Assembly (NCBI GenBank): GCA_020161615.1 | Contig: JAIUPD010000001.1 | Coordinates: 372,001 to 436,000 of the forward strand | Direction: 5' to 3' | Length of the DNA stretch: 64,000 nucleotides | From: Pseudomonadota bacterium | GTDB taxonomy: Bacteria; Pseudomonadota; Alphaproteobacteria; Rhodobacterales; Rhodobacteraceae | In this document: piece after piece, positions 1 to 64,000 of the stretch | Layout: each line of letters opens with the position of its first letter | Position numbering within the stretch: position 1 is the stretch's first letter | Notes under the pieces: generated by a model | Databases searched by the model: none | Told to the model about the DNA's origin: nothing | What the model saw: the letters and a program-made list of their open reading frames with translations, nothing else | Program-made: the position numbers and the translations under genes

Positions 1-1
1 G

Positions 2-88
2 CATGCCTTCGTCTCGGCCCGCCGGGCGATCCCGCAGGCGGTCGAGGCGGTGAGCCTTATCGCGGGCTGGCTGAAGGCCAGGCTTTAG
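2..88 (+). CDS. 3' end of an unidentified protein, cut by the window edge
   Basis: Only the last 28 codons are present, ending in TAG. The visible C-terminus contains AFVSARRAIPQAV followed by a short hydrophobic helix and a basic end (LKARL). It loosely resembles the tail of a LysR-type effector domain, but that is a guess from a short fragment. The coding frame is inferred from the absence of stops and from the GC-rich third positions. The family cannot be settled without upstream sequence. Confidence 0.4.
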   Translation, partial: HAFVSARRAIPQAVEAVSLIAGWLKARL

Positions 89-110
89 GCCAGGCGTTGC
101 GCGGGGCGAG

Positions 111-172
111 AGGCCGCGGGGGGCCAGCCCCCCGGACCCCCCGGCGTATTTCAGGCAGAATGAAAGGCGCGG
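111..172. repeat. Intergenic GC-rich repeat, copy 1
   Basis: A GGGGGG...CCCCCC hairpin is followed by a run of C-rich sequence and then the tail GCGTATTTCAGGCAGAATGA. The same tail recurs near 19411 and 61522, always just after a gene end. It lies between the partial gene and the convergent DHFR-like gene, so it may act as a transcription end or mRNA 3' structure. I treat it as one subtype of the dispersed family seen across the window. Confidence 0.5.
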
Positions 173-199
173 GGGCGTCGCGGGTGTCTTCGGCGCGTC

Positions 200-730
200 T
201 CAGGTCGGGGCATAAGTGAGGCGGATGACATCGCCCGGCATCGGGTCGCTGGCGACGAGGCGCAGGCGGGGCAGGGCGGTGTGGAAGAAAGGGTTGCCGC
301 CGCCCAGCACCACGGGATGCACATAGAGCCGGTAGAGGTCGATGAGGCCGAGGGGCGCGAGGCTGGCGGCAAGATCGGGGCCGCCCAGTTCGATCTCACC
401 CTCGACGGAGGCTTTCAGCGCTCGGACTTCGGCCGCGAGGTCGGGGCCCAGCAGGGTGGCGTTGGGGCCAAGATCGGGCTTCCCGCGCGAGGCCACCCAT
501 TTCGGCATGCGGCGCCAGGCCTCGGCGAAGGCCCTTTCGGGGGCGTCCCATTCCGGGTGGTCCTGGTCCCAATAGGCCATGATCTCGTAGAGTTTGCGGC
601 CGTAGAGGCTGCCGGCCTGTTCCCGCGCCTGCTCGACGAAATGCTGGAAGAGCCCGGGCGCGGGGGCGAAACGGTCATGGTCGACAAAGCCGTCGAGCGA
701 GACATTCATGCCGAAGACGAGCGTGGCCAT
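200..730 (-). CDS. Dihydrofolate reductase family protein (RibD C-terminal-like)
   Basis: The 176-residue product begins MATLVFGMNVSLDG, typical of the small DHFR/RibD_C superfamily found in many soil bacteria. It also has GRKLYEIM near residue 45 and the family's C-terminal pattern GG.NPFF near 146. These proteins share the NADPH-binding DHFR fold but most have no proven substrate, so a reductase role is plausible rather than shown. The start at 730 is chosen because GGAGG lies just upstream; the longer open frame runs back through the divergent yjdM gene and is not credible. It is monocistronic and divergent from yjdM. Confidence 0.8.
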   Translation of the reverse strand: MATLVFGMNVSLDGFVDHDRFAPAPGLFQHFVEQAREQAGSLYGRKLYEIMAYWDQDHPEWDAPERAFAEAWRRMPKWVASRGKPDLGPNATLLGPDLAAEVRALKASVEGEIELGGPDLAASLAPLGLIDLYRLYVHPVVLGGGNPFFHTALPRLRLVASDPMPGDVIRLTYAPT

Positions 731-823
731 GGGAACCTCCGGGGATTGTGGCGAGCCTAGCACGGAATGACGCCCGGGCAATCCGGGCTGGCGGCGGCGC
801 CGGGCCGGGCGTATAGCCGGTTC

Positions 824-1162
824 ATGACCGAAACGCTGCCGCCCTGCCCCGAATGCAACTCCGCCTTCGTCTATCAGGCGGATTCCCTGTTGCTCTGCCC
901 CGAATGTGGGCATGAATTCGCGCCCGCCGCAGTCGGCGAGGGTGATGTCGTGCGCGATGCGGTCGGCAATATCCTGGCCGATGGTGATACGGTGACGCTG
1001 ATCAAGGATCTGAAGCTCAAGGGCTCGTCCACCACCATCAAGGTCGGCACCAAGGTGCGCGGCATCCGGCTGGTGGCGGGCGATCACGACATCGATTGCA
1101 AGCTGCCGGGCGTCGGCGCCATCGGGCTGAAATCGCAGTTCGTCAAGAAGGTGACCGACTGA
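824..1162 (+). CDS. yjdM: YjdM/PhnA family zinc-ribbon protein
   Basis: The 112-residue protein carries an N-terminal zinc ribbon made of two CPEC motifs about 17 residues apart, followed by the YjdM domain (GDTVTLIKDLKLKGSS, then a KVGTKVRGIRL stretch). The family was once called alkylphosphonate utilisation protein PhnA; it is not the phosphonoacetate hydrolase of that name and its real role is unknown. The ATG at 824 is preferred over an upstream in-frame ATG because the zinc ribbon then begins about six residues in, as is usual. It is followed after 58 bp by the M20 peptidase gene on the same strand. Confidence 0.8.
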   Translation: MTETLPPCPECNSAFVYQADSLLLCPECGHEFAPAAVGEGDVVRDAVGNILADGDTVTLIKDLKLKGSSTTIKVGTKVRGIRLVAGDHDIDCKLPGVGAIGLKSQFVKKVTD

Positions 1163-1220
1163 GGGGGGCTTGCACCCATCCGTCATGCGTCGCAAGCTGA
1201 CCTCAGCTGGAGAGGTTAAC

Positions 1221-2627
1221 ATGCGCAATACCCACCCGATCGACATCGCCATCGACACCCATCGCGACGACCTGACGGCCATGGCCGACCGGGTCTGGGG
1301 CACGCCGGAATTGCTGTATCAGGAAGTTGCCTCCTGCGCCGAGCATACGGCGATGCTGAAGGCCAAAGGCTTCCGCGTGACCGAGACTGTCGCGGGCATC
1401 CCCACCGCGGTGATGGGCGAGGCGGGCGAGGGTGGGCCGATCATCGCCATCCTCGGCGAATACGACGCGCTGCCGGGGCTCAGCCAGGTGGCGGGGATCG
1501 ACACGCCGCAGGAACTGGTCAAGGACGGCAACGGCCATGGCTGCGGGCATAACCTGCTGGGAGCCGCCGCGCTGCTGGCGGCCTGCGCGGTGAAGGATTG
1601 GCTGGAGGAAACCGGCACCCCCGGGCGCGTGCGCTATTACGGTTGCCCGGCGGAAGAGGGCGGCGCGGCCAAGACCTTCATGGTGCGGGACGGTGCCTTC
1701 GACGGGGTGGACGCGGCGATCACCTGGCACCCGGACAGCATGACCCGCGTTTCCGACCCGATCTTTCTGGCCAATACCCGGGTCGATTTCACCTTCACCG
1801 GGCGCGCGTCGCATGCGGCCATGTCGCCGCACCTCGGCCGCTCGGCGCTGGATGCGGTGGAACTGATGTCGGTGGGCGTCAACTACATGCGCGAGCATAT
1901 GGTGCAGGATGCGCGCATCCATTACGCCTATCTCGACGCGGGCGGCAAGGCGCCGAACGTGGTGCAGGCCCGCGCCAAGGTGCGCTATTCGATCCGGGCG
2001 CTCAAGTCAGCCGACATGCTGGCGCTGGTGGAGCGGGTCAAGGACGTGGCCCGGGGCGCCGCGCTGATGACCGGCACGCAGGTCGAGGCGAAGATCTTCT
2101 CGGCCGTATCCTCCATGCAGGAGAACCTGACCATGGACCGCACCATGCAGCGGGTGCTGGACGAGATCGGCGGCGTGCCCTTCGACGACCAAGACCGCGA
2201 CTACGCGGCGCGGATCCAGGCGACGCTGACCGAGACGGACATTTCTCTGCCCTACCGCATCGCGAACATGAAGCCGCGGTTCGACGTGTCGCTGGCCGAT
2301 TGGGTGGTGCCGCTGCGGCCGGGGGGCGAGGTGCTGACCGGCTCGACGGACGTTTGCGACGTGAGCCAGGTGGTGCCGCTGACCCAGCTGCAATGCGCGA
2401 CGATGGCGATCGGCACGCCTCTGCACTCCTGGCAGGCCACGGCGCAGGGCAAATCGGGGCAGGCGCACAAGGGGATGACCCATGCGGGCCTCGCCATGGC
2501 GCGCTGCGCGCAACTGCTGATCACCGAGCCCGAGACCATCGCCGCCGCCAAGGCCGAACAGGCCGAGCGGCTGGCCGAGGAGCCCTATGTCTGCCCCATG
2601 CCGCCCGAGGTGATGCCCCCGGTCTGA
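1221..2627 (+). CDS. abgB: M20 family amidohydrolase, AbgB-like (p-aminobenzoyl-glutamate utilisation)
   Basis: The 468-residue protein has metal-site patterns of the M20D amidohydrolase family: GEYDALPGL, then GHGCGHNLLG and an EEGGA segment, followed by the dimerisation domain beginning at FTGRASHAA. Length and motif spacing match AbgB, which with AbgA hydrolyses p-aminobenzoyl-glutamate, a folate breakdown product. No abgA or abgT gene lies beside it, so the substrate may differ (other N-acyl amino acids). The start at 1221 is chosen because GGAGAGG precedes it at good spacing; the frame is open further upstream without a ribosome site. It is convergent with mntH, with 4 bp between the stops. 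Confidence 0.8.
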   Translation: MRNTHPIDIAIDTHRDDLTAMADRVWGTPELLYQEVASCAEHTAMLKAKGFRVTETVAGIPTAVMGEAGEGGPIIAILGEYDALPGLSQVAGIDTPQELVKDGNGHGCGHNLLGAAALLAACAVKDWLEETGTPGRVRYYGCPAEEGGAAKTFMVRDGAFDGVDAAITWHPDSMTRVSDPIFLANTRVDFTFTGRASHAAMSPHLGRSALDAVELMSVGVNYMREHMVQDARIHYAYLDAGGKAPNVVQARAKVRYSIRALKSADMLALVERVKDVARGAALMTGTQVEAKIFSAVSSMQENLTMDRTMQRVLDEIGGVPFDDQDRDYAARIQATLTETDISLPYRIANMKPRFDVSLADWVVPLRPGGEVLTGSTDVCDVSQVVPLTQLQCATMAIGTPLHSWQATAQGKSGQAHKGMTHAGLAMARCAQLLITEPETIAAAKAEQAERLAEEPYVCPMPPEVMPPV

Positions 2628-2631
2628 GGCT

Positions 2632-3903
2632 TCAGCCGGCGAAGAAGCCGTAGAGCAGCACGGCATTGAGCGCCAGGACCACGCTGGCGCCCAGGATCGC
2701 CAGCCCCCGCACCAGCGGGCCTGTCGCGTGTTCGCCCATCAGGTCGCGCCGCGCCGTGAAGATCACCAGCGCCAGCATCGGCACCGGCAGCGCGATGGAG
2801 AGCACGACCTGGCTGAGGACCAGTGCCTCGGTCGGGTTCACGCCCGTGGCGACGACGGCAAAGGCCGGGGCCATGGTGACGAGGCGCCTCAGCCAGACCG
2901 GGATCCGGCGGCGCAGGAAGCCTTGCATGATCATCTGCCCGGCCAAGGTGCCGACCACCGACGAGGAAATCCCCGAGGCGATCAGCGAGACCAGGAACGC
3001 CCCCGCCGCGGCGGCGCCCAAGAGCGGCGTCAGCATGTGATAGGCGGTCTCGATCTCGGCCACCTCGGGATTGCCCTGGTGGAAGGCGGTGGCGGCCATG
3101 ATCACCATCGCCATGTTGATCATCCCGGCGACGGCCAGCGCGATCACCACCTCGCGGTTGGAATAGCGCAGGAGGCGGCGTTTCGCCTGCGGGTCGGGGG
3201 AACCGGCGCGGTCCTGCGTGAGGCCCGAGTGCAGGTAGATGGCATGCGGCATGACGGTGGCGCCGATGATCCCCACGGCAATGGTCAGCGCCGTGGCATC
3301 GGGCAGGGCGGGCGTCACCAGCCCCATCGCCGCTGCGCCCCAATCGACCGGGGCGATCAGCATCTCGGCCAGGTAGCTCAGGCCAATGATGCCGACGAAG
3401 GTGGCGATGACCAGTTCCATCGGCCGGAAGCCGCGCCCGCCGAGGATCAGGATGGCATAGGTGATGACCGCGGTGGCGATCATCCCCTGCATCAGCGGGA
3501 GGCCGAAGAGCAGCGCAAAGCCGATGGCGCCGCCCAGGAATTCGGCCAGGTCGGTGGCCATGGCCGCGACCTCGCTTACAACCCACATCACGCCGACCAG
3601 GGGCCGGGGGAAATGGTCGCGGCAAAGCTCGGCCAGGTTCTTGCCGGTGACGATCCCCAGCCGGGCTGACAGCGCCTGGAACAGCATGGCGATGCCGTTG
3701 GCCATCAGTACCACCCAGAGCAGCGCATAGCCGTATCCCGCGCCCGCCTGGATGTTCGTCGCGTAATTGCCGGGGTCCATATAGGCGACCGAGGCGATGA
3801 CAGCGGGGCCGAAGAAGGCCAGCGCCGGACGCAGGCCCCGGTGGTTGCCGGCCAGCGTCTCGGCCATGGAGAGGCGGGTGCGGTCGGTGAGGCTGGTCTG
3901 CAT
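2632..3903 (-). CDS. mntH: Nramp-family manganese/divalent metal transporter
   Basis: The 423-residue membrane protein has about eleven hydrophobic segments. It carries the Nramp metal-site motifs MDPGNYATN in the first transmembrane helix and MPHAIYLHSG in the sixth. Such proteins import Mn2+ (also Fe2+) with protons across the inner membrane. The ATG at 3903 is preferred because GGAG lies about ten bases upstream; the frame extends only to a TTG at 3927. It is divergent from an MntR-type repressor, and the 154-bp gap between them holds repeated AT-rich boxes, which suggests Mn-dependent repression. Confidence 0.93.
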   Translation of the reverse strand: MQTSLTDRTRLSMAETLAGNHRGLRPALAFFGPAVIASVAYMDPGNYATNIQAGAGYGYALLWVVLMANGIAMLFQALSARLGIVTGKNLAELCRDHFPRPLVGVMWVVSEVAAMATDLAEFLGGAIGFALLFGLPLMQGMIATAVITYAILILGGRGFRPMELVIATFVGIIGLSYLAEMLIAPVDWGAAAMGLVTPALPDATALTIAVGIIGATVMPHAIYLHSGLTQDRAGSPDPQAKRRLLRYSNREVVIALAVAGMINMAMVIMAATAFHQGNPEVAEIETAYHMLTPLLGAAAAGAFLVSLIASGISSSVVGTLAGQMIMQGFLRRRIPVWLRRLVTMAPAFAVVATGVNPTEALVLSQVVLSIALPVPMLALVIFTARRDLMGEHATGPLVRGLAILGASVVLALNAVLLYGFFAG

Positions 3904-3927
3904 GGCGAGGCTCCGGCGGATGCCCAA

Positions 3928-6036
<2,109 letters not shown>

Positions 6037-6040
6037 TCCC

Positions 6041-6232
6041 TCAGAGGATCCCCAGCCAGATCCCGCCGCCGAAGGCCGCGACCAGGATCACGAAGGCCAG
6101 CACCAACACCAACCCCTCGCGCCGTTTTCCGCCTGGCGCGACGTAGGGCGGCGGCACGTAGTTGGGATTGCGCCGCCACTGGCGTTCCTGAAAGCTCAGG
6201 TGGGTGTCGCGGTCGAGAGGGGGTTTGCTCAT
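6041..6232 (-). CDS. Small protein with one C-terminal membrane helix
   Basis: The 63-residue product has a charged N-terminal half (residues 1-39, rich in Arg, Pro and Tyr) and a single hydrophobic segment near the end (LVLVLAFVILVAAFGGGIWL). I do not recognise a named family; short proteins of this shape are common in Rhodobacterales. GGAG ten bases upstream of the ATG at 6232 supports the start. It is convergent with guaB and divergent from the DUF4389-like gene. Confidence 0.7.
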   Translation of the reverse strand: MSKPPLDRDTHLSFQERQWRRNPNYVPPPYVAPGGKRREGLVLVLAFVILVAAFGGGIWLGIL

Positions 6233-6347
6233 GTGAAGTCTCCGGTTGCCGCAGGGTAGGCGAACCCCGTCCGGCAATGCAAGCGGCGGGCTTGCCGGTG
6301 ACGCCGCATTGCGCCACTCTGGCGGCATTCCACAGAAAGGCCCCGAT

Positions 6348-6662
6348 ATGGCAGAGCGCTCGCGCCAGCATCCGCACCTCGACGATGACGAGGCCGAACC
6401 GCCGGTCGAGGAAGGCTATCGCCAGCTCATTCCCCGGATCCTCTGGATCGTGGTGATCACCATGCTGATCAGCGTCGCGCAGTCGATCCTTTTTGCCGTG
6501 GCGGTGCTGCAGGTGGTGATCATGATCGCCAACAAGGGCCGCCCGAACGAGGAACTGGGCGATTTCGGCGCCATGGTCGGCGCCTGGGTCGCAAAGGCCG
6601 CGCGCTATCAATCGGCGGCGAGCGAGCAGAAACCCTGGCCCTGGACGCCGATGGGCTCGTGA
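6348..6662 (+). CDS. DUF4389-type small membrane protein
   Basis: The 104-residue product has an acidic N-terminus and a hydrophobic stretch at about residues 33-62 (ILWIVVITMLISVAQSILFA onward), followed by the family-typical phrase ANKGRPNEELGDFG. This pattern fits the DUF4389 group, whose role is unknown. The start at 6348 is chosen because the earlier in-frame ATG would add a segment unlike any protein. It is convergent with the DUF3237 gene, with 4 bp between the stops. Confidence 0.7.
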   Translation: MAERSRQHPHLDDDEAEPPVEEGYRQLIPRILWIVVITMLISVAQSILFAVAVLQVVIMIANKGRPNEELGDFGAMVGAWVAKAARYQSAASEQKPWPWTPMGS

Positions 6663-6666
6663 TCCC

Positions 6667-7146
6667 TCAGCCGGCGGGGTGTTCCTCGACCAGCCAGACG
6701 CGGATCACGACGGCAGCGCGCTCGGGTCGCGCGCTGGCCATGGTGCCGACGAAGACCCGGCGGTTCAGCCAGTCCCAACGCCCCTCGGGCGCGATGACCT
6801 GCACCCGGCCGATGGCATAGCGCGGGCCCTCGACGCTTTCGTCGATGATCACCCGGTTGCGGATGGTCAGGACCGCGCCGTCATTGACTTGCATCTCATA
6901 GAGCGCGTCAAGCTCGCGCGCGCCGTCCGGCCGGGTCTGCTGGCGGTCGGCGCCGCCCGGCAGCACCTTGCCCGAGAGTCCGTCGAAGCCCGGACCACCC
7001 CGGAACCGGCCGCCGGTGATCGGGATGATCGCGCGCGGGCCGAGGGGGCCGCGGCCCAGATCCGCCTTTTCCTCCAGATCGACCAGCGCCTCCCACAGCA
7101 GGCGGGTTTGCGGTGCGGGGGCGGGCAGGCGGTCGAGGATATCCAT
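6667..7146 (-). CDS. DUF3237 family protein
   Basis: The product of about 159 residues matches the DUF3237 pattern: an early PITGGRFRG segment, then GARELDALYEMQVNDGAVL, then RNRVI near the middle and a final W.NR.VFVG strand. The family is a small beta-barrel of unproven function; in other bacteria it is sometimes found near aromatic catabolic genes. The start may be 7146 or 7152; a GGGA at better spacing favours 7146. It lies downstream of purS-purC but a hairpin with a T-run separates them, so it is probably transcribed separately. Confidence 0.75.
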   Translation of the reverse strand: MDILDRLPAPAPQTRLLWEALVDLEEKADLGRGPLGPRAIIPITGGRFRGGPGFDGLSGKVLPGGADRQQTRPDGARELDALYEMQVNDGAVLTIRNRVIIDESVEGPRYAIGRVQVIAPEGRWDWLNRRVFVGTMASARPERAAVVIRVWLVEEHPAG

Positions 7147-7160
7147 GGGCATTCCCGGGT

Positions 7161-7186
7161 AAGAAAAGGGGGGCGCTGGGCCCCCC
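7161..7186 (-). terminator. Rho-independent terminator after purS
   Basis: Read on the minus strand, a 7-bp stem GGGGGGC/GCCCCCC with a 5-base loop is followed by TTTTCTT. It lies 25 bp after the purS stop and before the DUF3237 gene. Confidence 0.7.
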
Positions 7187-7210
7187 GGTTCCGGTTCTGG
7201 CGGCGGCTGG

Positions 7211-7450
7211 TCAGACCAGCTCGACCTCGTAGCGTTCGATCACCGTGTTGGCGAGCAGTTTCTCGCACATCGCCTTGACCGCGGTTTCGGCCTTGGCGCG
7301 GTCGGTCTCGGCCAGATCCAGCTCGATGACCTTGCCTTGCCGTACCGCTTCGACCCCGTCGAAGCCCAGCGCGCCCAGCGCGTGGCGCACGGCCTCGCCT
7401 TGCGGGTCCAGCACCCCGGTTTTCAGCATCACATGCACGCGCGCTTTCAT
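7211..7450 (-). CDS. purS: Phosphoribosylformylglycinamidine synthase subunit PurS
   Basis: PurS is the small subunit that joins PurL and PurQ in the FGAM synthetase complex of purine synthesis. The 79-residue protein has the typical MKARVHVMLKTGVLDPQG start and the LGFDGVEAVRQGK middle. It follows purC by 11 bp, and this purC-purS order is standard in alphaproteobacteria; purQ and purL would be expected next, but here a terminator follows instead. Confidence 0.93.
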   Translation of the reverse strand: MKARVHVMLKTGVLDPQGEAVRHALGALGFDGVEAVRQGKVIELDLAETDRAKAETAVKAMCEKLLANTVIERYEVELV

Positions 7451-7461
7451 CGGCAGGTCCT

Positions 7462-8223
7462 TCAGTTCATCAGCTTCGGCTTGGTGATCGGCGCCACGTT
7501 GGTCGGCATGACCCCCAGACGGCGCGCCACCTCGGTATAGGCTTCGCTCAGATCGCCCAGATCGCGGCGGAACACGTCCTTGTCCAGCTTCTGGCCGGTC
7601 TTGGCGTCCCACAGGCGGCAGCTGTCGGGGCTGATCTCGTCGGCGACGACGAGGCGCATGAAATCGCCGTCATAGATGCGGCCGACCTCGATCTTGAAAT
7701 CCACCAGCTTGATGCCGACGCCCATCATGACGCCCGACAGGAAGTCGTTGACGCGCAAGGCCAGCGCCACGATGTCGTCGAGGTCCTGATGCGTGGCCCA
7801 GCCGAAGGCGAGGATATGCTCCTCGCTCACCATCGGGTCATGCAGCGCGTCGTTCTTGTAGTAGAACTCGACGATCGGGCGGGGCAGGGGCGTGCCTTCC
7901 TCGATACCCAGCCGCTTGCTGATCGAGCCCGCCGCGATGTTGCGCACCACGACTTCCAGCGGAATGATCTCGACCGCGCGGATCAGCTGCTCGCGCATGT
8001 TGATGCGGCGGATGAAGTGGGTCGGCACACCGATGTCGTTCAGGCCGGTCATGAAATACTCGGACAGGCGGTTGTTCAGCACACCCTTGCCTTCGATCTG
8101 CGCCTTCTTGGCGCCGTCGCCGGCCGAGGTGTCGTCCTTGAAGTATTGAACAAAGGTTCCGGGCTCGGGGCCTTCGTAGAGGATCTTGGCCTTGCCCTCG
8201 TAAACCTTGGTGCGTCTTGCCAT
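7462..8223 (-). CDS. purC: SAICAR synthase (phosphoribosylaminoimidazole-succinocarboxamide synthase)
   Basis: PurC condenses CAIR with aspartate using ATP in purine synthesis. The 253-residue protein starts [18 protein letters not shown] and contains the conserved [11 protein letters not shown] and DFKIEVGR segments. The ATG at 8223 is the family start; the open frame continues upstream without similarity. It is cotranscribed with purS and divergent from the zeta inhibitor gene. Confidence 0.95.
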
Positions 8224-8443
8224 GTCGGATGATTCCCCGAAAGGCCCGCGGCAGGGGCGCAGGCGGCTGAAGTCAGGGTGCCTATACGCCATGCGGACCC
8301 GCCCCGCAAGCGCAGCGCCCGGCGACGGCGCGCCGCAGCCCGCCGGGGGGTTCCCGGTGCAAACAAGGCTTGCAGGCTGAGCCTTCTCCCCCCATATCTG
8401 AGGCGGAAACGACCCCGCGTCCGGTTTAATGAGAGGCCCGTCC

Positions 8444-8758
8444 ATGACCACCTTCGATGATCGCGAAAATGCCTTCGAATCCAAGTACGCCCATGACGCC
8501 GAGATGGCCTTCAAGGCCGCCGCACGGCGCAACAAGGCGTTGGGCGCCTGGGCGGCGGGTCTCTTGGGCCTGACGGGCGATGCGGTCGGCGCCTATCAGA
8601 TGGCAGTGATCACCGCCGATTTCGAGGAAGACGGCGACGAGGACGTGGTACGCAAGCTGGTCAAGGACCTGGACGGCAAGGCCACCGAGGCCGAGATCCG
8701 CGCGCAGATGGTCGCCATCATGCGCGAGGTGAAAGCCAAGATGGTGTCCGAGGGCTGA
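8444..8758 (+). CDS. F1-ATPase inhibitor zeta subunit (DUF1476)
   Basis: The 104-residue protein ([18 protein letters not shown]...) matches the alphaproteobacterial DUF1476 family. Its Paracoccus denitrificans member is the zeta subunit, a natural inhibitor of F1FO-ATPase that blocks ATP hydrolysis from its N-terminal segment. The length equals the P. denitrificans protein. The start at 8444 drops five residues of a longer frame and leaves the inhibitory N-terminus as in the family. The ATP synthase operon itself is not in the window. The 220-bp gap to purC holds no gene I can support. Confidence 0.9.
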
Positions 8759-8832
8759 AGCGGCCTCATGATCGTCATGCGCAGGGTGCATTTGCGCTGC
8801 GCCCGGCGATATGCGAAAAGCCTGAAGATTGA

Positions 8833-8857
8833 CGCGCCGCGCATCGCGGCGCGTTTT
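8833..8857 (+). terminator. Terminator-like hairpin just before bmt
   Basis: A perfect 9-bp stem CGCGCCGCG/CGCGGCGCG with loop CAT is followed by TTTT. It ends only 17 bp before the bmt start codon, so it may terminate zeta-gene transcripts or act as an attenuator in the bmt leader. Confidence 0.55.
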
Positions 8858-8874
8858 GCATTGCCGAGGTGAAG

Positions 8875-9915
8875 ATGTCCGTTTCCCGCGATCCCTTGTC
8901 CACCCTGCTGGCCGAGCGCGGTTTCCTGTTGGCCGATGGCGCCACGGGGACCAATCTCTTCAACATGGGCCTCAGTTCGGGCGAGGCGCCGGAATTCTGG
9001 AACACCGAATTCCCCGACCGGATCCGCACACTCTATGCTTCGGCGGTCGAGGCGGGCTCGGACCTGTTCTTGACCAACACCTTCGGCGGCAATGCCAGCC
9101 GCCTGAAACTGCACGAGGCGCAGGGCCGGGTGCGCGAGCTGAACCGTATCGGCGCCGAGATCGGGCGCGAGGTCGCCGACAAAGCCGGGCGGAAGGTGCT
9201 GGTCGCTGGCTCGATGGGCCCCACGGGCGAGATCTTCGCGCCGATGGGCACGCTGACCCACGAGGCCGCGGTCGAGATGTTCCACGAACAGGCCGAGGGT
9301 CTGAAAGAGGGCGGCGCCGATGTCCTCTGGGTCGAGACGATCTCGGCGCCCGAGGAATACAAGGCCGCGGCCGAGGGCTGCCATCTTGCAGGCATGCCCT
9401 TCGTCGGGACCATGAGCTTCGACACTGCCGGGCGCACCATGATGGGCGTGACCTCGGCCGATTTCGTCAAGCTGGTGGGCAAGCTCGCGCATCCGCCGGT
9501 CGCCTTTGGCGCCAATTGCGGCACCGGCGCCTCGGACCTGATGCGCACGATCCTGGGGTTCGCCGCGCAGGGGCCGGAACTGCCGATCGTCGCCAAGGGC
9601 AATGCGGGCATCCCGAAATACGTGGATGGCGCGATCAAATACGATGGCACGCCCTCGCTGATGGCCGATTACGCGGTGCTGGCGCGGGACGCGGGCGCCA
9701 CGATCATCGGCGGTTGCTGCGGCACGATGCCGGAACACCTGCGCGCCATGCGCGTGGCGCTGGACACCCGCCCGCGCGGCGAGCGTCCGACGCTGGAGCA
9801 GATCGCTGCGGCGCTGGGTCCGTTCAGCTCGGCCTCGGACGGGACCGAGGCGCCGGGCTGCGGCGATCCCACCCATAACCACGGCCGCGAACGCCGCGGG
9901 CGCCGCCGGAGCTGA
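8875..9915 (+). CDS. bmt: Betaine-homocysteine S-methyltransferase (MetH N-domain-like)
   Basis: The 346-residue protein has the homocysteine-binding TIM barrel, with GATGTNLFNMG near the start. It has the zinc-cysteine motifs GANCGTG near residue 210 and GGCCGT near 280, as in BHMT and in the first module of MetH. In Rhodobacterales such stand-alone proteins are annotated as Bmt, making methionine from homocysteine with betaine or a related methyl donor. ATG at 8875 with GAGG upstream is preferred to the GTG six bases earlier. The His/Arg-rich tail (last ~15 residues) is unusual. Confidence 0.85.
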   Translation: MSVSRDPLSTLLAERGFLLADGATGTNLFNMGLSSGEAPEFWNTEFPDRIRTLYASAVEAGSDLFLTNTFGGNASRLKLHEAQGRVRELNRIGAEIGREVADKAGRKVLVAGSMGPTGEIFAPMGTLTHEAAVEMFHEQAEGLKEGGADVLWVETISAPEEYKAAAEGCHLAGMPFVGTMSFDTAGRTMMGVTSADFVKLVGKLAHPPVAFGANCGTGASDLMRTILGFAAQGPELPIVAKGNAGIPKYVDGAIKYDGTPSLMADYAVLARDAGATIIGGCCGTMPEHLRAMRVALDTRPRGERPTLEQIAAALGPFSSASDGTEAPGCGDPTHNHGRERRGRRRS

Positions 9916-10035
9916 GGCCCGGCCTGTCCGATCCGATCAGGCAGCCGCCGCCGGGCGGAAGCCTCCGGGGCGCCTGCGCTTGCACCCTGGCGCCCCGGCG
10001 ACTACATCTTTGCCACCCCAACCCGAAGGTGACCC

Positions 10036-11871
10036 ATGTTCCGACTGCCCGCGCTGACCGATCCCCGCCGCTTCGATGCCGATCCGTCGGGCAAGGCGCT
10101 GGGAAAGCTGCCGGAATGGGACCTGAGCGACCTCTACCCCGCGCCCGACGCGCCCGAGGTCGCCCGTGACCTCGACTGGCTGGACGAGGCCTGCGCCGCT
10201 TTCGCCGCCACCTACGAGGGCAAGCTCGATGCGCTGGATTCCGCCGGGATGCTCACATGCATCGAGGATTACGAGGCGATCGACATCACCGCCGGCCGGC
10301 TGATGAGCTTCGCGGGCCTGCGCTATTACCAGATGACCACCGACAGCGAGCGCGCCAAGTTCATGGCCGATGCGCAGGACCGGGTCACCGTCGCGACCAC
10401 GCCGCTGGTCTTCTTCTCGCTGGAGATGAACCGGATCGACGACGCACGGATGGAGGCTTTGCTCTCGGCCAATGAGGCGCTGAACCGCTACCGCCCGGTG
10501 ATCGAACGGATGCGCGCCATGCGCCCGCATCAGCTGTCGGACGAGCTGGAGAAATTCCTGCACGACCAGTCGACCGTCGGCAGCGCCGCCTGGAACCGGC
10601 TCTTCGACGAGACGATGGCGGGCCTGTCCTTCGAGGTCGAGGGCGAAGACGACCCGCTGCCGCTGGAAGCCACGCTGAACCTGCTGACCGACCCGGCGCG
10701 GCCGAAACGCGAGGCGGCGGCCCGGGCGCTGGCCGGCGTCTTCGAGAAGAACATCCGCCTCTTTGCCCGGGTCCACAACACGCTGGCCAAGGAGAAGGAA
10801 ATCTCCGACCGCTGGCGCAAGATGCCGACCCCGCAGCACGGCCGCCACCTGTCGAACCATGTCGAACCCGAGGTCGTGCAGGCGCTGCGTGACGCCGTGG
10901 TCGCGGCCTATCCCCGGCTTTCCCACCGCTATTACGCGCTGAAAGCCAAATGGCTGGGGCTGGAGCGGCTGGAGATCTGGGACCGCAACGCCCCCCTGCC
11001 GCTGGAGAACCCGCGCCTGATCGGCTGGGACGAGGCCAGGACCATGGTGATGGAGGCCTATGGCGCCTTCGACCCGCGCATGGCCGAACTGGCCGAGCCC
11101 TTCTTCACCAAGGGCTGGATCGACGCGGGCGTGAAGATGGGCAAAGCCCCGGGGGCCTTTGCCCATCCTACGGTCACCACCGTCCACCCCTATGTGATGC
11201 TCAACTACCTCGGCAAACCGCGGGACGTGATGACGCTGGCGCATGAGCTGGGGCACGGCGTCCACCAGCGGCTGGCGGCGGGGCAGGGGGAACTGCTGTC
11301 CTCCACCCCGCTGACGCTGGCCGAGACCGCGTCCGTCTTCGGCGAGATGCTGACGTTCCAGAAGCTGCTGGCGGGCGCCAAGACCAAGGCCGAGCGCAAG
11401 ACGCTGCTCGCCGGCAAGGTCGAGGACATGATCAACACGGTCGTCCGCCAGATCGCCTTCTACGATTTCGAGTGCAAGCTGCACGCGGCGCGGCGCGAGG
11501 GGGAACTGACGCCCGACGACATCAACATCCTGTGGATGTCGGTGCAGGCCGAAAGCCTGGGCCCGGTGTTCCGCTTCATGGACGGGTACGAGACCTTCTG
11601 GTCCTATATCCCCCACTTCGTCCATTCGCCCTTCTACGTCTATGCCTATGCCTTCGGCGACGGGCTGGTGAACGCGCTCTACGCCGCCTATCGCGATGCG
11701 CCTGAGGGGTTCCAGGACAAGTATCTGGACATGCTGAAGGCGGGCGGGTCGAAGCACCACAAGGAGCTGCTGGCGCCCTTCGGCCTCGATGCCTCGGACC
11801 CGGCCTTCTGGGACAAGGGGCTGAACATGATCTCGGGCTTCATCGACGAGCTGGAAGCGATGGAGGAATAG
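10036..11871 (+). CDS. pepF: Oligoendopeptidase F, M3 family metallopeptidase
   Basis: This cytoplasmic zinc peptidase cleaves short peptides. The 611-residue protein has the HExxH zinc motif HELGH at residues 403-407 and the downstream Glu-containing helix expected for M3 enzymes (TLAETASVFGE). The N-terminal helical region (WDLSDLYP) is typical of PepF. Length fits the family. It is monocistronic and ends before a strong hairpin. Confidence 0.93.
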   Translation: MFRLPALTDPRRFDADPSGKALGKLPEWDLSDLYPAPDAPEVARDLDWLDEACAAFAATYEGKLDALDSAGMLTCIEDYEAIDITAGRLMSFAGLRYYQMTTDSERAKFMADAQDRVTVATTPLVFFSLEMNRIDDARMEALLSANEALNRYRPVIERMRAMRPHQLSDELEKFLHDQSTVGSAAWNRLFDETMAGLSFEVEGEDDPLPLEATLNLLTDPARPKREAAARALAGVFEKNIRLFARVHNTLAKEKEISDRWRKMPTPQHGRHLSNHVEPEVVQALRDAVVAAYPRLSHRYYALKAKWLGLERLEIWDRNAPLPLENPRLIGWDEARTMVMEAYGAFDPRMAELAEPFFTKGWIDAGVKMGKAPGAFAHPTVTTVHPYVMLNYLGKPRDVMTLAHELGHGVHQRLAAGQGELLSSTPLTLAETASVFGEMLTFQKLLAGAKTKAERKTLLAGKVEDMINTVVRQIAFYDFECKLHAARREGELTPDDINILWMSVQAESLGPVFRFMDGYETFWSYIPHFVHSPFYVYAYAFGDGLVNALYAAYRDAPEGFQDKYLDMLKAGGSKHHKELLAPFGLDASDPAFWDKGLNMISGFIDELEAMEE

Positions 11872-11897
11872 GGGATTCCACCCTTCCCCCGTCAACC

Positions 11898-11924
11898 AAA
11901 CGGCCCCCGGATCGGGGGCCGTTT
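11898..11924. terminator. Bidirectional terminator between pepF and sulP
   Basis: A perfect 11-bp inverted repeat, AAACGGCCCCC/GGGGGCCGTTT, has a 5-base loop. The A-run on one side and T-run on the other serve the two convergent genes. Confidence 0.85.
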
Positions 11925-11930
11925 CGCGTT

Positions 11931-13688
11931 TCAGGCATGGGCGGCGACGGTCGAGGGCGCGGGTACCGGCCGCGGCGCCCCGGTCAGGCTGCGCCAGGCG
12001 TCGTATTGCGACTGGAAAACCCGGCCGTTCAACTCGTCCAGGAAATGCGTCTTGTGCAGGCGGTCCATGACCGGGCCCTTCACCTCGGACAGGTGGAAGC
12101 CGATACCCAGATCCTTGAGCCGGGTGTTGATCGCCTCCAGACTCTCCAGCGCCGAAAAGTCGATGGCGTTGACCGCGGTGCACATCAGGACCACGTGACG
12201 GATCGGGCAATCCTCGGCGATGCGGTCCTGCACCAGATCCTCCAGAAACCGGGCGTTGACGAAATAGAGGCTCTCATCGACGCGCAGCGTCAGGACCTTG
12301 GGGTCCGTCTCGACCTTGTGGCGATTGATGTTGCGGAAATGCTGGGTGCCGGGCACGAGGCCCACCTCGGCCACATGCGGGCGCGAGGTCTTGTAGAGAT
12401 GCAGGCCAATGGACAGGATCACCCCGGCCGAGACCCCCGTCTCAACCCCGAAACCCAGCGTCAGCAGGATGGTCGCCGCGACGGCGAAGAAATCGGCGCG
12501 CGAATATTTCCAGGTCTTCCCCAGGATCGAGAAATCCACCAGCGACAGCACGGCGACGATGATCGTCGCGGCGAGCGTGGCTTTTGGTAGGAAGTAGACC
12601 AGCGGTGTCAGCGCCACGGCGGCGATGGCCAGCCCCACGGCGGTGAAGGCCCCGGCGGCGGGCGTCTCGGCCCCGGCGTCGAAGTTCACCACCGAGCGGG
12701 CGAAGCCCCCGGTCACCGGATAGCCGCCGGTGAAGGCCGCGCCGAGGTTGGCGGCGCCCAGACCGATCAGCTCCTGATCGGGGTCGATGCGCTGGCGCTT
12801 CTTGGCAGCGAGGGTCTGCGCGACCGAAATGGATTCCACGAAGCCGATGACCGAGATCAGGATCGCCGGGACCAGCAGCTGCTTCAGCAGATCCGGCGAG
12901 AAGGACGGCAGGGTCAGCGGCGGCAGCGATTGCGGCACCTCGCCCACCACGGCGACGCCCTGTTCGGCCAGCCCCAGCCCCCAGGTCAGCAGCGTCGTCA
13001 CCAGCACCGCCGCCACCGGCCCGGCCTTGGTCAGCACATCGGCCATCCGCTGCCCCAGTCCCAGGGCCCGCAGGCGCGGCTTCAGGCCCTTCCTGACCCA
13101 GAACAGGAAGCCGGTCGCCGCGACGCCGATGGCCAGCGTGATCGGGTTGGTCTGGCCCAGATGCACGACCAGCGATTCCACCACCTCGATCAGCGTGTCC
13201 CCGCCGCCGCCGATGCCCAGCAGATGCTTCAGCTGGCTGGCGGCGATCAGGATGCCGGACGCGGTGATGAACCCGGCGATCACCGGATGCGACAGGAAAT
13301 TCGCCAGGAACCCGAGGCGAAACACCCCCATCGCCAGCAGGATCGCGCCTGACAGGAAGGCCAGCGTCAGCGCCGCCAGCGCATAGCCCATGGTCCCGGC
13401 CTCGGCCACCTGACCGACCGCCGCCGCGGTCATCAGGGACACCACCGCCACCGGCCCCACCGCCAGCGCCCGCGAGGTGCCGAAGAGGGCGTAGAGCACG
13501 ATGGGCACGACCGAGGCATAGATCCCGGCCTCGGGCGGCAGCCCCGCCAGCAGCGCATAGGCCAGCGATTGCGGGATCAGCATGATCGTGACGATCACCG
13601 CGGCGATCAGGTCGTTGGACAGCGCGTCGCGGTCATAGCGGCGGCCCCAGTCCAGCACGGGGACGTATTGGGCAAGACGAAAGGACAT
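11931..13688 (-). CDS. SulP-family anion transporter with STAS domain
   Basis: The 585-residue protein has a Sulfate_transp core of about 10-14 hydrophobic segments (residues 1-420) and a C-terminal STAS domain (about 440-560). It belongs to SLC26/SulP transporters that move sulfate, bicarbonate or dicarboxylates across the inner membrane. It lies 36 bp downstream of the DUF442-SQR fusion on the same strand, so sulfate or another sulfur oxyanion, possibly export of an oxidised product, is a reasonable guess. Bicarbonate cannot be excluded, given the Calvin genes elsewhere in the window. Confidence 0.9.
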   Translation of the reverse strand: MSFRLAQYVPVLDWGRRYDRDALSNDLIAAVIVTIMLIPQSLAYALLAGLPPEAGIYASVVPIVLYALFGTSRALAVGPVAVVSLMTAAAVGQVAEAGTMGYALAALTLAFLSGAILLAMGVFRLGFLANFLSHPVIAGFITASGILIAASQLKHLLGIGGGGDTLIEVVESLVVHLGQTNPITLAIGVAATGFLFWVRKGLKPRLRALGLGQRMADVLTKAGPVAAVLVTTLLTWGLGLAEQGVAVVGEVPQSLPPLTLPSFSPDLLKQLLVPAILISVIGFVESISVAQTLAAKKRQRIDPDQELIGLGAANLGAAFTGGYPVTGGFARSVVNFDAGAETPAAGAFTAVGLAIAAVALTPLVYFLPKATLAATIIVAVLSLVDFSILGKTWKYSRADFFAVAATILLTLGFGVETGVSAGVILSIGLHLYKTSRPHVAEVGLVPGTQHFRNINRHKVETDPKVLTLRVDESLYFVNARFLEDLVQDRIAEDCPIRHVVLMCTAVNAIDFSALESLEAINTRLKDLGIGFHLSEVKGPVMDRLHKTHFLDELNGRVFQSQYDAWRSLTGAPRPVPAPSTVAAHA

Positions 13689-13724
13689 GGTTCAGGCTTT
13701 CCGGGTCGTTCTCGGGTCGTGGTC

Positions 13725-15404
13725 TCAGGCGGCAGGGGCGGTGACCTTTTCGGGCTTTACCATCCATTCCTTCCCGCGCAGCATGCCCTGCCAATAGACG
13801 GGCGGCAGCAGTTTTTCCTTGAGCAGCCAGGCGGTGCGGCTGGGTTTCGTGCCGTCGATGACGAATTTCGGGAAGGAGGGCAGCAGCGCCCCGCCATAGC
13901 CGAATTCCGCCAGCACGATCTTGCCACGCTCGACCGTCAAGGGACATGAGCCATAGCCGTTATAAATCGCCGAGGGCGAGCGCCCGTCGATGTCGTCGGC
14001 CACATTCTGCGCCACCACCGGCGCCTGCATCCGCGCCGCGGCGGCGGTCTTGGCATTGGGCGCGTTCATCACATCGCCCAGCGACCAGATGTTGTCATAG
14101 CTCTTGTGCCGCAGCGTCGCCTGATCCACGTCCACCCAGCCCGCGGCATCGGCCAGGGGCGAGACGCGGATGAAATCGGGCGCCACCTGCGGGGGCACCA
14201 CATGCAGCATGTCGAAGTCCATGGTGACGGTCATGGGCTCTGTCTCGGGCCTCGCCACCCGGAAGGTGGCCTTGCGCGAGGGTCCGTCCACGGCAATCAG
14301 ATTATGGAAGAAATTCAGGTTGATCCCGTATTTCTTCACATAGGCCTCCAGCGCCGGGACGTAATCCTTGACGCCGAACAGCACCCCGCCCGCGTTGTTG
14401 AACTGGATGTCGATATCCGTCAGCACCCCGCGCCTCAGCCAGGCATCGGCGCTGAGATACATCGCCTTTTGCGGCGCGCCCGCGCATTTGATCGGCATCG
14501 GCGGCTGGGTGAAGATCGCCCGCCCGCGCTTCAGCCCCTGCACCAGCTCCCAGGTATAAGGCGCGAGGTCGTAGCGGTAGTTCGAGGTCACGCCGTTGCG
14601 GCCCAGCGTCTCGTGCAGCCCCTCGATCCGGCCCCAGTCGAGCTTCAGACCCGGGGTGACGATCATCCGGCCGTATTTCACCACCCGGCAGCCATCCAGA
14701 ATGACGGCGTTATTGGCGGGTTCGAAGGCTGCGACGGCCGACTTTATCCAATGGACCCCGGCCGGAATCAGGCTGCCCATGGTCCGCGCGGTGGTCTGCG
14801 CGTCGAAAATGCCGCCGCCGACCATCGTCCAGCCCGGCTGATAGTAATGGATGTCCGCCGGGTCGATCAGGGCGACGCTCAGATCGGGCTTGCGCGATTT
14901 CAGCGACGCGGCGGCCGAGATGCCGCCCGCACCCGCCCCCACGATCACCACGTCGAAACGGGCGTCGCCCGTATCGGTGGGGGTCCGCCCGCCGTTGGCA
15001 ATGCGCCGCGCCACGCCGTTCATGTCGTAGCCCGCGGCCTTCGTCGCCGCCAGGATCTCGGGCAGGGGGCGGGTATTCGCCTCGGCCAGCGACCAGAGCG
15101 TCGCCGAGCGGGTGCCGGTCCGGCAATAGGCCAGCACCGGGCCGGGCAGATCGCGCAGCGCCGCGCCCATCGCCGCGGCATCCTCGTCGCGGACGAGGCC
15201 CGGGGTGACGGGGATATAGCGCGCCTCCATCCCGGCGGCCTGTGCGGCCGCCTCGATCTCGGCGAAACCGGGCTGGTCGGCGGCCTCGGCATCGGGGCGG
15301 TTGCAGACGATGGCGCGAAAGCCCTGCGCGCGGGCTTCGGCCACATCGGCGACGCCAATCTGCGGCGCCACCGAGAGCTTGTCGGAAATCTTCCTGGGTT
15401 CCAT
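13725..15404 (-). CDS. DUF442 (Blh-type) domain fused to type II sulfide:quinone oxidoreductase
   Basis: The 559-residue protein joins two modules. Residues 1-125 are a DUF442/TIGR01244 domain with the loop CRTGTRS (Cys94). From residue 150 there is an FAD-dependent oxidoreductase (VVIVGAGAGG). The second half matches type II SQR, including Cys307 in IKCAGAPQK and Cys487 in GYGSCPL, the two positions that carry the polysulfide in mitochondrial SQOR. The predicted reaction is sulfide oxidation at the membrane with electrons passed to quinone. The DUF442 loop resembles a rhodanese loop, hinting at persulfide transfer. It is the first gene of a pair with sulP. Confidence 0.87.
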   Translation of the reverse strand: MEPRKISDKLSVAPQIGVADVAEARAQGFRAIVCNRPDAEAADQPGFAEIEAAAQAAGMEARYIPVTPGLVRDEDAAAMGAALRDLPGPVLAYCRTGTRSATLWSLAEANTRPLPEILAATKAAGYDMNGVARRIANGGRTPTDTGDARFDVVIVGAGAGGISAAASLKSRKPDLSVALIDPADIHYYQPGWTMVGGGIFDAQTTARTMGSLIPAGVHWIKSAVAAFEPANNAVILDGCRVVKYGRMIVTPGLKLDWGRIEGLHETLGRNGVTSNYRYDLAPYTWELVQGLKRGRAIFTQPPMPIKCAGAPQKAMYLSADAWLRRGVLTDIDIQFNNAGGVLFGVKDYVPALEAYVKKYGINLNFFHNLIAVDGPSRKATFRVARPETEPMTVTMDFDMLHVVPPQVAPDFIRVSPLADAAGWVDVDQATLRHKSYDNIWSLGDVMNAPNAKTAAAARMQAPVVAQNVADDIDGRSPSAIYNGYGSCPLTVERGKIVLAEFGYGGALLPSFPKFVIDGTKPSRTAWLLKEKLLPPVYWQGMLRGKEWMVKPEKVTAPAA

Positions 15405-15607
15405 GGGTCTTGTCCTCCGGGGGCAGGGCAGGCGCCTCCCGCCGGGACGCGCAAAGAGGCGTCTCAGCTACCGCTTTCAGCCCTACCGGTCAGTGATCAA
15501 GTCACTAGATATACAGAAATTCGGATTTTGGAATATATTTTTCGACCTGAAGCGAGATTTTGTCTGGCCGGGCCAGGGAACGAGGGCCGCTTTCTGGGAG
15601 AACCCAA
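15405..15607. promoter_or_regulatory. AT-rich promoter region upstream of the DUF442-SQR gene
   Basis: No gene is visible here. A stretch at about 15495-15545 is far more AT-rich than its surroundings (GATATACAG ... GGAATATATTTTT) and forms an imperfect inverted repeat of ATATAC/AATATATT type. ArsR-type BigR/SqrR regulators bind AT-rich dyads before such genes in other alphaproteobacteria, so this is a plausible operator, but the match is by position and composition only. Confidence 0.4.
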
Positions 15608-15700
15608 GAGGCGGGGGGCTGCCGCCCCCCGCGCCCCCCGCTTCAAGGAGGGTTTTCCACCCTCCTTGAAAATCCTCCCGAGGATAGTTGAAGAACGAAG
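15608..15700 (+). repeat. Intergenic hairpin repeat, copy 2
   Basis: A GC-rich block (GGCGGGGGGCTGCCGCCCCC) is followed by a perfect 11-bp hairpin TTCAAGGAGGG/CCCTCCTTGAA with loop TTTTCCA at 15642-15670. Then comes AAATCCTCCCGAGGATAGTTG. An inverted copy lies at 16784-16862, so the two flank galD. Confidence 0.75.
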
Positions 15701-15705
15701 AGGGG

Positions 15706-16773
15706 TCAGGCGTGCGGGAAAACGCGGCCGTCAAAGAGCTTGCGCGCGGTGCGCAGCGTGCCGGCGCCGGTGACCGCACCCATGGAATCGGTCTCGATCA
15801 ATACCTCGGCGGCGCCGGTCGGGTGTTCGATCAGGTAGCGGCCATCAGCAGGAAGCTGCGCCAGCTTCGCCGCGGGCGAGCCCTCCAGCGTGCAGGCGGT
15901 GGCGACGCTGACCGCGGCGAAGACGCCAATGGAGGCATGGCAACGGTGCGGGATGAAGCTGCGGGTGCTGATCGCGCCGCCATTCTTCGCCCGCGAGACC
16001 AGGGTCATCTTCGGCACCGATTTCTCGGTCACGTCGCCGAGGTTCATCAGCGGCCCGACTTGCAGGCGGATCGATTCCAGCTTCGCCTTCAAGGCGCTGT
16101 CGCCGTCCAGCACCTCGCGGCTCTCCTCACCGGTCAGGCCAAAGGCCGCGGCCTCCATGATCACGCAGGGCATGCCGTTGTCGATCAGCGTGCAGTCAAC
16201 CCCGTCGATCACATCGACCACGTTGCCCGAGGGCAAAAGGCTGCCGCACATCGATCCGGCGATGTTCTGGAACATCAGCGGCACCGGTGCATGACGGCCC
16301 GGCACGCCGTCGATCCGCGCCTCGCCCCGGTAGCTGACCCTGCCGCCCGGGGTCTGCACCCGGGCCAGCGCCACCTCGCCGGTGTTCAGCATGTGGATTC
16401 GTACCGGCGTCTCATCCCCGGCGGGCGCCACCAGCCCGCGCTCGATTGCCGCGGGGCCGACGCCCGCCAGGATATTGCCGCAGCCCTGCGCGTCCGAGAC
16501 CAGCGCCTGGTCGACATAGACCTGCAGGAACAGGTAATCGACATCGGCATCCGGGCGCGACGCCGGGGCCAGGAGCGCCACTTTCGAGGTCAGCGGATCC
16601 GCACCGCCGATCCCGTCAATCTGCCGCGCATCGGGCGAGCCCATGATCGCCAGCAGCAGCGCGTCGCGCGCGGCCGTTTCGCTGGGCAGGTCGGAGGCAA
16701 GGAAATACGCCCCTTTCGAGGTTCCGCCCCGCATCCAGAGACAGGGAATGCCTTCTTCGACCGGATTGCCCAT
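15706..16773 (-). CDS. galD: 4-oxalomesaconate tautomerase, PrpF/GalD family
   Basis: The 355-residue protein belongs to the PrpF-like isomerase family (CLWMRGGTSKGAYF near residue 12, GCGNILAGVG near 130). In Pseudomonas putida GalD interconverts keto and enol forms of 4-oxalomesaconate in gallate degradation. Its neighbours GalC and GalB define the same pathway, which makes this better than the alternative PrpF (methylaconitate isomerase). The ATG at 16773 has GGAG upstream; eleven extra residues of open frame are dropped. Copies of an intergenic repeat flank the gene on both sides, one of them between galC and galD. Confidence 0.85.
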   Translation of the reverse strand: MGNPVEEGIPCLWMRGGTSKGAYFLASDLPSETAARDALLLAIMGSPDARQIDGIGGADPLTSKVALLAPASRPDADVDYLFLQVYVDQALVSDAQGCGNILAGVGPAAIERGLVAPAGDETPVRIHMLNTGEVALARVQTPGGRVSYRGEARIDGVPGRHAPVPLMFQNIAGSMCGSLLPSGNVVDVIDGVDCTLIDNGMPCVIMEAAAFGLTGEESREVLDGDSALKAKLESIRLQVGPLMNLGDVTEKSVPKMTLVSRAKNGGAISTRSFIPHRCHASIGVFAAVSVATACTLEGSPAAKLAQLPADGRYLIEHPTGAAEVLIETDSMGAVTGAGTLRTARKLFDGRVFPHA

Positions 16774-16783
16774 CTTTGCGCTC

Positions 16784-16862
16784 CAAATATCCACGGGGAT
16801 TTTCAAGGGGGGCGTGCCCCCCTTGAAGCAGGGGGTGCGGGGGGCGGCAGCCCCCCGCTTCC
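16784..16862 (-). repeat. Intergenic hairpin repeat, copy 3 (inverted)
   Basis: On the minus strand this repeats the order of copy 2: a GC-rich block, then a hairpin, then ATCCCCGTGGATATTTGGAG. The hairpin stem TTCAAGGGGGGC/GCCCCCCTTGAA is a perfect 12 bp at 16802-16827. The stem bases differ from copy 2 but remain paired. Confidence 0.75.
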
Positions 16863-16863
16863 G

Positions 16864-17535
16864 TCAGATGTACTTCAGGCCCTTTTCCTCAAGTCGCGGC
16901 CGCATCTTGTAGATGTCGAGCCCCAACTCGCCCGAGGCCAGCTTGACCCGCTTCGCTTCCTCGGCGTCAAGCCGCGCCTGCGCGGCCTTCGCCACCTCGG
17001 CCGCCTTCGCGCGCGGCACGATGACCACGCCGTCGTCATCGGCGATCACCACGTCGCCCGGGTTGACCAGCGCGCCGGCGCAGACCACCGGCACGTTGAC
17101 CGAGCCCAGCGTTTCCTTCACCGTGCCCTGGGCCGAGACCGCGGTCGACCAGACGCCGAAGCCCATGCCGCGCAGGTCGCGCGTGTCCCGCACGCCCGCG
17201 TCGATGATCAGCGCCTTGCAGCCCCGCGCCATGGCCGAGGTCGCCAGGAGGTCGCCGAAATAGCCCATGTCGCAGGGCGAGGTGGGCGCCAGCACCATCA
17301 CATCGCCCGCCTGCAATTGTTCGATCGCCACATGGATCATCCAATTGTCGCCGGGGGGCGCCGAGATGGTCACGGCCGAGCCGCAGATCGTCAGATCCTG
17401 CTGGATCGGGCGCATCTTGCAGCCCATGAGGCCCGTGCGCCCCTGCGCCTCGTGCACCGTGGCGACGCCCGCCTTGCCGAGGGCTTCGATGATCGCCTTC
17501 TCGGCGCGGTCGATGGTCTGGACGACGACTCCCAT
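16864..17535 (-). CDS. galC: 4-carboxy-4-hydroxy-2-oxoadipate aldolase (RraA fold)
   Basis: This enzyme (GalC/LigK/ProA) splits 4-carboxy-4-hydroxy-2-oxoadipate to pyruvate and oxaloacetate, the last step of protocatechuate or gallate 4,5-cleavage. The 223-residue protein has the RraA-like fold with the active-site phrase [14 protein letters not shown] and the C-terminal [17 protein letters not shown], as in class II pyruvate aldolases. It lies between galB and galD. An RNase E inhibitor (RraA) function is unlikely given the neighbours and the length. Confidence 0.9.
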
Positions 17536-17576
17536 GGGTCAGCCTTTCTGTTCGGCACAAGGTTCGGCTCTGGGCC

Positions 17577-17660
17577 GGATCGTGAAGGGGCTCAGCCCCC
17601 GAAACAGGCGGGGGCACCGTCGGCCGGTGCCCCCGAGACCCCCCGGCGCGGGCTTGCAAC
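17577..17660. terminator. GC-rich hairpin between galB and galC
   Basis: A perfect 11-bp stem CGGGGGCACCG/CGGTGCCCCCG with a 5-base loop lies at 17609-17635, inside the 152-bp galB-galC gap. There is no T-run, so it could be an mRNA-stabilising or processing structure rather than a terminator. Its C-rich flank resembles the dispersed repeat family. Confidence 0.45.
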
Positions 17661-17687
17661 CGCGCGGGGGAAACGGAGCCTCGGCTC

Positions 17688-18422
17688 TCAGAGTTCGTCC
17701 ACCGTGCGCGGGAAGATCGACTCGAAACCCTCGGCGTATTTGCAATCGCGCCCGCCGGACATGCCGCCCGAGTTGCGCTTGAAATGGTTCGCCCGCTGCT
17801 GGGCCACGCGGGTGTAATAATCCCACAGATGCACCTGGCCGTTCATGTGCTCCATGGCGGCACGCTTTTTCTCCCAGACGGGCGTGATGTCCAGGAAGAC
17901 CGAGGGCTTCCAGCCCATCTGCTCGGTCTGGTGCGGCTCGAACAGGTAGACCTGCGGCGCGCCCAGCACCTTCTCGCCCGGGTTGTGGCCCCAGGCCTGG
18001 GCGGTGGCGCGGCATTCCAGCACGATCTGCGTCGTGTTCATGTGGTCCGAGTTATAGGGGTCCCAGCGCGAATGCGACATCAGGAACGCGGGCTGCACGT
18101 CGCGCATGACCTGCACCAGCTTCATGCGGTCGTCGCGGGTGAAATCCATCGGGTAATCGCCGAGGTCGAATTCCACGAGGTCATGCACGCCCAGCACCTT
18201 GGCGGCGGCCTCGGCCTCGGTCTTGCGGATCGACTTCACCTCGTCGAGGGTCTTGCCCTCTTTCCACAGCTTCGCGCTCTCGCCGCGCTCGCCATAGGAC
18301 AGGCACACCACGGTGACGTTGTAGCCCAACTCGGCATGCAGCGCGATCGCCCCGCCGCAGCGCCAGACGAAATCGGCCGCATGGGCGCTGACGATCAGCG
18401 CGGTCTTTTTCTTCTCGGTCAT
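17688..18422 (-). CDS. galB: 4-oxalomesaconate hydratase, PIG-L fold (GalB)
   Basis: The 244-residue protein has the PIG-L/LmbE deacetylase fold: SAHAADFVWRCGGAIA replaces the usual HPDD start, and SHSRWDPYNSDHM holds the later metal ligands. GalB of Pseudomonas putida is a hydratase of this fold, unlike the amidohydrolase-type LigJ, and shares the AHAADF variant. With GalC and GalD it completes 4-oxalomesaconate breakdown. ATG at 18422 follows GGAG; twelve extra residues of open frame are dropped. It is divergent from the DUF1932 gene. Confidence 0.87.
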   Translation of the reverse strand: MTEKKKTALIVSAHAADFVWRCGGAIALHAELGYNVTVVCLSYGERGESAKLWKEGKTLDEVKSIRKTEAEAAAKVLGVHDLVEFDLGDYPMDFTRDDRMKLVQVMRDVQPAFLMSHSRWDPYNSDHMNTTQIVLECRATAQAWGHNPGEKVLGAPQVYLFEPHQTEQMGWKPSVFLDITPVWEKKRAAMEHMNGQVHLWDYYTRVAQQRANHFKRNSGGMSGGRDCKYAEGFESIFPRTVDEL

Positions 18423-18545
18423 GGAAAGCTCCTCCAGATCTGGCCGCACTCTGCACATCCTCGGGGCCGGAAGTCCAATCGGAAAGCCGTGCGCCGGTAT
18501 AAGAGAGTGCTATAGTCGCGCCGCGCAGAGCGGAAGGACACGGCC

Positions 18546-19382
18546 ATGCAGACCCTGGCATTCATCGGATTTGGCGAGGCGGGACAAGCCTTTGCCGGCG
18601 CTCTTGCCCGGCCCGGTCGGGTCACGGGGTTCGATCTGAGGGACCGCAGGGCGGCGATGGCGGCGGCGGATGTCGAGGCCTCGGACCGCGCCATGGCGCT
18701 GGCCGGGGCGGGCGCGGCCTGGTGCCTCGTCACCGCCGACCAGGCCGAAGCCGCGGCCCGGGAATGTGCCGCGCATCTGGCGCCGGGCGCGTTCTGGTTC
18801 GACGGCAATTCCTGCTCGCCGGGGACGAAGGCGCGGGCGGCGGCGGTCATCGAAGCGGCGGGTGGGCGCTATGTCGATGTGGCGATCATGGCGCCGGTTT
18901 ATCCGCTGCGCGCCGCCGTGCCGCTCCTCGTCGCGGGGCCCCATGCCGTGGCGGCCGAGGCAGCGCTGACCGCCCTCCGCATGCGGCCGGAGGTGGTGGG
19001 CGAGCAGGTCGGCCAGGCCTCGACGGTCAAGATGCTGCGCTCGGTGATGATCAAGGGGATCGAGGCGCTGACCGCCGAATGCCTGCTCGCCGCGCGACAG
19101 GCGGGGGTGGAGGGCCGGGTGCTGGCCTCGCTGCAGAAATCGGATCCCGGTTTCGACTGGACGGCGCGCTCGGCCTATAACCTCGAACGGATGGCCGCGC
19201 ACGGGATCCGCCGTGCGGCCGAGATGCGCGAAGTGGCGCGGACCCTGAGGGAGCTGGAGTTGCCCGACAGGATGGCCGCGGCGACGGCGCTCTGGCAGGA
19301 TCAGTTGGGCGCGCTTGGCGTGGCGATGGAGGAGGGGTTCGAACCCCGCGCCGACGCGCTGCTGGCGGCGCTCAGGGCCTGA
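18546..19382 (+). CDS. NAD(P)-binding dehydrogenase with DUF1932 C-terminal domain
   Basis: The 278-residue protein starts with a Rossmann motif (FIGFGEAGQAFAGAL) and has a 6-phosphogluconate-dehydrogenase-like N-domain followed by a helical DUF1932 domain (VKMLRSVMIKGIEALTAE). A family lysine in the VKMLRS segment sits where beta-hydroxyacid dehydrogenases place their catalytic Lys. The substrate is not known. It is divergent from galB with 123 bp between them, so an oxidation within or near the protocatechuate/gallate branch is possible, but it is not LigC (which has a different fold). Confidence 0.75.
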   Translation: MQTLAFIGFGEAGQAFAGALARPGRVTGFDLRDRRAAMAAADVEASDRAMALAGAGAAWCLVTADQAEAAARECAAHLAPGAFWFDGNSCSPGTKARAAAVIEAAGGRYVDVAIMAPVYPLRAAVPLLVAGPHAVAAEAALTALRMRPEVVGEQVGQASTVKMLRSVMIKGIEALTAECLLAARQAGVEGRVLASLQKSDPGFDWTARSAYNLERMAAHGIRRAAEMREVARTLRELELPDRMAAATALWQDQLGALGVAMEEGFEPRADALLAALRA

Positions 19383-19408
19383 ACGCTGGCGCGCCCGGTT
19401 CGGGCCGG

Positions 19409-19540
19409 ACGCCAGAAGGGCGTATTTGAGGCAGAATGAAGGGGACGCCGCCGCCCTTCATCTTTGGTCTCCAAATATCCTCGGGGGTTTCTCAAGGGGA
19501 TGGAAAACCCCCTTGAGCGGGAGTGCGGGGGGCCCTATCC
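19409..19540 (-). repeat. Intergenic hairpin repeat, copy 4 (composite)
   Basis: The first part (GGGCGTATTTGAGGCAGAATG, from 19409) matches copy 1. The second part is an inverted copy of the copy-2 type: CCAAATATCCTCGGGGG, then the hairpin CTCAAGGGG/CCCCTTGAG with TGGAAAA in the loop, the reverse complement of the TTTTCCA loop seen elsewhere. It follows the DUF1932 gene and precedes the convergent acyl-CoA dehydrogenase gene. The remaining ~100 bp before that gene hold nothing I can identify. Confidence 0.7.
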
Positions 19541-19644
19541 GGCCGCGCCACGGGCGCGGCGTTCGCGACTGAAACGCGCCTGGCGCGTTTCCGAGACGCC
19601 GCTCACCCCCGCCTTGGTCGCCCGAGGCACGAGGGCGACACCTC

Positions 19645-21225
19645 TCAGGCGACCATTGGCGCTTCGGCCTTGGCGATGTGGAGGTCCAGCTGCGCCGGGG
19701 CGGCGGCGAGGAAGTGGCGGGCTTCGGGCGTCCCGGCGATGCGGCAGGACAGCCAGGCCTGTACCGCCACCCAGCCCGCGCGCAGCACGCCGTCGGCCAT
19801 CCAGGCCTGCCGCTCGCGGTCGGGCTCGGAGGCGGCGCGGGCGATGAAGGAGGCGAAATCCTCAATCACGGCAAGCGCTTCCGGGTGCGCCGCGCATTCC
19901 GCCCGGGCGCGGGTCAGGAAGACGCCGAGGCCCTTGCCGCCGTCGCCCAGCGTCTGGCGCAGGAAGAAATCCTGCCCCTGCATGCCGGTCGTGCCCTCGT
20001 AGATGGCGTAGACCCTCGCATCGCGCAGCGTCTGCTCCAGCGGGTAATCCTTAGTGAAGCCCGAGCCGCCCAGCACCAGGATCGACTTCGCCGCCGTGTC
20101 GAAGGCCAGTTCCGCGCCGAAATTCTTGATCAGCGGCAGCATCCAGGCGGTGAAGCGGGCCAGATCCTCGTCTTCGCCCGACAGGTCCGCCGCGCAGGCC
20201 GCTTCCAGCAGCGCAAGGCGATAGAGGTCGATGGCGCTTTTCATCTCGATCAGCTGGCGGCGCAGGTCGGGGTGGGTGATGATCGGAACCGGCGGCTCCT
20301 TGGGGTTGCCGCCCTGGCGGCGGTCCTGCGCGTGCTGTTCTGCCACATCGTAGCATTTCAGCGCTGCCCCCAACCCCTGGCAGGCGACCGACAGCCGCAT
20401 GTGGCGGATCATCGAGAACATCTGCGGCAGGCCGCGCCCCTCCTCGCCGATCAGTCGGGCGGGCGCGTCCTCGAACCTCAGCGCGCAGGTGGGCGAGCCG
20501 TGCAGGCCCATCTTCTCCTCGATGCGTTCGCAGGTGACGCCCGGGCCGCGTTCGACCAGAAAGAGGGACAAGCCCCGCGTGCCGGGCGCGTCGCCGGTCC
20601 GGGCCAGCAGACAATGGCCGATGCGGTCGCGCAGATCATGGTCGCCGAAGCTGATCCAGATCTTCTGGCCGCTGACCTTCCAAGTACCGTCCGGTTGTGG
20701 CACGGCGCGGGTGCGGATCCGCCCCACGTCCGAACCTGCGCCGGGCTCCGAGATGCAGATCGTGGCCGAGCGTTGGCCGGCAGCCAGCGCCGGCACCCAA
20801 TCGTCGCGGATCTCGGGCGCGGCCCAGTCGGTCAGCAGCAGCGCCGCCGAGCGGGTACTGACCACCGCCATGTTGAAGGCCGGGCAGGCGCGGTCGAACA
20901 TCGGCCCGGTCGCGGCATAGAGCGCGAGCGGCATGCCCATCCCGCCGAGGTCTTCCGAGACCTCAAGCCCCATCCAGCCGCCCTCGGCCAGCGTGTCGAA
21001 GGCGGGGTGATAGGGCGCGGGGACCCGCACCCGGCCGTCAAGGTAGCGGGCGCCCTCGCGATCCGCGATCACGTCGAGCGGCGCCACGACCTCTTCGGCG
21101 ACCTTCGCGGCTTCGGTCAGGATCGAGTCCAGCGTCTCGTCGTCCAGCGCGCCCCGGGCGCGGCTCCAGTTCGGGGTGCGCGAAAGGGCGTCGCGCATCG
21201 CCTCGGCGTCTTGGCGGTAGGTCAC
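19645..21225 (-). CDS. Acyl-CoA dehydrogenase, large (C-terminal ACDH_C) type
   Basis: The 526-residue flavoprotein has the FAD/substrate motif ICISEPGAGSDVG and the catalytic-base segment YEGTTGMQGQDFF, plus the extra C-terminal domain of the long acyl-CoA dehydrogenases that include DmdC. In this cluster a reasonable role is oxidation of dihydro-hydroxycinnamoyl-CoA (dihydroferulate or phloretate side chains) to the enoyl-CoA. The start is a GTG at 21225 that overlaps the dctM stop as GTGA; the next ATG is eight codons later. A DMSP-pathway role is less likely because the neighbours are feruloyl-CoA genes. Confidence 0.83.
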   Translation of the reverse strand: MTYRQDAEAMRDALSRTPNWSRARGALDDETLDSILTEAAKVAEEVVAPLDVIADREGARYLDGRVRVPAPYHPAFDTLAEGGWMGLEVSEDLGGMGMPLALYAATGPMFDRACPAFNMAVVSTRSAALLLTDWAAPEIRDDWVPALAAGQRSATICISEPGAGSDVGRIRTRAVPQPDGTWKVSGQKIWISFGDHDLRDRIGHCLLARTGDAPGTRGLSLFLVERGPGVTCERIEEKMGLHGSPTCALRFEDAPARLIGEEGRGLPQMFSMIRHMRLSVACQGLGAALKCYDVAEQHAQDRRQGGNPKEPPVPIITHPDLRRQLIEMKSAIDLYRLALLEAACAADLSGEDEDLARFTAWMLPLIKNFGAELAFDTAAKSILVLGGSGFTKDYPLEQTLRDARVYAIYEGTTGMQGQDFFLRQTLGDGGKGLGVFLTRARAECAAHPEALAVIEDFASFIARAASEPDRERQAWMADGVLRAGWVAVQAWLSCRIAGTPEARHFLAAAPAQLDLHIAKAEAPMVA

Positions 21226-22523
21226 ATCAGGCTCGGCAGGTAGAGGATGAAGGCGGGGAAGGCGATGGACAGGATCACCACCACCAGATCGGCCCCCAGG
21301 AACGGCACCACGCCCTTGAAGATCTGCGTCACCGTTGCGTATTGGCTGGCCACGTTTCGGATGACGAAGACGTTCATCCCCACCGGGGGCGTGATCATCC
21401 CGATCTCCAGCAGCTTGACCAGGAGGACGCCGAACCACACCAGGTCGATTCCCTCCATGCGGAAGATCGGCAGCAGCACCGGCAGGGTCACCATCATGGC
21501 GCCGAAGGGTTCCATGAACATGCCGAGGATCAGGTAGATGATCACGACGATGGCCATCAGCTGCCAATAGGGCAGGTCGGCCCCGGCAACGAAGTTGGAC
21601 AGGAAACCGGACAGGCCGGTGAGCCCCAGGAAACGGGTGAACATCGCTGCGCCGACGCCGATGATGAAGAGCGAGGCCGAGGTCTGCAGCGTCTCGATCA
21701 TCGAGATGCGGAAGATGCCCCAGGTCAGGCGTTTCGTCACCACACCGATGACGAGCGATCCCAACGCGCCGACGGCGCCGGCTTCGGTGGCGGTGAACGT
21801 GCCGGTGAAGAGGCCGCCGAAGACGATCCCCATCAGCAGAAGCACCGGCCAGATGTTGAGCAGCGCCTTCCGGGTGTCCAGCCCCTCGGCATCCAGCGGC
21901 CGGGGCGGTGCGATGTCGGGCCTGAGCCAGCAGGTCAAGAGCACGATCACCGAATAGGAGATGGCGGTGACGATGCCGATGGTGATGCCGCCGACGAAGA
22001 CCTTGGTGATCGAGGTCTCGGCGAAGACGCCGTAGACGATCATCAGGATCGAGGGCGGGATCAGCGCGCCGATGGTGCCGCCCGCGGCGATCGAGCCCGA
22101 GGCGAAGCTGGGCGAATAGCCCGAGCGGACCATTTCCGGGATGGCGATCCGGCCCATGGCGGCGGCGGTGGCGAGGGACGAGCCGCAGACCGCGGCGAAG
22201 CCCGAACAGGCGAAGATGGACGAGATGGCCAGCGCGCCGGGCACCCGGCGCAACACGGCTTTCGCGGCTTCGAACAGTCCGGCGGTCAGGCCCGCATGGT
22301 AGCTCACGAAGCCCATCAGCAGGAACATCGGCACGGCCGAGAGGGTCCAGTTGGCGATGAACGAGAAGGGCGTGTTCGAGACGATGCCGATGGCGGGCGT
22401 CAGCCCCAGCATCCAGGCCACGCCCCCGAACGAGACGCCGATCAGGCCGATTGCCACGGGCACCCGCAGGGCCAGCAGCACGAAAAGGACGGCGACGCCC
22501 ATGAAACCGACGGTGATGCTCAT
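21222..22523 (-). CDS. dctM: TRAP transporter large permease (DctM)
   Basis: This 433-residue integral membrane protein has about twelve hydrophobic segments and the DctM-typical ITPPVGMNVFVI near the C-terminus. It forms the transport channel of a TRAP system driven by the sodium or proton gradient. It overlaps dctQ by 4 bp upstream and the acyl-CoA dehydrogenase start downstream, so transport and catabolism are translationally linked. The likely cargo is a hydroxycinnamate or related aromatic acid, judged by context. Confidence 0.92.
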   Translation of the reverse strand: MSITVGFMGVAVLFVLLALRVPVAIGLIGVSFGGVAWMLGLTPAIGIVSNTPFSFIANWTLSAVPMFLLMGFVSYHAGLTAGLFEAAKAVLRRVPGALAISSIFACSGFAAVCGSSLATAAAMGRIAIPEMVRSGYSPSFASGSIAAGGTIGALIPPSILMIVYGVFAETSITKVFVGGITIGIVTAISYSVIVLLTCWLRPDIAPPRPLDAEGLDTRKALLNIWPVLLLMGIVFGGLFTGTFTATEAGAVGALGSLVIGVVTKRLTWGIFRISMIETLQTSASLFIIGVGAAMFTRFLGLTGLSGFLSNFVAGADLPYWQLMAIVVIIYLILGMFMEPFGAMMVTLPVLLPIFRMEGIDLVWFGVLLVKLLEIGMITPPVGMNVFVIRNVASQYATVTQIFKGVVPFLGADLVVVILSIAFPAFILYLPSLM

Positions 22524-23014
22524 ACGCGCGGATCCTTGAGGGGCGAAACGAGACGGATGAAGGTGACCAGCGCGGCCAGGCCGAAGCCCAGGGGCGGGAT
22601 CCAGTAGGCAGGCCAGGTCAGCACGCGGACGTTATTGGCCATCAGGAAGCTGCCGGTCGCGGAATTGCGGATGGCGACCTGCCAGGTGACATAGGCCAGC
22701 ACGCCATAGACGATCATCGAGATCAGCGAGACGATGCGGTCGGAGAGGCGCTTGACGAAGGGGCTCATGAAGCCCTCCAGCACCTCGACCTGCACCATGC
22801 CGCCGGATTTCTCGACCCAGGCGAGCGGGATGAAGGCGAGCGCGACCATGTAGTAATTCGTCACCACCTCGAAGGTGGCGGGGATCGGGCGGTTGGTGAG
22901 GTTGCGCAGGGTGATGTCGGCGGCGACATGCAACATGAGGGCGATGGTGGCGATCGCTCCCAGCAGCGCGAGCAGCGACAGTGCCGCGTCCTCGATCCGT
23001 TCCAGACGGTTCAT
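22520..23014 (-). CDS. dctQ: TRAP transporter small permease (DctQ)
   Basis: The 164-residue protein has four hydrophobic helices typical of DctQ and the usual sequence around DITLRNLTNRPIP in the first periplasmic loop. It bridges the binding protein and DctM. The ATG at 23014 has GGAG upstream. The end overlaps dctM by four bases. Confidence 0.88.
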   Translation of the reverse strand: MNRLERIEDAALSLLALLGAIATIALMLHVAADITLRNLTNRPIPATFEVVTNYYMVALAFIPLAWVEKSGGMVQVEVLEGFMSPFVKRLSDRIVSLISMIVYGVLAYVTWQVAIRNSATGSFLMANNVRVLTWPAYWIPPLGFGLAALVTFIRLVSPLKDPRV

Positions 23015-23089
23015 CGGAAGCTCCGGTTGCCTTGCGGGCCAAGCAGGACAGGAAACCGCCGGGCCCGGAAGGGGCCCGGCGGTCGGGGA

Positions 23090-24217
23090 TCACTGGCCGT
23101 AGGTGGCGTAATCGACGTTCGCCCAGACCGCGTCATAGACGCGCTGCGCCATCTGCACGGGGTCGTTGTCGACCTCGATGGCCACGGCTTCCCACTGGGC
23201 ATAAAGCTCCTGGAAGCGGGCGATGCGATCGGCGGCATCGGCGATGCCGAAACGCTCCTGGGCGATGGTCGCGGCGGTCGCGGCCTCGGTCGCGACGAAC
23301 TCCTGCACGGCGGCGATGAATTCGTCATCGGCCTGATAGAGCTCGATCCCGGCGGCGCGCGCGGCTTCTTCCGCCTCGGCCGGCATGGTGTGGCCCCAGC
23401 GGTTGGTGAAGTCGGCGTTGGCGCGGTTCGCGGCGCGGGCCATGGCGGCGCGGTCCTCGACCGAGAGTTCCGACCAGGTCTGGCCCGAGGTCATGAAGTT
23501 CGAGGTCGCCTGATAAAGGCCCAGCGGCAGGAAGGTGACGTGACGGATCACATCGACCAGCCGGAACGAGATCAGGTCGGCGATCGAGGCCATCGAGCCG
23601 TCGACCACGCCCTGGCTCACCGCCTCGAAGGTGTCGTTGACCGAGATCTGCGCGGGCACGGCGCCGAAATGCTCGGCGAAGCGGGCCCAGGGGCTGCCGC
23701 CCGAGCGCAGGCGCAGGCCTTGCAGGTCCTCGACCGAATGCACCGGACGGGTCGAGAGGATCTCGTAGACGTCGGACGCGCCCGAACCCAGATAGACGAA
23801 GCCGAAATCATGCAGTTCTTGCAGGCAGGGCTCGCATTCGACGATCCACTGGGTCATCGCCGCGGCGGCAGCCTGGCTGTTGCCCGAGGTGAGCGACAGC
23901 TCGCCCGCCAGCGACATATGCGGCAGTTCGGCCGGGAAGTAGAGGGGCAGGAAGTTGCCGACCTCGGCCACCTGGCTTTGCAGCGCGTCCTTCATCTGGC
24001 CCAGGTTCACCACTTCCGGGCCGAGCATCGTGGTGCCGAGGCGGCCTTCCGATTCCTCGGGCAGGTATTGCGCGAAGTTGGTGTAGAGGACGCCGTTCGC
24101 GGGGTGCGCGGGCGGTGCGGCCGGGGCGATGCGAAGGACGCGGTCCTGCGCGGCGGCGCTGAAGGCGAGGACCGACGCGGCCAGCGTCAGCCCGGCAAGT
24201 TTCGTGAGTTTCATCAT
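23090..24217 (-). CDS. dctP: TRAP transporter periplasmic binding protein (DctP family)
   Basis: The 375-residue protein has an N-terminal signal peptide (about residues 1-23, cleavage after FSAAA) and the DctP fold. The region around DLQGLRLRSGGSPWARF (near residue 165) holds the arginine that usually binds the substrate carboxylate. It delivers an acid to DctQM. The two cysteines in VECEPCLQ may form a disulfide. GGAGG precedes the start. The adjacent genes suggest p-coumarate, ferulate or similar as ligand, in line with the TRAP system known for p-coumarate in Rhodopseudomonas palustris. Confidence 0.88.
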   Translation of the reverse strand: MMKLTKLAGLTLAASVLAFSAAAQDRVLRIAPAAPPAHPANGVLYTNFAQYLPEESEGRLGTTMLGPEVVNLGQMKDALQSQVAEVGNFLPLYFPAELPHMSLAGELSLTSGNSQAAAAAMTQWIVECEPCLQELHDFGFVYLGSGASDVYEILSTRPVHSVEDLQGLRLRSGGSPWARFAEHFGAVPAQISVNDTFEAVSQGVVDGSMASIADLISFRLVDVIRHVTFLPLGLYQATSNFMTSGQTWSELSVEDRAAMARAANRANADFTNRWGHTMPAEAEEAARAAGIELYQADDEFIAAVQEFVATEAATAATIAQERFGIADAADRIARFQELYAQWEAVAIEVDNDPVQMAQRVYDAVWANVDYATYGQ

Positions 24218-24245
24218 TGGTCTCCTCCCAAGGACGCCCGATTGC

Positions 24246-25127
24246 TCAGAGGTTCAGCAACCTCTTCGCGTTTTCTTTCAGGATGAGGGGGCGCACCTCG
24301 TCCCGAAAATCGGCTTTCTCGAAATCGGCGAGCCACCGGTCGGGGGTGATGGCCGGCCAGTCCGATCCGAACAGCATCTTCTTGCGCAACATGGTGTTGG
24401 CGTATTGCAGCAGGATCGGCGGGAAATACTTCGGCGACCAGCCCGACAGGTCGATGTAGACGTTGGGCTTGTGCGTCGCGACCGAGAGCGCTTCCTCCTG
24501 CCAGGGGAAGGAGGGATGCGCGAGGATGATCTTCAGGTCGGGGAAATCAACCGCCACATCGTCCAGATACATCGGGTTCGAGAACTTGAGCCGCATCCCC
24601 ATGCCGCCCCGCATCCCCGAGCCGACGCCGGTCTGGCCGGTGTGGAAGAGGGCGATGGCGCCTTCGTCCTGGATCGCCTCATAAAGCTCATAGGCCATGC
24701 GGTCATTGGGGTAGAAGCCCTGCATGGTCGGATGGAACTTGAAGCCCTTCACGCCGAAGTCGCGCACCAGCCGCCGCGCCTCGCGCACGCCGACCTTGCC
24801 CTTCCAGGGGTCGATCGAGGCGAAGGGGATCAGGATGTCGTCGTTCTCGGCACAGATCTGGGCGACTTCCTCGTTGTGGTAGCGCCGGAAGCCCGTCTCG
24901 CGCTCGGCATCGACCGGGAAGATCACCGCGGCGATGCGACGCTCGCGGTAATAGGCGGCGGTATCCTGCACGGTTGGCAGCATGCCCTCGGCGCCGGCCG
25001 GGTTCTTGAAATAGGCAGCCATGCCGGACTGGAACTCGTTATAGCCATCATCCCGGCACGAGTCGCAGGGCTCCTCGGCATGGGTGTGGATGTCGATGGC
25101 GATGATATCGTCGAGATTCAGGGGCAT
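24246..25127 (-). CDS. Amidohydrolase 2 family hydrolase, CouO-like (beta-ketoacyl-CoA cleavage)
   Basis: The 293-residue TIM-barrel protein has the metal motif DIHTHAEEP at residues 11-19, HPTMQGFYPND near 150, AHPSFPWQ near 205, and the terminal FGSDWP. The family includes CouO of Rhodococcus jostii, which cleaves 4-hydroxyphenyl-beta-ketoacyl-CoA to 4-hydroxybenzoate. The surrounding CoA ligase, hydratase and SDR genes match that pathway, which is the main reason for the call. Other ring-fission hydrolases of the fold (LigI, decarboxylases) are less likely here. It overlaps the MarR gene by 10 bp. Confidence 0.75.
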   Translation of the reverse strand: MPLNLDDIIAIDIHTHAEEPCDSCRDDGYNEFQSGMAAYFKNPAGAEGMLPTVQDTAAYYRERRIAAVIFPVDAERETGFRRYHNEEVAQICAENDDILIPFASIDPWKGKVGVREARRLVRDFGVKGFKFHPTMQGFYPNDRMAYELYEAIQDEGAIALFHTGQTGVGSGMRGGMGMRLKFSNPMYLDDVAVDFPDLKIILAHPSFPWQEEALSVATHKPNVYIDLSGWSPKYFPPILLQYANTMLRKKMLFGSDWPAITPDRWLADFEKADFRDEVRPLILKENAKRLLNL

Positions 25128-25594
25128 TCGGGACCCTCGTTGAAGGACAGTTTCTTGAGCAGCGCCAGAAGCGCTGCGTTCTCGGCATCGGTCAGCCCGA
25201 TGCGTTCGGCGCGGTGGACCGACAGGAAGCGCTTGTGGTGCCGGTCGACATGGGCCTGGCCCGCCTGCGTCAGCTCCAGCCGGACCGAGCGGCGGTCCTC
25301 GGGCGGGACGGTGCGCTTGAGGTGCCCCGCGCGGACCAGTCGCTGCACCAGCTTGGTCATATGCGCGGGCTTGATGTTCAGCCTACGGGCCAGCGAGCCC
25401 TGTTTCAGCCCGGGGTTCATGCCCACGACCTGAAGCACCGTGTATTCGCCGGGCCGGACATCGGTCCCGGCGAAATCGCGGAAGAACTGGTCGTAGGCGC
25501 GGGTCTGGGTCATGCGCAGCATGAAGCCGACCGACTCGTTCAACGCGCCCAGTTCGACCGTATCGTCGTCTGCGGTGGTGAAGGGCGCGTTCAT
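25118..25594 (-). CDS. MarR-family regulator, CouR-like
   Basis: The 158-residue protein has the winged-helix core (QGSLARRLNIKPAHMTKLVQ recognition helix and the PEDRRSVRLELT wing). In Rhodopseudomonas and Rhodococcus, CouR represses hydroxycinnamate genes and is released by the CoA thioester. Here it sits inside the operon, 4 bp after the enoyl-CoA hydratase stop and overlapping the CouO-like gene, so it may control its own operon and the divergent ligase. The ATG at 25594 is chosen with GAGG close upstream. Confidence 0.83.
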   Translation of the reverse strand: MNAPFTTADDDTVELGALNESVGFMLRMTQTRAYDQFFRDFAGTDVRPGEYTVLQVVGMNPGLKQGSLARRLNIKPAHMTKLVQRLVRAGHLKRTVPPEDRRSVRLELTQAGQAHVDRHHKRFLSVHRAERIGLTDAENAALLALLKKLSFNEGPECP

Positions 25595-25598
25595 CGCC

Positions 25599-26372
25599 TC
25601 ACCCGTTCGGGTTGGTGACCTTGCCTGCCTTTTTCGACAGGAAGGCATTCAGCCGCGCTTCCGCCTCGGGCGAGGTTGCCGTGAACGAGGCGATGAAACT
25701 TTCGACAAACAGACCGTCGTCCGAGCCCATGTCGGCGATCCGCGGCAGGGCGTGGATGATCGCATAGGTCGAGATTTCGGCATTGGTGGCAGCATGCTTG
25801 GCCAGTTCGATGGCCTTGGCCAGCGCCTCGCCCGCATCGACCACGTAATTGGCGATGCCCCAGCGCTCGGCGGTGTCGGCATCGACCGAGCGGCCGGTGA
25901 GCATCAGGTCGGTCATCCGCGAAACGCCCATCAGCCGGGCCGAGCGCACCGAGGCACCGCCGCCGACGAAGATCCCGCGCTGGCCTTCGGGCAGGGCGAA
26001 GAACGCCGTCCGGTCCGCCACGCGCACATGCACCGACGAGGCCAACTCCAGCCCGCCGCCCACCACCGCGCCGTGCAGCGCCGCGAACCACGGCAGCTTG
26101 CCGCGCTGGATGCGGGCGAAGACCTCGTGCCAGCGCCGCGAGCCGTGCACGCCTTCGAACGGGGTCTTCTTGACGTGTTCGGCCAGATCGAGCCCGGCGC
26201 AGAAATGCGGGCCGTGGCCGTGGATCACGGCGGCCTTGGCGCGCGCCTCGACCTCGGTGATCACGTCGTTCAGTTCTTCGATGAACGCATCCGAAATCGC
26301 GTTGCGCTTCTGCGGACGATTCAAGCCCACAACGGCGACATCGCCGTTATACTCAAGAGTGAGGTAATCCAT
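25599..26372 (-). CDS. Enoyl-CoA hydratase (crotonase family), CouM-like
   Basis: The 257-residue protein has the crotonase oxyanion-hole motifs HFCAGLDL (about 57-64) and GAVVGGGLELA (101-111). It keeps both catalytic glutamates of true hydratases: Glu109 in GGGLELA and Glu129 in LPEGQRG. Hydroxycinnamoyl-CoA hydratase-lyases, which release an aldehyde, lack the first of these. The predicted reaction is addition of water to feruloyl- or coumaroyl-CoA, leaving oxidation to the SDR. It is the first gene of the minus-strand operon, divergent from the feruloyl-CoA synthetase. Confidence 0.85.
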   Translation of the reverse strand: MDYLTLEYNGDVAVVGLNRPQKRNAISDAFIEELNDVITEVEARAKAAVIHGHGPHFCAGLDLAEHVKKTPFEGVHGSRRWHEVFARIQRGKLPWFAALHGAVVGGGLELASSVHVRVADRTAFFALPEGQRGIFVGGGASVRSARLMGVSRMTDLMLTGRSVDADTAERWGIANYVVDAGEALAKAIELAKHAATNAEISTYAIIHALPRIADMGSDDGLFVESFIASFTATSPEAEARLNAFLSKKAGKVTNPNG

Positions 26373-26439
26373 GTCGTGCCCTGTCGCCCTGACGTGTCTG
26401 TGGTGGCGAACCGCTCCCCCCGGGCCGATTCCCGAGGAA

Positions 26440-26506
26440 GTATCCGCGCAAAAAGTATCCGTGTAAACAAACATTCGCTATCCGGGGAAATTGTATCCAT
26501 GTAAAC
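26440..26506. promoter_or_regulatory. Repeated boxes in the divergent hydroxycinnamate promoter
   Basis: Three close copies of a 14-base box occur in 67 bp: GTATCCGCGCAAAA at 26440, GTATCCGTGTAAAC at 26455 and GTATCCATGTAAAC at 26493. A weaker CTATCCGGGGAAAT lies at about 26478. The best copies are imperfect palindromes centred on CRTG. They lie between the hydratase and ligase starts, where CouR-type MarR proteins are known to bind in related clusters. Confidence 0.6.
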
Positions 26507-26528
26507 TTTCTCTCGGGAGGAAGGCATC

Positions 26529-28361
26529 ATGACAGAATCACCCTTGCGCGCCGTCAGGCTGTGGGAACCCGATATCGACTGGGAGCGCCGGGACGACGGT
26601 TCGATCCTGGTCTGGCAGAACGGCAAGCTGGGCGCGTATCCGCCCCGCATCTCGGACCGGATTCACCATTGGGCCGAACAGGCGCCCGACCGCACCTGGA
26701 TGGCCGAACGCGGCCCCTCGGGCGAATGGGAGCGGGTGAGCTATGCCGAGATGCTGGCGCGCGTGCGGTCCATCGGCCAGGCGCTGCTGGCCATGGGGCT
26801 TTCGACCGAACGGCCGCTGATCATCCTGTCCGCCAATTCCGTTGCCCATGCGCTGATGGCGCTGGGTGCGCAATATGTCGGCATCCCCTCGGCCGCCATC
26901 GCCCCCGCCTATTCGCTGGTCGCGGGCGAGTTCGGCAAGCTGATCTCGATCCGCGAGCAGATCACGCCCGGCGCCGTCTTCGTCGAGGATAGCGGCCCCT
27001 TCGCCCGCGCCGTGGGCGAGGTTTTCGGCGACCTGCCTTTGCTGGGCGTCCGGGGCGAGGGGCTGGCCATCGACTGGGCGGCGCTCAACGCGACCCCCGT
27101 CACCCCGGCGGTCGACAAGGCCAATGCCGCGACCGGGCTCGATACGGTGGCGAAATTCCTCTTCACCTCGGGCACCACGGGCAGCCCCAAGGCGGTGATC
27201 ACCACCCAGCGGATGCTCTGCGCCAATATGGAGCAGGTGGTCGATTGCTACGCCTTCCTCAGGGACGAACCGCCGGTGATCCTGGACTGGGCGCCCTGGA
27301 ACCACGTCGCGGCCGGGAATCTGGTCTTCAACGCGGCGATCTGGAACGGCGGCACCTTCTATATCGACGGCGGCCGACCGACGCCGCAGATGATGGCCGA
27401 GACGATCCGCAACCTGCGCGAGGTCGGCACCAACTGGTATTTCAACGTGCCCTTCGGTTATGAGATGCTGGTCGAGGCGATGGACGAGGATCCCGAACTC
27501 GCCCGCGCCTTCTTCTCGAAGCTGAAGTTCAAGTATTACGCGGGTGCCGCCATGGCGGGCCATACCTGGGCGGCGCTGGAGCGGCTGGCGCAGCAGGCCA
27601 CCGGCGAGCGGATCCAGCTTGGCACCGGCCTCGGCTCGACCGAGACGGCGCCCTTCGCGCTGTTCAACACCGATCCCGACGCGGCGCCCGGCAATCTCGG
27701 CGTGCCGGCGAAGGAGATCCTGCTGAAACTGGTGCCCGCCGAGGGCAAATGGGAGGCCCGCGTCAAGGGCCCGAACGTGACGCCCGGCTATTGGCGCAAC
27801 CCCAAGCTCACCGCCGAAGCCTTCGACGACGAAGGCTTCTATTGCCTGGGCGACGCCCTGCGTTTCGCCGATCCCGAGGATCCGTCGAAAGGCTTCTTCT
27901 TCGACGGGCGGGTGGCCGAGAACTTCAAACTCTCGACCGGGACCTGGGTGGGGGTCGGCGCCCTGCGCGCGAAACTGACCGACGCGCTGGGCGGCTATGC
28001 CCGCGACGCGGTGATCGTGGGCGAGGGTGAGGATTGGCTGGGGGCGCTGCTGGTGCCGTTCCGCCCGGCCATCGAGAAGCTGGTGCCGGGCGGCGAGGCG
28101 ATGGGCGATGCCGATCTCTTCAGCCATCCCGCCTTGCGCGCGGAACTGGCCCGGCGTCTTGCGGCCTATAACGCGACCGCCACCGGCTCGTCCCTGCGCG
28201 TGCCGCGGGTCATGATGATGGTGGAGCCGCTCAGCATCGACCGGGGCGAGGTCACGGACAAGGGCTCGGTCAACCAGCGGGCGGTCCGCGCGCATCGGGG
28301 CGATCTGGTGGCGGCGATCTACGCGGGCGATGCGCGGGTCATCGAAAGCGGAAAGGAATAG
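26529..28361 (+). CDS. fcs: Feruloyl-CoA synthetase (hydroxycinnamate-CoA ligase)
   Basis: The enzyme activates ferulate, p-coumarate or caffeate with ATP and CoA. The 610-residue protein has the AMP-binding signature FTSGTTGSPKAVI from residue 212, GLGSTETAPF near 367 and the FDGRVAENFKLSTGTWV hinge near 460. The last motif differs from ordinary acyl-CoA ligases and is typical of the feruloyl-CoA synthetase group. The start has GGGAGGAAGG upstream. It is cotranscribed with the SDR 3 bp later and divergent from the hydratase. Confidence 0.9.
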   Translation: MTESPLRAVRLWEPDIDWERRDDGSILVWQNGKLGAYPPRISDRIHHWAEQAPDRTWMAERGPSGEWERVSYAEMLARVRSIGQALLAMGLSTERPLIILSANSVAHALMALGAQYVGIPSAAIAPAYSLVAGEFGKLISIREQITPGAVFVEDSGPFARAVGEVFGDLPLLGVRGEGLAIDWAALNATPVTPAVDKANAATGLDTVAKFLFTSGTTGSPKAVITTQRMLCANMEQVVDCYAFLRDEPPVILDWAPWNHVAAGNLVFNAAIWNGGTFYIDGGRPTPQMMAETIRNLREVGTNWYFNVPFGYEMLVEAMDEDPELARAFFSKLKFKYYAGAAMAGHTWAALERLAQQATGERIQLGTGLGSTETAPFALFNTDPDAAPGNLGVPAKEILLKLVPAEGKWEARVKGPNVTPGYWRNPKLTAEAFDDEGFYCLGDALRFADPEDPSKGFFFDGRVAENFKLSTGTWVGVGALRAKLTDALGGYARDAVIVGEGEDWLGALLVPFRPAIEKLVPGGEAMGDADLFSHPALRAELARRLAAYNATATGSSLRVPRVMMMVEPLSIDRGEVTDKGSVNQRAVRAHRGDLVAAIYAGDARVIESGKE

Positions 28362-28364
28362 GCG

Positions 28365-29126
28365 ATGCAGATCGAGGGAACGTCCGCGCTGGTCACCGGC
28401 GGGGGCTCGGGACTGGGCGAGGCGACGGCGCGGATGCTGGCCGAGCGGGGGGCGAAAGTCTGCGTGCTGGACCGCGAGGCCGACAAGGGCAGGGCGGTGG
28501 CCGAGGCCATCGGCGGCGTGACCTTTGCCGGCGACGTGACCGCCGAGGGCGATGTGACCGCGGCGCTGGACGCGGCGACGGCGGCGCATGGGGTGCCGCG
28601 GATCGTCGTGAACTGCGCCGGGATCGGCACCGCGGGCCGGGTCCTGGGCCGCGACGGCCCGCTGCCGCTGGAGGTTTTCCAGCGCACGATCACCGTGAAC
28701 CTCGTGGGCAGCTTCAACGTGCTGCGTCTTGCTTCGGCGCGGATGGCCACGGCCGAGCCGCTGCAGGATGGCGAGCGCGGCGTGGTGATCAACACCGCCT
28801 CGGTCGCGGCCTGGGACGGGCAGATCGGCCAGGCCGCCTATGCCGCATCGAAGGGCGGTATCGTGGCCATGTCGCTGCCCATCGCCCGCGAACTGGCCAG
28901 GGTGGGCGTCCGGGTCAACGTGATCGCGCCGGGGATCTTCCTGACGCCCTTGCTCTACACCCTGCCCGAGGAGGCGCAGAAGGCGCTCGCCGCCGATATT
29001 CCCTTCCCGCAGCGGCTGGGCGATCCGGCGGAATTCGCGGATGCCGTCTGCTTCATGGCCACCAACCGCTACGTCAACGGCGAATGCCTGCGGCTGGACG
29101 GCTCGGTCCGGCTGAAGGCGAAGTAA
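28365..29126 (+). CDS. Short-chain dehydrogenase, 3-hydroxyacyl-CoA type (CouN-like)
   Basis: The 253-residue protein has the NAD motif TGGGSGLGEATA, the NCAG segment and the catalytic YAASKGG. Overall it resembles HSD17B10-type 3-hydroxyacyl-CoA dehydrogenases. In the Rhodococcus pathway CouN oxidises 3-hydroxy-3-arylpropionyl-CoA to the beta-keto form, and the gene order here supports the same step. It starts 3 bp after the ligase stop. A general beta-oxidation role is the main alternative. Confidence 0.85.
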   Translation: MQIEGTSALVTGGGSGLGEATARMLAERGAKVCVLDREADKGRAVAEAIGGVTFAGDVTAEGDVTAALDAATAAHGVPRIVVNCAGIGTAGRVLGRDGPLPLEVFQRTITVNLVGSFNVLRLASARMATAEPLQDGERGVVINTASVAAWDGQIGQAAYAASKGGIVAMSLPIARELARVGVRVNVIAPGIFLTPLLYTLPEEAQKALAADIPFPQRLGDPAEFADAVCFMATNRYVNGECLRLDGSVRLKAK

Positions 29127-29155
29127 CCTTGCCGCGCCGTCGCGCGGGTTGAGAG

Positions 29156-29310
29156 ACCCGGGAGGGTTTTCCACCCTCCCGGACCCACCCCGAGGATATT
29201 TTGAGAACAAAGATGCGCGGTTAAGAGATCCTTAACGCCCCATCTTCGTTCTTCAAATATCCTCGGGGGTGAATTCGGCGCAGCCGAAGAGGGGGCAGAA
29301 GGCCCCCTCT
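29156..29310. repeat. Intergenic hairpin repeat, copies 5a and 5b facing each other
   Basis: A perfect 9-bp hairpin CCGGGAGGG/CCCTCCCGG with loop TTTTCCA (29158-29182) is followed by CCCCGAGGATATTTTGAG and AACAAAGATG. About 30 bp later the reverse complement of that tail appears (CATCTTCGTTC, then TTCAAATATCCTCGGGG), so two tails face each other. The element fills most of the gap between the SDR and GntR genes. Confidence 0.75.
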
Positions 29311-29358
29311 CTCCCTCACCGCACGCGCGCTGGAAAGGGTTTGCGGTGTCTTCGGGAA

Positions 29359-29379
29359 TGTATACATTCACTGTATACA
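29359..29379. promoter_or_regulatory. Paired TGTATACA boxes before the GntR gene
   Basis: Two copies of the palindrome TGTATACA (29359-29366 and 29372-29379) are separated by five bases and lie 13 bp before the GntR start codon. A third copy lies at 30218. The placement suggests autoregulation by the FCD-type GntR protein. Confidence 0.65.
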
Positions 29380-29391
29380 CCGGGGGGAACC

Positions 29392-30144
29392 ATGGCCGAA
29401 TCCAAATCCGTCAACCTGACCAAGCGCGCCACCTATGAGCTGCGTCAGCGGATCATCCACGGCGGATTGCCCGGCGGCACCCGGCTTTACGAGGTGGCGC
29501 TGAGCGAGGATCTGCAGATTTCCCGCACCCCGGTGCGCGAGGCCATGTCGCGGCTGGCCGAGGAGGGACTTCTGGAACGCGCGCCCGGCGGTGGGTTCCA
29601 GGTGCGCAGCTTCACCCTGCGCGACGTCACCGATGCCATCGAACTCCGGGGCGTGCTGGAAGGCACCGCCGCCCGCCTTGCCGCCGAACAGGGGGCAGAG
29701 CCGCGCGCGCTGGCCGAGATCGGCACGATCCTCGACCGGCTGGACGCCTGTTTCGCCACCGGCACCGTGGGCGCCATCGATTTCGACGGCTACAGCGAGC
29801 TGAACGCGCAATTTCATACCCGGCTGGCGGAACTCTGCCAGAGCCCGGTGATCCTGCGCGAGCTGGAGCGGGTGAAATCCCTGCCCTTCGCCTCGCCCTC
29901 GGCTTTCGTGCTGGGCTCGAACGAAAACGCGCGCTCGTATCATTCGCTGGTCGTGGCGCAGGTGCAGCACCGGGCCATGGTGCAGGCCATCGAGCGGCGC
30001 GAGGGCGCGCGGGCCGAGGCCATCGCCCGCGAACATGCCCGCATCGCCCGGGCCAATCTGGAATCGACCTTTGTCACCGATGCACAGACCCCTGAGGCGA
30101 TGCCCGGGATCGCCCTGATCGTGCGCGAGGGGCGTTCGGCTTGA
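29392..30144 (+). CDS. GntR-family regulator, FCD subfamily
   Basis: The 250-residue protein has an N-terminal winged helix (LQISRTPVREAMSRLAEEGL, about residues 42-61) and a C-terminal all-helical FCD domain with conserved ligand and metal residues (ELNAQFHTRL near 140). FCD regulators commonly sense carboxylic acids. Its neighbours are the ligM gene and a TRAP transporter, and matching operator boxes precede both itself and ligM, so an aromatic acid such as vanillate or syringate is a likely effector. The start at 29392 is chosen because it follows the operator and a GGGGGGAA site. Confidence 0.87.
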   Translation: MAESKSVNLTKRATYELRQRIIHGGLPGGTRLYEVALSEDLQISRTPVREAMSRLAEEGLLERAPGGGFQVRSFTLRDVTDAIELRGVLEGTAARLAAEQGAEPRALAEIGTILDRLDACFATGTVGAIDFDGYSELNAQFHTRLAELCQSPVILRELERVKSLPFASPSAFVLGSNENARSYHSLVVAQVQHRAMVQAIERREGARAEAIAREHARIARANLESTFVTDAQTPEAMPGIALIVREGRSA

Positions 30145-30217
30145 TGCATACAAATTGATGCCGATCCGGCGCCGATCGGTCGAATCCGCTTGCAATGGGG
30201 GCCTCCTCTGAGCAATG

Positions 30218-30225
30218 TGTATACA
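30218..30225. promoter_or_regulatory. TGTATACA box before ligM
   Basis: A single TGTATACA within AATGTGTATACATT lies 25 bp before the ligM start. It matches the pair in front of the GntR gene and is probably an operator for it. Confidence 0.55.
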
Positions 30226-30250
30226 TTCTTGCCTTGGGAGGAGAATCGAG

Positions 30251-31663
30251 ATGGCTGCTACCAGCCTTGAAGCCCTGATCGCGGAGAAGGGCGGCAATCC
30301 CGTCCAGATGCTGCGCAACTCGAAGATCGGCATGTATGTCTATCCGGTCGTCGCGCCCGAATTCTCGAACTGGCGTGTCGAGCAGGAAGCCTGGCGCAAC
30401 AGCGCCGTGCTGTTCGACCAGTCGCACCACATGGACGAGGTCATCGTCGAAGGCCCGCAGGCCACCGAATTCCTCGCCTATCACGGCATCAACGCCTTCG
30501 GGAACTTCGGCCTGAACCGCGCCAAGCACTACGTGCCCGTGACCCCCGCCGGCCATGTCATCGGCGACCACATCATTTTCCGCGAGCGCGAGGACAAGTA
30601 CATCCTCGTCGGCCGCGCCCCGACCTCGAACTGGCTGATGTTCGCTGCCGCCTATGGCAAGTGGAACGTGCGTCTGCGCTATGACCCGCGCAGCCCCAGC
30701 CGCCCGGAAGGCGAGCGCGTCCTGCGCGAGCATTACCGCTTCCAGATCCAGGGCCCCGACGCCAACGCCATCTTCGAGAAGATGAACGGCGGCCCGATCC
30801 CGGACATCAAGTTCTTCCACGTCGATTGGATCAACATCGGCTCGAAGAAGGTGCAGGCGCTGCGTCACGGCATGTCCGGCGCGCCGGGTCTGGAGATCTG
30901 GGGTCCCTACAAGGACAAGGATTACATCCACTCGACCATCCTGCAGGCCGCCCGCGACGCCGGCGTCAACCTGGTCCAGTGCGGCAGCCGCGCCTATTCG
31001 ACCAACACGCTGGAATCGGGCTGGATCCCCTCGCCGCTGCCCGGCATCTACACCGGCGACGGCATGACCAAGGCGTTCCGCGAATGGCTGGGCACCGACA
31101 TGTACGAAGCGGCGGGCGCCATCGGCGGCTCGTTCGTCTCGGACAATATCGAGGATTACTACGTCAACCCGTTCGAACTGGGCTATGACTTCTACATCGG
31201 CTGGAAGAAAGACGATTTCGTCGGCAAGGCCGCGCTGGAGAAGATCAAGGCCGAGGGTCCGAAGCGCAAGAAGGTCACGTTCGAATGGAACCGTGACGAC
31301 GTGCTGAAGGTCATCGCCTCGTCCTTCGAACAGGGCACGCCCTACAAGTGGATCGACTTCCCGCAGCCGAACTATGCCTCGTCCTCGGCCGACATGGTCC
31401 TCAACGAGGCCGGCAAGATGGTCGGCATGTCGATGTTCAACGGCTATTCGTTCAACGAGCGCTGCCTGCTGAGCCTGGGTGTGGTCTCGACCGACGTGCA
31501 GATCGGCGACGTTCTGACCCTGAAATGGGGCGAGCCCGAGCCGACCGGCAAGACCTCGACCGAGACGCACAAACAGGCGGATATCCGGGTCCGCGTGTCG
31601 CCGACGCCCTATTCGTCGGAAGCGCGCACCAATTACGCCGACAGCTGGCGGACCCGCAGCTAA
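30251..31663 (+). CDS. ligM: Tetrahydrofolate-dependent vanillate/3-O-methylgallate O-demethylase (LigM-like)
   Basis: The GcvT-fold enzyme moves an aryl O-methyl group to tetrahydrofolate, giving 5-methyl-THF and a free phenol. The 470-residue length is within one residue of LigM of Sphingobium SYK-6. Tyr29, Tyr31, His60 and Arg122 sit at the numbered positions I recall as active-site residues in the LigM structure, and GSRAYS (Tyr249) is also present. It is preceded by a GntR gene with matching boxes and followed by a terminator. DmdA (DMSP demethylase, about 370 residues) was considered and is a poorer fit. Start chosen at GGGAGGAGA. Confidence 0.87.
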   Translation: MAATSLEALIAEKGGNPVQMLRNSKIGMYVYPVVAPEFSNWRVEQEAWRNSAVLFDQSHHMDEVIVEGPQATEFLAYHGINAFGNFGLNRAKHYVPVTPAGHVIGDHIIFREREDKYILVGRAPTSNWLMFAAAYGKWNVRLRYDPRSPSRPEGERVLREHYRFQIQGPDANAIFEKMNGGPIPDIKFFHVDWINIGSKKVQALRHGMSGAPGLEIWGPYKDKDYIHSTILQAARDAGVNLVQCGSRAYSTNTLESGWIPSPLPGIYTGDGMTKAFREWLGTDMYEAAGAIGGSFVSDNIEDYYVNPFELGYDFYIGWKKDDFVGKAALEKIKAEGPKRKKVTFEWNRDDVLKVIASSFEQGTPYKWIDFPQPNYASSSADMVLNEAGKMVGMSMFNGYSFNERCLLSLGVVSTDVQIGDVLTLKWGEPEPTGKTSTETHKQADIRVRVSPTPYSSEARTNYADSWRTRS

Positions 31664-31674
31664 GACCGGCAGGG

Positions 31675-31704
31675 ACGGCGGCGGGGGAACCCGCCGCCGT
31701 TTCC
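31675..31704 (+). terminator. Terminator after ligM
   Basis: A perfect 11-bp stem ACGGCGGCGGG/CCCGCCGCCGT with a GGAA loop is followed by TTTCC, 12 bp after the ligM stop. The rest of the 225-bp gap to the TRAP genes should hold their promoter, plus a small GGGGC/GCCCC hairpin near the ribosome site. Confidence 0.75.
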
Positions 31705-31888
31705 GCTTCGGATGGCGTTCTGCGCCGTCCTGGCCGCATCGGGCGGGCGCGCTGCCGGGAAGGCAGCTATAGCCCGGTCTTATGCCCGGTGCCGCGAAAA
31801 CGATTTTGTCGCGCGCCGTTTCCGGTGATAGTGGCGCGGACGCACGTCGAACCGGGGCATGAAGGCCCCGAACCTGGGAGGAACTGCC

Positions 31889-32878
31889 ATGCTTGACTTC
31901 ACCACCCTGCGCACCGCGGGTGCGGCGCTGGCCGCTGCCGCCGTTCTGGCCGCTCCGGCTGCTGCCACGACCCTGCGCCTGGCCCATTGGGTGCCGCCGC
32001 AGCACACGCTGACCGCTTCGACCATCGAACCGCTGCAGGCCGCCGTGGCCGATGCCGGCGTCGAAATCCAGGTCTATCCGGGCGGCGAACTGGGTGCCGG
32101 CCCCCTGGAGCAATATGTCCGCGCCGTGACCGGCGTGGCCGATATCGTCTGGGGGCTTCAGGGCTATACCTCGTCGCAATTCCCGCGCACCATGATCTCG
32201 GAACTGCCGGGCGCGCTGCCCGAGGGCATGACCGGCTACGACATGCTGTGGAACGCCCAGGAAGCCGGCCTTCTGGACGGCGAATTCCCGGGCACCCGGC
32301 CGCTGGCGCTGTGGCTGTCGGAGCCCAACGTCTTCATCATGCGCGACCATGACATCCGCACCCCGGCCGATATCGCCGGGCTGAAGATCCGCGTCTCGGG
32401 CTCGGCCGCCGCCGCCGCGGTCGAGGCGCTGGGCGCGACGCCGGTGCAGATGCCCGCGGGCGAGATCTACAACGCGCTGCAAACCGGCCTGATCGACGGC
32501 GTGATCACCGGCGCCTCGGCGATCGGCGATTTCCGTCTGGACGAGGTGGCGAACAGCTACACGCTGGGCGCGCCGCTGGGCCGCATCTCGTTCTACCTGG
32601 TCATGAACCAGGGGGCCTATGACGGGCTTTCGGATGACGAGCGCGCCGCGCTCGACGCCATCGCCGGCCGTCCGCTGTCGCAATCGGCCGAGGAAGGCTG
32701 GAACGCCCGCGCCCAGCAGGTCATCGACCAGATCACGGCCGCCGGTGACAACACCGTCTACACGCTGACCCCGGAAGAGGCCGAGGCCTTTGCCGCGCTG
32801 ACCCTGCCGGTCCGCGATGCGGTCGTCGGCACCGTCGATGGCGGCGCCGAGGTCCTGAGCGTGATGCAGGGCCAGTAA
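31889..32878 (+). CDS. dctP: TRAP transporter periplasmic binding protein (DctP family), second system
   Basis: The 329-residue protein has a signal peptide (about residues 1-26, cleavage near AAPAAA) and the DctP fold, with DIAGLKIRVSGSAAAAAVEA carrying the carboxylate-binding arginine. GGGAGGA precedes the start. It leads a dctPQM operon lying between the two O-demethylase genes, so a methoxylated aromatic acid is the likely cargo, by context. It is only distantly similar to the DctP at 23.1-24.2 kb. Confidence 0.88.
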   Translation: MLDFTTLRTAGAALAAAAVLAAPAAATTLRLAHWVPPQHTLTASTIEPLQAAVADAGVEIQVYPGGELGAGPLEQYVRAVTGVADIVWGLQGYTSSQFPRTMISELPGALPEGMTGYDMLWNAQEAGLLDGEFPGTRPLALWLSEPNVFIMRDHDIRTPADIAGLKIRVSGSAAAAAVEALGATPVQMPAGEIYNALQTGLIDGVITGASAIGDFRLDEVANSYTLGAPLGRISFYLVMNQGAYDGLSDDERAALDAIAGRPLSQSAEEGWNARAQQVIDQITAAGDNTVYTLTPEEAEAFAALTLPVRDAVVGTVDGGAEVLSVMQGQ

Positions 32879-33388
32879 GTGCTTCGCACGCTTGACACTT
32901 TCGCGGGCAGGGTCATCGCCCTGTCCGCGATCCTCGGCACGCTGGGGCTGATCGGCGAAGTCGTCGTGATCCTCGTCGATGTGGCCGGGCGCTATTTCGG
33001 CTCGCCCCTGAGGGGCGCCCAGGATCTGACGCAGATGGGGATGGTGGTCCTCGTCTTCGGCGGCATGGCGCTCTGCGACCGGCAGGGCGGGCATATCGCC
33101 GTCGATCTGTTCGAACGCAAGATGCCCGACTGGATGATCCGCCTGACCGACCTGCTGGGCGCGATCGCCGGGGCGCTGATCTTTGCCGGTATCGCCTGGC
33201 AGATGTGGAAATCCGCCGCCATCAGCCAGATGCTGAACCTTGCCACCAATATCATCTACCTGCCGAAGGCCTGGTTCCAGTATTACATCGTTGTCTGCTG
33301 CATCATCACTGCCGTCGGGATGCTGCTGCGCGTGGTGTCGCTGCTGTTGGGCGGGCCGATCCGGCGCTCGGAAGGTCACCAGTCATGA
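32879..33388 (+). CDS. dctQ: TRAP transporter small permease (DctQ), second system
   Basis: The 169-residue protein has four hydrophobic helices and the DctQ phrase VVLVFGGMALCDRQGGHI. It starts with GTG directly after the dctP stop and overlaps dctM by four bases (ATGA), so expression of the three is coupled. Confidence 0.88.
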   Translation: MLRTLDTFAGRVIALSAILGTLGLIGEVVVILVDVAGRYFGSPLRGAQDLTQMGMVVLVFGGMALCDRQGGHIAVDLFERKMPDWMIRLTDLLGAIAGALIFAGIAWQMWKSAAISQMLNLATNIIYLPKAWFQYYIVVCCIITAVGMLLRVVSLLLGGPIRRSEGHQS

Positions 33389-34689
33389 GCGAACTCGCCA
33401 TTGGCATCATCGGCATGGCGAGCCTCTTCGTCCTGCTGGGTTTCCGCATTCCCGTGGCCTTTGCCATGTTCGTGGTGGGCTTCCTGGGCATCGCCGCGAT
33501 GCGCGGCTTCAACGTCGCGTTGAATTACCTCGCCTCGGAACCTTTCACGCTGGGCGCCTCGGCCGAGTTGGTCGTCGTGCCGCTCTTCATCCTGATGGGC
33601 AACGTCGCAACCGAGACCGGCATGAGCCGCAGGCTCTATGACGCGGCCTATGCCATCATCGGCTCGGTGCGGGGCGGTCTTGCCTCGGCCACGATCATCG
33701 GCTGCGGCGGCTTTGCCGCGCTCTCGGGCTCGTCGGTCGCCTCGGCGCTGACCATGGGCCGCGTCTCGCTGGGCGAGATGGAGCGCTTTGGCTACGACAA
33801 CCGCCTGTCCACCGGCTCGGTCGCGGCAGGGGGCACGCTGGGCATCCTGATCCCGCCCTCGACGGGCTTCGTCATCTACGCGATCCTGACGCAGGAATCG
33901 ATCGGCCGGCTCTTCCTGGCGGGCGTGCTGCCGGGCCTTCTGCTGCTGGCGATGTTCGTCCTGACCATCATCCTTATGTGCTGGATCTGGCCCGAGATGG
34001 GCCCCGCCGGTCCCCGCACCACCCTGACCGAAAAGATGCGCGCCATGGTCGGTGCGGTGCCGATCCTGTCGGTGATCGTCATCACCATTGGCGGCATCTA
34101 CACTGGGATCTTCTCGCCGACCGAGGCTTCGGCCGTTGGCGCGGGCCTCATCATCGCCATTGGCCTGATCAGCCGTACACTGACGCTCAGGGCCTTCTGG
34201 GCCGCCGCCAAATCCTCGGTCGTGACCACGGCGACGGTGATGCTGATCCTGATCGCCGCGCATATGATCATCCCCTTCCTGGCGCTGACCCATATCCCGC
34301 AGCAGCTGGGCGGGTTCCTGTCGGGCCTCGACGTGCCGCCGCTGGTGGTGCTGGGGCTGATCCTGTTCTGCTACCTGATCCTGGGCTGCTTCCTGGAAGG
34401 CTTCGCCATGCTGGTGCTGACGATGCCGATCTTCTTTCCGGTGATCCAGCAACTGGGCCTCGACCCGATCTGGTTCGGCGTCCTCGTGGTGCTGACGCTG
34501 GAAATGGGGCTGATCTCGCCGCCTGTGGGGGTCAACGTCTTCATCGTCAAGTCGCTGGTGCCGCATGTCACCCTGGGGACGATCTTCCGCGGCGTCGTGC
34601 CGTTCTGGATCGCCATGATGGTGACGCTGGGGCTGCTGGTGGCCTTCCCGCAGATCGCCCTCTACCTGCCCAATACGATGATCAACTGA
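33385..34689 (+). CDS. dctM: TRAP transporter large permease (DctM), second system
   Basis: This 434-residue membrane protein has about twelve hydrophobic segments and the DctM end motif ISPPVGVNVFIVKSL. It completes the second TRAP transporter. The start overlaps the dctQ stop, and its own stop shares one base with the next start (TGATG). Confidence 0.92.
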   Translation: MSELAIGIIGMASLFVLLGFRIPVAFAMFVVGFLGIAAMRGFNVALNYLASEPFTLGASAELVVVPLFILMGNVATETGMSRRLYDAAYAIIGSVRGGLASATIIGCGGFAALSGSSVASALTMGRVSLGEMERFGYDNRLSTGSVAAGGTLGILIPPSTGFVIYAILTQESIGRLFLAGVLPGLLLLAMFVLTIILMCWIWPEMGPAGPRTTLTEKMRAMVGAVPILSVIVITIGGIYTGIFSPTEASAVGAGLIIAIGLISRTLTLRAFWAAAKSSVVTTATVMLILIAAHMIIPFLALTHIPQQLGGFLSGLDVPPLVVLGLILFCYLILGCFLEGFAMLVLTMPIFFPVIQQLGLDPIWFGVLVVLTLEMGLISPPVGVNVFIVKSLVPHVTLGTIFRGVVPFWIAMMVTLGLLVAFPQIALYLPNTMIN

Positions 34690-35369
34690 TGACGATCCTG
34701 CTGATACCCGGCCTCCTGTGCGATTCCTATTGCTGGGGGCCGGTCCTTTCCCGACTGCCCGATGCCCGCGTTGCCGACCTGTCCAGTCAGGACAGCATCA
34801 CCCGGATGGCAAAGGACCTGCTGGACCTCAACCCCGGCCTGTTGCGCGTCGCCGGGCATTCCATGGGCGCCCGTGTCGCCATCGAGATGTCCCGCCTCGC
34901 GCCCGAGCGGATCGCGCGGCTGGCGCTGCTGGATACCGGCATCCACCCGCTGAAACCCGGCGAGCCCGAGAGCCGGGCCGAGATCGTCCGCTATGCTTAT
35001 GACCACGGGATGCAAGCCCTGGCAGCGCGCTGGTTGCCGCCCATGGTCTGGGAAGGGAACCAGAGCAACGCGCAGCTGATGGCCGACCTCACCGCCATGG
35101 TGCTGCGCATGGATCCCGACCTGCACGCGCGTCAGATCAAGGCGCTGGTCGACCGGCCGGATGCCGAGGCGGGGCTGGCGCGGGTCGCCTGTCCGGTGCT
35201 TCTGATGGTCGGCCGTCAGGACCAATGGTCGCCGGTGTCCCAGCATGAGGACATGCAGCGCCTCGTCCCCGGCGCGCGGCTGGAGATCATCGAGAACGCC
35301 GGCCATTTCGCCCCGGTCGAGCAGCCCAAGGCTGTCGCCGACCTTCTGGTCCCCTTCCTGTCGGAGTAA
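34689..35369 (+). CDS. Alpha/beta hydrolase
   Basis: The 226-residue protein has the nucleophile elbow GHSMGA (Ser near residue 59), the acid in GRQDQWSP and the catalytic His in NAGHFAP. It is shorter than lipases and lacks a signal peptide, so it is cytoplasmic. Start overlap with dctM (TGATG) places it in the TRAP operon. It may cleave an ester or lactone of the transported aromatic acid; the substrate is not visible from sequence. Confidence 0.83.
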   Translation: MTILLIPGLLCDSYCWGPVLSRLPDARVADLSSQDSITRMAKDLLDLNPGLLRVAGHSMGARVAIEMSRLAPERIARLALLDTGIHPLKPGEPESRAEIVRYAYDHGMQALAARWLPPMVWEGNQSNAQLMADLTAMVLRMDPDLHARQIKALVDRPDAEAGLARVACPVLLMVGRQDQWSPVSQHEDMQRLVPGARLEIIENAGHFAPVEQPKAVADLLVPFLSE

Positions 35370-35373
35370 CCCC

Positions 35374-35688
35374 ATGTTCTTCCTGATGGAATGCCTGCAC
35401 AACGACGGCGTGGCCGACGCCCGCGACCGCCTGCGCCCGGTGCATCGCGACTGGGTGAAATCGGGGGGCGACGGCCTCGCTTCGGTGCTGATCGGCTCGG
35501 CGCTCTGGGCCGATGATGGTACGGCCATCGGCCATTGGGGCATCCTGGAGGCCGACACGCCGGAACTGGCGCGCGCCTTCGCCCAGGGCGATCCCTTCGC
35601 CCGCGAGGGCGTGGTGCGCGAGGTCACGGTCACGCGGCTGGCCGACACCTTCATGGCCGACCGGGTGAGCCCCCGGATGACCCTCTAG
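35374..35688 (+). CDS. YciI family protein
   Basis: The 104-residue protein has the YciI ferredoxin-like fold, with VHRDWVKSG near residue 25 and DPFAREGVVREV near 75. Some members have a His-Asp pair and hydrolyse small chlorinated or lactone compounds (for example the muconolactone isomerase-like group), but most are uncharacterised. It follows the hydrolase by 4 bp and ends in a CTAG shared with the convergent LysR stop. Confidence 0.78.
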   Translation: MFFLMECLHNDGVADARDRLRPVHRDWVKSGGDGLASVLIGSALWADDGTAIGHWGILEADTPELARAFAQGDPFAREGVVREVTVTRLADTFMADRVSPRMTL

Positions 35689-36875
35689 ACCAGCCCGAGC
35701 GCCGCGATATGTCGCCTGAGACACGCCACGAAGACATCGACCGCCGCCGGGTTGGGCGTGTCGGCGCGGCGGGTCAGGCCGATGGGCACCCGGGGATCGG
35801 GCAAGGCGACATCGAGGCGTTTGAGATCGGGATTGAGGCGCGCCAGACGTTCGCGGTTGTAGCACAGCATCGCCACCGACCCGCTGCCCAGCGCCATCTG
35901 CTCGGCATTGGCGAAGGAGAAAATCTCGACCGACTGGGTTTGCGGCGGGCGGGGGGCCTCCAGAAAGAAGGCCTCGAAATAGCGCCGGACAGGGGTGCCG
36001 TGCGGGGCCACGCTCCAGTTCAGCGCGGCCAGCGCCTCCAGCGTCCGGGGGCAGTCATGACAGGGATGATCGCGGCGCGCGATCATCACATATTCCTCGT
36101 CATAGAGCCATTCCTCGGTCAGGCCGGGCGGCGCCGGATCGCGCAGCGTGCCCATGATGAGGTCGATCTCGCCCCGTTGGAGCGCGTCGACCAGCATGGA
36201 ATAGCCGCCCGGGACCGCGACCAGCCGCAGCCGCGGATGGTCGCGCGTCAGCTCGGCGAAGGCCTCGACCACCAGATTTTGCCCGGAGAACGGCAGCATC
36301 CCGACCGCGACGCGCCCGCCGAGGCCTGTGGTGCTGCTGTCCAGAAGCCCGGGGATGGCGGCCAGTTCCTGCGCCACCGCGTCCCAGAGGAACGCCAGAT
36401 CCCGCGCCACCGGCAGGGCCTGCAACCCGTCGCGGCGCCGGGCGAAGAGCGGCTGTCCGGCATAGCCCGCGACCTCGCCCAGGGCCTGGCTGACGGCGGG
36501 CTGCCGCATCCCCAGCGCCTGCGCCGCGGCCGAGGCGCTGCCGGCCCGGACGCAGGCCGAGACGGCGCGCAGATGCCGCCAGCGGGCCAGCACCGCCAGC
36601 CGCGCCGGGGGATGGGCGGCGTCGAAGGCCTCGATCCGGTTCAGCACCCGCTGGCATTGCCGCGCCACGACATCGCCCGCGGCGGTCGTGTCGGTCCCCG
36701 ACCAGCCGCGCTGAAAGAGCGTGACGCCCAGCCGCTCCTCGGCGGCGCGGACATGGCGCGAGAGGGCCGATTGGCTGAGGTTCAGCGTCTCGGCGGCCTC
36801 GGCCGTACGGCGGTGTTCGGCCAGCGCCCGGACGGCGCGGATCTCGGCCGCGGAAAGGGGCAGGGGCGGACTCAT
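35685..36875 (-). CDS. LysR-family regulator with two tandem N-terminal HTH domains
   Basis: The product of 396 residues is about 100 longer than a usual LysR protein. The extra length is a second helix-turn-helix: residues 8-60 (NLSQSALSRHVRAAEERLGV) and 100-150 (LGMRQPAVSQALGEVAGYAG) both fit the LysR HTH, joined by a helical linker. The effector domain covers about 170-390. It is divergent from the second O-demethylase gene and probably controls it. The frame extends upstream to 36920, but the 36875 start sits just before the first HTH. Start remains uncertain. Confidence 0.85.
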   Translation of the reverse strand: MSPPLPLSAAEIRAVRALAEHRRTAEAAETLNLSQSALSRHVRAAEERLGVTLFQRGWSGTDTTAAGDVVARQCQRVLNRIEAFDAAHPPARLAVLARWRHLRAVSACVRAGSASAAAQALGMRQPAVSQALGEVAGYAGQPLFARRRDGLQALPVARDLAFLWDAVAQELAAIPGLLDSSTTGLGGRVAVGMLPFSGQNLVVEAFAELTRDHPRLRLVAVPGGYSMLVDALQRGEIDLIMGTLRDPAPPGLTEEWLYDEEYVMIARRDHPCHDCPRTLEALAALNWSVAPHGTPVRRYFEAFFLEAPRPPQTQSVEIFSFANAEQMALGSGSVAMLCYNRERLARLNPDLKRLDVALPDPRVPIGLTRRADTPNPAAVDVFVACLRRHIAALGLV

Positions 36876-36979
36876 CACCCGGATATAAGCAAAGTGACGG
36901 GTGATATTCAAATCGAACATAAGCGGGCTGGCGCGCGCCCTGCTATGGACGGATCACAGGTTTCGCAAGGGAGGATTCC
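36876..36979. promoter_or_regulatory. Divergent promoter between the tandem-HTH LysR gene and the second O-demethylase
   Basis: The 104-bp gap is locally AT-rich at 36890-36920 (ATATAAGCAAAGTG, GATATTCAAATCG). A typical LysR site would lie here, but I cannot define a clear T-N11-A dyad by eye. Confidence 0.4.
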
Positions 36980-38356
36980 GTGACCGTCACATCGCTCACC
37001 GACAAGCTCAAGGCCGAGGGCAACCCGGCCCGCATGATGTACAACGCCCCGACCGGGCGCTACGCGTTTCCCATCGCCTCGGAATTCACCCATTGGGCCG
37101 AGGAACAGCGCGCCTGGCGCGAGGGCGTGGCGCTGATGGACCAGTCGTTCCACATGACCGACCTCTATGTGTCGGGGCCCGATACGATCAAGCTGCTGGA
37201 ACATCTCGCCGTCAACAGCTTCAAGGGCTTCGGCCGCAACAAGGCCAAGCAGATCGTCTGCTGCAACGAGGACGGCTACCTGATCGGCGATTGCATCGTC
37301 TTCGGGCTGGAGGATGATGCGGTCGACATCGTCGGCCGGCCGCCGGTGCCGAACTGGGTGCAGTTCCACGCCGAGACCGGCGATTGGGACGTGAAAATCG
37401 TCCGCGACCAGCGCAGCCTGGACGATCCCGACAAGCCGCGCCTGACCTACCGGTATGAGATCCAGGGACCGAAGGCGCTGGACCTCTTGAACTCGGTCAA
37501 CGAGGGCGGGCCGCTGATCACCAAGTTCTTCAACATGGGCGAGATCACCATCGCCGGTTGCGTCGCCCGCACCCTGTCTCACGGCATGGGCGGCTCGCAG
37601 GGGCTGGAGATCTTCGGCCCGGCGGCGGATGGCCCCAAGGTGAAGGCGGCGCTCCTGAAAGCCGGTGAGGCCTTCGGGCTGCGGCAGGTGGGATCCCGCG
37701 CCTATGCCTCGGCCGCGGCGGAATCGGGCTGGGTGCCCTCGCCCCTGCCGGCGATCTACACGGGAGAAGGCACGCGCGCCTATCGCGGCTGGTTGCCTGC
37801 GAACGGCTTCGAGGGGATGAGCACCATCGGCGGCAGCTTCGTCTCGGACCGGGTCGAGGATTACTATTTCACCCCCTGGGATCTGGATTACGGCCGGGTG
37901 GTGAAATTCGACCACGAGTTCATCGGCCGCAAGGCGCTGGAAGCCATGGCGCCGGGGCCGCACCGGCAGAAGGTGACGCTGGTCTGGAACCCCGACGATG
38001 TGGCCGAGCTGTTCCGCGGTCTGCAAGATGCCGAGGGGCTGGCGCCCAAGATCATGGAAATGCCCGCGGCGCATTACGCGGCCCATCCCTATGACCGGGT
38101 GGAAAAGGACGGCGCCCTGGTCGGCGTCTCGATCACGCCGATCTATTCGGCCAATGAACGCGCCTTCCTGTCGCTGGCCATTGTCGCGCCCGAACAGGCG
38201 GTGACCGGGACCGAATTGTCCGTGGTCTGGGGCGAACCCGATGGCGGCAGCCGCAAGCCGGCGGTGGAACGCCACCGGCAGGTGACCCTGCGCGCCACGG
38301 TCCACCCCTGGCCCATTCACGAGGCCTCGCGCCTCACCTACCGAAACCAGAGCTGA
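36980..38356 (+). CDS. Second LigM/DesA-type aryl O-demethylase
   Basis: The 458-residue GcvT-fold protein is a clear paralog of the enzyme at 30.3 kb. It aligns through QSFHM (His58), VGRPPVPNW, the GSRAYASAAAESGWVPSPLP region and the C-terminal barrel. The first active-site tyrosine is kept (Tyr28) but the second is Phe30 where LigM has Tyr31, which points to a changed substrate, for example syringate as in DesA. GTG start after AAGGGAGG. It is followed 11 bp later by metF. Confidence 0.83.
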   Translation: MTVTSLTDKLKAEGNPARMMYNAPTGRYAFPIASEFTHWAEEQRAWREGVALMDQSFHMTDLYVSGPDTIKLLEHLAVNSFKGFGRNKAKQIVCCNEDGYLIGDCIVFGLEDDAVDIVGRPPVPNWVQFHAETGDWDVKIVRDQRSLDDPDKPRLTYRYEIQGPKALDLLNSVNEGGPLITKFFNMGEITIAGCVARTLSHGMGGSQGLEIFGPAADGPKVKAALLKAGEAFGLRQVGSRAYASAAAESGWVPSPLPAIYTGEGTRAYRGWLPANGFEGMSTIGGSFVSDRVEDYYFTPWDLDYGRVVKFDHEFIGRKALEAMAPGPHRQKVTLVWNPDDVAELFRGLQDAEGLAPKIMEMPAAHYAAHPYDRVEKDGALVGVSITPIYSANERAFLSLAIVAPEQAVTGTELSVVWGEPDGGSRKPAVERHRQVTLRATVHPWPIHEASRLTYRNQS

Positions 38357-38367
38357 GGAGATCTGAG

Positions 38368-39261
38368 ATGGCCCTGTTCAACCTGCGCCCCACCAAGGGG
38401 ACTGCACCCAAGTCCGACGCGCTGGCCGCGCTTCTGGACGGGGCCTCCATCGAGGTGATGCCCCGCACCGCCGCCAAGATCGACAGCTTCGCCGAGATCC
38501 TGCCGGCGGGGACCCGGGTCTATGTCGCGCATATCGAGGGCACGCCCATCGACGAGATGGTGGCCACGGTGAAGCGGCTGACGGATGAGGGCTTTGCGGC
38601 CATGCCGCATGTCCCCGGCCGGATCATCGACAGCCGCGCCACGCTGGAAACCTGGCTGAAGCGCTACCGCGAGGAAGCGGGCGCCGAGCAGGCGCTGGTG
38701 CTGGCGGGCGGCGTGCCGACGGTGGCGGGCCCGTTCACCTCGGCCATCGACCTTCTGAAGACCGGGCTCTTCGACCAGCTCGGCTTCAAGCGGCTCCATG
38801 TCGCGGGGCATCCCGAGGGCAACAAGGACATCGACCCCGCGGGCGGGACGAAAGTGGTGGACGAGGCACTGATGTGGAAGCAGGGCTTTTCGCAGCAGAC
38901 CGACGCCGAGATGGCGATCGCCACCCAGTTCGCCTTCGAATCGGGGCCGATCATCGCCTGGGCCGAGCGGCTGGCGGCGATGGGCATCACCCTGCCGATC
39001 CATCTGGGCGTGGCGGGGCCGACCAAGCTGCAGACGCTGATCAAATTCGCCATCGCCTGCGGGGTGGGGCCGTCCTTGAGCGTGCTGCAGAAGCGCGCCA
39101 TGGATCTGACCAAGCTGCTGGTGCCCTTCGAGCCGACCGACCTGCTGACCGAGATCGCCGCCTATCGCGCGACGAACCCCGACAGCCTGCTGCAAAAGGT
39201 GCATCTGTTCCCGCTGGGCGGGATCAAGACCTCGGCCGAGTGGCTGGGCGAGCATCGCTGA
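38368..39261 (+). CDS. metF: Methylenetetrahydrofolate reductase family protein
   Basis: The 297-residue protein has the MetF TIM barrel, with YVAHIEGTPIDEM near residue 50 and the FAD/folate region VAGHPEGNKDIDP near 148. In Sphingobium SYK-6 a MetF next to ligM oxidises the 5-methyl-THF made by O-demethylation back to 5,10-methylene-THF. Cotranscription with the second O-demethylase supports that catabolic role over methionine synthesis. The sequence is somewhat divergent from housekeeping MetF. GAGGAG precedes the start. Confidence 0.85.
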   Translation: MALFNLRPTKGTAPKSDALAALLDGASIEVMPRTAAKIDSFAEILPAGTRVYVAHIEGTPIDEMVATVKRLTDEGFAAMPHVPGRIIDSRATLETWLKRYREEAGAEQALVLAGGVPTVAGPFTSAIDLLKTGLFDQLGFKRLHVAGHPEGNKDIDPAGGTKVVDEALMWKQGFSQQTDAEMAIATQFAFESGPIIAWAERLAAMGITLPIHLGVAGPTKLQTLIKFAIACGVGPSLSVLQKRAMDLTKLLVPFEPTDLLTEIAAYRATNPDSLLQKVHLFPLGGIKTSAEWLGEHR

Positions 39262-39264
39262 AAG

Positions 39265-39345
39265 CGGCGGGGGGGCGGCCCCCCGCACCCCCCGGCAAAG
39301 GGGGGCACGCCCCCCTTTGCAAACCCCGTGAGTATTTTCAGCAAG
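39265..39345 (+). repeat. Intergenic hairpin repeat, copy 6
   Basis: A GC-rich block is followed by a perfect 12-bp hairpin GCAAAGGGGGGC/GCCCCCCTTTGC with loop AC (39295-39320), then AAACCCCGTGAGTATTTTCA. It fills the gap between metF and the convergent isomerase gene and slightly overlaps the latter's end. Confidence 0.75.
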
Positions 39346-40081
39346 ATGATAGGCGGGGGAGCCAGTCGAGGGATGCCTCGGTGGGGCCGTTCGGGCGGTA
39401 CTCGGCGCCGATGAAGCCGGGCCAGTCGAGGTCCGGCAGGAGGCGCGCGTAATCGACGCTGCCCTGGTCGGGCGGGCCTCGATCCGGGACGGCAGCGAAT
39501 TGCACATGGCCGATCAGGGCCCGGTGGGCGCGGAAGGTGGCGGCGATGTCGCCCTCGGTCCGGCCGACATGGTAACAGTCGAACATCTGTTTCAGGTTGG
39601 GGCGGTTCAGGGCCTGCACGGTTGCCGCCGCCTGCGCTTGGGTGGCGAGGTGGTAGTCCGGCACGTCCTGGGCGTTGAGCGCCTCGATTAGGAGGGTGAC
39701 GCCCGGGGGCGCCCGGTCGCAGGCGTAAGCGAGATTGGCGCGGAAGGTGGCCTCGTCGCCGTGCTTGCCCGCCATGACATGCACCGCCCCGGTGCCGGTG
39801 GCGGCGGCATAGGCCAGCGCCTGGTCGATGGCGGCGCGGGCCTCGGCCTCGCGGCCCTTCAGCGCGGCGAGGCCAAACTCGCCGGGCGCGCCCGGGCGGG
39901 TATTGAGGCTGACCATCGGCAGGCCGGTTTCGGTCAGCGCCCGCGCCACTTCGGCGGCGGGGACCGCATAAGGGAAATGACATTCGACCGCCGCGAAGCC
40001 TGCCGCCTTGGCGGCGCGGATAGCGTCGGGCAGGGGGCGGTCGGCCCAGAGGAAGCCGAGATTGGCCGAAAACCGCCTCAC
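39338..40081 (-). CDS. Hydroxypyruvate isomerase-like TIM-barrel protein
   Basis: The 247-residue protein matches the Hyi/OtnI xylose-isomerase-like barrel, with LIEALNAQDVPDYHL near residue 132, DCYHVGRTEGD near 167 and GAEYRP near 227. Conserved Glu, Asp, His and Glu metal residues are present. Hyi interconverts hydroxypyruvate and tartronate semialdehyde; OtnI acts on 2-oxo-tetronate, so the substrate is uncertain. The GTG start overlaps the DUF1513 stop (GTGA), placing it at the end of the iron operon, which is odd for a sugar-acid enzyme. Confidence 0.8.
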   Translation of the reverse strand: MRRFSANLGFLWADRPLPDAIRAAKAAGFAAVECHFPYAVPAAEVARALTETGLPMVSLNTRPGAPGEFGLAALKGREAEARAAIDQALAYAAATGTGAVHVMAGKHGDEATFRANLAYACDRAPPGVTLLIEALNAQDVPDYHLATQAQAAATVQALNRPNLKQMFDCYHVGRTEGDIAATFRAHRALIGHVQFAAVPDRGPPDQGSVDYARLLPDLDWPGFIGAEYRPNGPTEASLDWLPRLSSC

Positions 40082-41139
40082 AGCGTCACGACATGGTTGT
40101 CCCAGGCGCGGGGCCGCAGGCCGAGGGGGCGGGCGATCCCGCCCTCGACCCGGAGGATGCCGCCGCCGCCATCCGTCGTCAGGAACCCGCCCTCGCAGGG
40201 GGCGAGGCCGCAGACATCGGCGCGGGTCGTGACGCCGAGGAAGGCGCCCGTCAGCGAGAAACGGTGCATCCGGCCGCCGCGGGGCGAGGTGATGGCGACC
40301 TCATGCCCCGAGATGGCGACCGATCCCGCGTAACCCTGCATCAGCGTTTGCTCGGGGCCGGGGGCCTCGGCCAGGAGGGGCGCGGCGCCCCGGCGGTGGA
40401 GGCCGAGGAGGGGGACGCTCAGGGCCGCATCACCCTCCCATTGCATGGCGAAGGCGAGCGTGTCGCCTTCATGGGCGAGATGCCGGATCGAGTTGAAGCG
40501 CAGGGCCTCGGGCAGGGCGACCCTCTCGGTGATCCTGTCGTCTTCGACATAGGCGAGCGAGGGCGCCATCGTCGGCAGGTTCAGCTTGGTCCGGTCAGTG
40601 GGATCGGTGGCGATGCCGCCATTGGCGACGACGAAGACATCGCCGCCCGAGGCGTTTGGCGACAGGCGGAGGACCTCATGCGGGCCGATGCCGCCGGTCT
40701 CGATCTGGCCGATCCGGCGATAGTCGCTATCCCAGAGGCCCAGGAAGCCCTGGCTGTCGGCGGCGCGCTGCTCGACGGTGTAAAGGCGCGTGCCGTCCGC
40801 GGCAAAGGCGCCGTGGCCGTTGAACTGCATCCCCACGGGCGGGGTGAGCCGCCTGAGCAAAGCGCCGGAGCCACAATCGAGGACCAGCGCCCAGGTGCCG
40901 GGGCGGCGGGCGAAGACCACGGCCTCGGGCCGGGCCGGGTGTGCCGCGCCAGCGTGCCCCCGGGCCGGCAGCGGCAGGCGGAAGGTGTCGGCCCCCTCTG
41001 CGCCGAGGCCGAAAAGCGCGTGGCCGCCGTCCGCCTCGCGCGCGCAGGCCAGCCATAACGGGTTGCCCGCGTCGGCCCAGGAGGGCAGCGGCGCGGCGAG
41101 TGCGGCGAGACCCGCGAGGAAGGCGCGGCGCGACCCCAT
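40078..41139 (-). CDS. DUF1513 periplasmic beta-propeller protein with Tat signal
   Basis: The 353-residue protein starts with a twin-arginine signal (SRRAFLAGLAALAAP), so it is exported folded. The rest matches DUF1513 (FNGHGAFAADGTRLYTVEQ, GPHEVLRLSP, RPRAWDNHVV), a probable beta-propeller. In Rhodobacterales the family co-occurs with imelysin and DUF1111 proteins in iron-related operons. Its function is unknown. It starts 1 bp after the second imelysin stop. Confidence 0.85.
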   Translation of the reverse strand: MGSRRAFLAGLAALAAPLPSWADAGNPLWLACAREADGGHALFGLGAEGADTFRLPLPARGHAGAAHPARPEAVVFARRPGTWALVLDCGSGALLRRLTPPVGMQFNGHGAFAADGTRLYTVEQRAADSQGFLGLWDSDYRRIGQIETGGIGPHEVLRLSPNASGGDVFVVANGGIATDPTDRTKLNLPTMAPSLAYVEDDRITERVALPEALRFNSIRHLAHEGDTLAFAMQWEGDAALSVPLLGLHRRGAAPLLAEAPGPEQTLMQGYAGSVAISGHEVAITSPRGGRMHRFSLTGAFLGVTTRADVCGLAPCEGGFLTTDGGGGILRVEGGIARPLGLRPRAWDNHVVTL

Positions 41140-41140
41140 G

Positions 41141-42142
41141 TCAGTCCCCGTCCAGGGAGTTGAAGCCCGGGGCGATGCCCATCGAGGCGCCGATCTCGGT
41201 GACCAGCACCTCGCCGATGGTGCGCACCCGGCCTTGCAGCGATTCCAGATGCAGGCGGTTCTGCGGATCGGTCACGTCCTGAAAGGCGGGGTCGGCGACG
41301 GCGAGCGAGAAATAGGCGGCGGCGTCGAAGGCGCTGTCCACCGCATCGATCGGGTGACCGGCCAGGGCGATGGCCATGGCATGCAACGAGTCGAGCGAGA
41401 GGGTCAGGTTGCGCAGGCTGCGGCCGGAGCGCCAGTTTTCGGCCCGTCGCGGGCGGGGGCGGTCCTCGGTCCCCATGGGCTGGCCGAGGCGCTGGTCGGC
41501 GTTGAACTCGATCCCGCCGTGCAGCGCGGTGAAAAGCGCGCGCTCGGCTTCGGCCGTGGACAGGAAGGTGGCGTTGCCGGGCTCGCCCGCTGTTCGCAGC
41601 TCGGGCGCGAATTTCTCGCGCCAGGCCGTGTCCAGCGCGGCCGCCTGGGTGGCGAGGTCATGGGCCATGACCGAGACCAGGGTGCAGGAATAGCTGTCGG
41701 GCTCGTAATCGTTGAAATCGGGATCGTAGAGCAGGGTCTCCAGCGCGTAGAGCCCGCGCGCGGCGGCCGATACCTGGGGAAACTCGTCTATATGGACCCC
41801 CATCGGGTCGCGCGCGGCGATCATCCGGGCGAGCGTCCGGCGCCCGGCGCTGCGCGTATCGGGCCAGAAGGCGATGGTCAGCGCCGCCTGTTCCCCGGGG
41901 CCGAGCCGCAGATGGCCGATGCGGACCCAGGCATCCATGGCGGTGTTCCAGAGGGGCGCCAGGTCCCGGGGCTGGCAGAAGTCGATGGCCAGATCGTCCA
42001 GCGCCTGCGTCGCCTCGGCAAAGGCGGCGGTGCCGGGCAGGATGTGGTCGTCCAGCACCGCATCGACACCGGCCCGCGCCGGCGCGGCGAGCAGGGCCAG
42101 GGCCAGGGCGACAGGGGCCAGGACGGCGGGGGCAAGGCGCAT
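41141..42142 (-). CDS. Imelysin family protein (second, divergent)
   Basis: The 333-residue protein has a signal peptide (ALALLAAPARAG) and the helical imelysin/M75 fold. The motif GxHxxE of canonical iron-regulated imelysins is GLYALE here, so the histidine is replaced by tyrosine. It starts within the DUF1111 stop codon (TGATG) and is followed directly by DUF1513. It is probably a periplasmic or lipid-facing partner in iron uptake, with altered or lost metal binding. Confidence 0.83.
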   Translation of the reverse strand: MRLAPAVLAPVALALALLAAPARAGVDAVLDDHILPGTAAFAEATQALDDLAIDFCQPRDLAPLWNTAMDAWVRIGHLRLGPGEQAALTIAFWPDTRSAGRRTLARMIAARDPMGVHIDEFPQVSAAARGLYALETLLYDPDFNDYEPDSYSCTLVSVMAHDLATQAAALDTAWREKFAPELRTAGEPGNATFLSTAEAERALFTALHGGIEFNADQRLGQPMGTEDRPRPRRAENWRSGRSLRNLTLSLDSLHAMAIALAGHPIDAVDSAFDAAAYFSLAVADPAFQDVTDPQNRLHLESLQGRVRTIGEVLVTEIGASMGIAPGFNSLDGD

Positions 42143-43671
42143 CAGAGGGACTCCAGAAAGCGCAACAGCGCGGCGCGGTCGTCGGGGGCCAGCGCGACGA
42201 TCTCGTCGCGCGCGGCCTGGGCCTCGCCCCCGTGCCAGAGGATCGCCTCGAGCAGGCTGCGGGCGCGGCCATCGTGCAGGAACTGGGTATGGCCGCTGAC
42301 CTGCCCGGTCAAGCCGATGCCCCAGAGCGGCGGCGTGCGCCATTCCCGGCCGCTGGCGCGTCCCTCGGGCCGGTTATCGGCCAGGTCCTCGCCCATGTCG
42401 TGCAGCAAGAGGTCCGTGTAGGGCCAGATCAGCTGAAACGAGCGTTCGGGCGCATCGGGCAGGGTGGCGGTGACGAAGGCCGGGCGGTGGCAGGCAGCGC
42501 AGCCCGTCTCGTGAAAGATGGTGCGGCCGCGCAGGACCTCGGCATCCTCGACCCCGCGGCGGGCCGGGACGCCCAGCATGGCACTGTAGAAGGTCACGAG
42601 GTCGAGCACCGCGTCACTCACCTCAAGTCCGCCCTGTTCGGGGTCGGCGCCATCGGGGGCGGTGCGGCACTCGGCCTGCGCCTCGGTGCAATCGCCCCAA
42701 CCCTCGCGGTGCAGCGCCGAGGAAAGCCCCAGATCGCGGTGAAAGGCCGAGGCGACCTGCGCGCGCAGCGTGGGCATCCCCGCCTTGTGGCCGAAGCGGC
42801 CCAGCATCGGTGCGTCGTGGTCGGCCGACCAGACAACCGAGGCGCGGCCCGAAATGCCGTCGCCATCCGCATCCTCGGGATCGGCCAGGGCCAGGATCTC
42901 GGCCTCGGGAATCGCCTCCAGCAGGCCCAGGCCGATGAGCGGCGGCGCCACCCGGGGGCTGAGCATCGCCCCGGCGGCGAGGGGGCCGGACGCCGGATCG
43001 GCGACGGACCAGAGGGGGCGGCGCAGGCTTGCCGTCTCGCCGCCCGACAGATCGACCGGGATCTCTTCCCAGGTGACGACCACCCGACCCTCGGCGCGGT
43101 GGCCGGGCAGGGCGTGGTCCTGAAGCTGGGCGCCATAGACGGGATCGGGCAGGGTGGCGATCCAGTCGGCGATGCCCTCGGGGCCCGGGGTCCCCTCCGG
43201 CGCGGGGACCGAGAGGTGCAGCACCAGGCCCGAGGGCTCGTCGCTGCCATCGGGCACCTGGCCGCGGCCGTCCTGCCGGTGGCAGAGCGCGCAGGCCCGG
43301 GCGTTGAACAAGGGCCCCAGCCCGTCCGAGGCGATGGTCGAGGAGGGGGCCGAGACCCAAGGCCGCTGAAACAGCGCTTCGCCCAGCACGAAATCCATGC
43401 GCTGTTCGGGCGTCAGATTGGCGGCGGGTTGGGAAAAGGCGTCGGCGCCGGCCCGCGCGCGGACCGTTCCGGCACCGCCCGAGCGCAACTCGAAGCGCTG
43501 CGCCTGGGTCGGGTCCTGGGGCGGGGCCGTGACCAGCGCCGCCCGCCGTGCCTCGCGCGGGGCATGCGGCGGGACGCCGAGATGCAGGTCGGGCAGGTCT
43601 TGCGCGGCGGAACCGACGGGGAGGGCGGCCGCGAGCAACGCCGCGGCCGCAAGGGCCTTACTCGGCCGCAT
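42142..43671 (-). CDS. Di-heme c-type cytochrome, DUF1111 'thiol oxidoreductase' family
   Basis: The 509-residue protein has a signal peptide and two heme c motifs: CALCH near residue 125 and CAACH near 395. Between them are DUF1111 motifs ([31 protein letters not shown]). The family resembles bacterial di-heme peroxidases and is linked to periplasmic iron handling when next to imelysin genes. The ATG at 43671 overlaps the bfr end by 14 bp. A ferroxidase or redox role for iron uptake is inferred. Confidence 0.88.
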
Positions 43672-44143
43672 CCATCGAGGCGGCGTTGAGCAGCGCATAG
43701 CGTTCTTCCCCGAGCCGGTCGTGCAGGGCGATCTGCGTCTCGAGAAAGTCGATATGGCCTTCCTCGTCCGCCAGCAGCTCCTGGAACAGGTCCATCGACA
43801 CGAAGTCATTGACCGACTGGCAATAGGCGCGGGCCTCGCGGTAGAGCGCGGCGGCCTCTTCCTCGGCGGCGAGATCGGCCTTCAGCGTCTCGATCGGCGA
43901 TTCGCCGATGCGGAGCGAATCGAGCTTCTGCAGGTTCGGGTGACCGCCGAGGAAGATGATCCGGGCGATCAGCTTGTCGGCATGCTGCATCTCTTCGATG
44001 CTTTCCTCGCGGCTTTTCTTGGCCATCTTGGCCAGGCCCCAGTCTTCCTGAAGGCGGAAATGCAGCCAGTACTGGCTGACCGCCGTCAGTTCCGAGCGCA
44101 GCGCGCGGTTCAGATACTCGATGACCTTCGCGTCACCCTTCAT
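43658..44143 (-). CDS. bfr: Bacterioferritin
   Basis: The iron-storage ferritin subunit of 161 residues has the four-helix fold, the ferroxidase residues (Glu18, Glu51 and His54 by count) and the heme-ligating Met52 in EEMQHADKL. It stores ferric iron in 24-mers in the cytoplasm. Its start shares bases with the bfd stop (TGATG), and its end overlaps the DUF1111 start, so it sits in the middle of a coupled iron operon. Confidence 0.95.
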
Positions 44144-44385
44144 CAGCGTTCCTCCTGTGTGGCAGCGCGGCGCAATCCGCGCAGCTGCATAGGAACCTGC
44201 GTATGCGGATTCGACCGCAGCGTCGAGAGGAACAGGGACATGCAGCCCCCGCAATCGGCCGATTTCCCAAGCGCCCGGTAAACCTTGCCCGGTGTCACGA
44301 TGGTCATCGGGTCGGCGGCGCGCATCCAGTCGACCGCGGAATGGATGTCGCGGTCGGTGATATGCTGGCAGGAACAGACGATCAT
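44143..44385 (-). CDS. bfd: Bacterioferritin-associated ferredoxin
   Basis: The 80-residue protein carries a [2Fe-2S] site from CSC near the start (MIVCSCQHI) and CGGC near residue 45. Bfd reduces the Bfr core through its heme to release iron. The C-terminal tail after residue 60 is longer than in the E. coli protein. The TGATG overlap with bfr supports coupled synthesis. Confidence 0.92.
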
Positions 44386-44395
44386 CGAATGGGCC

Positions 44396-45661
44396 TCACT
44401 CGAAGACGGACGAGGGGTTGTCGAGGCTGTCGGACCCTTCGAGCGAGACGCCCTCCAACCCCAGCGCGGTGATCGCGCGCTCGATGTCGCGGGTCTGCGC
44501 GACCAGCGCGTCCACGGCGGCCATGATCACCGCCTCGCCCTCGGCATTGCCGGGCGCCAGCATCATGTCATAGGCCATGCCGCCCTCGGCGGTATCGACC
44601 ATCGCCCGCAATGCCGCGACCGAGGCGTCGAGCCCGCCCTGCAGCGCGCTGTCCAGCGCCGGATCCGCGGCTTCGACCAGCGCAGCAAGGCCCGGGCCGC
44701 TGACGACGCTGCCGTCGAGACGGGTGTATTCGCCGACATAGACGTTGCGGATGCCCACCCCGTCGTAGAAATGGCTCCAGGGCGTGTTGTCCGAGAAGCA
44801 ATCGTGCTCTTCCTCGGGGTCGTTCAGCAGCAGGCCCAGCCGGATCCGCTCGCCCGCGAGTTCACCGTAGGACAGGCTGCCCATGCCGGTAAGGATGCTC
44901 GCCAGCCCCGCGCGCTCGTCCGCCATCAGCGTGGCGCGGGCCTCGCCGCCGTCGGACCAATGCCCCGCCATCTCGGCCAGATCGGCCACCAGAAGGTCGG
45001 TCGCGGCGCGCAGATACTCGGCGCGGCGGTCGCAATGGCCGTTGGTGCAGGCCTCGCCCTGCGCGTAATCGGTCCAGGGCCGCTCGCCCGCGCCCGGGCC
45101 GGTGCCGTTCAGATCCTGACCCCAGAGCAGGAATTCGATGGCGTGATAGCCCGTCGCCACATTGGCATCGACGTCATCGGCCTCGTGCAGGACATCCTGC
45201 AACAGCGCCGCGTCGATGGTCGAGGCATCGACCGTCTGCCCGCCCAGCGTGAAGCTGGGGTTGGCGATCACGTTCAGCTCGGCCAGGCCGTTGTCGTCGC
45301 CGCCGACATAACCGCGCGCCACGTAGTCGATCAGCCCCTCGTCCAGCGGCCAGGCGTTCACGCGGCCTTCCCAATCATCGACGATGGCGTTGCCGAAGCG
45401 GAAGACCTCGGTCTGCATATAGGGCACGCGGGCCGCACGCCAGGCGGCGCGGGCGGCCTCGAGCCCTTCGGCCGAGGGGTCTGCCAGGAAGGCCTCGATC
45501 GCGGCCTGCAGGGTTTCGGCGCTGGTCTGGGCGTCGGCATAGCCGGCCTCGGCGATATCGGCATAGGTCGTCAGCACCTCGCCCGGCGTGGCGGCCAGCG
45601 CGGGCGCAGGGAGGGGCAGGGCGATGGCGGCGGCAAGAAGCAGGGGCGAGATCGGGCGCAT
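44396..45661 (-). CDS. Imelysin family iron-regulated protein (IrpA/EfeO-type)
   Basis: The 421-residue protein has a signal peptide (residues 1-23, cleavage after ALA) and the imelysin fold with the GxHxxE motif as GYHAIEFLLWG. Such periplasmic proteins are iron-regulated and take part in iron uptake, often together with di-heme DUF1111 proteins. It is the first gene of the operon that continues into bfd-bfr, 10 bp later, so the promoter should lie in the 45.66-45.9 kb gap. Confidence 0.87.
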   Translation of the reverse strand: MRPISPLLLAAAIALPLPAPALAATPGEVLTTYADIAEAGYADAQTSAETLQAAIEAFLADPSAEGLEAARAAWRAARVPYMQTEVFRFGNAIVDDWEGRVNAWPLDEGLIDYVARGYVGGDDNGLAELNVIANPSFTLGGQTVDASTIDAALLQDVLHEADDVDANVATGYHAIEFLLWGQDLNGTGPGAGERPWTDYAQGEACTNGHCDRRAEYLRAATDLLVADLAEMAGHWSDGGEARATLMADERAGLASILTGMGSLSYGELAGERIRLGLLLNDPEEEHDCFSDNTPWSHFYDGVGIRNVYVGEYTRLDGSVVSGPGLAALVEAADPALDSALQGGLDASVAALRAMVDTAEGGMAYDMMLAPGNAEGEAVIMAAVDALVAQTRDIERAITALGLEGVSLEGSDSLDNPSSVFE

Positions 45662-45910
45662 GGGATCCTCTGGCTGGCACCGCGCGGAAGGGCGCGGAAA
45701 GGCGTGCCGGGCTGGCCATCGCAACGGGAAAACGACCTGGCTTGGCGGGGGCACCATCGCGCCAGCGCAGCCGAAAGTCAATCCCGATATCTTTAGTTGG
45801 GTATTTCGCCCGGCCCTCGCCGCCGCGGCGTTCCGCCGCGCTTCGTCCTGCCGTGCTGCCCCGGTCCGGCCGATGGCGGCAGGTTGCGAGGGGGGCTCAG
45901 GCCAGCAGCC
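45662..45910. promoter_or_regulatory. Promoter region of the iron operon
   Basis: No gene is visible in these 249 bp. A short AT-rich block at about 45778-45810 (AGTCAATCCCGATATCTTTA) is the best promoter candidate. An Irr, RirA or Fur-type box would be expected before such an operon, but I cannot identify one with confidence. Confidence 0.35.
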
Positions 45911-46348
45911 TCAGCCCAGCAGATGCGCCATGTGGCGCATGGCCAGCGCATAGCCATGCACGCCGAATCCCGCCATCACCGCATCGGCCCGGTGGCTGAC
46001 ATAGGAATGGTGGCGGAAGGCCTCGCGCCGGTGAACCTGGCTGATATGCACCTCGATCACCGGCCCCTCGAAGGTGTTCAGCGCGTCGAGCACCGCCACC
46101 GAGGTATGGGTCAACGCCGCCGGGTTGATGATGATCCCCGCCGCCGCCTCGCGCGCCTCGTGGATCCAGTCGACGATCTGCCCCTCCCAGTTGGATTGCA
46201 GCAGCCGGATCTCCAACCCCGCCTCGGCCCCGATGGCGGCGCAGGCGGCGGCCACATCGTCCAGCGTCTCGCGCCCATAGATCTCGGGCTGGCGGCGGCC
46301 CAGAAGGTTCAGGTTGGGCCCGTTGAGGATATAGATCATGGGGGTCAT
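45911..46348 (-). CDS. aroQ: 3-dehydroquinate dehydratase, type II
   Basis: This enzyme dehydrates 3-dehydroquinate in the shikimate pathway and also in quinate catabolism. The 145-residue protein has NGPNLNLLG at the start, the catalytic loop RRQPEIYG with its Tyr, [10 protein letters not shown], and [17 protein letters not shown]. The start at 46348 or 46339 is uncertain since no strong ribosome site precedes either. It is monocistronic and upstream of the DUF1800 gene in the opposite orientation. Link to aromatic catabolism is possible but not shown. Confidence 0.93.
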
Positions 46349-46538
46349 TGCGAAACTGCCTCTGCAACCCGGGTCGGTTTGTGCCAAGCTTAGGCAAGGG
46401 GCGCGTGCCATGCCAGAGCGCTTGCTCGCGCAGGACCGCGCCTCGCACGTTTTTGTGCGTCGCGGGGCGCTACCCGCAGCGGCCGAAGGCGGCTAGGATG
46501 CGCCGAGGACAGCGCCGCCGCCGGACCCGGAGCCCTGC

Positions 46539-47894
46539 ATGCGCGACATCGCCAGTTTCATCGCCCTCAATCGGTTCGGCATGGGCGCCGGGCCGGAGGA
46601 TGGCGCGCGCCCGGGCGATGACCCGCGCGGCTGGCTCAAGGCGCAGATCCGTCCGCTGGCGCCGATTCCGGGCGATCTGCGTTCTTCCGAGGCGATCATC
46701 GCCGACATTTTCTCGGCCCGGCTCGAACGTCCGAACCGTCAGGCCGAGGCGATCCGCGACGGGATCCGCGGCGATTTCCGGCCTTCGGTCCAGGCCCGGA
46801 CGGCGCAGGCCATCGCCACGGCCGAGCCTCTGCCCGAGCGCATGGCGCATTTCTGGTCCAACCATTTCACTGTCTCGACCACGCGCCGGGTGATCGCCCC
46901 GGCAATCCCGGCCTATGAACGCGAGGCGATCCGCCCGCATGTCTTCGGCCGCTTCGCCGACATGCTGAAGGCGGTGACCCGTCATCCCTGCATGCTGACC
47001 TATCTGGACAACATCGCCTCGATGGGACCGGACTCGCCCGCCGGCCGCAACCGGCGGGCCAATCGTGGCGTGGAGACGACGCTGAACGAGAATCTCGCGC
47101 GCGAGATTCTGGAATTGCACACGCTGGGTGTCGATGGGGGCTATGGTCAGGAGGACGTGATCCAGCTGGCGCTGGCCCTCACCGGCTGGAGCCATGGCGG
47201 GCTGCGCCGCGGGATCGAGGGCGAGGAGGTGCATGGCCGCTTCCAGTTCGTCCGGCGCCAGCACCAGCCCGGCCTCAAGACGGTCCTCGGCCGCCGCTAT
47301 GCCGAGGCGGGCGCCGATGAGGGGCTGGCGATCCTGGACGATCTGGCGCGCCACCCGGCCACCGCCCGGCACCTCGCCACCAAGCTGGTGCGGCATTTCG
47401 TGGCCGACGACCCGCCTGCCGCGGATGTCGCGCACATCGCCCGGGTCTTCCAGGACAGCGACGGCGATCTGGCCGAGGTGACGCGGGCGCTGGTCGACCT
47501 GCCATCGGCCTGGGCGGATCCCCTGGCCAAGGTCAAGTCGCATTACGACTTCGTCATCGCCGTGCACCGCGCCATCGGCCCCGATTTTCCGCGCGCGCAG
47601 AACCTGTTCCGTCCGCTGCGGCTGATGGGCAACGAGCCTTTCACCGCGCCGTCGCCGCAGGGCTGGGGCGACCGGGCGGGCGACTGGATCAGCCCCGAGG
47701 CGCTGATGCTGCGCCTCGAATGGGCGCAGCAATACGCGGCCGCGCTGCCGGGCGGCTATGTGCCCCGGGCGTTGTTGCACGCCACCATCGGCCCGGTGGC
47801 GCGGCCGGTGACCGAGACCTGGCTGTTGCGCGCGCCCTCGGGCGATCAGGCGCTGACGCTTCTGTTCGGCAGCCCCGAGTTCCAGCGGAGATGA
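46539..47894 (+). CDS. DUF1800 family protein
   Basis: The 451-residue protein matches DUF1800: LNRFGMGAGPEDG at the start, ERMAHFWSNHFTVS near residue 105, LNENLAREILELHTLGVDGG near 180, and RHFVADDPP. The family is always found with DUF1501 and has no settled function. No clear signal peptide is seen. Its stop overlaps the DUF1501 start (ATGA), so the pair is made together. Confidence 0.9.
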   Translation: MRDIASFIALNRFGMGAGPEDGARPGDDPRGWLKAQIRPLAPIPGDLRSSEAIIADIFSARLERPNRQAEAIRDGIRGDFRPSVQARTAQAIATAEPLPERMAHFWSNHFTVSTTRRVIAPAIPAYEREAIRPHVFGRFADMLKAVTRHPCMLTYLDNIASMGPDSPAGRNRRANRGVETTLNENLAREILELHTLGVDGGYGQEDVIQLALALTGWSHGGLRRGIEGEEVHGRFQFVRRQHQPGLKTVLGRRYAEAGADEGLAILDDLARHPATARHLATKLVRHFVADDPPAADVAHIARVFQDSDGDLAEVTRALVDLPSAWADPLAKVKSHYDFVIAVHRAIGPDFPRAQNLFRPLRLMGNEPFTAPSPQGWGDRAGDWISPEALMLRLEWAQQYAAALPGGYVPRALLHATIGPVARPVTETWLLRAPSGDQALTLLFGSPEFQRR

Positions 47895-49051
47895 GCATGC
47901 TGAACCGCCGCCTCTTCCTGCAGATGTCGGGGGCCAGCCTCGCCGCGACGCTTGCCGCCTCGGGCGTGGCCTTCGCCGGGGCGCCGACCGACAGCCGCTT
48001 CGTCTTCATCTTCCTGCGCGGGGGGCTCGACGGGCTGCATGCGCTGATCCCCTATGCCGATACCGATTTCCAGCGCCTGCGGCCGCGGCTGGCCCCGGGG
48101 GCGGAGGAGCGCGTCGATCTCGACGGCTATTTCGCGCTGCATGCCTCGCTGGGCGGGCTGATGCCGCTCTGGCGGGCGGGCGAGCTGGCGCTGATCCCGG
48201 CCGCCACCACCCGCTATCGCAACCGCTCGCATTTCGACGGCCAGAACCTGCTGGAGAACGGCACCGCGCGCCCCTTCGGCGCCCGCGATGGCTGGCTCAG
48301 CCGGGCGATTCTGGGGCTGAACGCGGGCGACCGGCGGCTGGGGCTGACGCTGGGCCCCGCGCTGCCCCTGATCCTGCAGGGCGGCGCGCCGGTGCAGGCC
48401 TGGACCCATGCGCAACTGCCGGATCTGGATGAGGATTTCCTGACCCGCCTCGCCATCGTCTACCGGGACGATCCGCTGTTCGCCGAGGCACTGGGCAATG
48501 CCGCCAACTCGCCCGAGCCGATGATGGGCGCGAACCCGCCCGACAACGGCTTCCTGCTGTCCGTCACCGCCGCCGCCGACTTGCTGTCCCGCCCCGAAGG
48601 CCCGCGGATCGCGGTGATGGACCTGAACGGCTGGGACACCCATGCCAACCAGACCGGCCGCTTGCGTGGGCTCTTGGACCTGCTGGCGCAGGGCATCCTG
48701 ACCCTGCGCGCGGGGCTGGGGGCGGAATGGTCGCGCACCGTGGTCATGGTTGCCTCGGAATTCGGGCGCACCGCGGCCGAGAATGGCGGCGGCGGCACCG
48801 ATCACGGCACCGGCGGGTTGGCGATCCTGGCGGGCGGCGCGGTGCGGGGCGGGCGGATCCTGGGCGACTGGCCGGGTCTCAGCCCGACGGCGCTGAACGA
48901 CGAACGCGACGTGCGCGCGGTCAATGCCTATGAGGCGATCTTCAAAGCGGTGTTGATCGGGCATCTGGGCCTCGACCCCGGCTATGCCGAGCGCGTGGTC
49001 TTCCCCGACAGCGGCTTGCTGGAGCCCTTTCCCGGATTCCTGCGCGTCTAA
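47891..49051 (+). CDS. DUF1501 family protein with Tat signal
   Basis: The 386-residue protein starts with a twin-arginine signal (NRRLFLQMSGASLAATLA) and has the DUF1501 core, an alkaline-phosphatase-like fold with FLRGGLDGLHALIP, LNGWDTHANQ near residue 240 and SEFGRTAAENGGGGTDHGTG near 290, the likely metal site. It is exported folded. The strict pairing with DUF1800 suggests a complex. Its stop overlaps the convergent cbbY stop by 4 bp. Confidence 0.9.
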   Translation: MSMLNRRLFLQMSGASLAATLAASGVAFAGAPTDSRFVFIFLRGGLDGLHALIPYADTDFQRLRPRLAPGAEERVDLDGYFALHASLGGLMPLWRAGELALIPAATTRYRNRSHFDGQNLLENGTARPFGARDGWLSRAILGLNAGDRRLGLTLGPALPLILQGGAPVQAWTHAQLPDLDEDFLTRLAIVYRDDPLFAEALGNAANSPEPMMGANPPDNGFLLSVTAAADLLSRPEGPRIAVMDLNGWDTHANQTGRLRGLLDLLAQGILTLRAGLGAEWSRTVVMVASEFGRTAAENGGGGTDHGTGGLAILAGGAVRGGRILGDWPGLSPTALNDERDVRAVNAYEAIFKAVLIGHLGLDPGYAERVVFPDSGLLEPFPGFLRV

Positions 49052-49731
49052 AGCGCGTCGAGCCCCGCCAGCCCGCCGGGCAACAGGTCGCTGAACTCCG
49101 CGACCACCCTGTGTGCGGCCGACAGATCGGCACCCTGCGAGTAGATCCCGGGCGAAGCGACGACCCTCAGCCCCGCGCCCCGGGCCGAGGCCACGCCCAT
49201 CGGCGTATCCTCGAAGGCGAGCGCCTGCTCCGGCCTGAGCCCCAGCCGCTTCAGTGCCAGCCGGTAAATATCGGGCGCGGGCTTCTTGGCCTTCACCTCA
49301 TCGCCGCAGGCCAGCACGTCGAAGACCTCGCCCGCACCCCGCCCGAAAGCCGCCTGCGCCAGCGCCTCGACATTCGGGCGGCTGGTGGTGGTGGCGACCG
49401 CAAGCCTCAGCCCACCGGCCCGGGCCAGACCGATCAGCGCGGCGATCCCCGGCCGCAACCGGACGCCCCCCGCCGCCACCCAGGCCGTGTAGCGCGCGGT
49501 CTTTTCCGCATGCAGCGCCGCGATGTCGAGGGGGCCGGCCGATACCTCGTCCCGGTAGCGCGCGATCCGTTCCTTGCCGCCCGTGGTGGTCAAGAGCCGC
49601 GCGTAATCCGCGACCGACCAATGCCAGCCCAGCCCCGCTGCCCGAAAGGCCGCGTTGAAGGCCGCGCGATGGCCCTCCTCCGTCTCGGCCAGCGTGCCGT
49701 CCACGTCGAAGATCAGTGCCTTCAGCCGCAT
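49048..49731 (-). CDS. cbbY: CbbY, HAD phosphatase (xylulose-1,5-bisphosphatase)
   Basis: CbbY removes xylulose-1,5-bisphosphate, a by-product that inhibits RuBisCO. The 227-residue HAD protein has FDVDGTLAETEEGHR (nucleophile Asp9), ATTTSRPNVEAL, and AFEDTPMGVASA. The sequence and place at the end of a cbb operon support CbbY over a general phosphatase. It overlaps cbbZ by 10 bp. Confidence 0.88.
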   Translation of the reverse strand: MRLKALIFDVDGTLAETEEGHRAAFNAAFRAAGLGWHWSVADYARLLTTTGGKERIARYRDEVSAGPLDIAALHAEKTARYTAWVAAGGVRLRPGIAALIGLARAGGLRLAVATTTSRPNVEALAQAAFGRGAGEVFDVLACGDEVKAKKPAPDIYRLALKRLGLRPEQALAFEDTPMGVASARGAGLRVVASPGIYSQGADLSAAHRVVAEFSDLLPGGLAGLDAL

Positions 49732-50369
49732 CGTTCAGCCGCCAGCAGTCCCGGCAGCGCCGCGTAATCGTCGAAGGCGAAATCATGCGGCAACGCGTCG
49801 ACCGGCGTCTTGCGATAGCCCCGTGTATAGAGCCCGAAGCGCATTCCCGCCCGCACCGCCGTCTCGGCATCGACCTCGCTGTCGCCGATATACAGGCCCG
49901 GGCCCCCCAGAACATCGAACGCCGCCAGCAGGGGCGCCGCGTCCGGCTTCTTCGTCGGCAGCGTGTCGCCCCCCACCACAGTATCGAAGAACCGCTCAAG
50001 CCTGAGCGCGGTCAGGATGCCCAGCGTCGGCGCCTCGGCCTTGTTGGTGCAAAGCCCCAGCCGCGCCCCCTGGCCGACCAGCCGTTGCAGCGTCGGGATG
50101 ACATGCGGATAGGGGCGGGTCAGCACGGCGGGGGCGGCGGTGTAATGCGCGAACATGCGCGCGGTCATCAGCGGCTGTTCCTCCAGCGGAATACCGCGCG
50201 ATTGCCGGGCCAGGCTGACCAGCGCCGGGATGCCGTTGCCGATGAAGCGGGTGAGGGTGGGCAGGTCCAGCGGCTTCGCCCCCCATTCCCCCAGCACCCG
50301 GTTGATCGCCAGATGCAGGTCCGGCGCGCTGTCGATCAGCGTGCCGTCCAGATCGAAGACGATCCTCAT
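49722..50369 (-). CDS. cbbZ: Phosphoglycolate phosphatase
   Basis: This HAD enzyme dephosphorylates 2-phosphoglycolate formed by RuBisCO oxygenation. The 215-residue protein has FDLDGTLIDSAPDL (residues 4-17), LCTNKAEAPTL near 122 and IGDSEVDAETAV near 170, as in Gph/CbbZ. The start overlaps the cbbE stop by four bases. Confidence 0.9.
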   Translation of the reverse strand: MRIVFDLDGTLIDSAPDLHLAINRVLGEWGAKPLDLPTLTRFIGNGIPALVSLARQSRGIPLEEQPLMTARMFAHYTAAPAVLTRPYPHVIPTLQRLVGQGARLGLCTNKAEAPTLGILTALRLERFFDTVVGGDTLPTKKPDAAPLLAAFDVLGGPGLYIGDSEVDAETAVRAGMRFGLYTRGYRKTPVDALPHDFAFDDYAALPGLLAAERCG

Positions 50370-51049
50370 GCCCGCGCCTGCAGGACCGAGTCGCGGATCG
50401 CTCTGATATTGGCACCATAGGGAGCGGGGTTCTGGACCGAGCCGCCCTTGAACACGGCCGAGCCCGCCACCAGCACATCGGCGCCCGCCGCGACGACCAA
50501 CGGCGCGGTTTCCGGCGTGACCCCGCCGTCGATCTCGATCTGCACCGGCCGGTCGCCGATCATCGCCCTGAGCGCGCGGATCTTGTCGGTCATGTCGAGG
50601 AACCTTTGCCCTCCGAAGCCCGGGTTGACGGTCATCACGCAGACCAGTTCGGCCAGGTCGAGAAGAGGTTTCACCGCCTCGGCCGGCGTTCCGGGATTGA
50701 GCGCGATCCCCGCCTTTTTCCCGGTCGCACGAATGGCTTGCAGCGTGCGGTGGCTATGCGGCCCGGCCTCGACATGCGCCGTGATCACATCGGCACCCGC
50801 CTCGGCATAAGCCTCGATATAGGGATCGACCGGCGCGATCATCAGATGCACGTCCATAACGGTCGTCACATGCTTGCGGAAAGCGGCCACGGCCGGCGGC
50901 CCGAAGGTCAGATTGGGCACGAAATGCCCGTCCATCACATCGACATGCACCCAATCGGCGCCGTGCGCCTCCACCGCCTCGATCTCCCGTCCGAAATCGG
51001 CGAAATCGGCGGACAGGATCGAGGGCGCGATGATCAGCGGCCGCCTCAC
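50366..51049 (-). CDS. cbbE: Ribulose-phosphate 3-epimerase
   Basis: The enzyme interconverts ribulose-5-phosphate and xylulose-5-phosphate. The 227-residue TIM barrel has [29 protein letters not shown], and [13 protein letters not shown], with the usual metal and phosphate residues. Four-base overlaps with cbbA and cbbZ show one coupled operon. Confidence 0.94.
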
Positions 51050-52095
51050 AACGTGCCCGCCTTGTAGCGCTTCGCCATGTCATCCATCGGGATCACCTTG
51101 ATCTTGTGGGCATTTCCGGCAGTCCCGAAAGCCTCGAACCGGTCGCGGCAGAGGTCCCGCATCGCATCCATCGCGGGCTTCAGGAACTTCCGCGGGTCGA
51201 ACTCGCGGCGGTTCTGCTGCGCCACCTTGCGGAATTGCCCGGCCATCGCCATCCGGCAATCGGTGTCGATATTGACCTTGCGCACCCCGTGGCGGATGCC
51301 GCGCACGATCTCCTCGACCGGCACGCCAAAGGTCTGGGGCATCTCGCCGCCATGGGCGTTGATGACGTCCTGCAATTCCTGCGGCACCGAGGACGAGCCG
51401 TGCATCACCAGATGCGTGTTCGGCAGCCGCTTGTGGATCGCCTCGATCACCCCCATGGCCAGGATGTCGCCGTCGGGCTTGCGGCTGAACTTGTAGGCCC
51501 CGTGCGAGGTGCCGCAGGCGATGGCCAAGGCGTCGACCCGGGTTTCCGTCACGAAATCAACGGCCTGGTCGGGGTCGGTCAGCAATTGCGCATGGCTCAG
51601 CGTGCCGACCGCGCCATGCCCGTCCTCGGCCTCGCCCTCGCCGGTTTCCAGGGAGCCCAGCACGCCAAGCTCCCCCTCGACCGAGGCGCCGACCCAATGC
51701 GCCATCCGGCTCACCCGTTCTGTGATCACAACGTTGTAGCGGTAATCGGCCGGGGTCCTGGCGTCGGCCTTCAGGCTGCCATCCATCATGACGCTGGTGA
51801 ATCCGTGGCGGATGGCGCTCATGCAGGTGGCCTCGTCGTTGCCGTGGTCCTGATGCATGCAGAGCGGGATCTCGGGATAGATCGCGGCCAGGGCCTCGAT
51901 CATCTTGGCCAGCATGATGTCATTGGCATAGGAACGCGCGCCGCGGCTGGCCTGGATGATGACCGGCGCGTCGGTCGCCCGGGCCGCCTCCATGATCGCC
52001 AGACCTTGCTCCATGTTGTTGATATTGAACGCAGGAACGCCGTAGCCATGCTCGGCGGCATGGTCCAGAAGCTGGCGCAGGGTGATGAGGGCCAT
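51046..52095 (-). CDS. cbbA: Fructose-bisphosphate aldolase, class II
   Basis: This zinc aldolase forms fructose-1,6- and sedoheptulose-1,7-bisphosphate in the Calvin cycle. The 349-residue protein has CMHQDHGND (zinc His) near residue 80 and the GTSHGAYKF and [10 protein letters not shown] segments of the class IIB group. Located between the GAPDH gene and cbbE. Confidence 0.95.
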
Positions 52096-52107
52096 GGGTC
52101 TCTCTCC

Positions 52108-53109
52108 TCAGATCAGGCGGCCGAGCGCGACGGCGGTATCGGCCATGCGGTTGGAAAAGCCCCATTCGTTGTCGTACCAGCTGAGGATGCGGACCATCCG
52201 GCCCTCCATCACCCGGGTCTGGTCCATATGAAAGACAGACGAATGCGGATCGTGGTTGAAGTCGCTGGAAACATTGGCTTTGTCGGTGTAACCAAGGATC
52301 CCCTTCAGCCGCCCGTCAGCGGCCGCGCGGATGGCGGCATTCACCTCCTCGACGCTGGTGTCGCGCTGGGCCTCGAACACCAGATCGACGACCGAAACAT
52401 TGGGCGTCGGCACCCGGATCGCCACGCCGTCGAGCCTCCCTTTCAGTTCCGGCAGCACCAGCCCCACGGCTTTTGCCGCGCCGGTCGAGGTGGGGATCAT
52501 GCTCAGCGCGGCGGCGCGGGCGCGGTAGAGATCCTTGTGCATGGTGTCCAGCGTCGGCTGGTCGCCGGTGTAGCTATGGATCGTGGTCATGAAACCCTTG
52601 ACGATGCCGATCGCGTCATTCAGCACCTTGGCGACCGGGCTCAGGCAATTGGTGGTGCAGGAGGCGTTCGAGACCACCAGATCCTGCGGGGTCAGTGCCT
52701 GATGGTTGACGCCGTAAACCACGGTCTTGTCGGCATTTTCGGCCGGGGCCGAAACCAGCGCCCGCTTCGATCCGTTCTTCAGATGCAGCGCGGCCTTGTC
52801 GCGGGCGGTGAAGATGCCGGTGCATTCCAGCGCCACGTCCACATCCGACCAGGGCAGGTCCTCGGGGTTCCGGATCGCCGTGACGCGGACCTTGCCACGG
52901 CCCGCGTCGATCCAGCCCTCGCCATGCGTGACGCTGCCTGGAAAGCGGCCGTGCACGCTGTCGAATTGCAACAGATGGGCGTTGGTTTCGACGGGGCCGA
53001 GGTCATTGATCGCGACGACTTCGATGTCCTTCCGCCCGGATTCATGGATGGCGCGGAGCACGCTCCGGCCGATACGGCCGAAGCCGTTGATGGCAACCTT
53101 GATTGTCAT
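52108..53109 (-). CDS. cbbG: Glyceraldehyde-3-phosphate dehydrogenase, type I
   Basis: This enzyme reduces 1,3-bisphosphoglycerate. The 333-residue protein has the NAD fold ([14 protein letters not shown]) and the catalytic [12 protein letters not shown]. It lies in the cbb operon, 12 bp before cbbA and 9 bp after cbbT, so it is the Calvin-cycle form; pgk is not adjacent. Confidence 0.95.
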
Positions 53110-53118
53110 ACGTTATCC

Positions 53119-55089
53119 TCAGATCAGGGATTGTGCCGATTTGACAACGGCTTCCGGCGTGATGCCGAAGTGTTCATAGAGGGCGGGCGCGGGGGCCGAG
53201 GCGCCGAAACCCGTCATGCCGATGAAGGCATCCTCGGGACGCAGCAGCGCCTCCCAGCCCATGCGGATCGCCGCCTCGATACCAATGCGGGGCGCGTTGC
53301 CCAGCACCGCGGCGCGGTAATCGTCAGACTGGCGGGCGAAACGCTCGAAGGACGGGGCCGAGACGACGGCGGTGCGGATGCCGTGGCTCTCCAGCGTTTC
53401 GGCGGCCCTGACCGCGATCTCGACCTCGGAGCCGGTGGCGATCAGCGTCACCTGCCGCGCCCCCGGGTCGCGCAGCAAATAGGCGCCGCGGGCGGTCAGG
53501 TTCTCGCCTGCTTCGGCGCGGAGCAGGGGCAGGTTCTGGCGGCTCAGAGCCAGCAGGACCGGGCCATCGGTCTCGGCCAGGGCGATTTCCCAAGCCTCGG
53601 CGGTTTCCACCGCATCGGCGGGGCGCAGGACAGTCAGGTTGGGGATCGCCCGCAGCGAGGCAAGGATTTCAACGGGTTGATGCGTAGGCCCATCTTCGCC
53701 CAGCCCGATACTGTCATGGGTCATCACGAAGATCGTCGGCACGCCCATCAGCGCCGCCAGCCGGATCGCGGGCCGGGCGTAATCGGCGAAGGCGAGGAAA
53801 GTCCCGCCATAGGGGCGGAACAACCCGGCCAAGGCGATGCCGTTCATCGCCGCCGCCATCCCGTGCTCGCGGACCCCGTAATGCATATAGTCGCCGGTGA
53901 AGTCGCCGGGGCGGACCGATGTCTGACCTTTGGTCCGGGTCAGGTTCGAGCCGGTCAGATCGGCCGAGCCGCCGATCATGAAGGGCAGGGTGCCGTTCAC
54001 CACCCCCAGCGCCATTTCCGAGGCCTTGCGGGTCGCGACTTTCGGTTTGTCTGACAATAGATGCTGCTTGTACCCGGCCATGGCCTGCGTCAAGGGCGTC
54101 AGATCCTTGGCCCGCAAGGCGTTGAAATCGAGCCGGTTCGGCGCCGTGGCAAGCCGCGCCTCCCAGGCCGTCCGCGCCTCGGCCCCCCGGCAGGCGACCC
54201 GCGCCCAGGCGGCAGTGACGCTGGCGGGGATCTCGAAGGGCGGATGGGTCCAGCCAAGATGGGCGCGGGCGGCGGCAATTTCCTCGTTGCCGAGCGGGGC
54301 GCCGTGGACGTCATGCCCGCCCTGCTTGTTCGGCGCGCCGAAGCCGATCACCGTGCGACAGGCGATCAGCGAGGGGCGGGGATCCCTGCGGGCGGCTTCG
54401 ATGGCGTCGGCGATCTCGGTCGGCGTATGCCCGTCGCAGGAGAGCACATGCCAGCCCGAGGCGGCGAAGCGCGCCACCTGGTCGGTCGAGGTCGAAAGAT
54501 CGGTGTCGCCGTCAATAGTGATCTTGTTGTCGTCCCACAGCACAATCAGATGGCCGAGGCCAAGATGCCCTGCCAGATCAAGGGCTTCCTGACTGATCCC
54601 CTCCATCAGGCAACCGTCGCCGGCGATGACATAGGTGAAATGGTCGATCAGCCCGGGGAAGCGAGCGTTGCCCAGCCGTTCGGACAGCGCCATGCCGACG
54701 GCGGTGGCGATGCCCTGACCCAGCGGGCCGGTGGTCATCTCGATCCCCTTGGCATGGCCGTATTCGGGGTGTCCGGCGGTGCGGCTGCCCAGCTGGCGAA
54801 AGGCCTTCAGCTGGTCCATCCCCATGTCGTCGTAACCGAGCAGGTGATGGATCGCATACAGCAGCATCGAGCCATGCCCCGCCGACAGCACGAAACGGTC
54901 CCGGTTCGGCCAGCCTGGCGCCGTGGGGTCCAGCGTGACGAAGCGGTTGAAGAGGACGCTCGCCACATCGGCCATGCCCATCGGCATGCCGGGATGGCCG
55001 GAATTGGCGGCCTGAACCGCGTCCATGGCCAGGGCGCGGATGGCATTGGCCATCGTGCGTTCATCGGCAATCGGGGAGTGCACGGTCAT
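53119..55089 (-). CDS. cbbT: Transketolase
   Basis: Thiamine diphosphate enzyme that rearranges sugar phosphates to regenerate ribulose-5-phosphate. The 656-residue protein has the TPP motif [20 protein letters not shown], the [13 protein letters not shown] catalytic segment and the [16 protein letters not shown] region. Full length for the family. Confidence 0.95.
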
Positions 55090-55099
55090 GAAACCCTCC

Positions 55100-55978
55100 T
55101 CAGGCGCGCAGTTTGCGCGCGGTCGAGACCAGCCGCTCGATCAGCGGGGTCAGGATCAGTTGCATCGCCAGATCCTGCTTGTTGCCGGGGATGACGATGG
55201 AATTGGCGCGGGTCATCCAGGAGCCCTGGATCATCGCGGTCAGATAGGGAAAATCGATGCCGCGCGGGTTCCTGAAACGGATGACCACCAGGCTTTCGTC
55301 GGGCGTCGGGATCCAGCGGGCGACGAAAGGGTTCGAGGTATCGACCACCGGCACGCGCTGGAAATTGATGTCCGTCTCGGTGAATTGCGGGGTGATGCAA
55401 TGCACATAGGCATGCATCCGGCGCAGGATCACATCGGTAACGGCCTCGGTCGAATAGCCCCGCGTGGCGCGGTCGCGGTGGATCTTCTGGATCCATTCGA
55501 GGTTGATGACCGGCACCACACCGATCTTCAGATCGGCCAGGGTGGGCAAGTTGACCTGATCGTTGACCACGGCACCGTGCAGGCCTTCGTAGAAGAGCAC
55601 GTCCGAGCCATCGGCAAAGGGTTTCCAGGCGGTGAATTCACCCGGCGGGACGCCGTGCCGCTCGGCCTCGGCCGCGTCATGGACATAATGCCGGGTGCGG
55701 CCCCTGCCGGTCTCGCCATAGTCGCGAAAGACCCGCTCCAATTCGCCCAACTCATTGGCTTCATAGCTGAAATGGGAGAACGTCTGGTCGCCTTCGGCAT
55801 AGCGGCGGGCGAGTTCGTCGCGCATCTCGGCCCGGTTGAAGCGGTGGAAGGCGTCGCCCTCGATGGAGACGGCGGTGATGCCTTCGCGGCGGAAGATCTG
55901 GTCGAACGTCGCCTTGACGGTCGAGGTCCCGGCGCCGGAGGATCCGGTGACGGAGATGATCGGGAACTTGCGGCTCAT
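55100..55978 (-). CDS. cbbP: Phosphoribulokinase
   Basis: This Calvin-cycle enzyme makes ribulose-1,5-bisphosphate with ATP. The 292-residue protein starts [20 protein letters not shown] with the P-loop at about residues 12-18 and has FYEGLHGAV and [14 protein letters not shown], typical of the bacterial (class I) form. ATG overlaps the cbbF stop (ATGA). Confidence 0.96.
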
Positions 55979-56985
55979 TGGCTGCTCCGAAACAGGCCAC
56001 GCTTGCCGAACAGCGCCGAGGTCTCGGCCACGGGCAGGTCGTGGTAGGTGGCGACGCGGGCGACCTTGTTGGCCGACCCAAAGACGAAGGGGGTGCGGGC
56101 GTGAAGCTGGCCGGGGATGGCGTCCAGCACCGGGTCCACGCCATCGGTGGCCCGCCCGCCCGCCTTCTCGACCAGAAAGGCGATGGGCGCGCATTCGTAG
56201 ACCAGCCTGAGGCGGCCCGCGCGATAGCCGGGGCGCGCGTCGCCCGGGTAGAGGAAGATGCCGCCCCGGGTCAGGATGCGGTGCGTCTCGGCCACCAGCG
56301 AGGCGATCCAGCGCATGTTGAAATTGCGCCCCGCGGGTCCCTCGGCGCCCGCCACGCGGTCGTCGATATAGGCGCGGATCGGCGCCTCCCAGTGGCGGTA
56401 GTTCGAGGCGTTGATGGCGTATTCGGTCGATTCCCGGGGCAAAACGGGCAGGGCGCCCAGCAGGCGGAAGTGGCCGGTCTCGGGGTCCAGCACGTATTTC
56501 ACCGGCACGTCGCCGAAGCTGACCATCAGCGCGCATTGCGGGCCGAAGATCACGTAGCCCGCGGCGCGCAAGTCCCGGCCCGGGCGCAGGAAACTGGCCT
56601 CGGGCGTCCGGGCGGCGGGGTAGAGGCCGAAGATCGTGCCGATCGAGACATTGGTGTCGATGTTGGACGAACCATCCAGCGGGTCGATGGCCAGCGCCAG
56701 CGTGCCCTCGGGGTCCAACTCGACCACGGTCTCCTGTTCCTCCGAGGCGTAGAAGCGCACGCCCGCCCGGGCCATCGCGGCGCGGAAGGCATCGTCGGCG
56801 ATGACGTCGAGCGCCTTCTGCGCGTCGCCGTCGCTGTTGGTGCCGGCGCTGGCGCCCAGCGCTTCGTCCAGGCCGCCGCGCTGGATGCGCCGGGCCAGTT
56901 GCGCAGCCACCCCGGCCAGCCGGTCGATGGCCTGCGCAAGGTCCTCCGGGGTGCCAGCGGGCACCCGGTCGAGGCTTCTCAGCAT
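55975..56985 (-). CDS. cbbF: Fructose-1,6-/sedoheptulose-1,7-bisphosphatase
   Basis: This enzyme removes the C1 phosphate in the Calvin cycle. The 336-residue class I protein has the metal motif [12 protein letters not shown] near residue 105 and [20 protein letters not shown] near 250. GGAGG lies ten bases before the ATG at 56985; the frame extends further without similarity. It heads the operon cbbF-P-T-G-A-E-Z-Y and is divergent from cbbR. Confidence 0.95.
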
Positions 56986-57039
56986 GATGATGGATCCTCC
57001 CAGATCGGCCGGGCCCGGGGGCCTCTGGCTTGACAGCAC

Positions 57040-57101
57040 CATGCAGCAGGGGCAGTTTTGAAGAAATTTAATAATTCGGAACGGATCTTCAGGATTTTGG
57101 A
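57040..57101. promoter_or_regulatory. Divergent cbbF/cbbR promoter region with CbbR-type sites
   Basis: The 116-bp gap between cbbF and cbbR turns AT-rich at 57050-57100 (GAAGAAATTTAATAATTC, then ATCTTCAGGATTTTGG). Several overlapping TNA-N7-TNA patterns typical of CbbR/LysR sites can be read here, but the exact operator is not fixed by eye. Confidence 0.5.
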
Positions 57102-58034
57102 ATGCCGCGCCTCGATGCCGTCACGCTGAAGCAACTCCGCGCCCTGATCGCCGTGTCCGAGCATCGCTCGTTGACCGAGGCCGCCGCCGCGCAGCACCTG
57201 TCAACACCGGCGATTCACAGCCAGATCAAGGGTTTGGAGGAGGCCGTCGGGCGCCCGTTGCTGATCCGTCCTTCGGAGGGTGCGGCCTTCCTTCCGACCG
57301 CCGAGGGCGCCGCGCTGCTGGGGGCGGCACGGCGGATCGAGGCGCTTTTGTCGCAGGCCGGGGACCAGATCCGCGCGCTGGCCACGGGCCATGCCGGGCA
57401 TGTGACGCTGGGCACGGTCTCCACCGCCAAATATTTCGCCCCGCATCTGGTGGCGATGCTGCAGCAGGCCTGCCCGGATATCGAGATCGCCTTGCGGGTC
57501 GCCAACCGGGGCGAGACGCTGGCCGAACTGGATCGCGGCGAATACGATCTGGCGATCATGGGCCGCCCGCCCCGCGACTATCTGCAAGGCGCGGTGCCGC
57601 TGGGGCCGCATCCGCATGGCATCATCCTGCCGCCCGGCCATCCGCTGGCGGGGGCCGAGGGCTTCGACCCGGCGCGGCTGATGGCCGAGACCTGGCTGGT
57701 GCGCGAACCGGGGTCGGGCACGCGGATCCTGATGGAGCGCTTCCTCGACCGGACGGGCGAGGGGCCGCCCGCGCGGCTGGTCACCATGGATTCGAACGAG
57801 ACGATCAAACAGGCGGTGATCGCCGGGCTCGGGGTCGCCTTCCTCAGCCTGCACACGGTGGTCGAGGAATTGCGCGCCGGGCGACTGACGCTGCTCAGGG
57901 GGCAGGGGCTGCCCTTGATGCGGCATTGGTATCTGATCGTACCGGGCCAGCCCTCGGCCGTGGCGCGGCGGATCGCCGATCAGATCGTGGCGCTTGGCGG
58001 CGCCTATCTCCCCGACCCGCCGTTCAGCGGGTGA
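57102..58034 (+). CDS. cbbR: LysR-family regulator CbbR (first copy)
   Basis: CbbR activates Calvin operons in response to metabolites such as RuBP and phosphoenolpyruvate. The 310-residue protein has the HTH ([20 protein letters not shown]) and the CbbR-typical effector region ([49 protein letters not shown]). It is divergent from cbbF and convergent with cbbO, whose stop it overlaps by 11 bp. Confidence 0.92.
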
Positions 58035-60282
58035 GGGCGGCGTAGAGCTGCGGCAGGCGCTCGGGCAGGCGGTCCACCCGGTCCAGCACCAGCGCGTTGC
58101 GGGGGCCGAAGATGCGGCTCACATAGGCATCCGCCCCGGGATCGAGCGACAGGCAGAAGGGCGTGACGCCCTGCCGCGTGGCTTCCTCGACGGCGCGGCG
58201 GGCATCGGCGCGCAAATAGAGCGGGTCGGTCACGTCGATATCGGCGGGCGCCCCGTCGGTCAGCACCAGCATCAGCTTGCGACTGGCTTGCACCGGACCC
58301 AGATGATGCGTCGCGTGGCGGATCGCGGTGCCCATTCGGGTGCTGAGCCGCCCCTCGGCGCCCATCAGCCTGGCCTTGGCGATGCTATCCCAGGGTGAGG
58401 CGAAGTCCTTGAAGCGGCTGTAGAATACCTGATGCCGCCCGTCCGACTGGAAGCCATGGAGGGCGAAGCTATCGCCGACCCGGTGGATCGCCTCGGCCAA
58501 GAGGACGCAGGCGGCCTGTGTGAGGTTCAGCACGGTCTCGCCGCCCGCCGCCGCGTCGTTGGTCGATTCGCTGAGGTCCAGCAGCACCATCACGGCCGTG
58601 TCGCGGATCTTGCGGTCGAGGCGCATCATCACCCTTGGATCGGGTTGGCGGCGAAGGCGCGTGTCGATGGCGGCGGCGATGGCGGGGTTGAGGTCCAACT
58701 CGTCGCCATCCTCGAGCTTCCGCACCCGGATTGTCCCCTGCGGCCGCATCGCCTCCAGCCGGTGGCGCAGGCGGTCCATGACCTTGCGGTGCCGGTCGAG
58801 GATTGCCTCGGCCCTCGCGGGATCGCCCAGCCGGGGCCGCTTTTCCAGCACCGTCGCCCAGGCCGGGCGCATCATCTGGATCCGGTGGTCGAATTCGTCA
58901 TAGGGGATCGGCGGCGAGAGGGGCTCCTTGCCCTCGCGCTCGTTGAAGCTTGTGCCGTCGTCGTCGACAAGCTCGGCCGCCTGCACCCAGATTTCCTGGG
59001 CGTTGGCGCCGGCGGTTTCGACCTCGACCTCGTTCACCATCTCCATGACCGAGACGTATTTGCGCACCTGCGGGGTCATCAGGGGGGCGGTGTCGAAATC
59101 CATCTCCTCGAAGGCCCAGAGCACCCGGTTGTCGCAGCGATAGGGGCAGGAGGGGCGGTCGGCCCAGGCTGAAAACGTCTGGCCTTTCAGCCGGTCTGCC
59201 AGCCGCAGCCCTAGGTCGCGCGCCCCGTCAGGCGATTGGAGGTCAGACGTTTGGAAGAGGTCAAGAATCCAGCGCTCTAGCGGGTCATCTTCAACACTTT
59301 TTCCCAGCAGCAGAGCCCGGGCGATGCGGTCGAATTGCCCGCCGAGGCCGGGGGCCTCGGCGGTATGGAAAGGGGCCCAGAGGTCACGCAGCCGCGGGAA
59401 GCGCGCTATGGCAAGGGCCTCGGCACGGGCGTCTTCGATCAGGCCGATGCAGAGGGATTGAAGGGCGTTCAGCCCCTCGCCTTGGAAGGGTTTTCGCAGG
59501 CAGGCCAGATGCGCGGCCAGATGGGCGACCTGCGCGCGGTAAAGGTCCAGCGCGGGCAGGCCCTGCCAATCATCCAGCGCGTCGGGCAGGTGCAGGGCGG
59601 GGCCCTCAATGAAGGGTTGCAAGCCGGTGCGGCGGTCAAAATCCCCCGCCGTCGGCACCAGAAGGAAATCCCGGCCCCAGAGCGCGCGCAGATAGAGGCC
59701 GAGGCGGCGCTGCACATCGACCAGCAACACCCCCTTGCGTTCGCGTTGCAAGATCGCCTTCGACTCGGCTGAGGCCAGGGAAAAAAAGCGGTCGAGTTCG
59801 GGGTAATCGGTGCGATGCGCCTCGGCCCCCCAATCGGCCCAACGGCGCAGGCCCCCCAGCGTCAGCACCTCCAGCAGTTCGCCCAGATGGTCCAGCATCG
59901 GCCTGAGCGCCCGGGGGGCGCGTGCGAGCAGATGCTCCAGAAACCGCAGGTAGGATCGGAAGAGCCCTGCATCCCCCAGCCGCCGTGCGGCCAGGGGCGC
60001 GGTCGCCAGGATGCGCTCGATCACCGCGCCCGAGGTGCGGGAGGCGAAGCCCAGGCAGGCGGGGGCGAGGTCGGCCAGAACCTCCTCGCCGATCTCGCGC
60101 GCAACCTGCGGCGCGGCCTCGATCCAGGCCAGCACCACGGACTCACCCCGGCCCATCTGCCTGAGCGCCTCGGCGCCCCTTTCCCAGACCTCCAGCCCCC
60201 GGGGCGAGAGGCGGCGGATCGCCTCGGGCCGGGCGGCGTCGAGCGCCGTGGCGATGTCAGAACCAGGTGGCGACGGCGGCAT
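58024..60282 (-). CDS. cbbO: CbbO, VWA-domain RuBisCO activase partner
   Basis: CbbO binds the CbbQ ring and RuBisCO and helps remove inhibitory sugar phosphates. The 752-residue protein has a long helical N-terminal part and a C-terminal von Willebrand A domain with the MIDAS motif DLSES (Asp569, Ser571, Ser573) and [12 protein letters not shown] at 60282 is the only reasonable start; it overlaps cbbQ by 26 bp. Related NorD proteins share the fold, but the RuBisCO neighbours settle the call. Confidence 0.9.
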
Positions 60283-61060
60283 CGAGCGCGTCCCGCATGT
60301 CGGGATCATCGGTGATCGGGCGGACCAGCGCCATGGAGCAGGCGGCACGGGGCGCGACGCCCCCGGCGATCAGGCGGCCGGCATGGACCAGCATCCGCGT
60401 GCTCAGCCCCTCGTCCAGACCATGGCCCTTGAGGTTGCGGGCGCGGGCGCCGATCTCGACCAGTCTCCGCGCGGTGTCGCCATCGACCCCGCTTTCATGG
60501 GCGACGATCTCGGCTTCGATCCCGGGGTCGGGCCAGGTGAAATCGAGCGCGCCAAAGCGTTGCCGGGTCGATTGCTTCAGGTCCTTCATCAGCGACTGGT
60601 AGCCGGGGTTATAGCTGATCACGAGCAGGAAATCGGGATGCGCGCGCAGGAGTTCCCCTTTCTTTTCAAGGGGAAGGGCGCGGCGGTCATCGGTCAGCGG
60701 GTGGATCGCGACCATCGTGTCCTGCCGGGCCTCGACCACCTCATCCAGATAGCAGATCGCCCCGTGCCGGGCAGCGACGGTCAGCGGCCCGTCCTGCCAG
60801 CGCGTCCCCTCGGCATCGAGCAGGAAGCGGCCGACCAGATCCGAGGCGGTCATGTCCTCGTTGCAGGCGATTGTCACCAGCGGGCGGTTCAGCGCCCAGG
60901 CCATGTGTTCGACAAAGCGCGTCTTGCCGCAGCCGGTCGGGCCCTTGAGCATGACCGGCATGCGGGCTTCCCAGGCGGCGGTGAAAAGCGCCACCTCCTC
61001 GCCCTGGGGCCTGTACCAGGGTTCGGACGCGACGCGGTGCTGGTCGAGAACGTCTTTCAT
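60257..61060 (-). CDS. cbbQ: CbbQ, MoxR-type AAA+ RuBisCO activase
   Basis: This hexameric ATPase reactivates form I RuBisCO together with CbbO. The 267-residue protein has Walker A GPTGCGKT at residues 40-47, Walker B ICYLDEV at 102-108, and the sensor-containing VISYNPGYQ. It follows cbbS by 58 bp on the same strand. NirQ/NorQ proteins are close relatives; position after cbbLS gives the name. Confidence 0.94.
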
Positions 61061-61118
61061 CGGGGCCTCCGGGGAAGGGAGCGGCCCGCCGGAGAGGGGA
61101 CTCGGCGGGCCGCGGGCG

Positions 61119-61472
61119 TCAGACCGGGATCCCCCGGTAGACGACCATGTTGGCACCCTGCGACTGGGTGACATTGTTGTAGCCGATCAGCCGGACATGG
61201 TTGCCGGGATTGGCCGCGTGGCAGGCGTCAAGCTCGGCGATGATCGCCTCGACGTCGGTTTCGCCGAACATCGGCAGCTTCCACATGTACCAGTAGGTCG
61301 ATGCGGCGAATTGCGGCTCGGTATGTTCGATGGCCGGGTTCCAGCCGTGCTTGACCACCCATTCCACCTGGCGGCGGATCTGATCCTTGGTCATCTCGGG
61401 CAGGTAGGAAAAGGTGCCCATCTTGCGGCTGGCGGGGTCGGAGAGGCGGGAGGTGTAGTCCTGGACGCTCAT
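61119..61472 (-). CDS. cbbS: RuBisCO small subunit, form IA
   Basis: The 117-residue small subunit has the N-terminal TFSYLPEMT and the [10 protein letters not shown]-like core ([16 protein letters not shown]), ending MVVYRG. The features match form IA (cbbQ-linked) enzymes. ATG at 61472 is chosen; thirteen residues of upstream frame lie in the repeat element. It lies 79 bp after cbbL, with a repeat between them. Confidence 0.95.
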
Positions 61473-61497
61473 GCGGGTTTCCTCGTGGCGGCCGGGA

Positions 61498-61548
61498 GCT
61501 GGGGGTTTCACCCCGGACCCCCAGCGTATTTGGGGCAGAATGAAAGGG
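61498..61548. repeat. Intergenic GC-rich repeat between cbbL and cbbS
   Basis: GCTGGGGG pairs with CCCCCAGC around a 12-base loop, followed by GTATTTGGGGCAGAATGAAA. It matches copy 1 of the repeat family and lies inside the cbbLS operon, where it could set the ratio of the two transcripts. Confidence 0.6.
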
Positions 61549-61551
61549 CGG

Positions 61552-62982
61552 TCAGCGGTGCTGGACGTCGAGCTTGTCCACGGTGTCGAACTCGAACTTG
61601 ATTTCCTTCCAGGTCTCCATGGCGACCTTCAGTTCCGGCGAGTGAAGGGCGGCTTTCGTCAGGATGTCCTTGCCCTCGCGTTCCAGGTCGCGGCCCTCGT
61701 TGCGGGCCTGGACGCAGGCCTCCAGCGCGACGCGGTTGGCGGCGGCGCCGGCGGCGTTGCCCCAGGGGTGGCCCAGCGTGCCGCCGCCGAATTGCAGGAC
61801 CGAGTCATTGCCAAAGATCGAGACCAGCACCGGCATGTGCCAGACATGGATCCCGCCCGAGGCGACGGGGAAAACGCCGGGCATCGAGCCCCAATCCTGG
61901 TCGAAGAAGATGCCGCGCGCGCGATCCTCCTTGACGAACCGGTCGCGCATCAGGTCGATCCAGCCCAGCGTCGCGGCGCGGTCGCCTTCGAGCTTGCCGA
62001 CAACGGTGCCGGAATGCAGGTGGTCGCCGCCCAGAAGCCGCAGCAGCTTGGCCAGCACCCGGAAGTTGATGCCGTGGTTGGGGTTGCGGTCCAGCACCGC
62101 ATGCATGGCACGGTGGACATGCAGCAGCATGCCGTTGTCGCGGCACCACTTGCTCAGCGAGTTATGGGCGGCCCAGCCCAGCGTCAGGTAATCCGACATG
62201 ATGATCGGCGTGCCCAGTTCCTTGGCGAATTCGGCGCGCTGGAACATGTCCTCGATGGTGGGCGCGGTCACGTTCATGTAGTGACCCTTGCGCTCGCCCG
62301 TCTCGGCCTCGGATTTCTCGATGGCTTCCTGGCAGAAGAGGAAGCGGTCGCGCCAGCGCATGAAGGGCTGCGAGTTGACGTTCTCGTCGTCCTTGGTGAA
62401 ATCGAGCCCGCCGCGCAGGCATTCATAGACGGCGCGGCCGTAGTTCTTGGCGGAAAGCCCCAGCTTCGGTTTGATGGTGCAGCCCAGCAGGGGGCGGCCG
62501 TATTTGTCCATCTTGTCGCGTTCGACATGGATCCCGTGGGGCGGGCCGAAGCAGGTCTTCACGAACCAGATCGGGAAGTGCACGTCCTCCAGCCTGAGGG
62601 ACCGCACCGCCTTGAAGCCGAAGACGTTGCCCACCAGCGAGGTGAAGACGTTGACCACCGAGCCCTCTTCGAAGAGGTCGGCGGGATAGGCGACGAAGGC
62701 ATAGAAGGCGTCGTCATGGCCCGGCACATCCTCGACCCGATAGGCGCGGCCCTTGTAGAAATCGAGGTCGGTCAGAAGGTCGGTCCAGACGGTCGTCCAG
62801 GTGCCGGTCGAGCTTTCGGCGGCGACGGCGGCGGCAGCTTCCTCGCGCGGGACGCCGGCCTGGGGGATGACCTTGAAGACGGCCAGGATGTCGGTGTCCC
62901 TGGGGGTGTAATCGGGTTCCCAATAGGTCGAGCGGTATTCCTTGACGCCGGCGTCGTAGCGTTTCGTGGACTGGATGTTCAT
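61552..62982 (-). CDS. cbbL: RuBisCO large subunit, form IA
   Basis: The enzyme fixes CO2 onto ribulose-1,5-bisphosphate. The 476-residue protein has the catalytic Lys171 and Lys173 (TIKPK), the carbamylated Lys197 with Asp199 and Glu200 (DFTKDDE), and the loop 6 region [13 protein letters not shown]-terminal length and the [19 protein letters not shown] start place it in form IA with cbbQO rather than form IC with cbbX. It heads cbbL-S-Q-O and is divergent from the second cbbR. Confidence 0.97.
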
Positions 62983-63025
62983 GCGGGTCTCCTCCCCTTG
63001 CTGGGGGGAGTAAGCGTGATTTCAG

Positions 63026-63072
63026 GACTAATGAAAAATGGATAGTTTTTAGTCAAAGAATAGTGTTTAGTC
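63026..63072. promoter_or_regulatory. CbbR operator candidates before cbbL
   Basis: The short divergent gap has GACTAA at 63026, TTAGTC at 63049 and a second TTAGTC at 63067. The first two form an inverted repeat, the last a direct repeat. This fits the multiple TNA-containing sites bound by CbbR before form I operons. Confidence 0.6.
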
Positions 63073-63077
63073 TATTC

Positions 63078-63971
63078 ATGCGCTATTCCCTCCGGCAATT
63101 GCAGATCTTTCGGGCGGTAGCGGAGAGCCTGTCCTACACCCGCGCGGCCGAGGCGCTGCATCTGACCCAGCCCGCGGTCTTTGCCCAGGTCCGCGAATTG
63201 CAGGAGCAGCTGGGCCAGCCGCTGATCGAAAGGCTGGGCAAGCGGCTCTACCTGACCGAGGCGGGGCAAGAGGTCCTGGCCTCGGCCCGCGCCATCCTGG
63301 CCGAGGCCGAGGCGATGGAGATGCGGCTGGCGGAACTCGGCGGGCTGGCCCGGGGGCGGTTGCGGCTGGCGGTGGTGTCCACGGCGAAATACGACCTGCC
63401 CGCGGTGATCGGCGCCTTCAGCGCGGCGCATCCGGGGATCGAGGTGGCCCTGACCGTCGGCAACCGGCAGGAGCTGCTGGCGCGCTTCGCGCAGAATGCC
63501 GACGACCTCTATATCCTCGGACAGCCGCCCGAAGGGATCGACGCCGGGGCCGAGGTCTATGCCGAGAACCCGCTGGTGGTGATCGCGCCGCCGGGGCATC
63601 CGCTGGCGGGGCGGCAGGCCCGCCTTGCCGATCTGGCGGCCTATCCGTTCCTCATGCGCGAGGAGGGTTCCGGCACCCGCCGCGCGGTCGAGGCCGCTTT
63701 CGCCGCAGCCGGGATGGCGCCGAAGGGGCGGATGGAACTGGGCGCCAATGAGGCGGTGAAACAGGGGGTGATCGCGGGGCTGGGGCTCAGCGTCCTCAGC
63801 CGGGGCACCGTGGCGCTGGAATTGCGCCACGGCTATCTGGTGGAACTGGCGGTCGAGGGCTTCCCTCTGATGCGCCACTGGTACGTCGCCTGGCCCCGCG
63901 CCCGGCGGAAATCGCTGGCGGCCGAGGCATTCCTCGACCGCCTGAGGGCGGGGCCGAACCGGGGTCAGTGA
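63078..63971 (+). CDS. cbbR: LysR-family regulator CbbR (second copy)
   Basis: The 297-residue protein has the HTH (SYTRAAEALHLTQPAVFAQV) and a CbbR-type effector domain (RLAVVSTAKYDLPAVIGAF, REEGSGTRRAVEAAF, NEAVKQGVIAGLGLSVLS). It is divergent from cbbL, the standard arrangement. It is clearly distinct in sequence from the CbbR at 57.1 kb, suggesting separate control of the two operons. ATG at 63078 is preferred to the GTG at 63063. Confidence 0.93.
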   Translation: MRYSLRQLQIFRAVAESLSYTRAAEALHLTQPAVFAQVRELQEQLGQPLIERLGKRLYLTEAGQEVLASARAILAEAEAMEMRLAELGGLARGRLRLAVVSTAKYDLPAVIGAFSAAHPGIEVALTVGNRQELLARFAQNADDLYILGQPPEGIDAGAEVYAENPLVVIAPPGHPLAGRQARLADLAAYPFLMREEGSGTRRAVEAAFAAAGMAPKGRMELGANEAVKQGVIAGLGLSVLSRGTVALELRHGYLVELAVEGFPLMRHWYVAWPRARRKSLAAEAFLDRLRAGPNRGQ

Positions 63972-64000
63972 CGGCGGTGCGCCGCCAGCGTGTCGCTGCC
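63965..64000 (-). CDS. Possible C-terminus of a convergent gene, cut by the window edge
   Basis: On the minus strand the last 36 bases read as eleven codons ending SDTLAAHRRH and TGA. The stop would overlap the cbbR stop, as several convergent pairs here do. The fragment is too short for an identification, and a hairpin GGCGG/CCGCC in the same place is an alternative reading. Confidence 0.2.
   Translation of the reverse strand, partial: GSDTLAAHRRH

Follow-up and report, generated by a model that had tools for sequence, protein, structure and literature searches.

The window analysed here, a 64-kb stretch of DNA from a Pararhodobacter-like bacterium, carries genes predicted for the vanillin-free breakdown of plant phenolic acids such as ferulate. 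All nine genes between positions 19645 and 29126 are open frames where the original prediction had placed them, some of the gene starts having been set by eye, and all the members of its two divergent operons (ligase, hydratase, SDR, amidohydrolase, MarR regulator, TRAP transporter and acyl-CoA dehydrogenase) could be located. The operon structure follows from the short distances between the genes: the acyl-CoA dehydrogenase and dctM overlap by 4 bp, as do dctM and dctQ, the amidohydrolase and MarR genes overlap by 10 bp, and the ligase and SDR genes are separated by 3 bp. The extent first given to the cluster was too narrow, however, as gntR and ligM lie directly downstream and, further out, we found an Atu1418-type gene that follows a second demethylase gene, together with genes for the lower pathway of protocatechuate 4,5-cleavage. 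The features are as follows:

15706-16806, minus strand: 4-oxalomesaconate tautomerase (NF033377, 516.3, cut-off 440)
16864-17535, minus strand: 4-carboxy-4-hydroxy-2-oxoadipate aldolase (NF006731 and TIGR02798, over cut-offs)
17688-18458, minus strand: PIG-L family protein (PF02585; no equivalog over cut-off)
18546-19382, plus strand: DUF1932 / NAD-binding dehydrogenase (PF09130, PF03446)
19645-21225, minus strand: acyl-CoA dehydrogenase, 526 aa (PF02771/PF02770/PF00441; the GTG start overlaps the dctM stop)
21222-22523, minus strand: TRAP large permease DctM (TIGR00786 over cut-off)
22520-23014, minus strand: TRAP small permease DctQ (assigned from its size and its place between dctP and dctM; without an NCBIfam match)
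23090-24217, minus strand: TRAP solute-binding DctP, candidate hydroxycinnamate binder (NF037995 over cut-off)
24246-25127, minus strand: CouO/HpeF-type amidohydrolase, predicted aryl-beta-ketoacyl-CoA hydrolase (PF04909)
25118-25594, minus strand: MarR repressor, CouR/HcaR-like (closest solved structure 6c28, CouR of R. palustris, E 4.7e-16)
25599-26372, minus strand: enoyl-CoA hydratase (NCBIfam PRK08150 subfamily; NF006013, 374 bits, cut-off 232)
26455-26468, plus strand: candidate MarR operator, copy 1, GTATCCGTGTAAAC (conserved inverted repeat)
26493-26506, plus strand: candidate MarR operator, copy 2, GTATCCATGTAAAC (conserved inverted repeat)
26529-28361, plus strand: hydroxycinnamate:CoA ligase, feruloyl-CoA synthase-like (NF009232, that is PRK12582, acyl-CoA synthetase, 698.6 bits)
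28365-29126, plus strand: SDR, predicted 3-hydroxy-3-arylpropionyl-CoA dehydrogenase (PF00106/PF13561; YAASK motif in the translation)
29358-29367, plus strand: Atu1419-type operator ATGTATACAT, 24 bp upstream of gntR
29392-30144, plus strand: GntR (VanR-type) repressor, Atu1419 homologue (6z74, E 8.9e-73)
30217-30226, plus strand: one-mismatch copy of the Atu1419-type operator, GTGTATACAT, 24 bp upstream of ligM
30251-31663, plus strand: LigM, tetrahydrofolate-dependent vanillate/3-O-methylgallate O-demethylase (NF047885, 625.7 bits, cut-off 580)
31859-34689, plus strand: second TRAP transporter (dctP 31859-32878, dctQ 32879-33388, dctM ending at 34689; PF06808, PF03480)
36980-38356, plus strand: second demethylase of the DesA/LigM kind (PF01571)
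38368-39261, plus strand: Atu1418-type protein (57% over 300 residues to the Agrobacterium salinitolerans protein in the Atu1418 position)

The association of these genes is not a chance one, since the same neighbours recur around the relatives of the amidohydrolase. Among 80 named loci, the best 80 of 579 such relatives, surveyed over up to 10 kb with matches accepted at E<=1e-10 and >=50% coverage (some of them of low identity, and some loci ending at contig edges), the hydratase was found in 64, the ligase in 59, MarR in 51, the SDR in 44, the acyl-CoA dehydrogenase in 41, dctM in 34 and a DctQ homologue in 27; the DUF1932 protein had a match in 3 of these 80. The locus of Pararhodobacter marinus (L004) holds all 16 genes tested, and the second dctP has matches of >=76% there and in L001, L015 and L080.

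Both crotonase glutamates, E109 and E129, are kept in the window enzyme and in 10/10 aligned relatives, while the first of these positions is occupied by T or Q in the two p-hydroxycinnamoyl-CoA hydratase/lyases (HCHLs) of the same genome, on contig C4. The HCHL model NF006588 (cut-off 276) gives the window enzyme 89.3 bits and the C4 genes 405 and 388, and in the tree it falls outside HCHL, in a group of 30 rows (support 99) that also holds the Agrobacterium hydratase. It thus appears to be a hydratase of the SpG8-1b/Cou kind and not a lyase. Its closest solved relatives are 3hin and then 4izb, the latter being DmdD, the methylthioacryloyl-CoA hydratase; the PRK08150 subfamily score would fit that identity, yet the gene context speaks against it. 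Two further PRK08150-type hydratases with both glutamates are encoded on C2 and C6. The ligase scores below the NF009232 cut-off of 777, as does its Agrobacterium counterpart (710.7); the two fall within one 28-row group of the tree, apart from the genome's own paralogues on C2 and C6, and the window enzyme may be taken, on sequence, as a hydroxycinnamate:CoA ligase. The SDR gene lies within the ligase operon, as in SpG8-1b/Cou-type clusters. The genome encodes the amidohydrolase only once. The protein shares 81% identity with its A. salinitolerans (L014) counterpart and 57% with a hydrolase from a Rhodococcus locus of hpe-like layout, and its metal ligands H14, H16, H162, H204 and D256 are invariant in 83/83 aligned sequences; with this intact metal site it qualifies as a predicted Cou-type hydrolase, the Agrobacterium relative standing in for CouO and Atu1421. 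The acyl-CoA dehydrogenase has a YEGT motif, in which its catalytic Glu presumably sits, and a role in turning dihydro-hydroxycinnamoyl-CoA into hydroxycinnamoyl-CoA is plausible. The best solved relative of DctP is 4p56 (E 2.7e-25), and, as with the aromatic TRAP transporter TarPQM, the TRAP genes lie inside a hydroxycinnamate locus.

The candidate MarR box is a conserved inverted repeat between the divergent hydratase and ligase genes. The GntR gene, LigM (best structural match 5x1i, E 2.9e-163) and the ATGTATACAT operators, whose sequence was taken from PMC7797058, together form the A. fabrum-type SpG8-1b set, and a third Atu1419-type operator precedes ligA on C4. The genome-wide operator sets amount to a concrete proposed regulon, with the hydroxycinnamate steps under MarR and demethylation and ring cleavage under GntR. 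Among the flanking genes, the PIG-L family protein is, by its position and by precedent, probably the 4-oxalomesaconate hydratase (GalB-type). The second TRAP transporter is possibly for vanillate and the second demethylase, below both cut-offs (NF047633 DesA, 567.7 against 800; NF047885 LigM, 519.3 against 580), possibly for syringate; the Atu1418-type protein, without a Pfam or NCBIfam match, is proposed to recycle 5-methyl-tetrahydrofolate.

We consider it highly probable that the cluster is an alphaproteobacterial one of the SpG8-1b/Cou type, serving the CoA-dependent, beta-oxidative deacetylation of hydroxycinnamates. From gene content, gene order, homology, active-site residues and conserved sites, all of them observed directly, we infer each reaction, ligand and regulatory effect of the proposed pathway. 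The TRAP system would import ferulate or p-coumarate and the ligase convert it to the CoA thioester; the hydratase would hydrate the double bond with no retro-aldol split, the SDR would oxidise the beta-hydroxyl to a ketone, and the metal-dependent amidohydrolase would yield vanillate or 4-hydroxybenzoate and acetyl-CoA, vanillin being no intermediate. LigM would turn vanillate into protocatechuate, which would enter 4,5-ring cleavage through ligAB on C4 and the lower-pathway genes at 15.7-18.5 kb of the window. MarR probably represses both divergent operons through two GTWTCCRTGTAAAC sites and would be released by the CoA thioester; GntR probably acts through ATGTATACAT to repress its own gene, ligM and the ligAB operon; and the acyl-CoA dehydrogenase probably channels dihydro-hydroxycinnamoyl-CoA into the beta-oxidative route. 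The view that the SDR and amidohydrolase replace the retro-aldol cleavage in a non-aldehyde side-chain route is well supported at the level of sequence: trees, synteny, regulators and operators point the same way as the residues of the hydratase and the metal ligands of the hydrolase.

The statement that no vanillin dehydrogenase is present holds for the window, since all 33 Aldedh (PF00171) matches of the genome lie elsewhere, and for the window only, because one of the two HCHL genes on C4, both over the NCBIfam cut-off, shares its operon with an aldehyde dehydrogenase gene; that the organism as a whole lacks the aldehyde route is not supported. That both routes work and share the window ligase has, in our judgement, somewhat less than an even chance; hydroxycinnamoyl-CoA would then be shared out between the hydratase of the window and the HCHLs of C4, or each route would take substrates of its own. 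The full-length close ligase matches are three (window, C2 and C6), none of them on C4, where the HCHLs and aldehyde dehydrogenase lie, and another genome (G050) has a similar pair of regions; on the other hand, other CoA ligases, with weaker partial matches on several contigs, could serve the HCHLs, and the C6 paralogue, beside another hydratase, scores better on PRK12582 (798.9, over the cut-off) than the window ligase. No shared operator was found either: C4 has no copy of the candidate MarR operator at <=2 mismatches, so that nothing found here ties its HCHL genes to the MarR regulon. A more elaborate joint reading, possible but rather unlikely, would split the routes by substrate, HCHL and the aldehyde dehydrogenase taking 4-hydroxycinnamates and the cluster, with the acyl-CoA dehydrogenase and DesA-like demethylase, taking saturated, 4-blocked or syringyl aryl-propanoids, and would have the Atu1419-type repressor rewired, coupling LigM demethylation to ligAB 4,5-cleavage through the shared operator.

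Beta-oxidative chemistry needs no free 4-hydroxyl, and the natural substrate could be another aryl-propenoate (e.g., sinapate, dimethoxycinnamate or caffeate) or, through the acyl-CoA dehydrogenase found near the cluster in about half of the best 80 loci, a saturated arylpropionate. The DesA/LigM-like demethylase 5.3 kb past ligM and the analogous PipU-X route, acting on piperic acid (PMC12753220), would fit such substrates, but the CouR/HcaR-like MarR, LigM and the Atu1419-type operators indicate ferulate, and A. fabrum SpG8-1b degrades ferulate and p-coumarate (PMC7797058), making this alternative improbable. Finally, despite the aldehyde genes on C4 and an amidohydrolase homologue (70%) adjoining a vdh-HCHL-ligase cluster in G046, we see very little prospect for a retro-aldol (Fcs/Ech/Vdh) pathway in which the window crotonase forms vanillin or 4-hydroxybenzaldehyde, a distant aldehyde dehydrogenase follows and the SDR and amidohydrolase have other roles, given the two-glutamate site, the score and tree position of the crotonase, the missing MarR operators on C4 and the genomes of L004, L014 and L070, none of which (0/3) has an HCHL at E<=1e-75.

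Of 120 genera sampled across the family, 32 have the hydrolase and at least 3 have HCHL, the count covering these two proteins; the HCHL figure is a lower bound, no more than 18 candidates having been scored in each genome. These counts suggest that Rhodobacteraceae usually take the vanillin-free route, which they make directly testable. According to a 2025 study, the way in which the marine Roseobacter clade degrades coumaric and ferulic acids still raises open questions (PMC12442348).

The original prediction regarded the route as known essentially from Rhodococcus; this has to be given up, as the family counts indicate and as the beta-oxidative route has been described in Agrobacterium fabrum SpG8-1b (PMC7797058). 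For sequence comparisons, A. salinitolerans, with its cluster in SpG8-1b order and a GntR matching Atu1419 at E 1.7e-137, served as the stand-in for CouL/M/N/O and Atu1415-1421. Shared with SpG8-1b (Atu1415-1422, with HcaR and Atu1419) are the SDR, ligase, hydratase, hydrolase, MarR, GntR, LigM and Atu1418-type genes, the divergent hydratase and ligase and the ATGTATACAT operators (PMC7797058). Here, in contrast, the hydrolase operon includes a TRAP transporter, gntR-ligM follow the SDR, an operator precedes ligA of 4,5-ring cleavage, and the Atu1418-type gene, behind the second demethylase rather than beside gntR, is 6.7 kb past ligM with no Atu1419-type operator nearby at <=2 mismatches; the cluster is therefore related to SpG8-1b without being the same island. 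The A. fabrum repressor is released by methylene-tetrahydrofolate. Atu1421 is termed a beta-keto-thiolase in PMC7797058; that it would be an amidohydrolase of the present type rests on gene order and the Rhizobium annotation. The latter comes from plasmid LR606150.1 of Rhizobium sp. Q54 (L095), where nearly the same gene set is already a public record: acyl-CoA dehydrogenase, SDR and ligase divergent from hydratase, MarR and TRAP genes, with the hydrolase annotated as '4-hydroxyphenyl-beta-ketoacyl-CoA hydrolase'. There the acyl-CoA dehydrogenase comes after the SDR and not, as here, after the TRAP genes, and the stretch shown has no gntR-ligM.

In Rhodopseudomonas palustris, CouAB/CouR occur with TarPQM, and CouR is the closest solved relative of the present MarR; the CouAB locus was called non-beta-oxidative in PMC3610893 and beta-oxidative in a later review (PMC10458429). 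Of the HpeEF enzymes of the acetovanillone (Hpe) pathway, HpeF is a CouO-like beta-ketoacyl-CoA hydrolase, 95% identical to CouO, and is proposed to cleave hydroxyphenyl-beta-ketopropionyl-CoA (PMC9618137). Homologues of our hydrolase are found beside a HAD phosphatase and a CoA ligase in hpe-like surroundings on a P. putida plasmid (L107) and in Rhodococcus (L106), and others lie apart from ligase and hydratase (e.g., L037, L056 and L025); the kinase, carboxylase and phosphatase genes of the Hpe pathway were not seen in the present cluster. CouL/M/N/O/R of Rhodococcus jostii RHA1, likened here by description, have the same proposed reaction sequence, with the amidohydrolase CouO at the last step, but another operon layout and an operator that differs from the candidate MarR box, the CouR box being cATTGA-N5-TCAATg (PMC4737184). 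The cluster is a solid further example of a route previously described in Agrobacterium and Rhodococcus.

The hydroxycinnamate gene set had originally been predicted to form two divergent operons, and this arrangement is borne out: the frames of all nine genes are open, and the tight overlaps between them argue for two operons pointing away from each other. The locus extends past its earlier limits, with gntR and ligM genes 3' of the SDR gene and a second TRAP set after them, all within a source genome of 4.87 Mb in 26 contigs, of whose contig C1 the window is the stretch 372001-436000. The features of the cluster and its immediate flank are these:

19645-26372, minus strand, in order: hydratase, MarR, amidohydrolase, dctP, dctQ, dctM, acyl-CoA dehydrogenase
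26529-29126, plus strand: ligase, SDR
26455-26506: two copies of a candidate MarR box
29392-30144, plus strand: gntR, Atu1419-like
30251-31663, plus strand: ligM

The proposed non-aldehyde mechanism is supported by the hydratase, the trees, and the metal ligands of the hydrolase. In alignment, both crotonase positions of the window crotonase (E109 and E129) are occupied by Glu, and so they are in all 10 locus relatives and in the paralogues aligned from contigs C2 and C6, whereas in the two p-hydroxycinnamoyl-CoA hydratase/lyases (HCHLs) of the same genome, found on contig C4, the first of these positions is T in one and Q in the other. Against the HCHL model, with its cut-off of 276 bits, the window gene scores 89.3 and the two C4 genes 405 and 388. 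Trees were built by a quick method from 37 loci hand-picked from the 80 named ones. The hydratase tree holds all 37 and leaves 18 of 40 inner branches open; the ligase tree holds 36 and leaves 11 of 36 open. The window hydratase groups with those of Pararhodobacter zhoushanensis and P. marinus (support 99), and a 30-row group (support 99) takes in the window and Agrobacterium hydratases while HCHL and the paralogues from C2 and C6 fall outside; from model score, residues, and tree together, we reject a retro-aldol role for the window crotonase. In the ligase tree, likewise, the ligase of the window falls with that of Agrobacterium in a 28-row group (support 98) from which the C2 and C6 paralogues are absent. 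With model PRK12582 (cut-off 777), the C6 paralogue passes at 798.9; the ligases of the window (698.6) and of Agrobacterium (710.7) fail, scores that speak against a simple name for the window ligase. The two further PRK12582-like ligases, C2:82809-84524 (L088/L101) and C6:304058-305845 (L089/L102; the one above the cut-off), each adjoin a PRK08150 two-Glu hydratase, and their neighbours, a thiolase on C2 and a 3-hydroxyacyl-CoA dehydrogenase on C6, suggest that these sets possibly serve classical beta-oxidation of other aryl acids.

The five metal ligands of the hydrolase (H14, H16, H162, H204, and D256) are unchanged in all 83 homologues aligned. Among the best 80 of 579 relatives, the closest come from P. 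zhoushanensis (94% identity) and P. marinus (87%); identity is 81% to the Agrobacterium salinitolerans protein, 65% to one on a P. putida plasmid, and 57% to one of Rhodococcus. A HAD phosphatase adjoins the last two, a CoA ligase also stands beside the Rhodococcus gene, and the P. putida plasmid cluster further includes genes for biotin carboxylase and for an acetoacetate-CoA ligase. These phosphatase, ligase, and carboxylase genes liken both settings to the hpe cluster, whose HpeF, 95% identical to CouO, is proposed in PMC9618137 to cleave hydroxyphenyl-beta-ketopropionyl-CoA. The presence of the hydrolase in both Cou-like and hpe-like settings points to two kinds of pathway with a common step, the cleavage of an aryl-beta-ketoacyl-CoA; some homologues, however, have no ligase or hydratase nearby, and that of G046 adjoins an HCHL cluster. 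An acyl-CoA dehydrogenase homologue occurs in 41 of the 80 named loci (the best 80 of 579). In the window, its gene follows the TRAP genes; in the two clusters of Rhizobiaceae that were examined one gene at a time, it follows the SDR gene. The window enzyme keeps the YEGT motif and may act on dihydro-hydroxycinnamoyl-CoA. Our literature search for a precedent for this role found none; the phd genes of C. glutamicum and the hca genes of Acinetobacter belong to the background of the question.

A vanillin dehydrogenase had been noted as missing. This holds for the window, which contains none of the genome's 33 Aldedh matches, but cannot be extended to the genome, where an operon on C4 (L081, G000:C4:318000-335000, at 11903-16445) joins an aldehyde dehydrogenase, an HCHL, and a fused two-domain acyl-CoA dehydrogenase, with the second HCHL about 8 kb away (L082, 6082-6930). 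The top NCBIfam match of the aldehyde dehydrogenase is the SSADH subfamily, under the cut-off, and the enzyme is a candidate vanillin dehydrogenase by position only. HCHL and aldehyde dehydrogenase together rule out an organism devoid of the aldehyde route, and "vanillin-free" cannot be claimed for it. Neither a close relative of the window ligase nor a candidate MarR operator (at most two mismatches) lies on C4. P. marinus has all 16 tested genes and no HCHL, and none of the three genomes of locus relatives examined, that of P. marinus included, has an HCHL at E<=1e-75; the cluster is thus not dependent on HCHL. We sampled 120 genomes of the family, a single one from each genus, and found the hydrolase (E<=1e-80) in 32; together with its occurrence in Agrobacterium and Rhizobium, this makes the route less rare than first supposed. 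With no more than 18 candidates scored in each genome, HCHL (E<=1e-75) turns up in at least three, the genome under study, G046, and G050, and each of these carries the hydrolase too. In G050, a single stretch (L100) matches the aldehyde dehydrogenase as well as both HCHLs. In G046 (L098, 4650-16258), an amidohydrolase and an acyl-CoA dehydrogenase lie divergent from a vdh-HCHL-ligase set, with P450-like and MFS-like genes recognized by eye, and the stretch would hold parts of both side-chain routes next to each other.

Two kinds of operator can be proposed. ATGTATACAT, described in PMC7797058 as the Atu1419 operator of A. fabrum, is exact at 29358-29367 and has one mismatch at 30217-30226 (chance would give 0.14 matches across the window); the two sites end 24 bp ahead of the gntR and ligM starts, respectively. 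Genome-wide, there are five exact sites versus none for the reversed pattern. One is on C4, 81 bp ahead of the first ATG of ligA, in a ligAB operon for protocatechuate 4,5-cleavage (L083, G000:C4:363000-369000, at 503-2827) whose LigA and LigB score above NCBIfam cut-offs and whose third gene, a GFO/IDH/MocA oxidoreductase, is presumably ligC, by position only. The sites on C11 and C20 have neighbouring genes without an evident link. On C13, the site lies directly ahead of a thiamine-diphosphate enzyme gene (L085, G000:C13:108500-114500, at ~2884), whose neighbours, both recognized by eye, encode an FAD-linked oxidase and a TRAP-like binding protein; the enzyme gene may also belong to the GntR regulon. 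We take as a candidate MarR box an imperfect inverted repeat of 14 bp that is conserved between the hydratase and ligase genes. Of 44 divergent intergenic regions, 34 hold GTTTCCATGTAAAC with at most two mismatches; 100 shuffles gave 0.06 on average. The box was picked by eye from three of the 44 (L002, L015, and L016); with these and the window left out, 30 of 40 regions match at the same threshold, the 40 being related by descent and not independent tests. The window's two exact copies of GTWTCCRTGTAAAC are the genome's only sites with fewer than two mismatches, and those at two mismatches do not rise above noise (12 versus 10 for the reversed-pattern control). The candidate box of the window differs from the CouR box of Rhodococcus jostii RHA1.

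Among solved structures, Atu1419 of A. fabrum (6z74) comes closest to GntR, at E 8.9e-73, and LigM scores 625.7 bits with NF047885 (cut-off 580) and E 2.9e-163 with 5x1i. A second demethylase of the DesA/LigM type (36980-38356), under both cut-offs, sits beyond a divergent LysR gene, and an Atu1418-type gene (38368-39261) starts 11 bp after it. A Pfam MTHFR search for this MetF-like gene gave no match in the window, nor does the Agrobacterium protein itself match; direct comparison finds 57% identity between the two and rules out the gene's absence. The LysR gene is PcaQ-like (35685-36920, under the cut-off), and the region 34600-39300 is possibly a syringate branch. Upstream of the cluster, 4-oxalomesaconate tautomerase and 4-carboxy-4-hydroxy-2-oxoadipate aldolase are both above NCBIfam cut-offs, and the PIG-L gene between them and the cluster we take, from precedent, to be the likely 4-oxalomesaconate hydratase. 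With the demethylation and side-chain genes, most of the path from hydroxycinnamates to central metabolism by 4,5-cleavage thus lies within the window, the ring-cleaving ligAB being located outside it, on C4. The window also has Calvin-cycle genes (51046-62982, minus strand: aldolase, GAPDH, transketolase, FBPase, a VWA protein, a CbbQ-like AAA protein, and the RuBisCO large chain) and, at 40078-43809 and 47720-49051, DUF1513, imelysin (M75), di-haem oxidoreductase, and DUF1501 genes, which may form a set that deals with iron or metals.

According to PMC12442348, how the Roseobacter clade degrades ferulate and coumarate is still an open question. No published Rhodobacterales version was found in the literature searched, which is not proof of absence. 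One record among the named loci (L070, JAFKDC010000002.1) is labelled Enemella evansiae, of Actinomycetota; its genome shares match coordinates and score with a genome of the window's own family (G002), so the label is probably wrong, and the sample around it (22 of 299 genomes) covers the window's phylum, not Actinomycetota, and is not counted as actinobacterial evidence. Clusters of this kind are already known, Alphaproteobacteria included, from Agrobacterium and from Rhizobium, where a plasmid with nearly the same gene set, TRAP genes among them, already carries the annotation "4-hydroxyphenyl-beta-ketoacyl-CoA hydrolase." The A. salinitolerans locus (L014) has the order MarR, hydrolase, LigM, GntR, Atu1418-type, hydratase, ligase, SDR, and acyl-CoA dehydrogenase, its GntR being a match to Atu1419 (E 1.7e-137). 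According to PMC7797058, Atu1416, Atu1417, Atu1415, and Atu1421 of A. fabrum turn ferulate into vanillate, Atu1420 yields protocatechuate, and Atu1421 is termed a beta-keto-thiolase; from gene order, we infer that Atu1421 is the amidohydrolase discussed here. The gene order that the same paper gives for the A. fabrum ferulate cluster, SpG8-1b, is that of the A. salinitolerans locus, which has the acyl-CoA dehydrogenase in addition.
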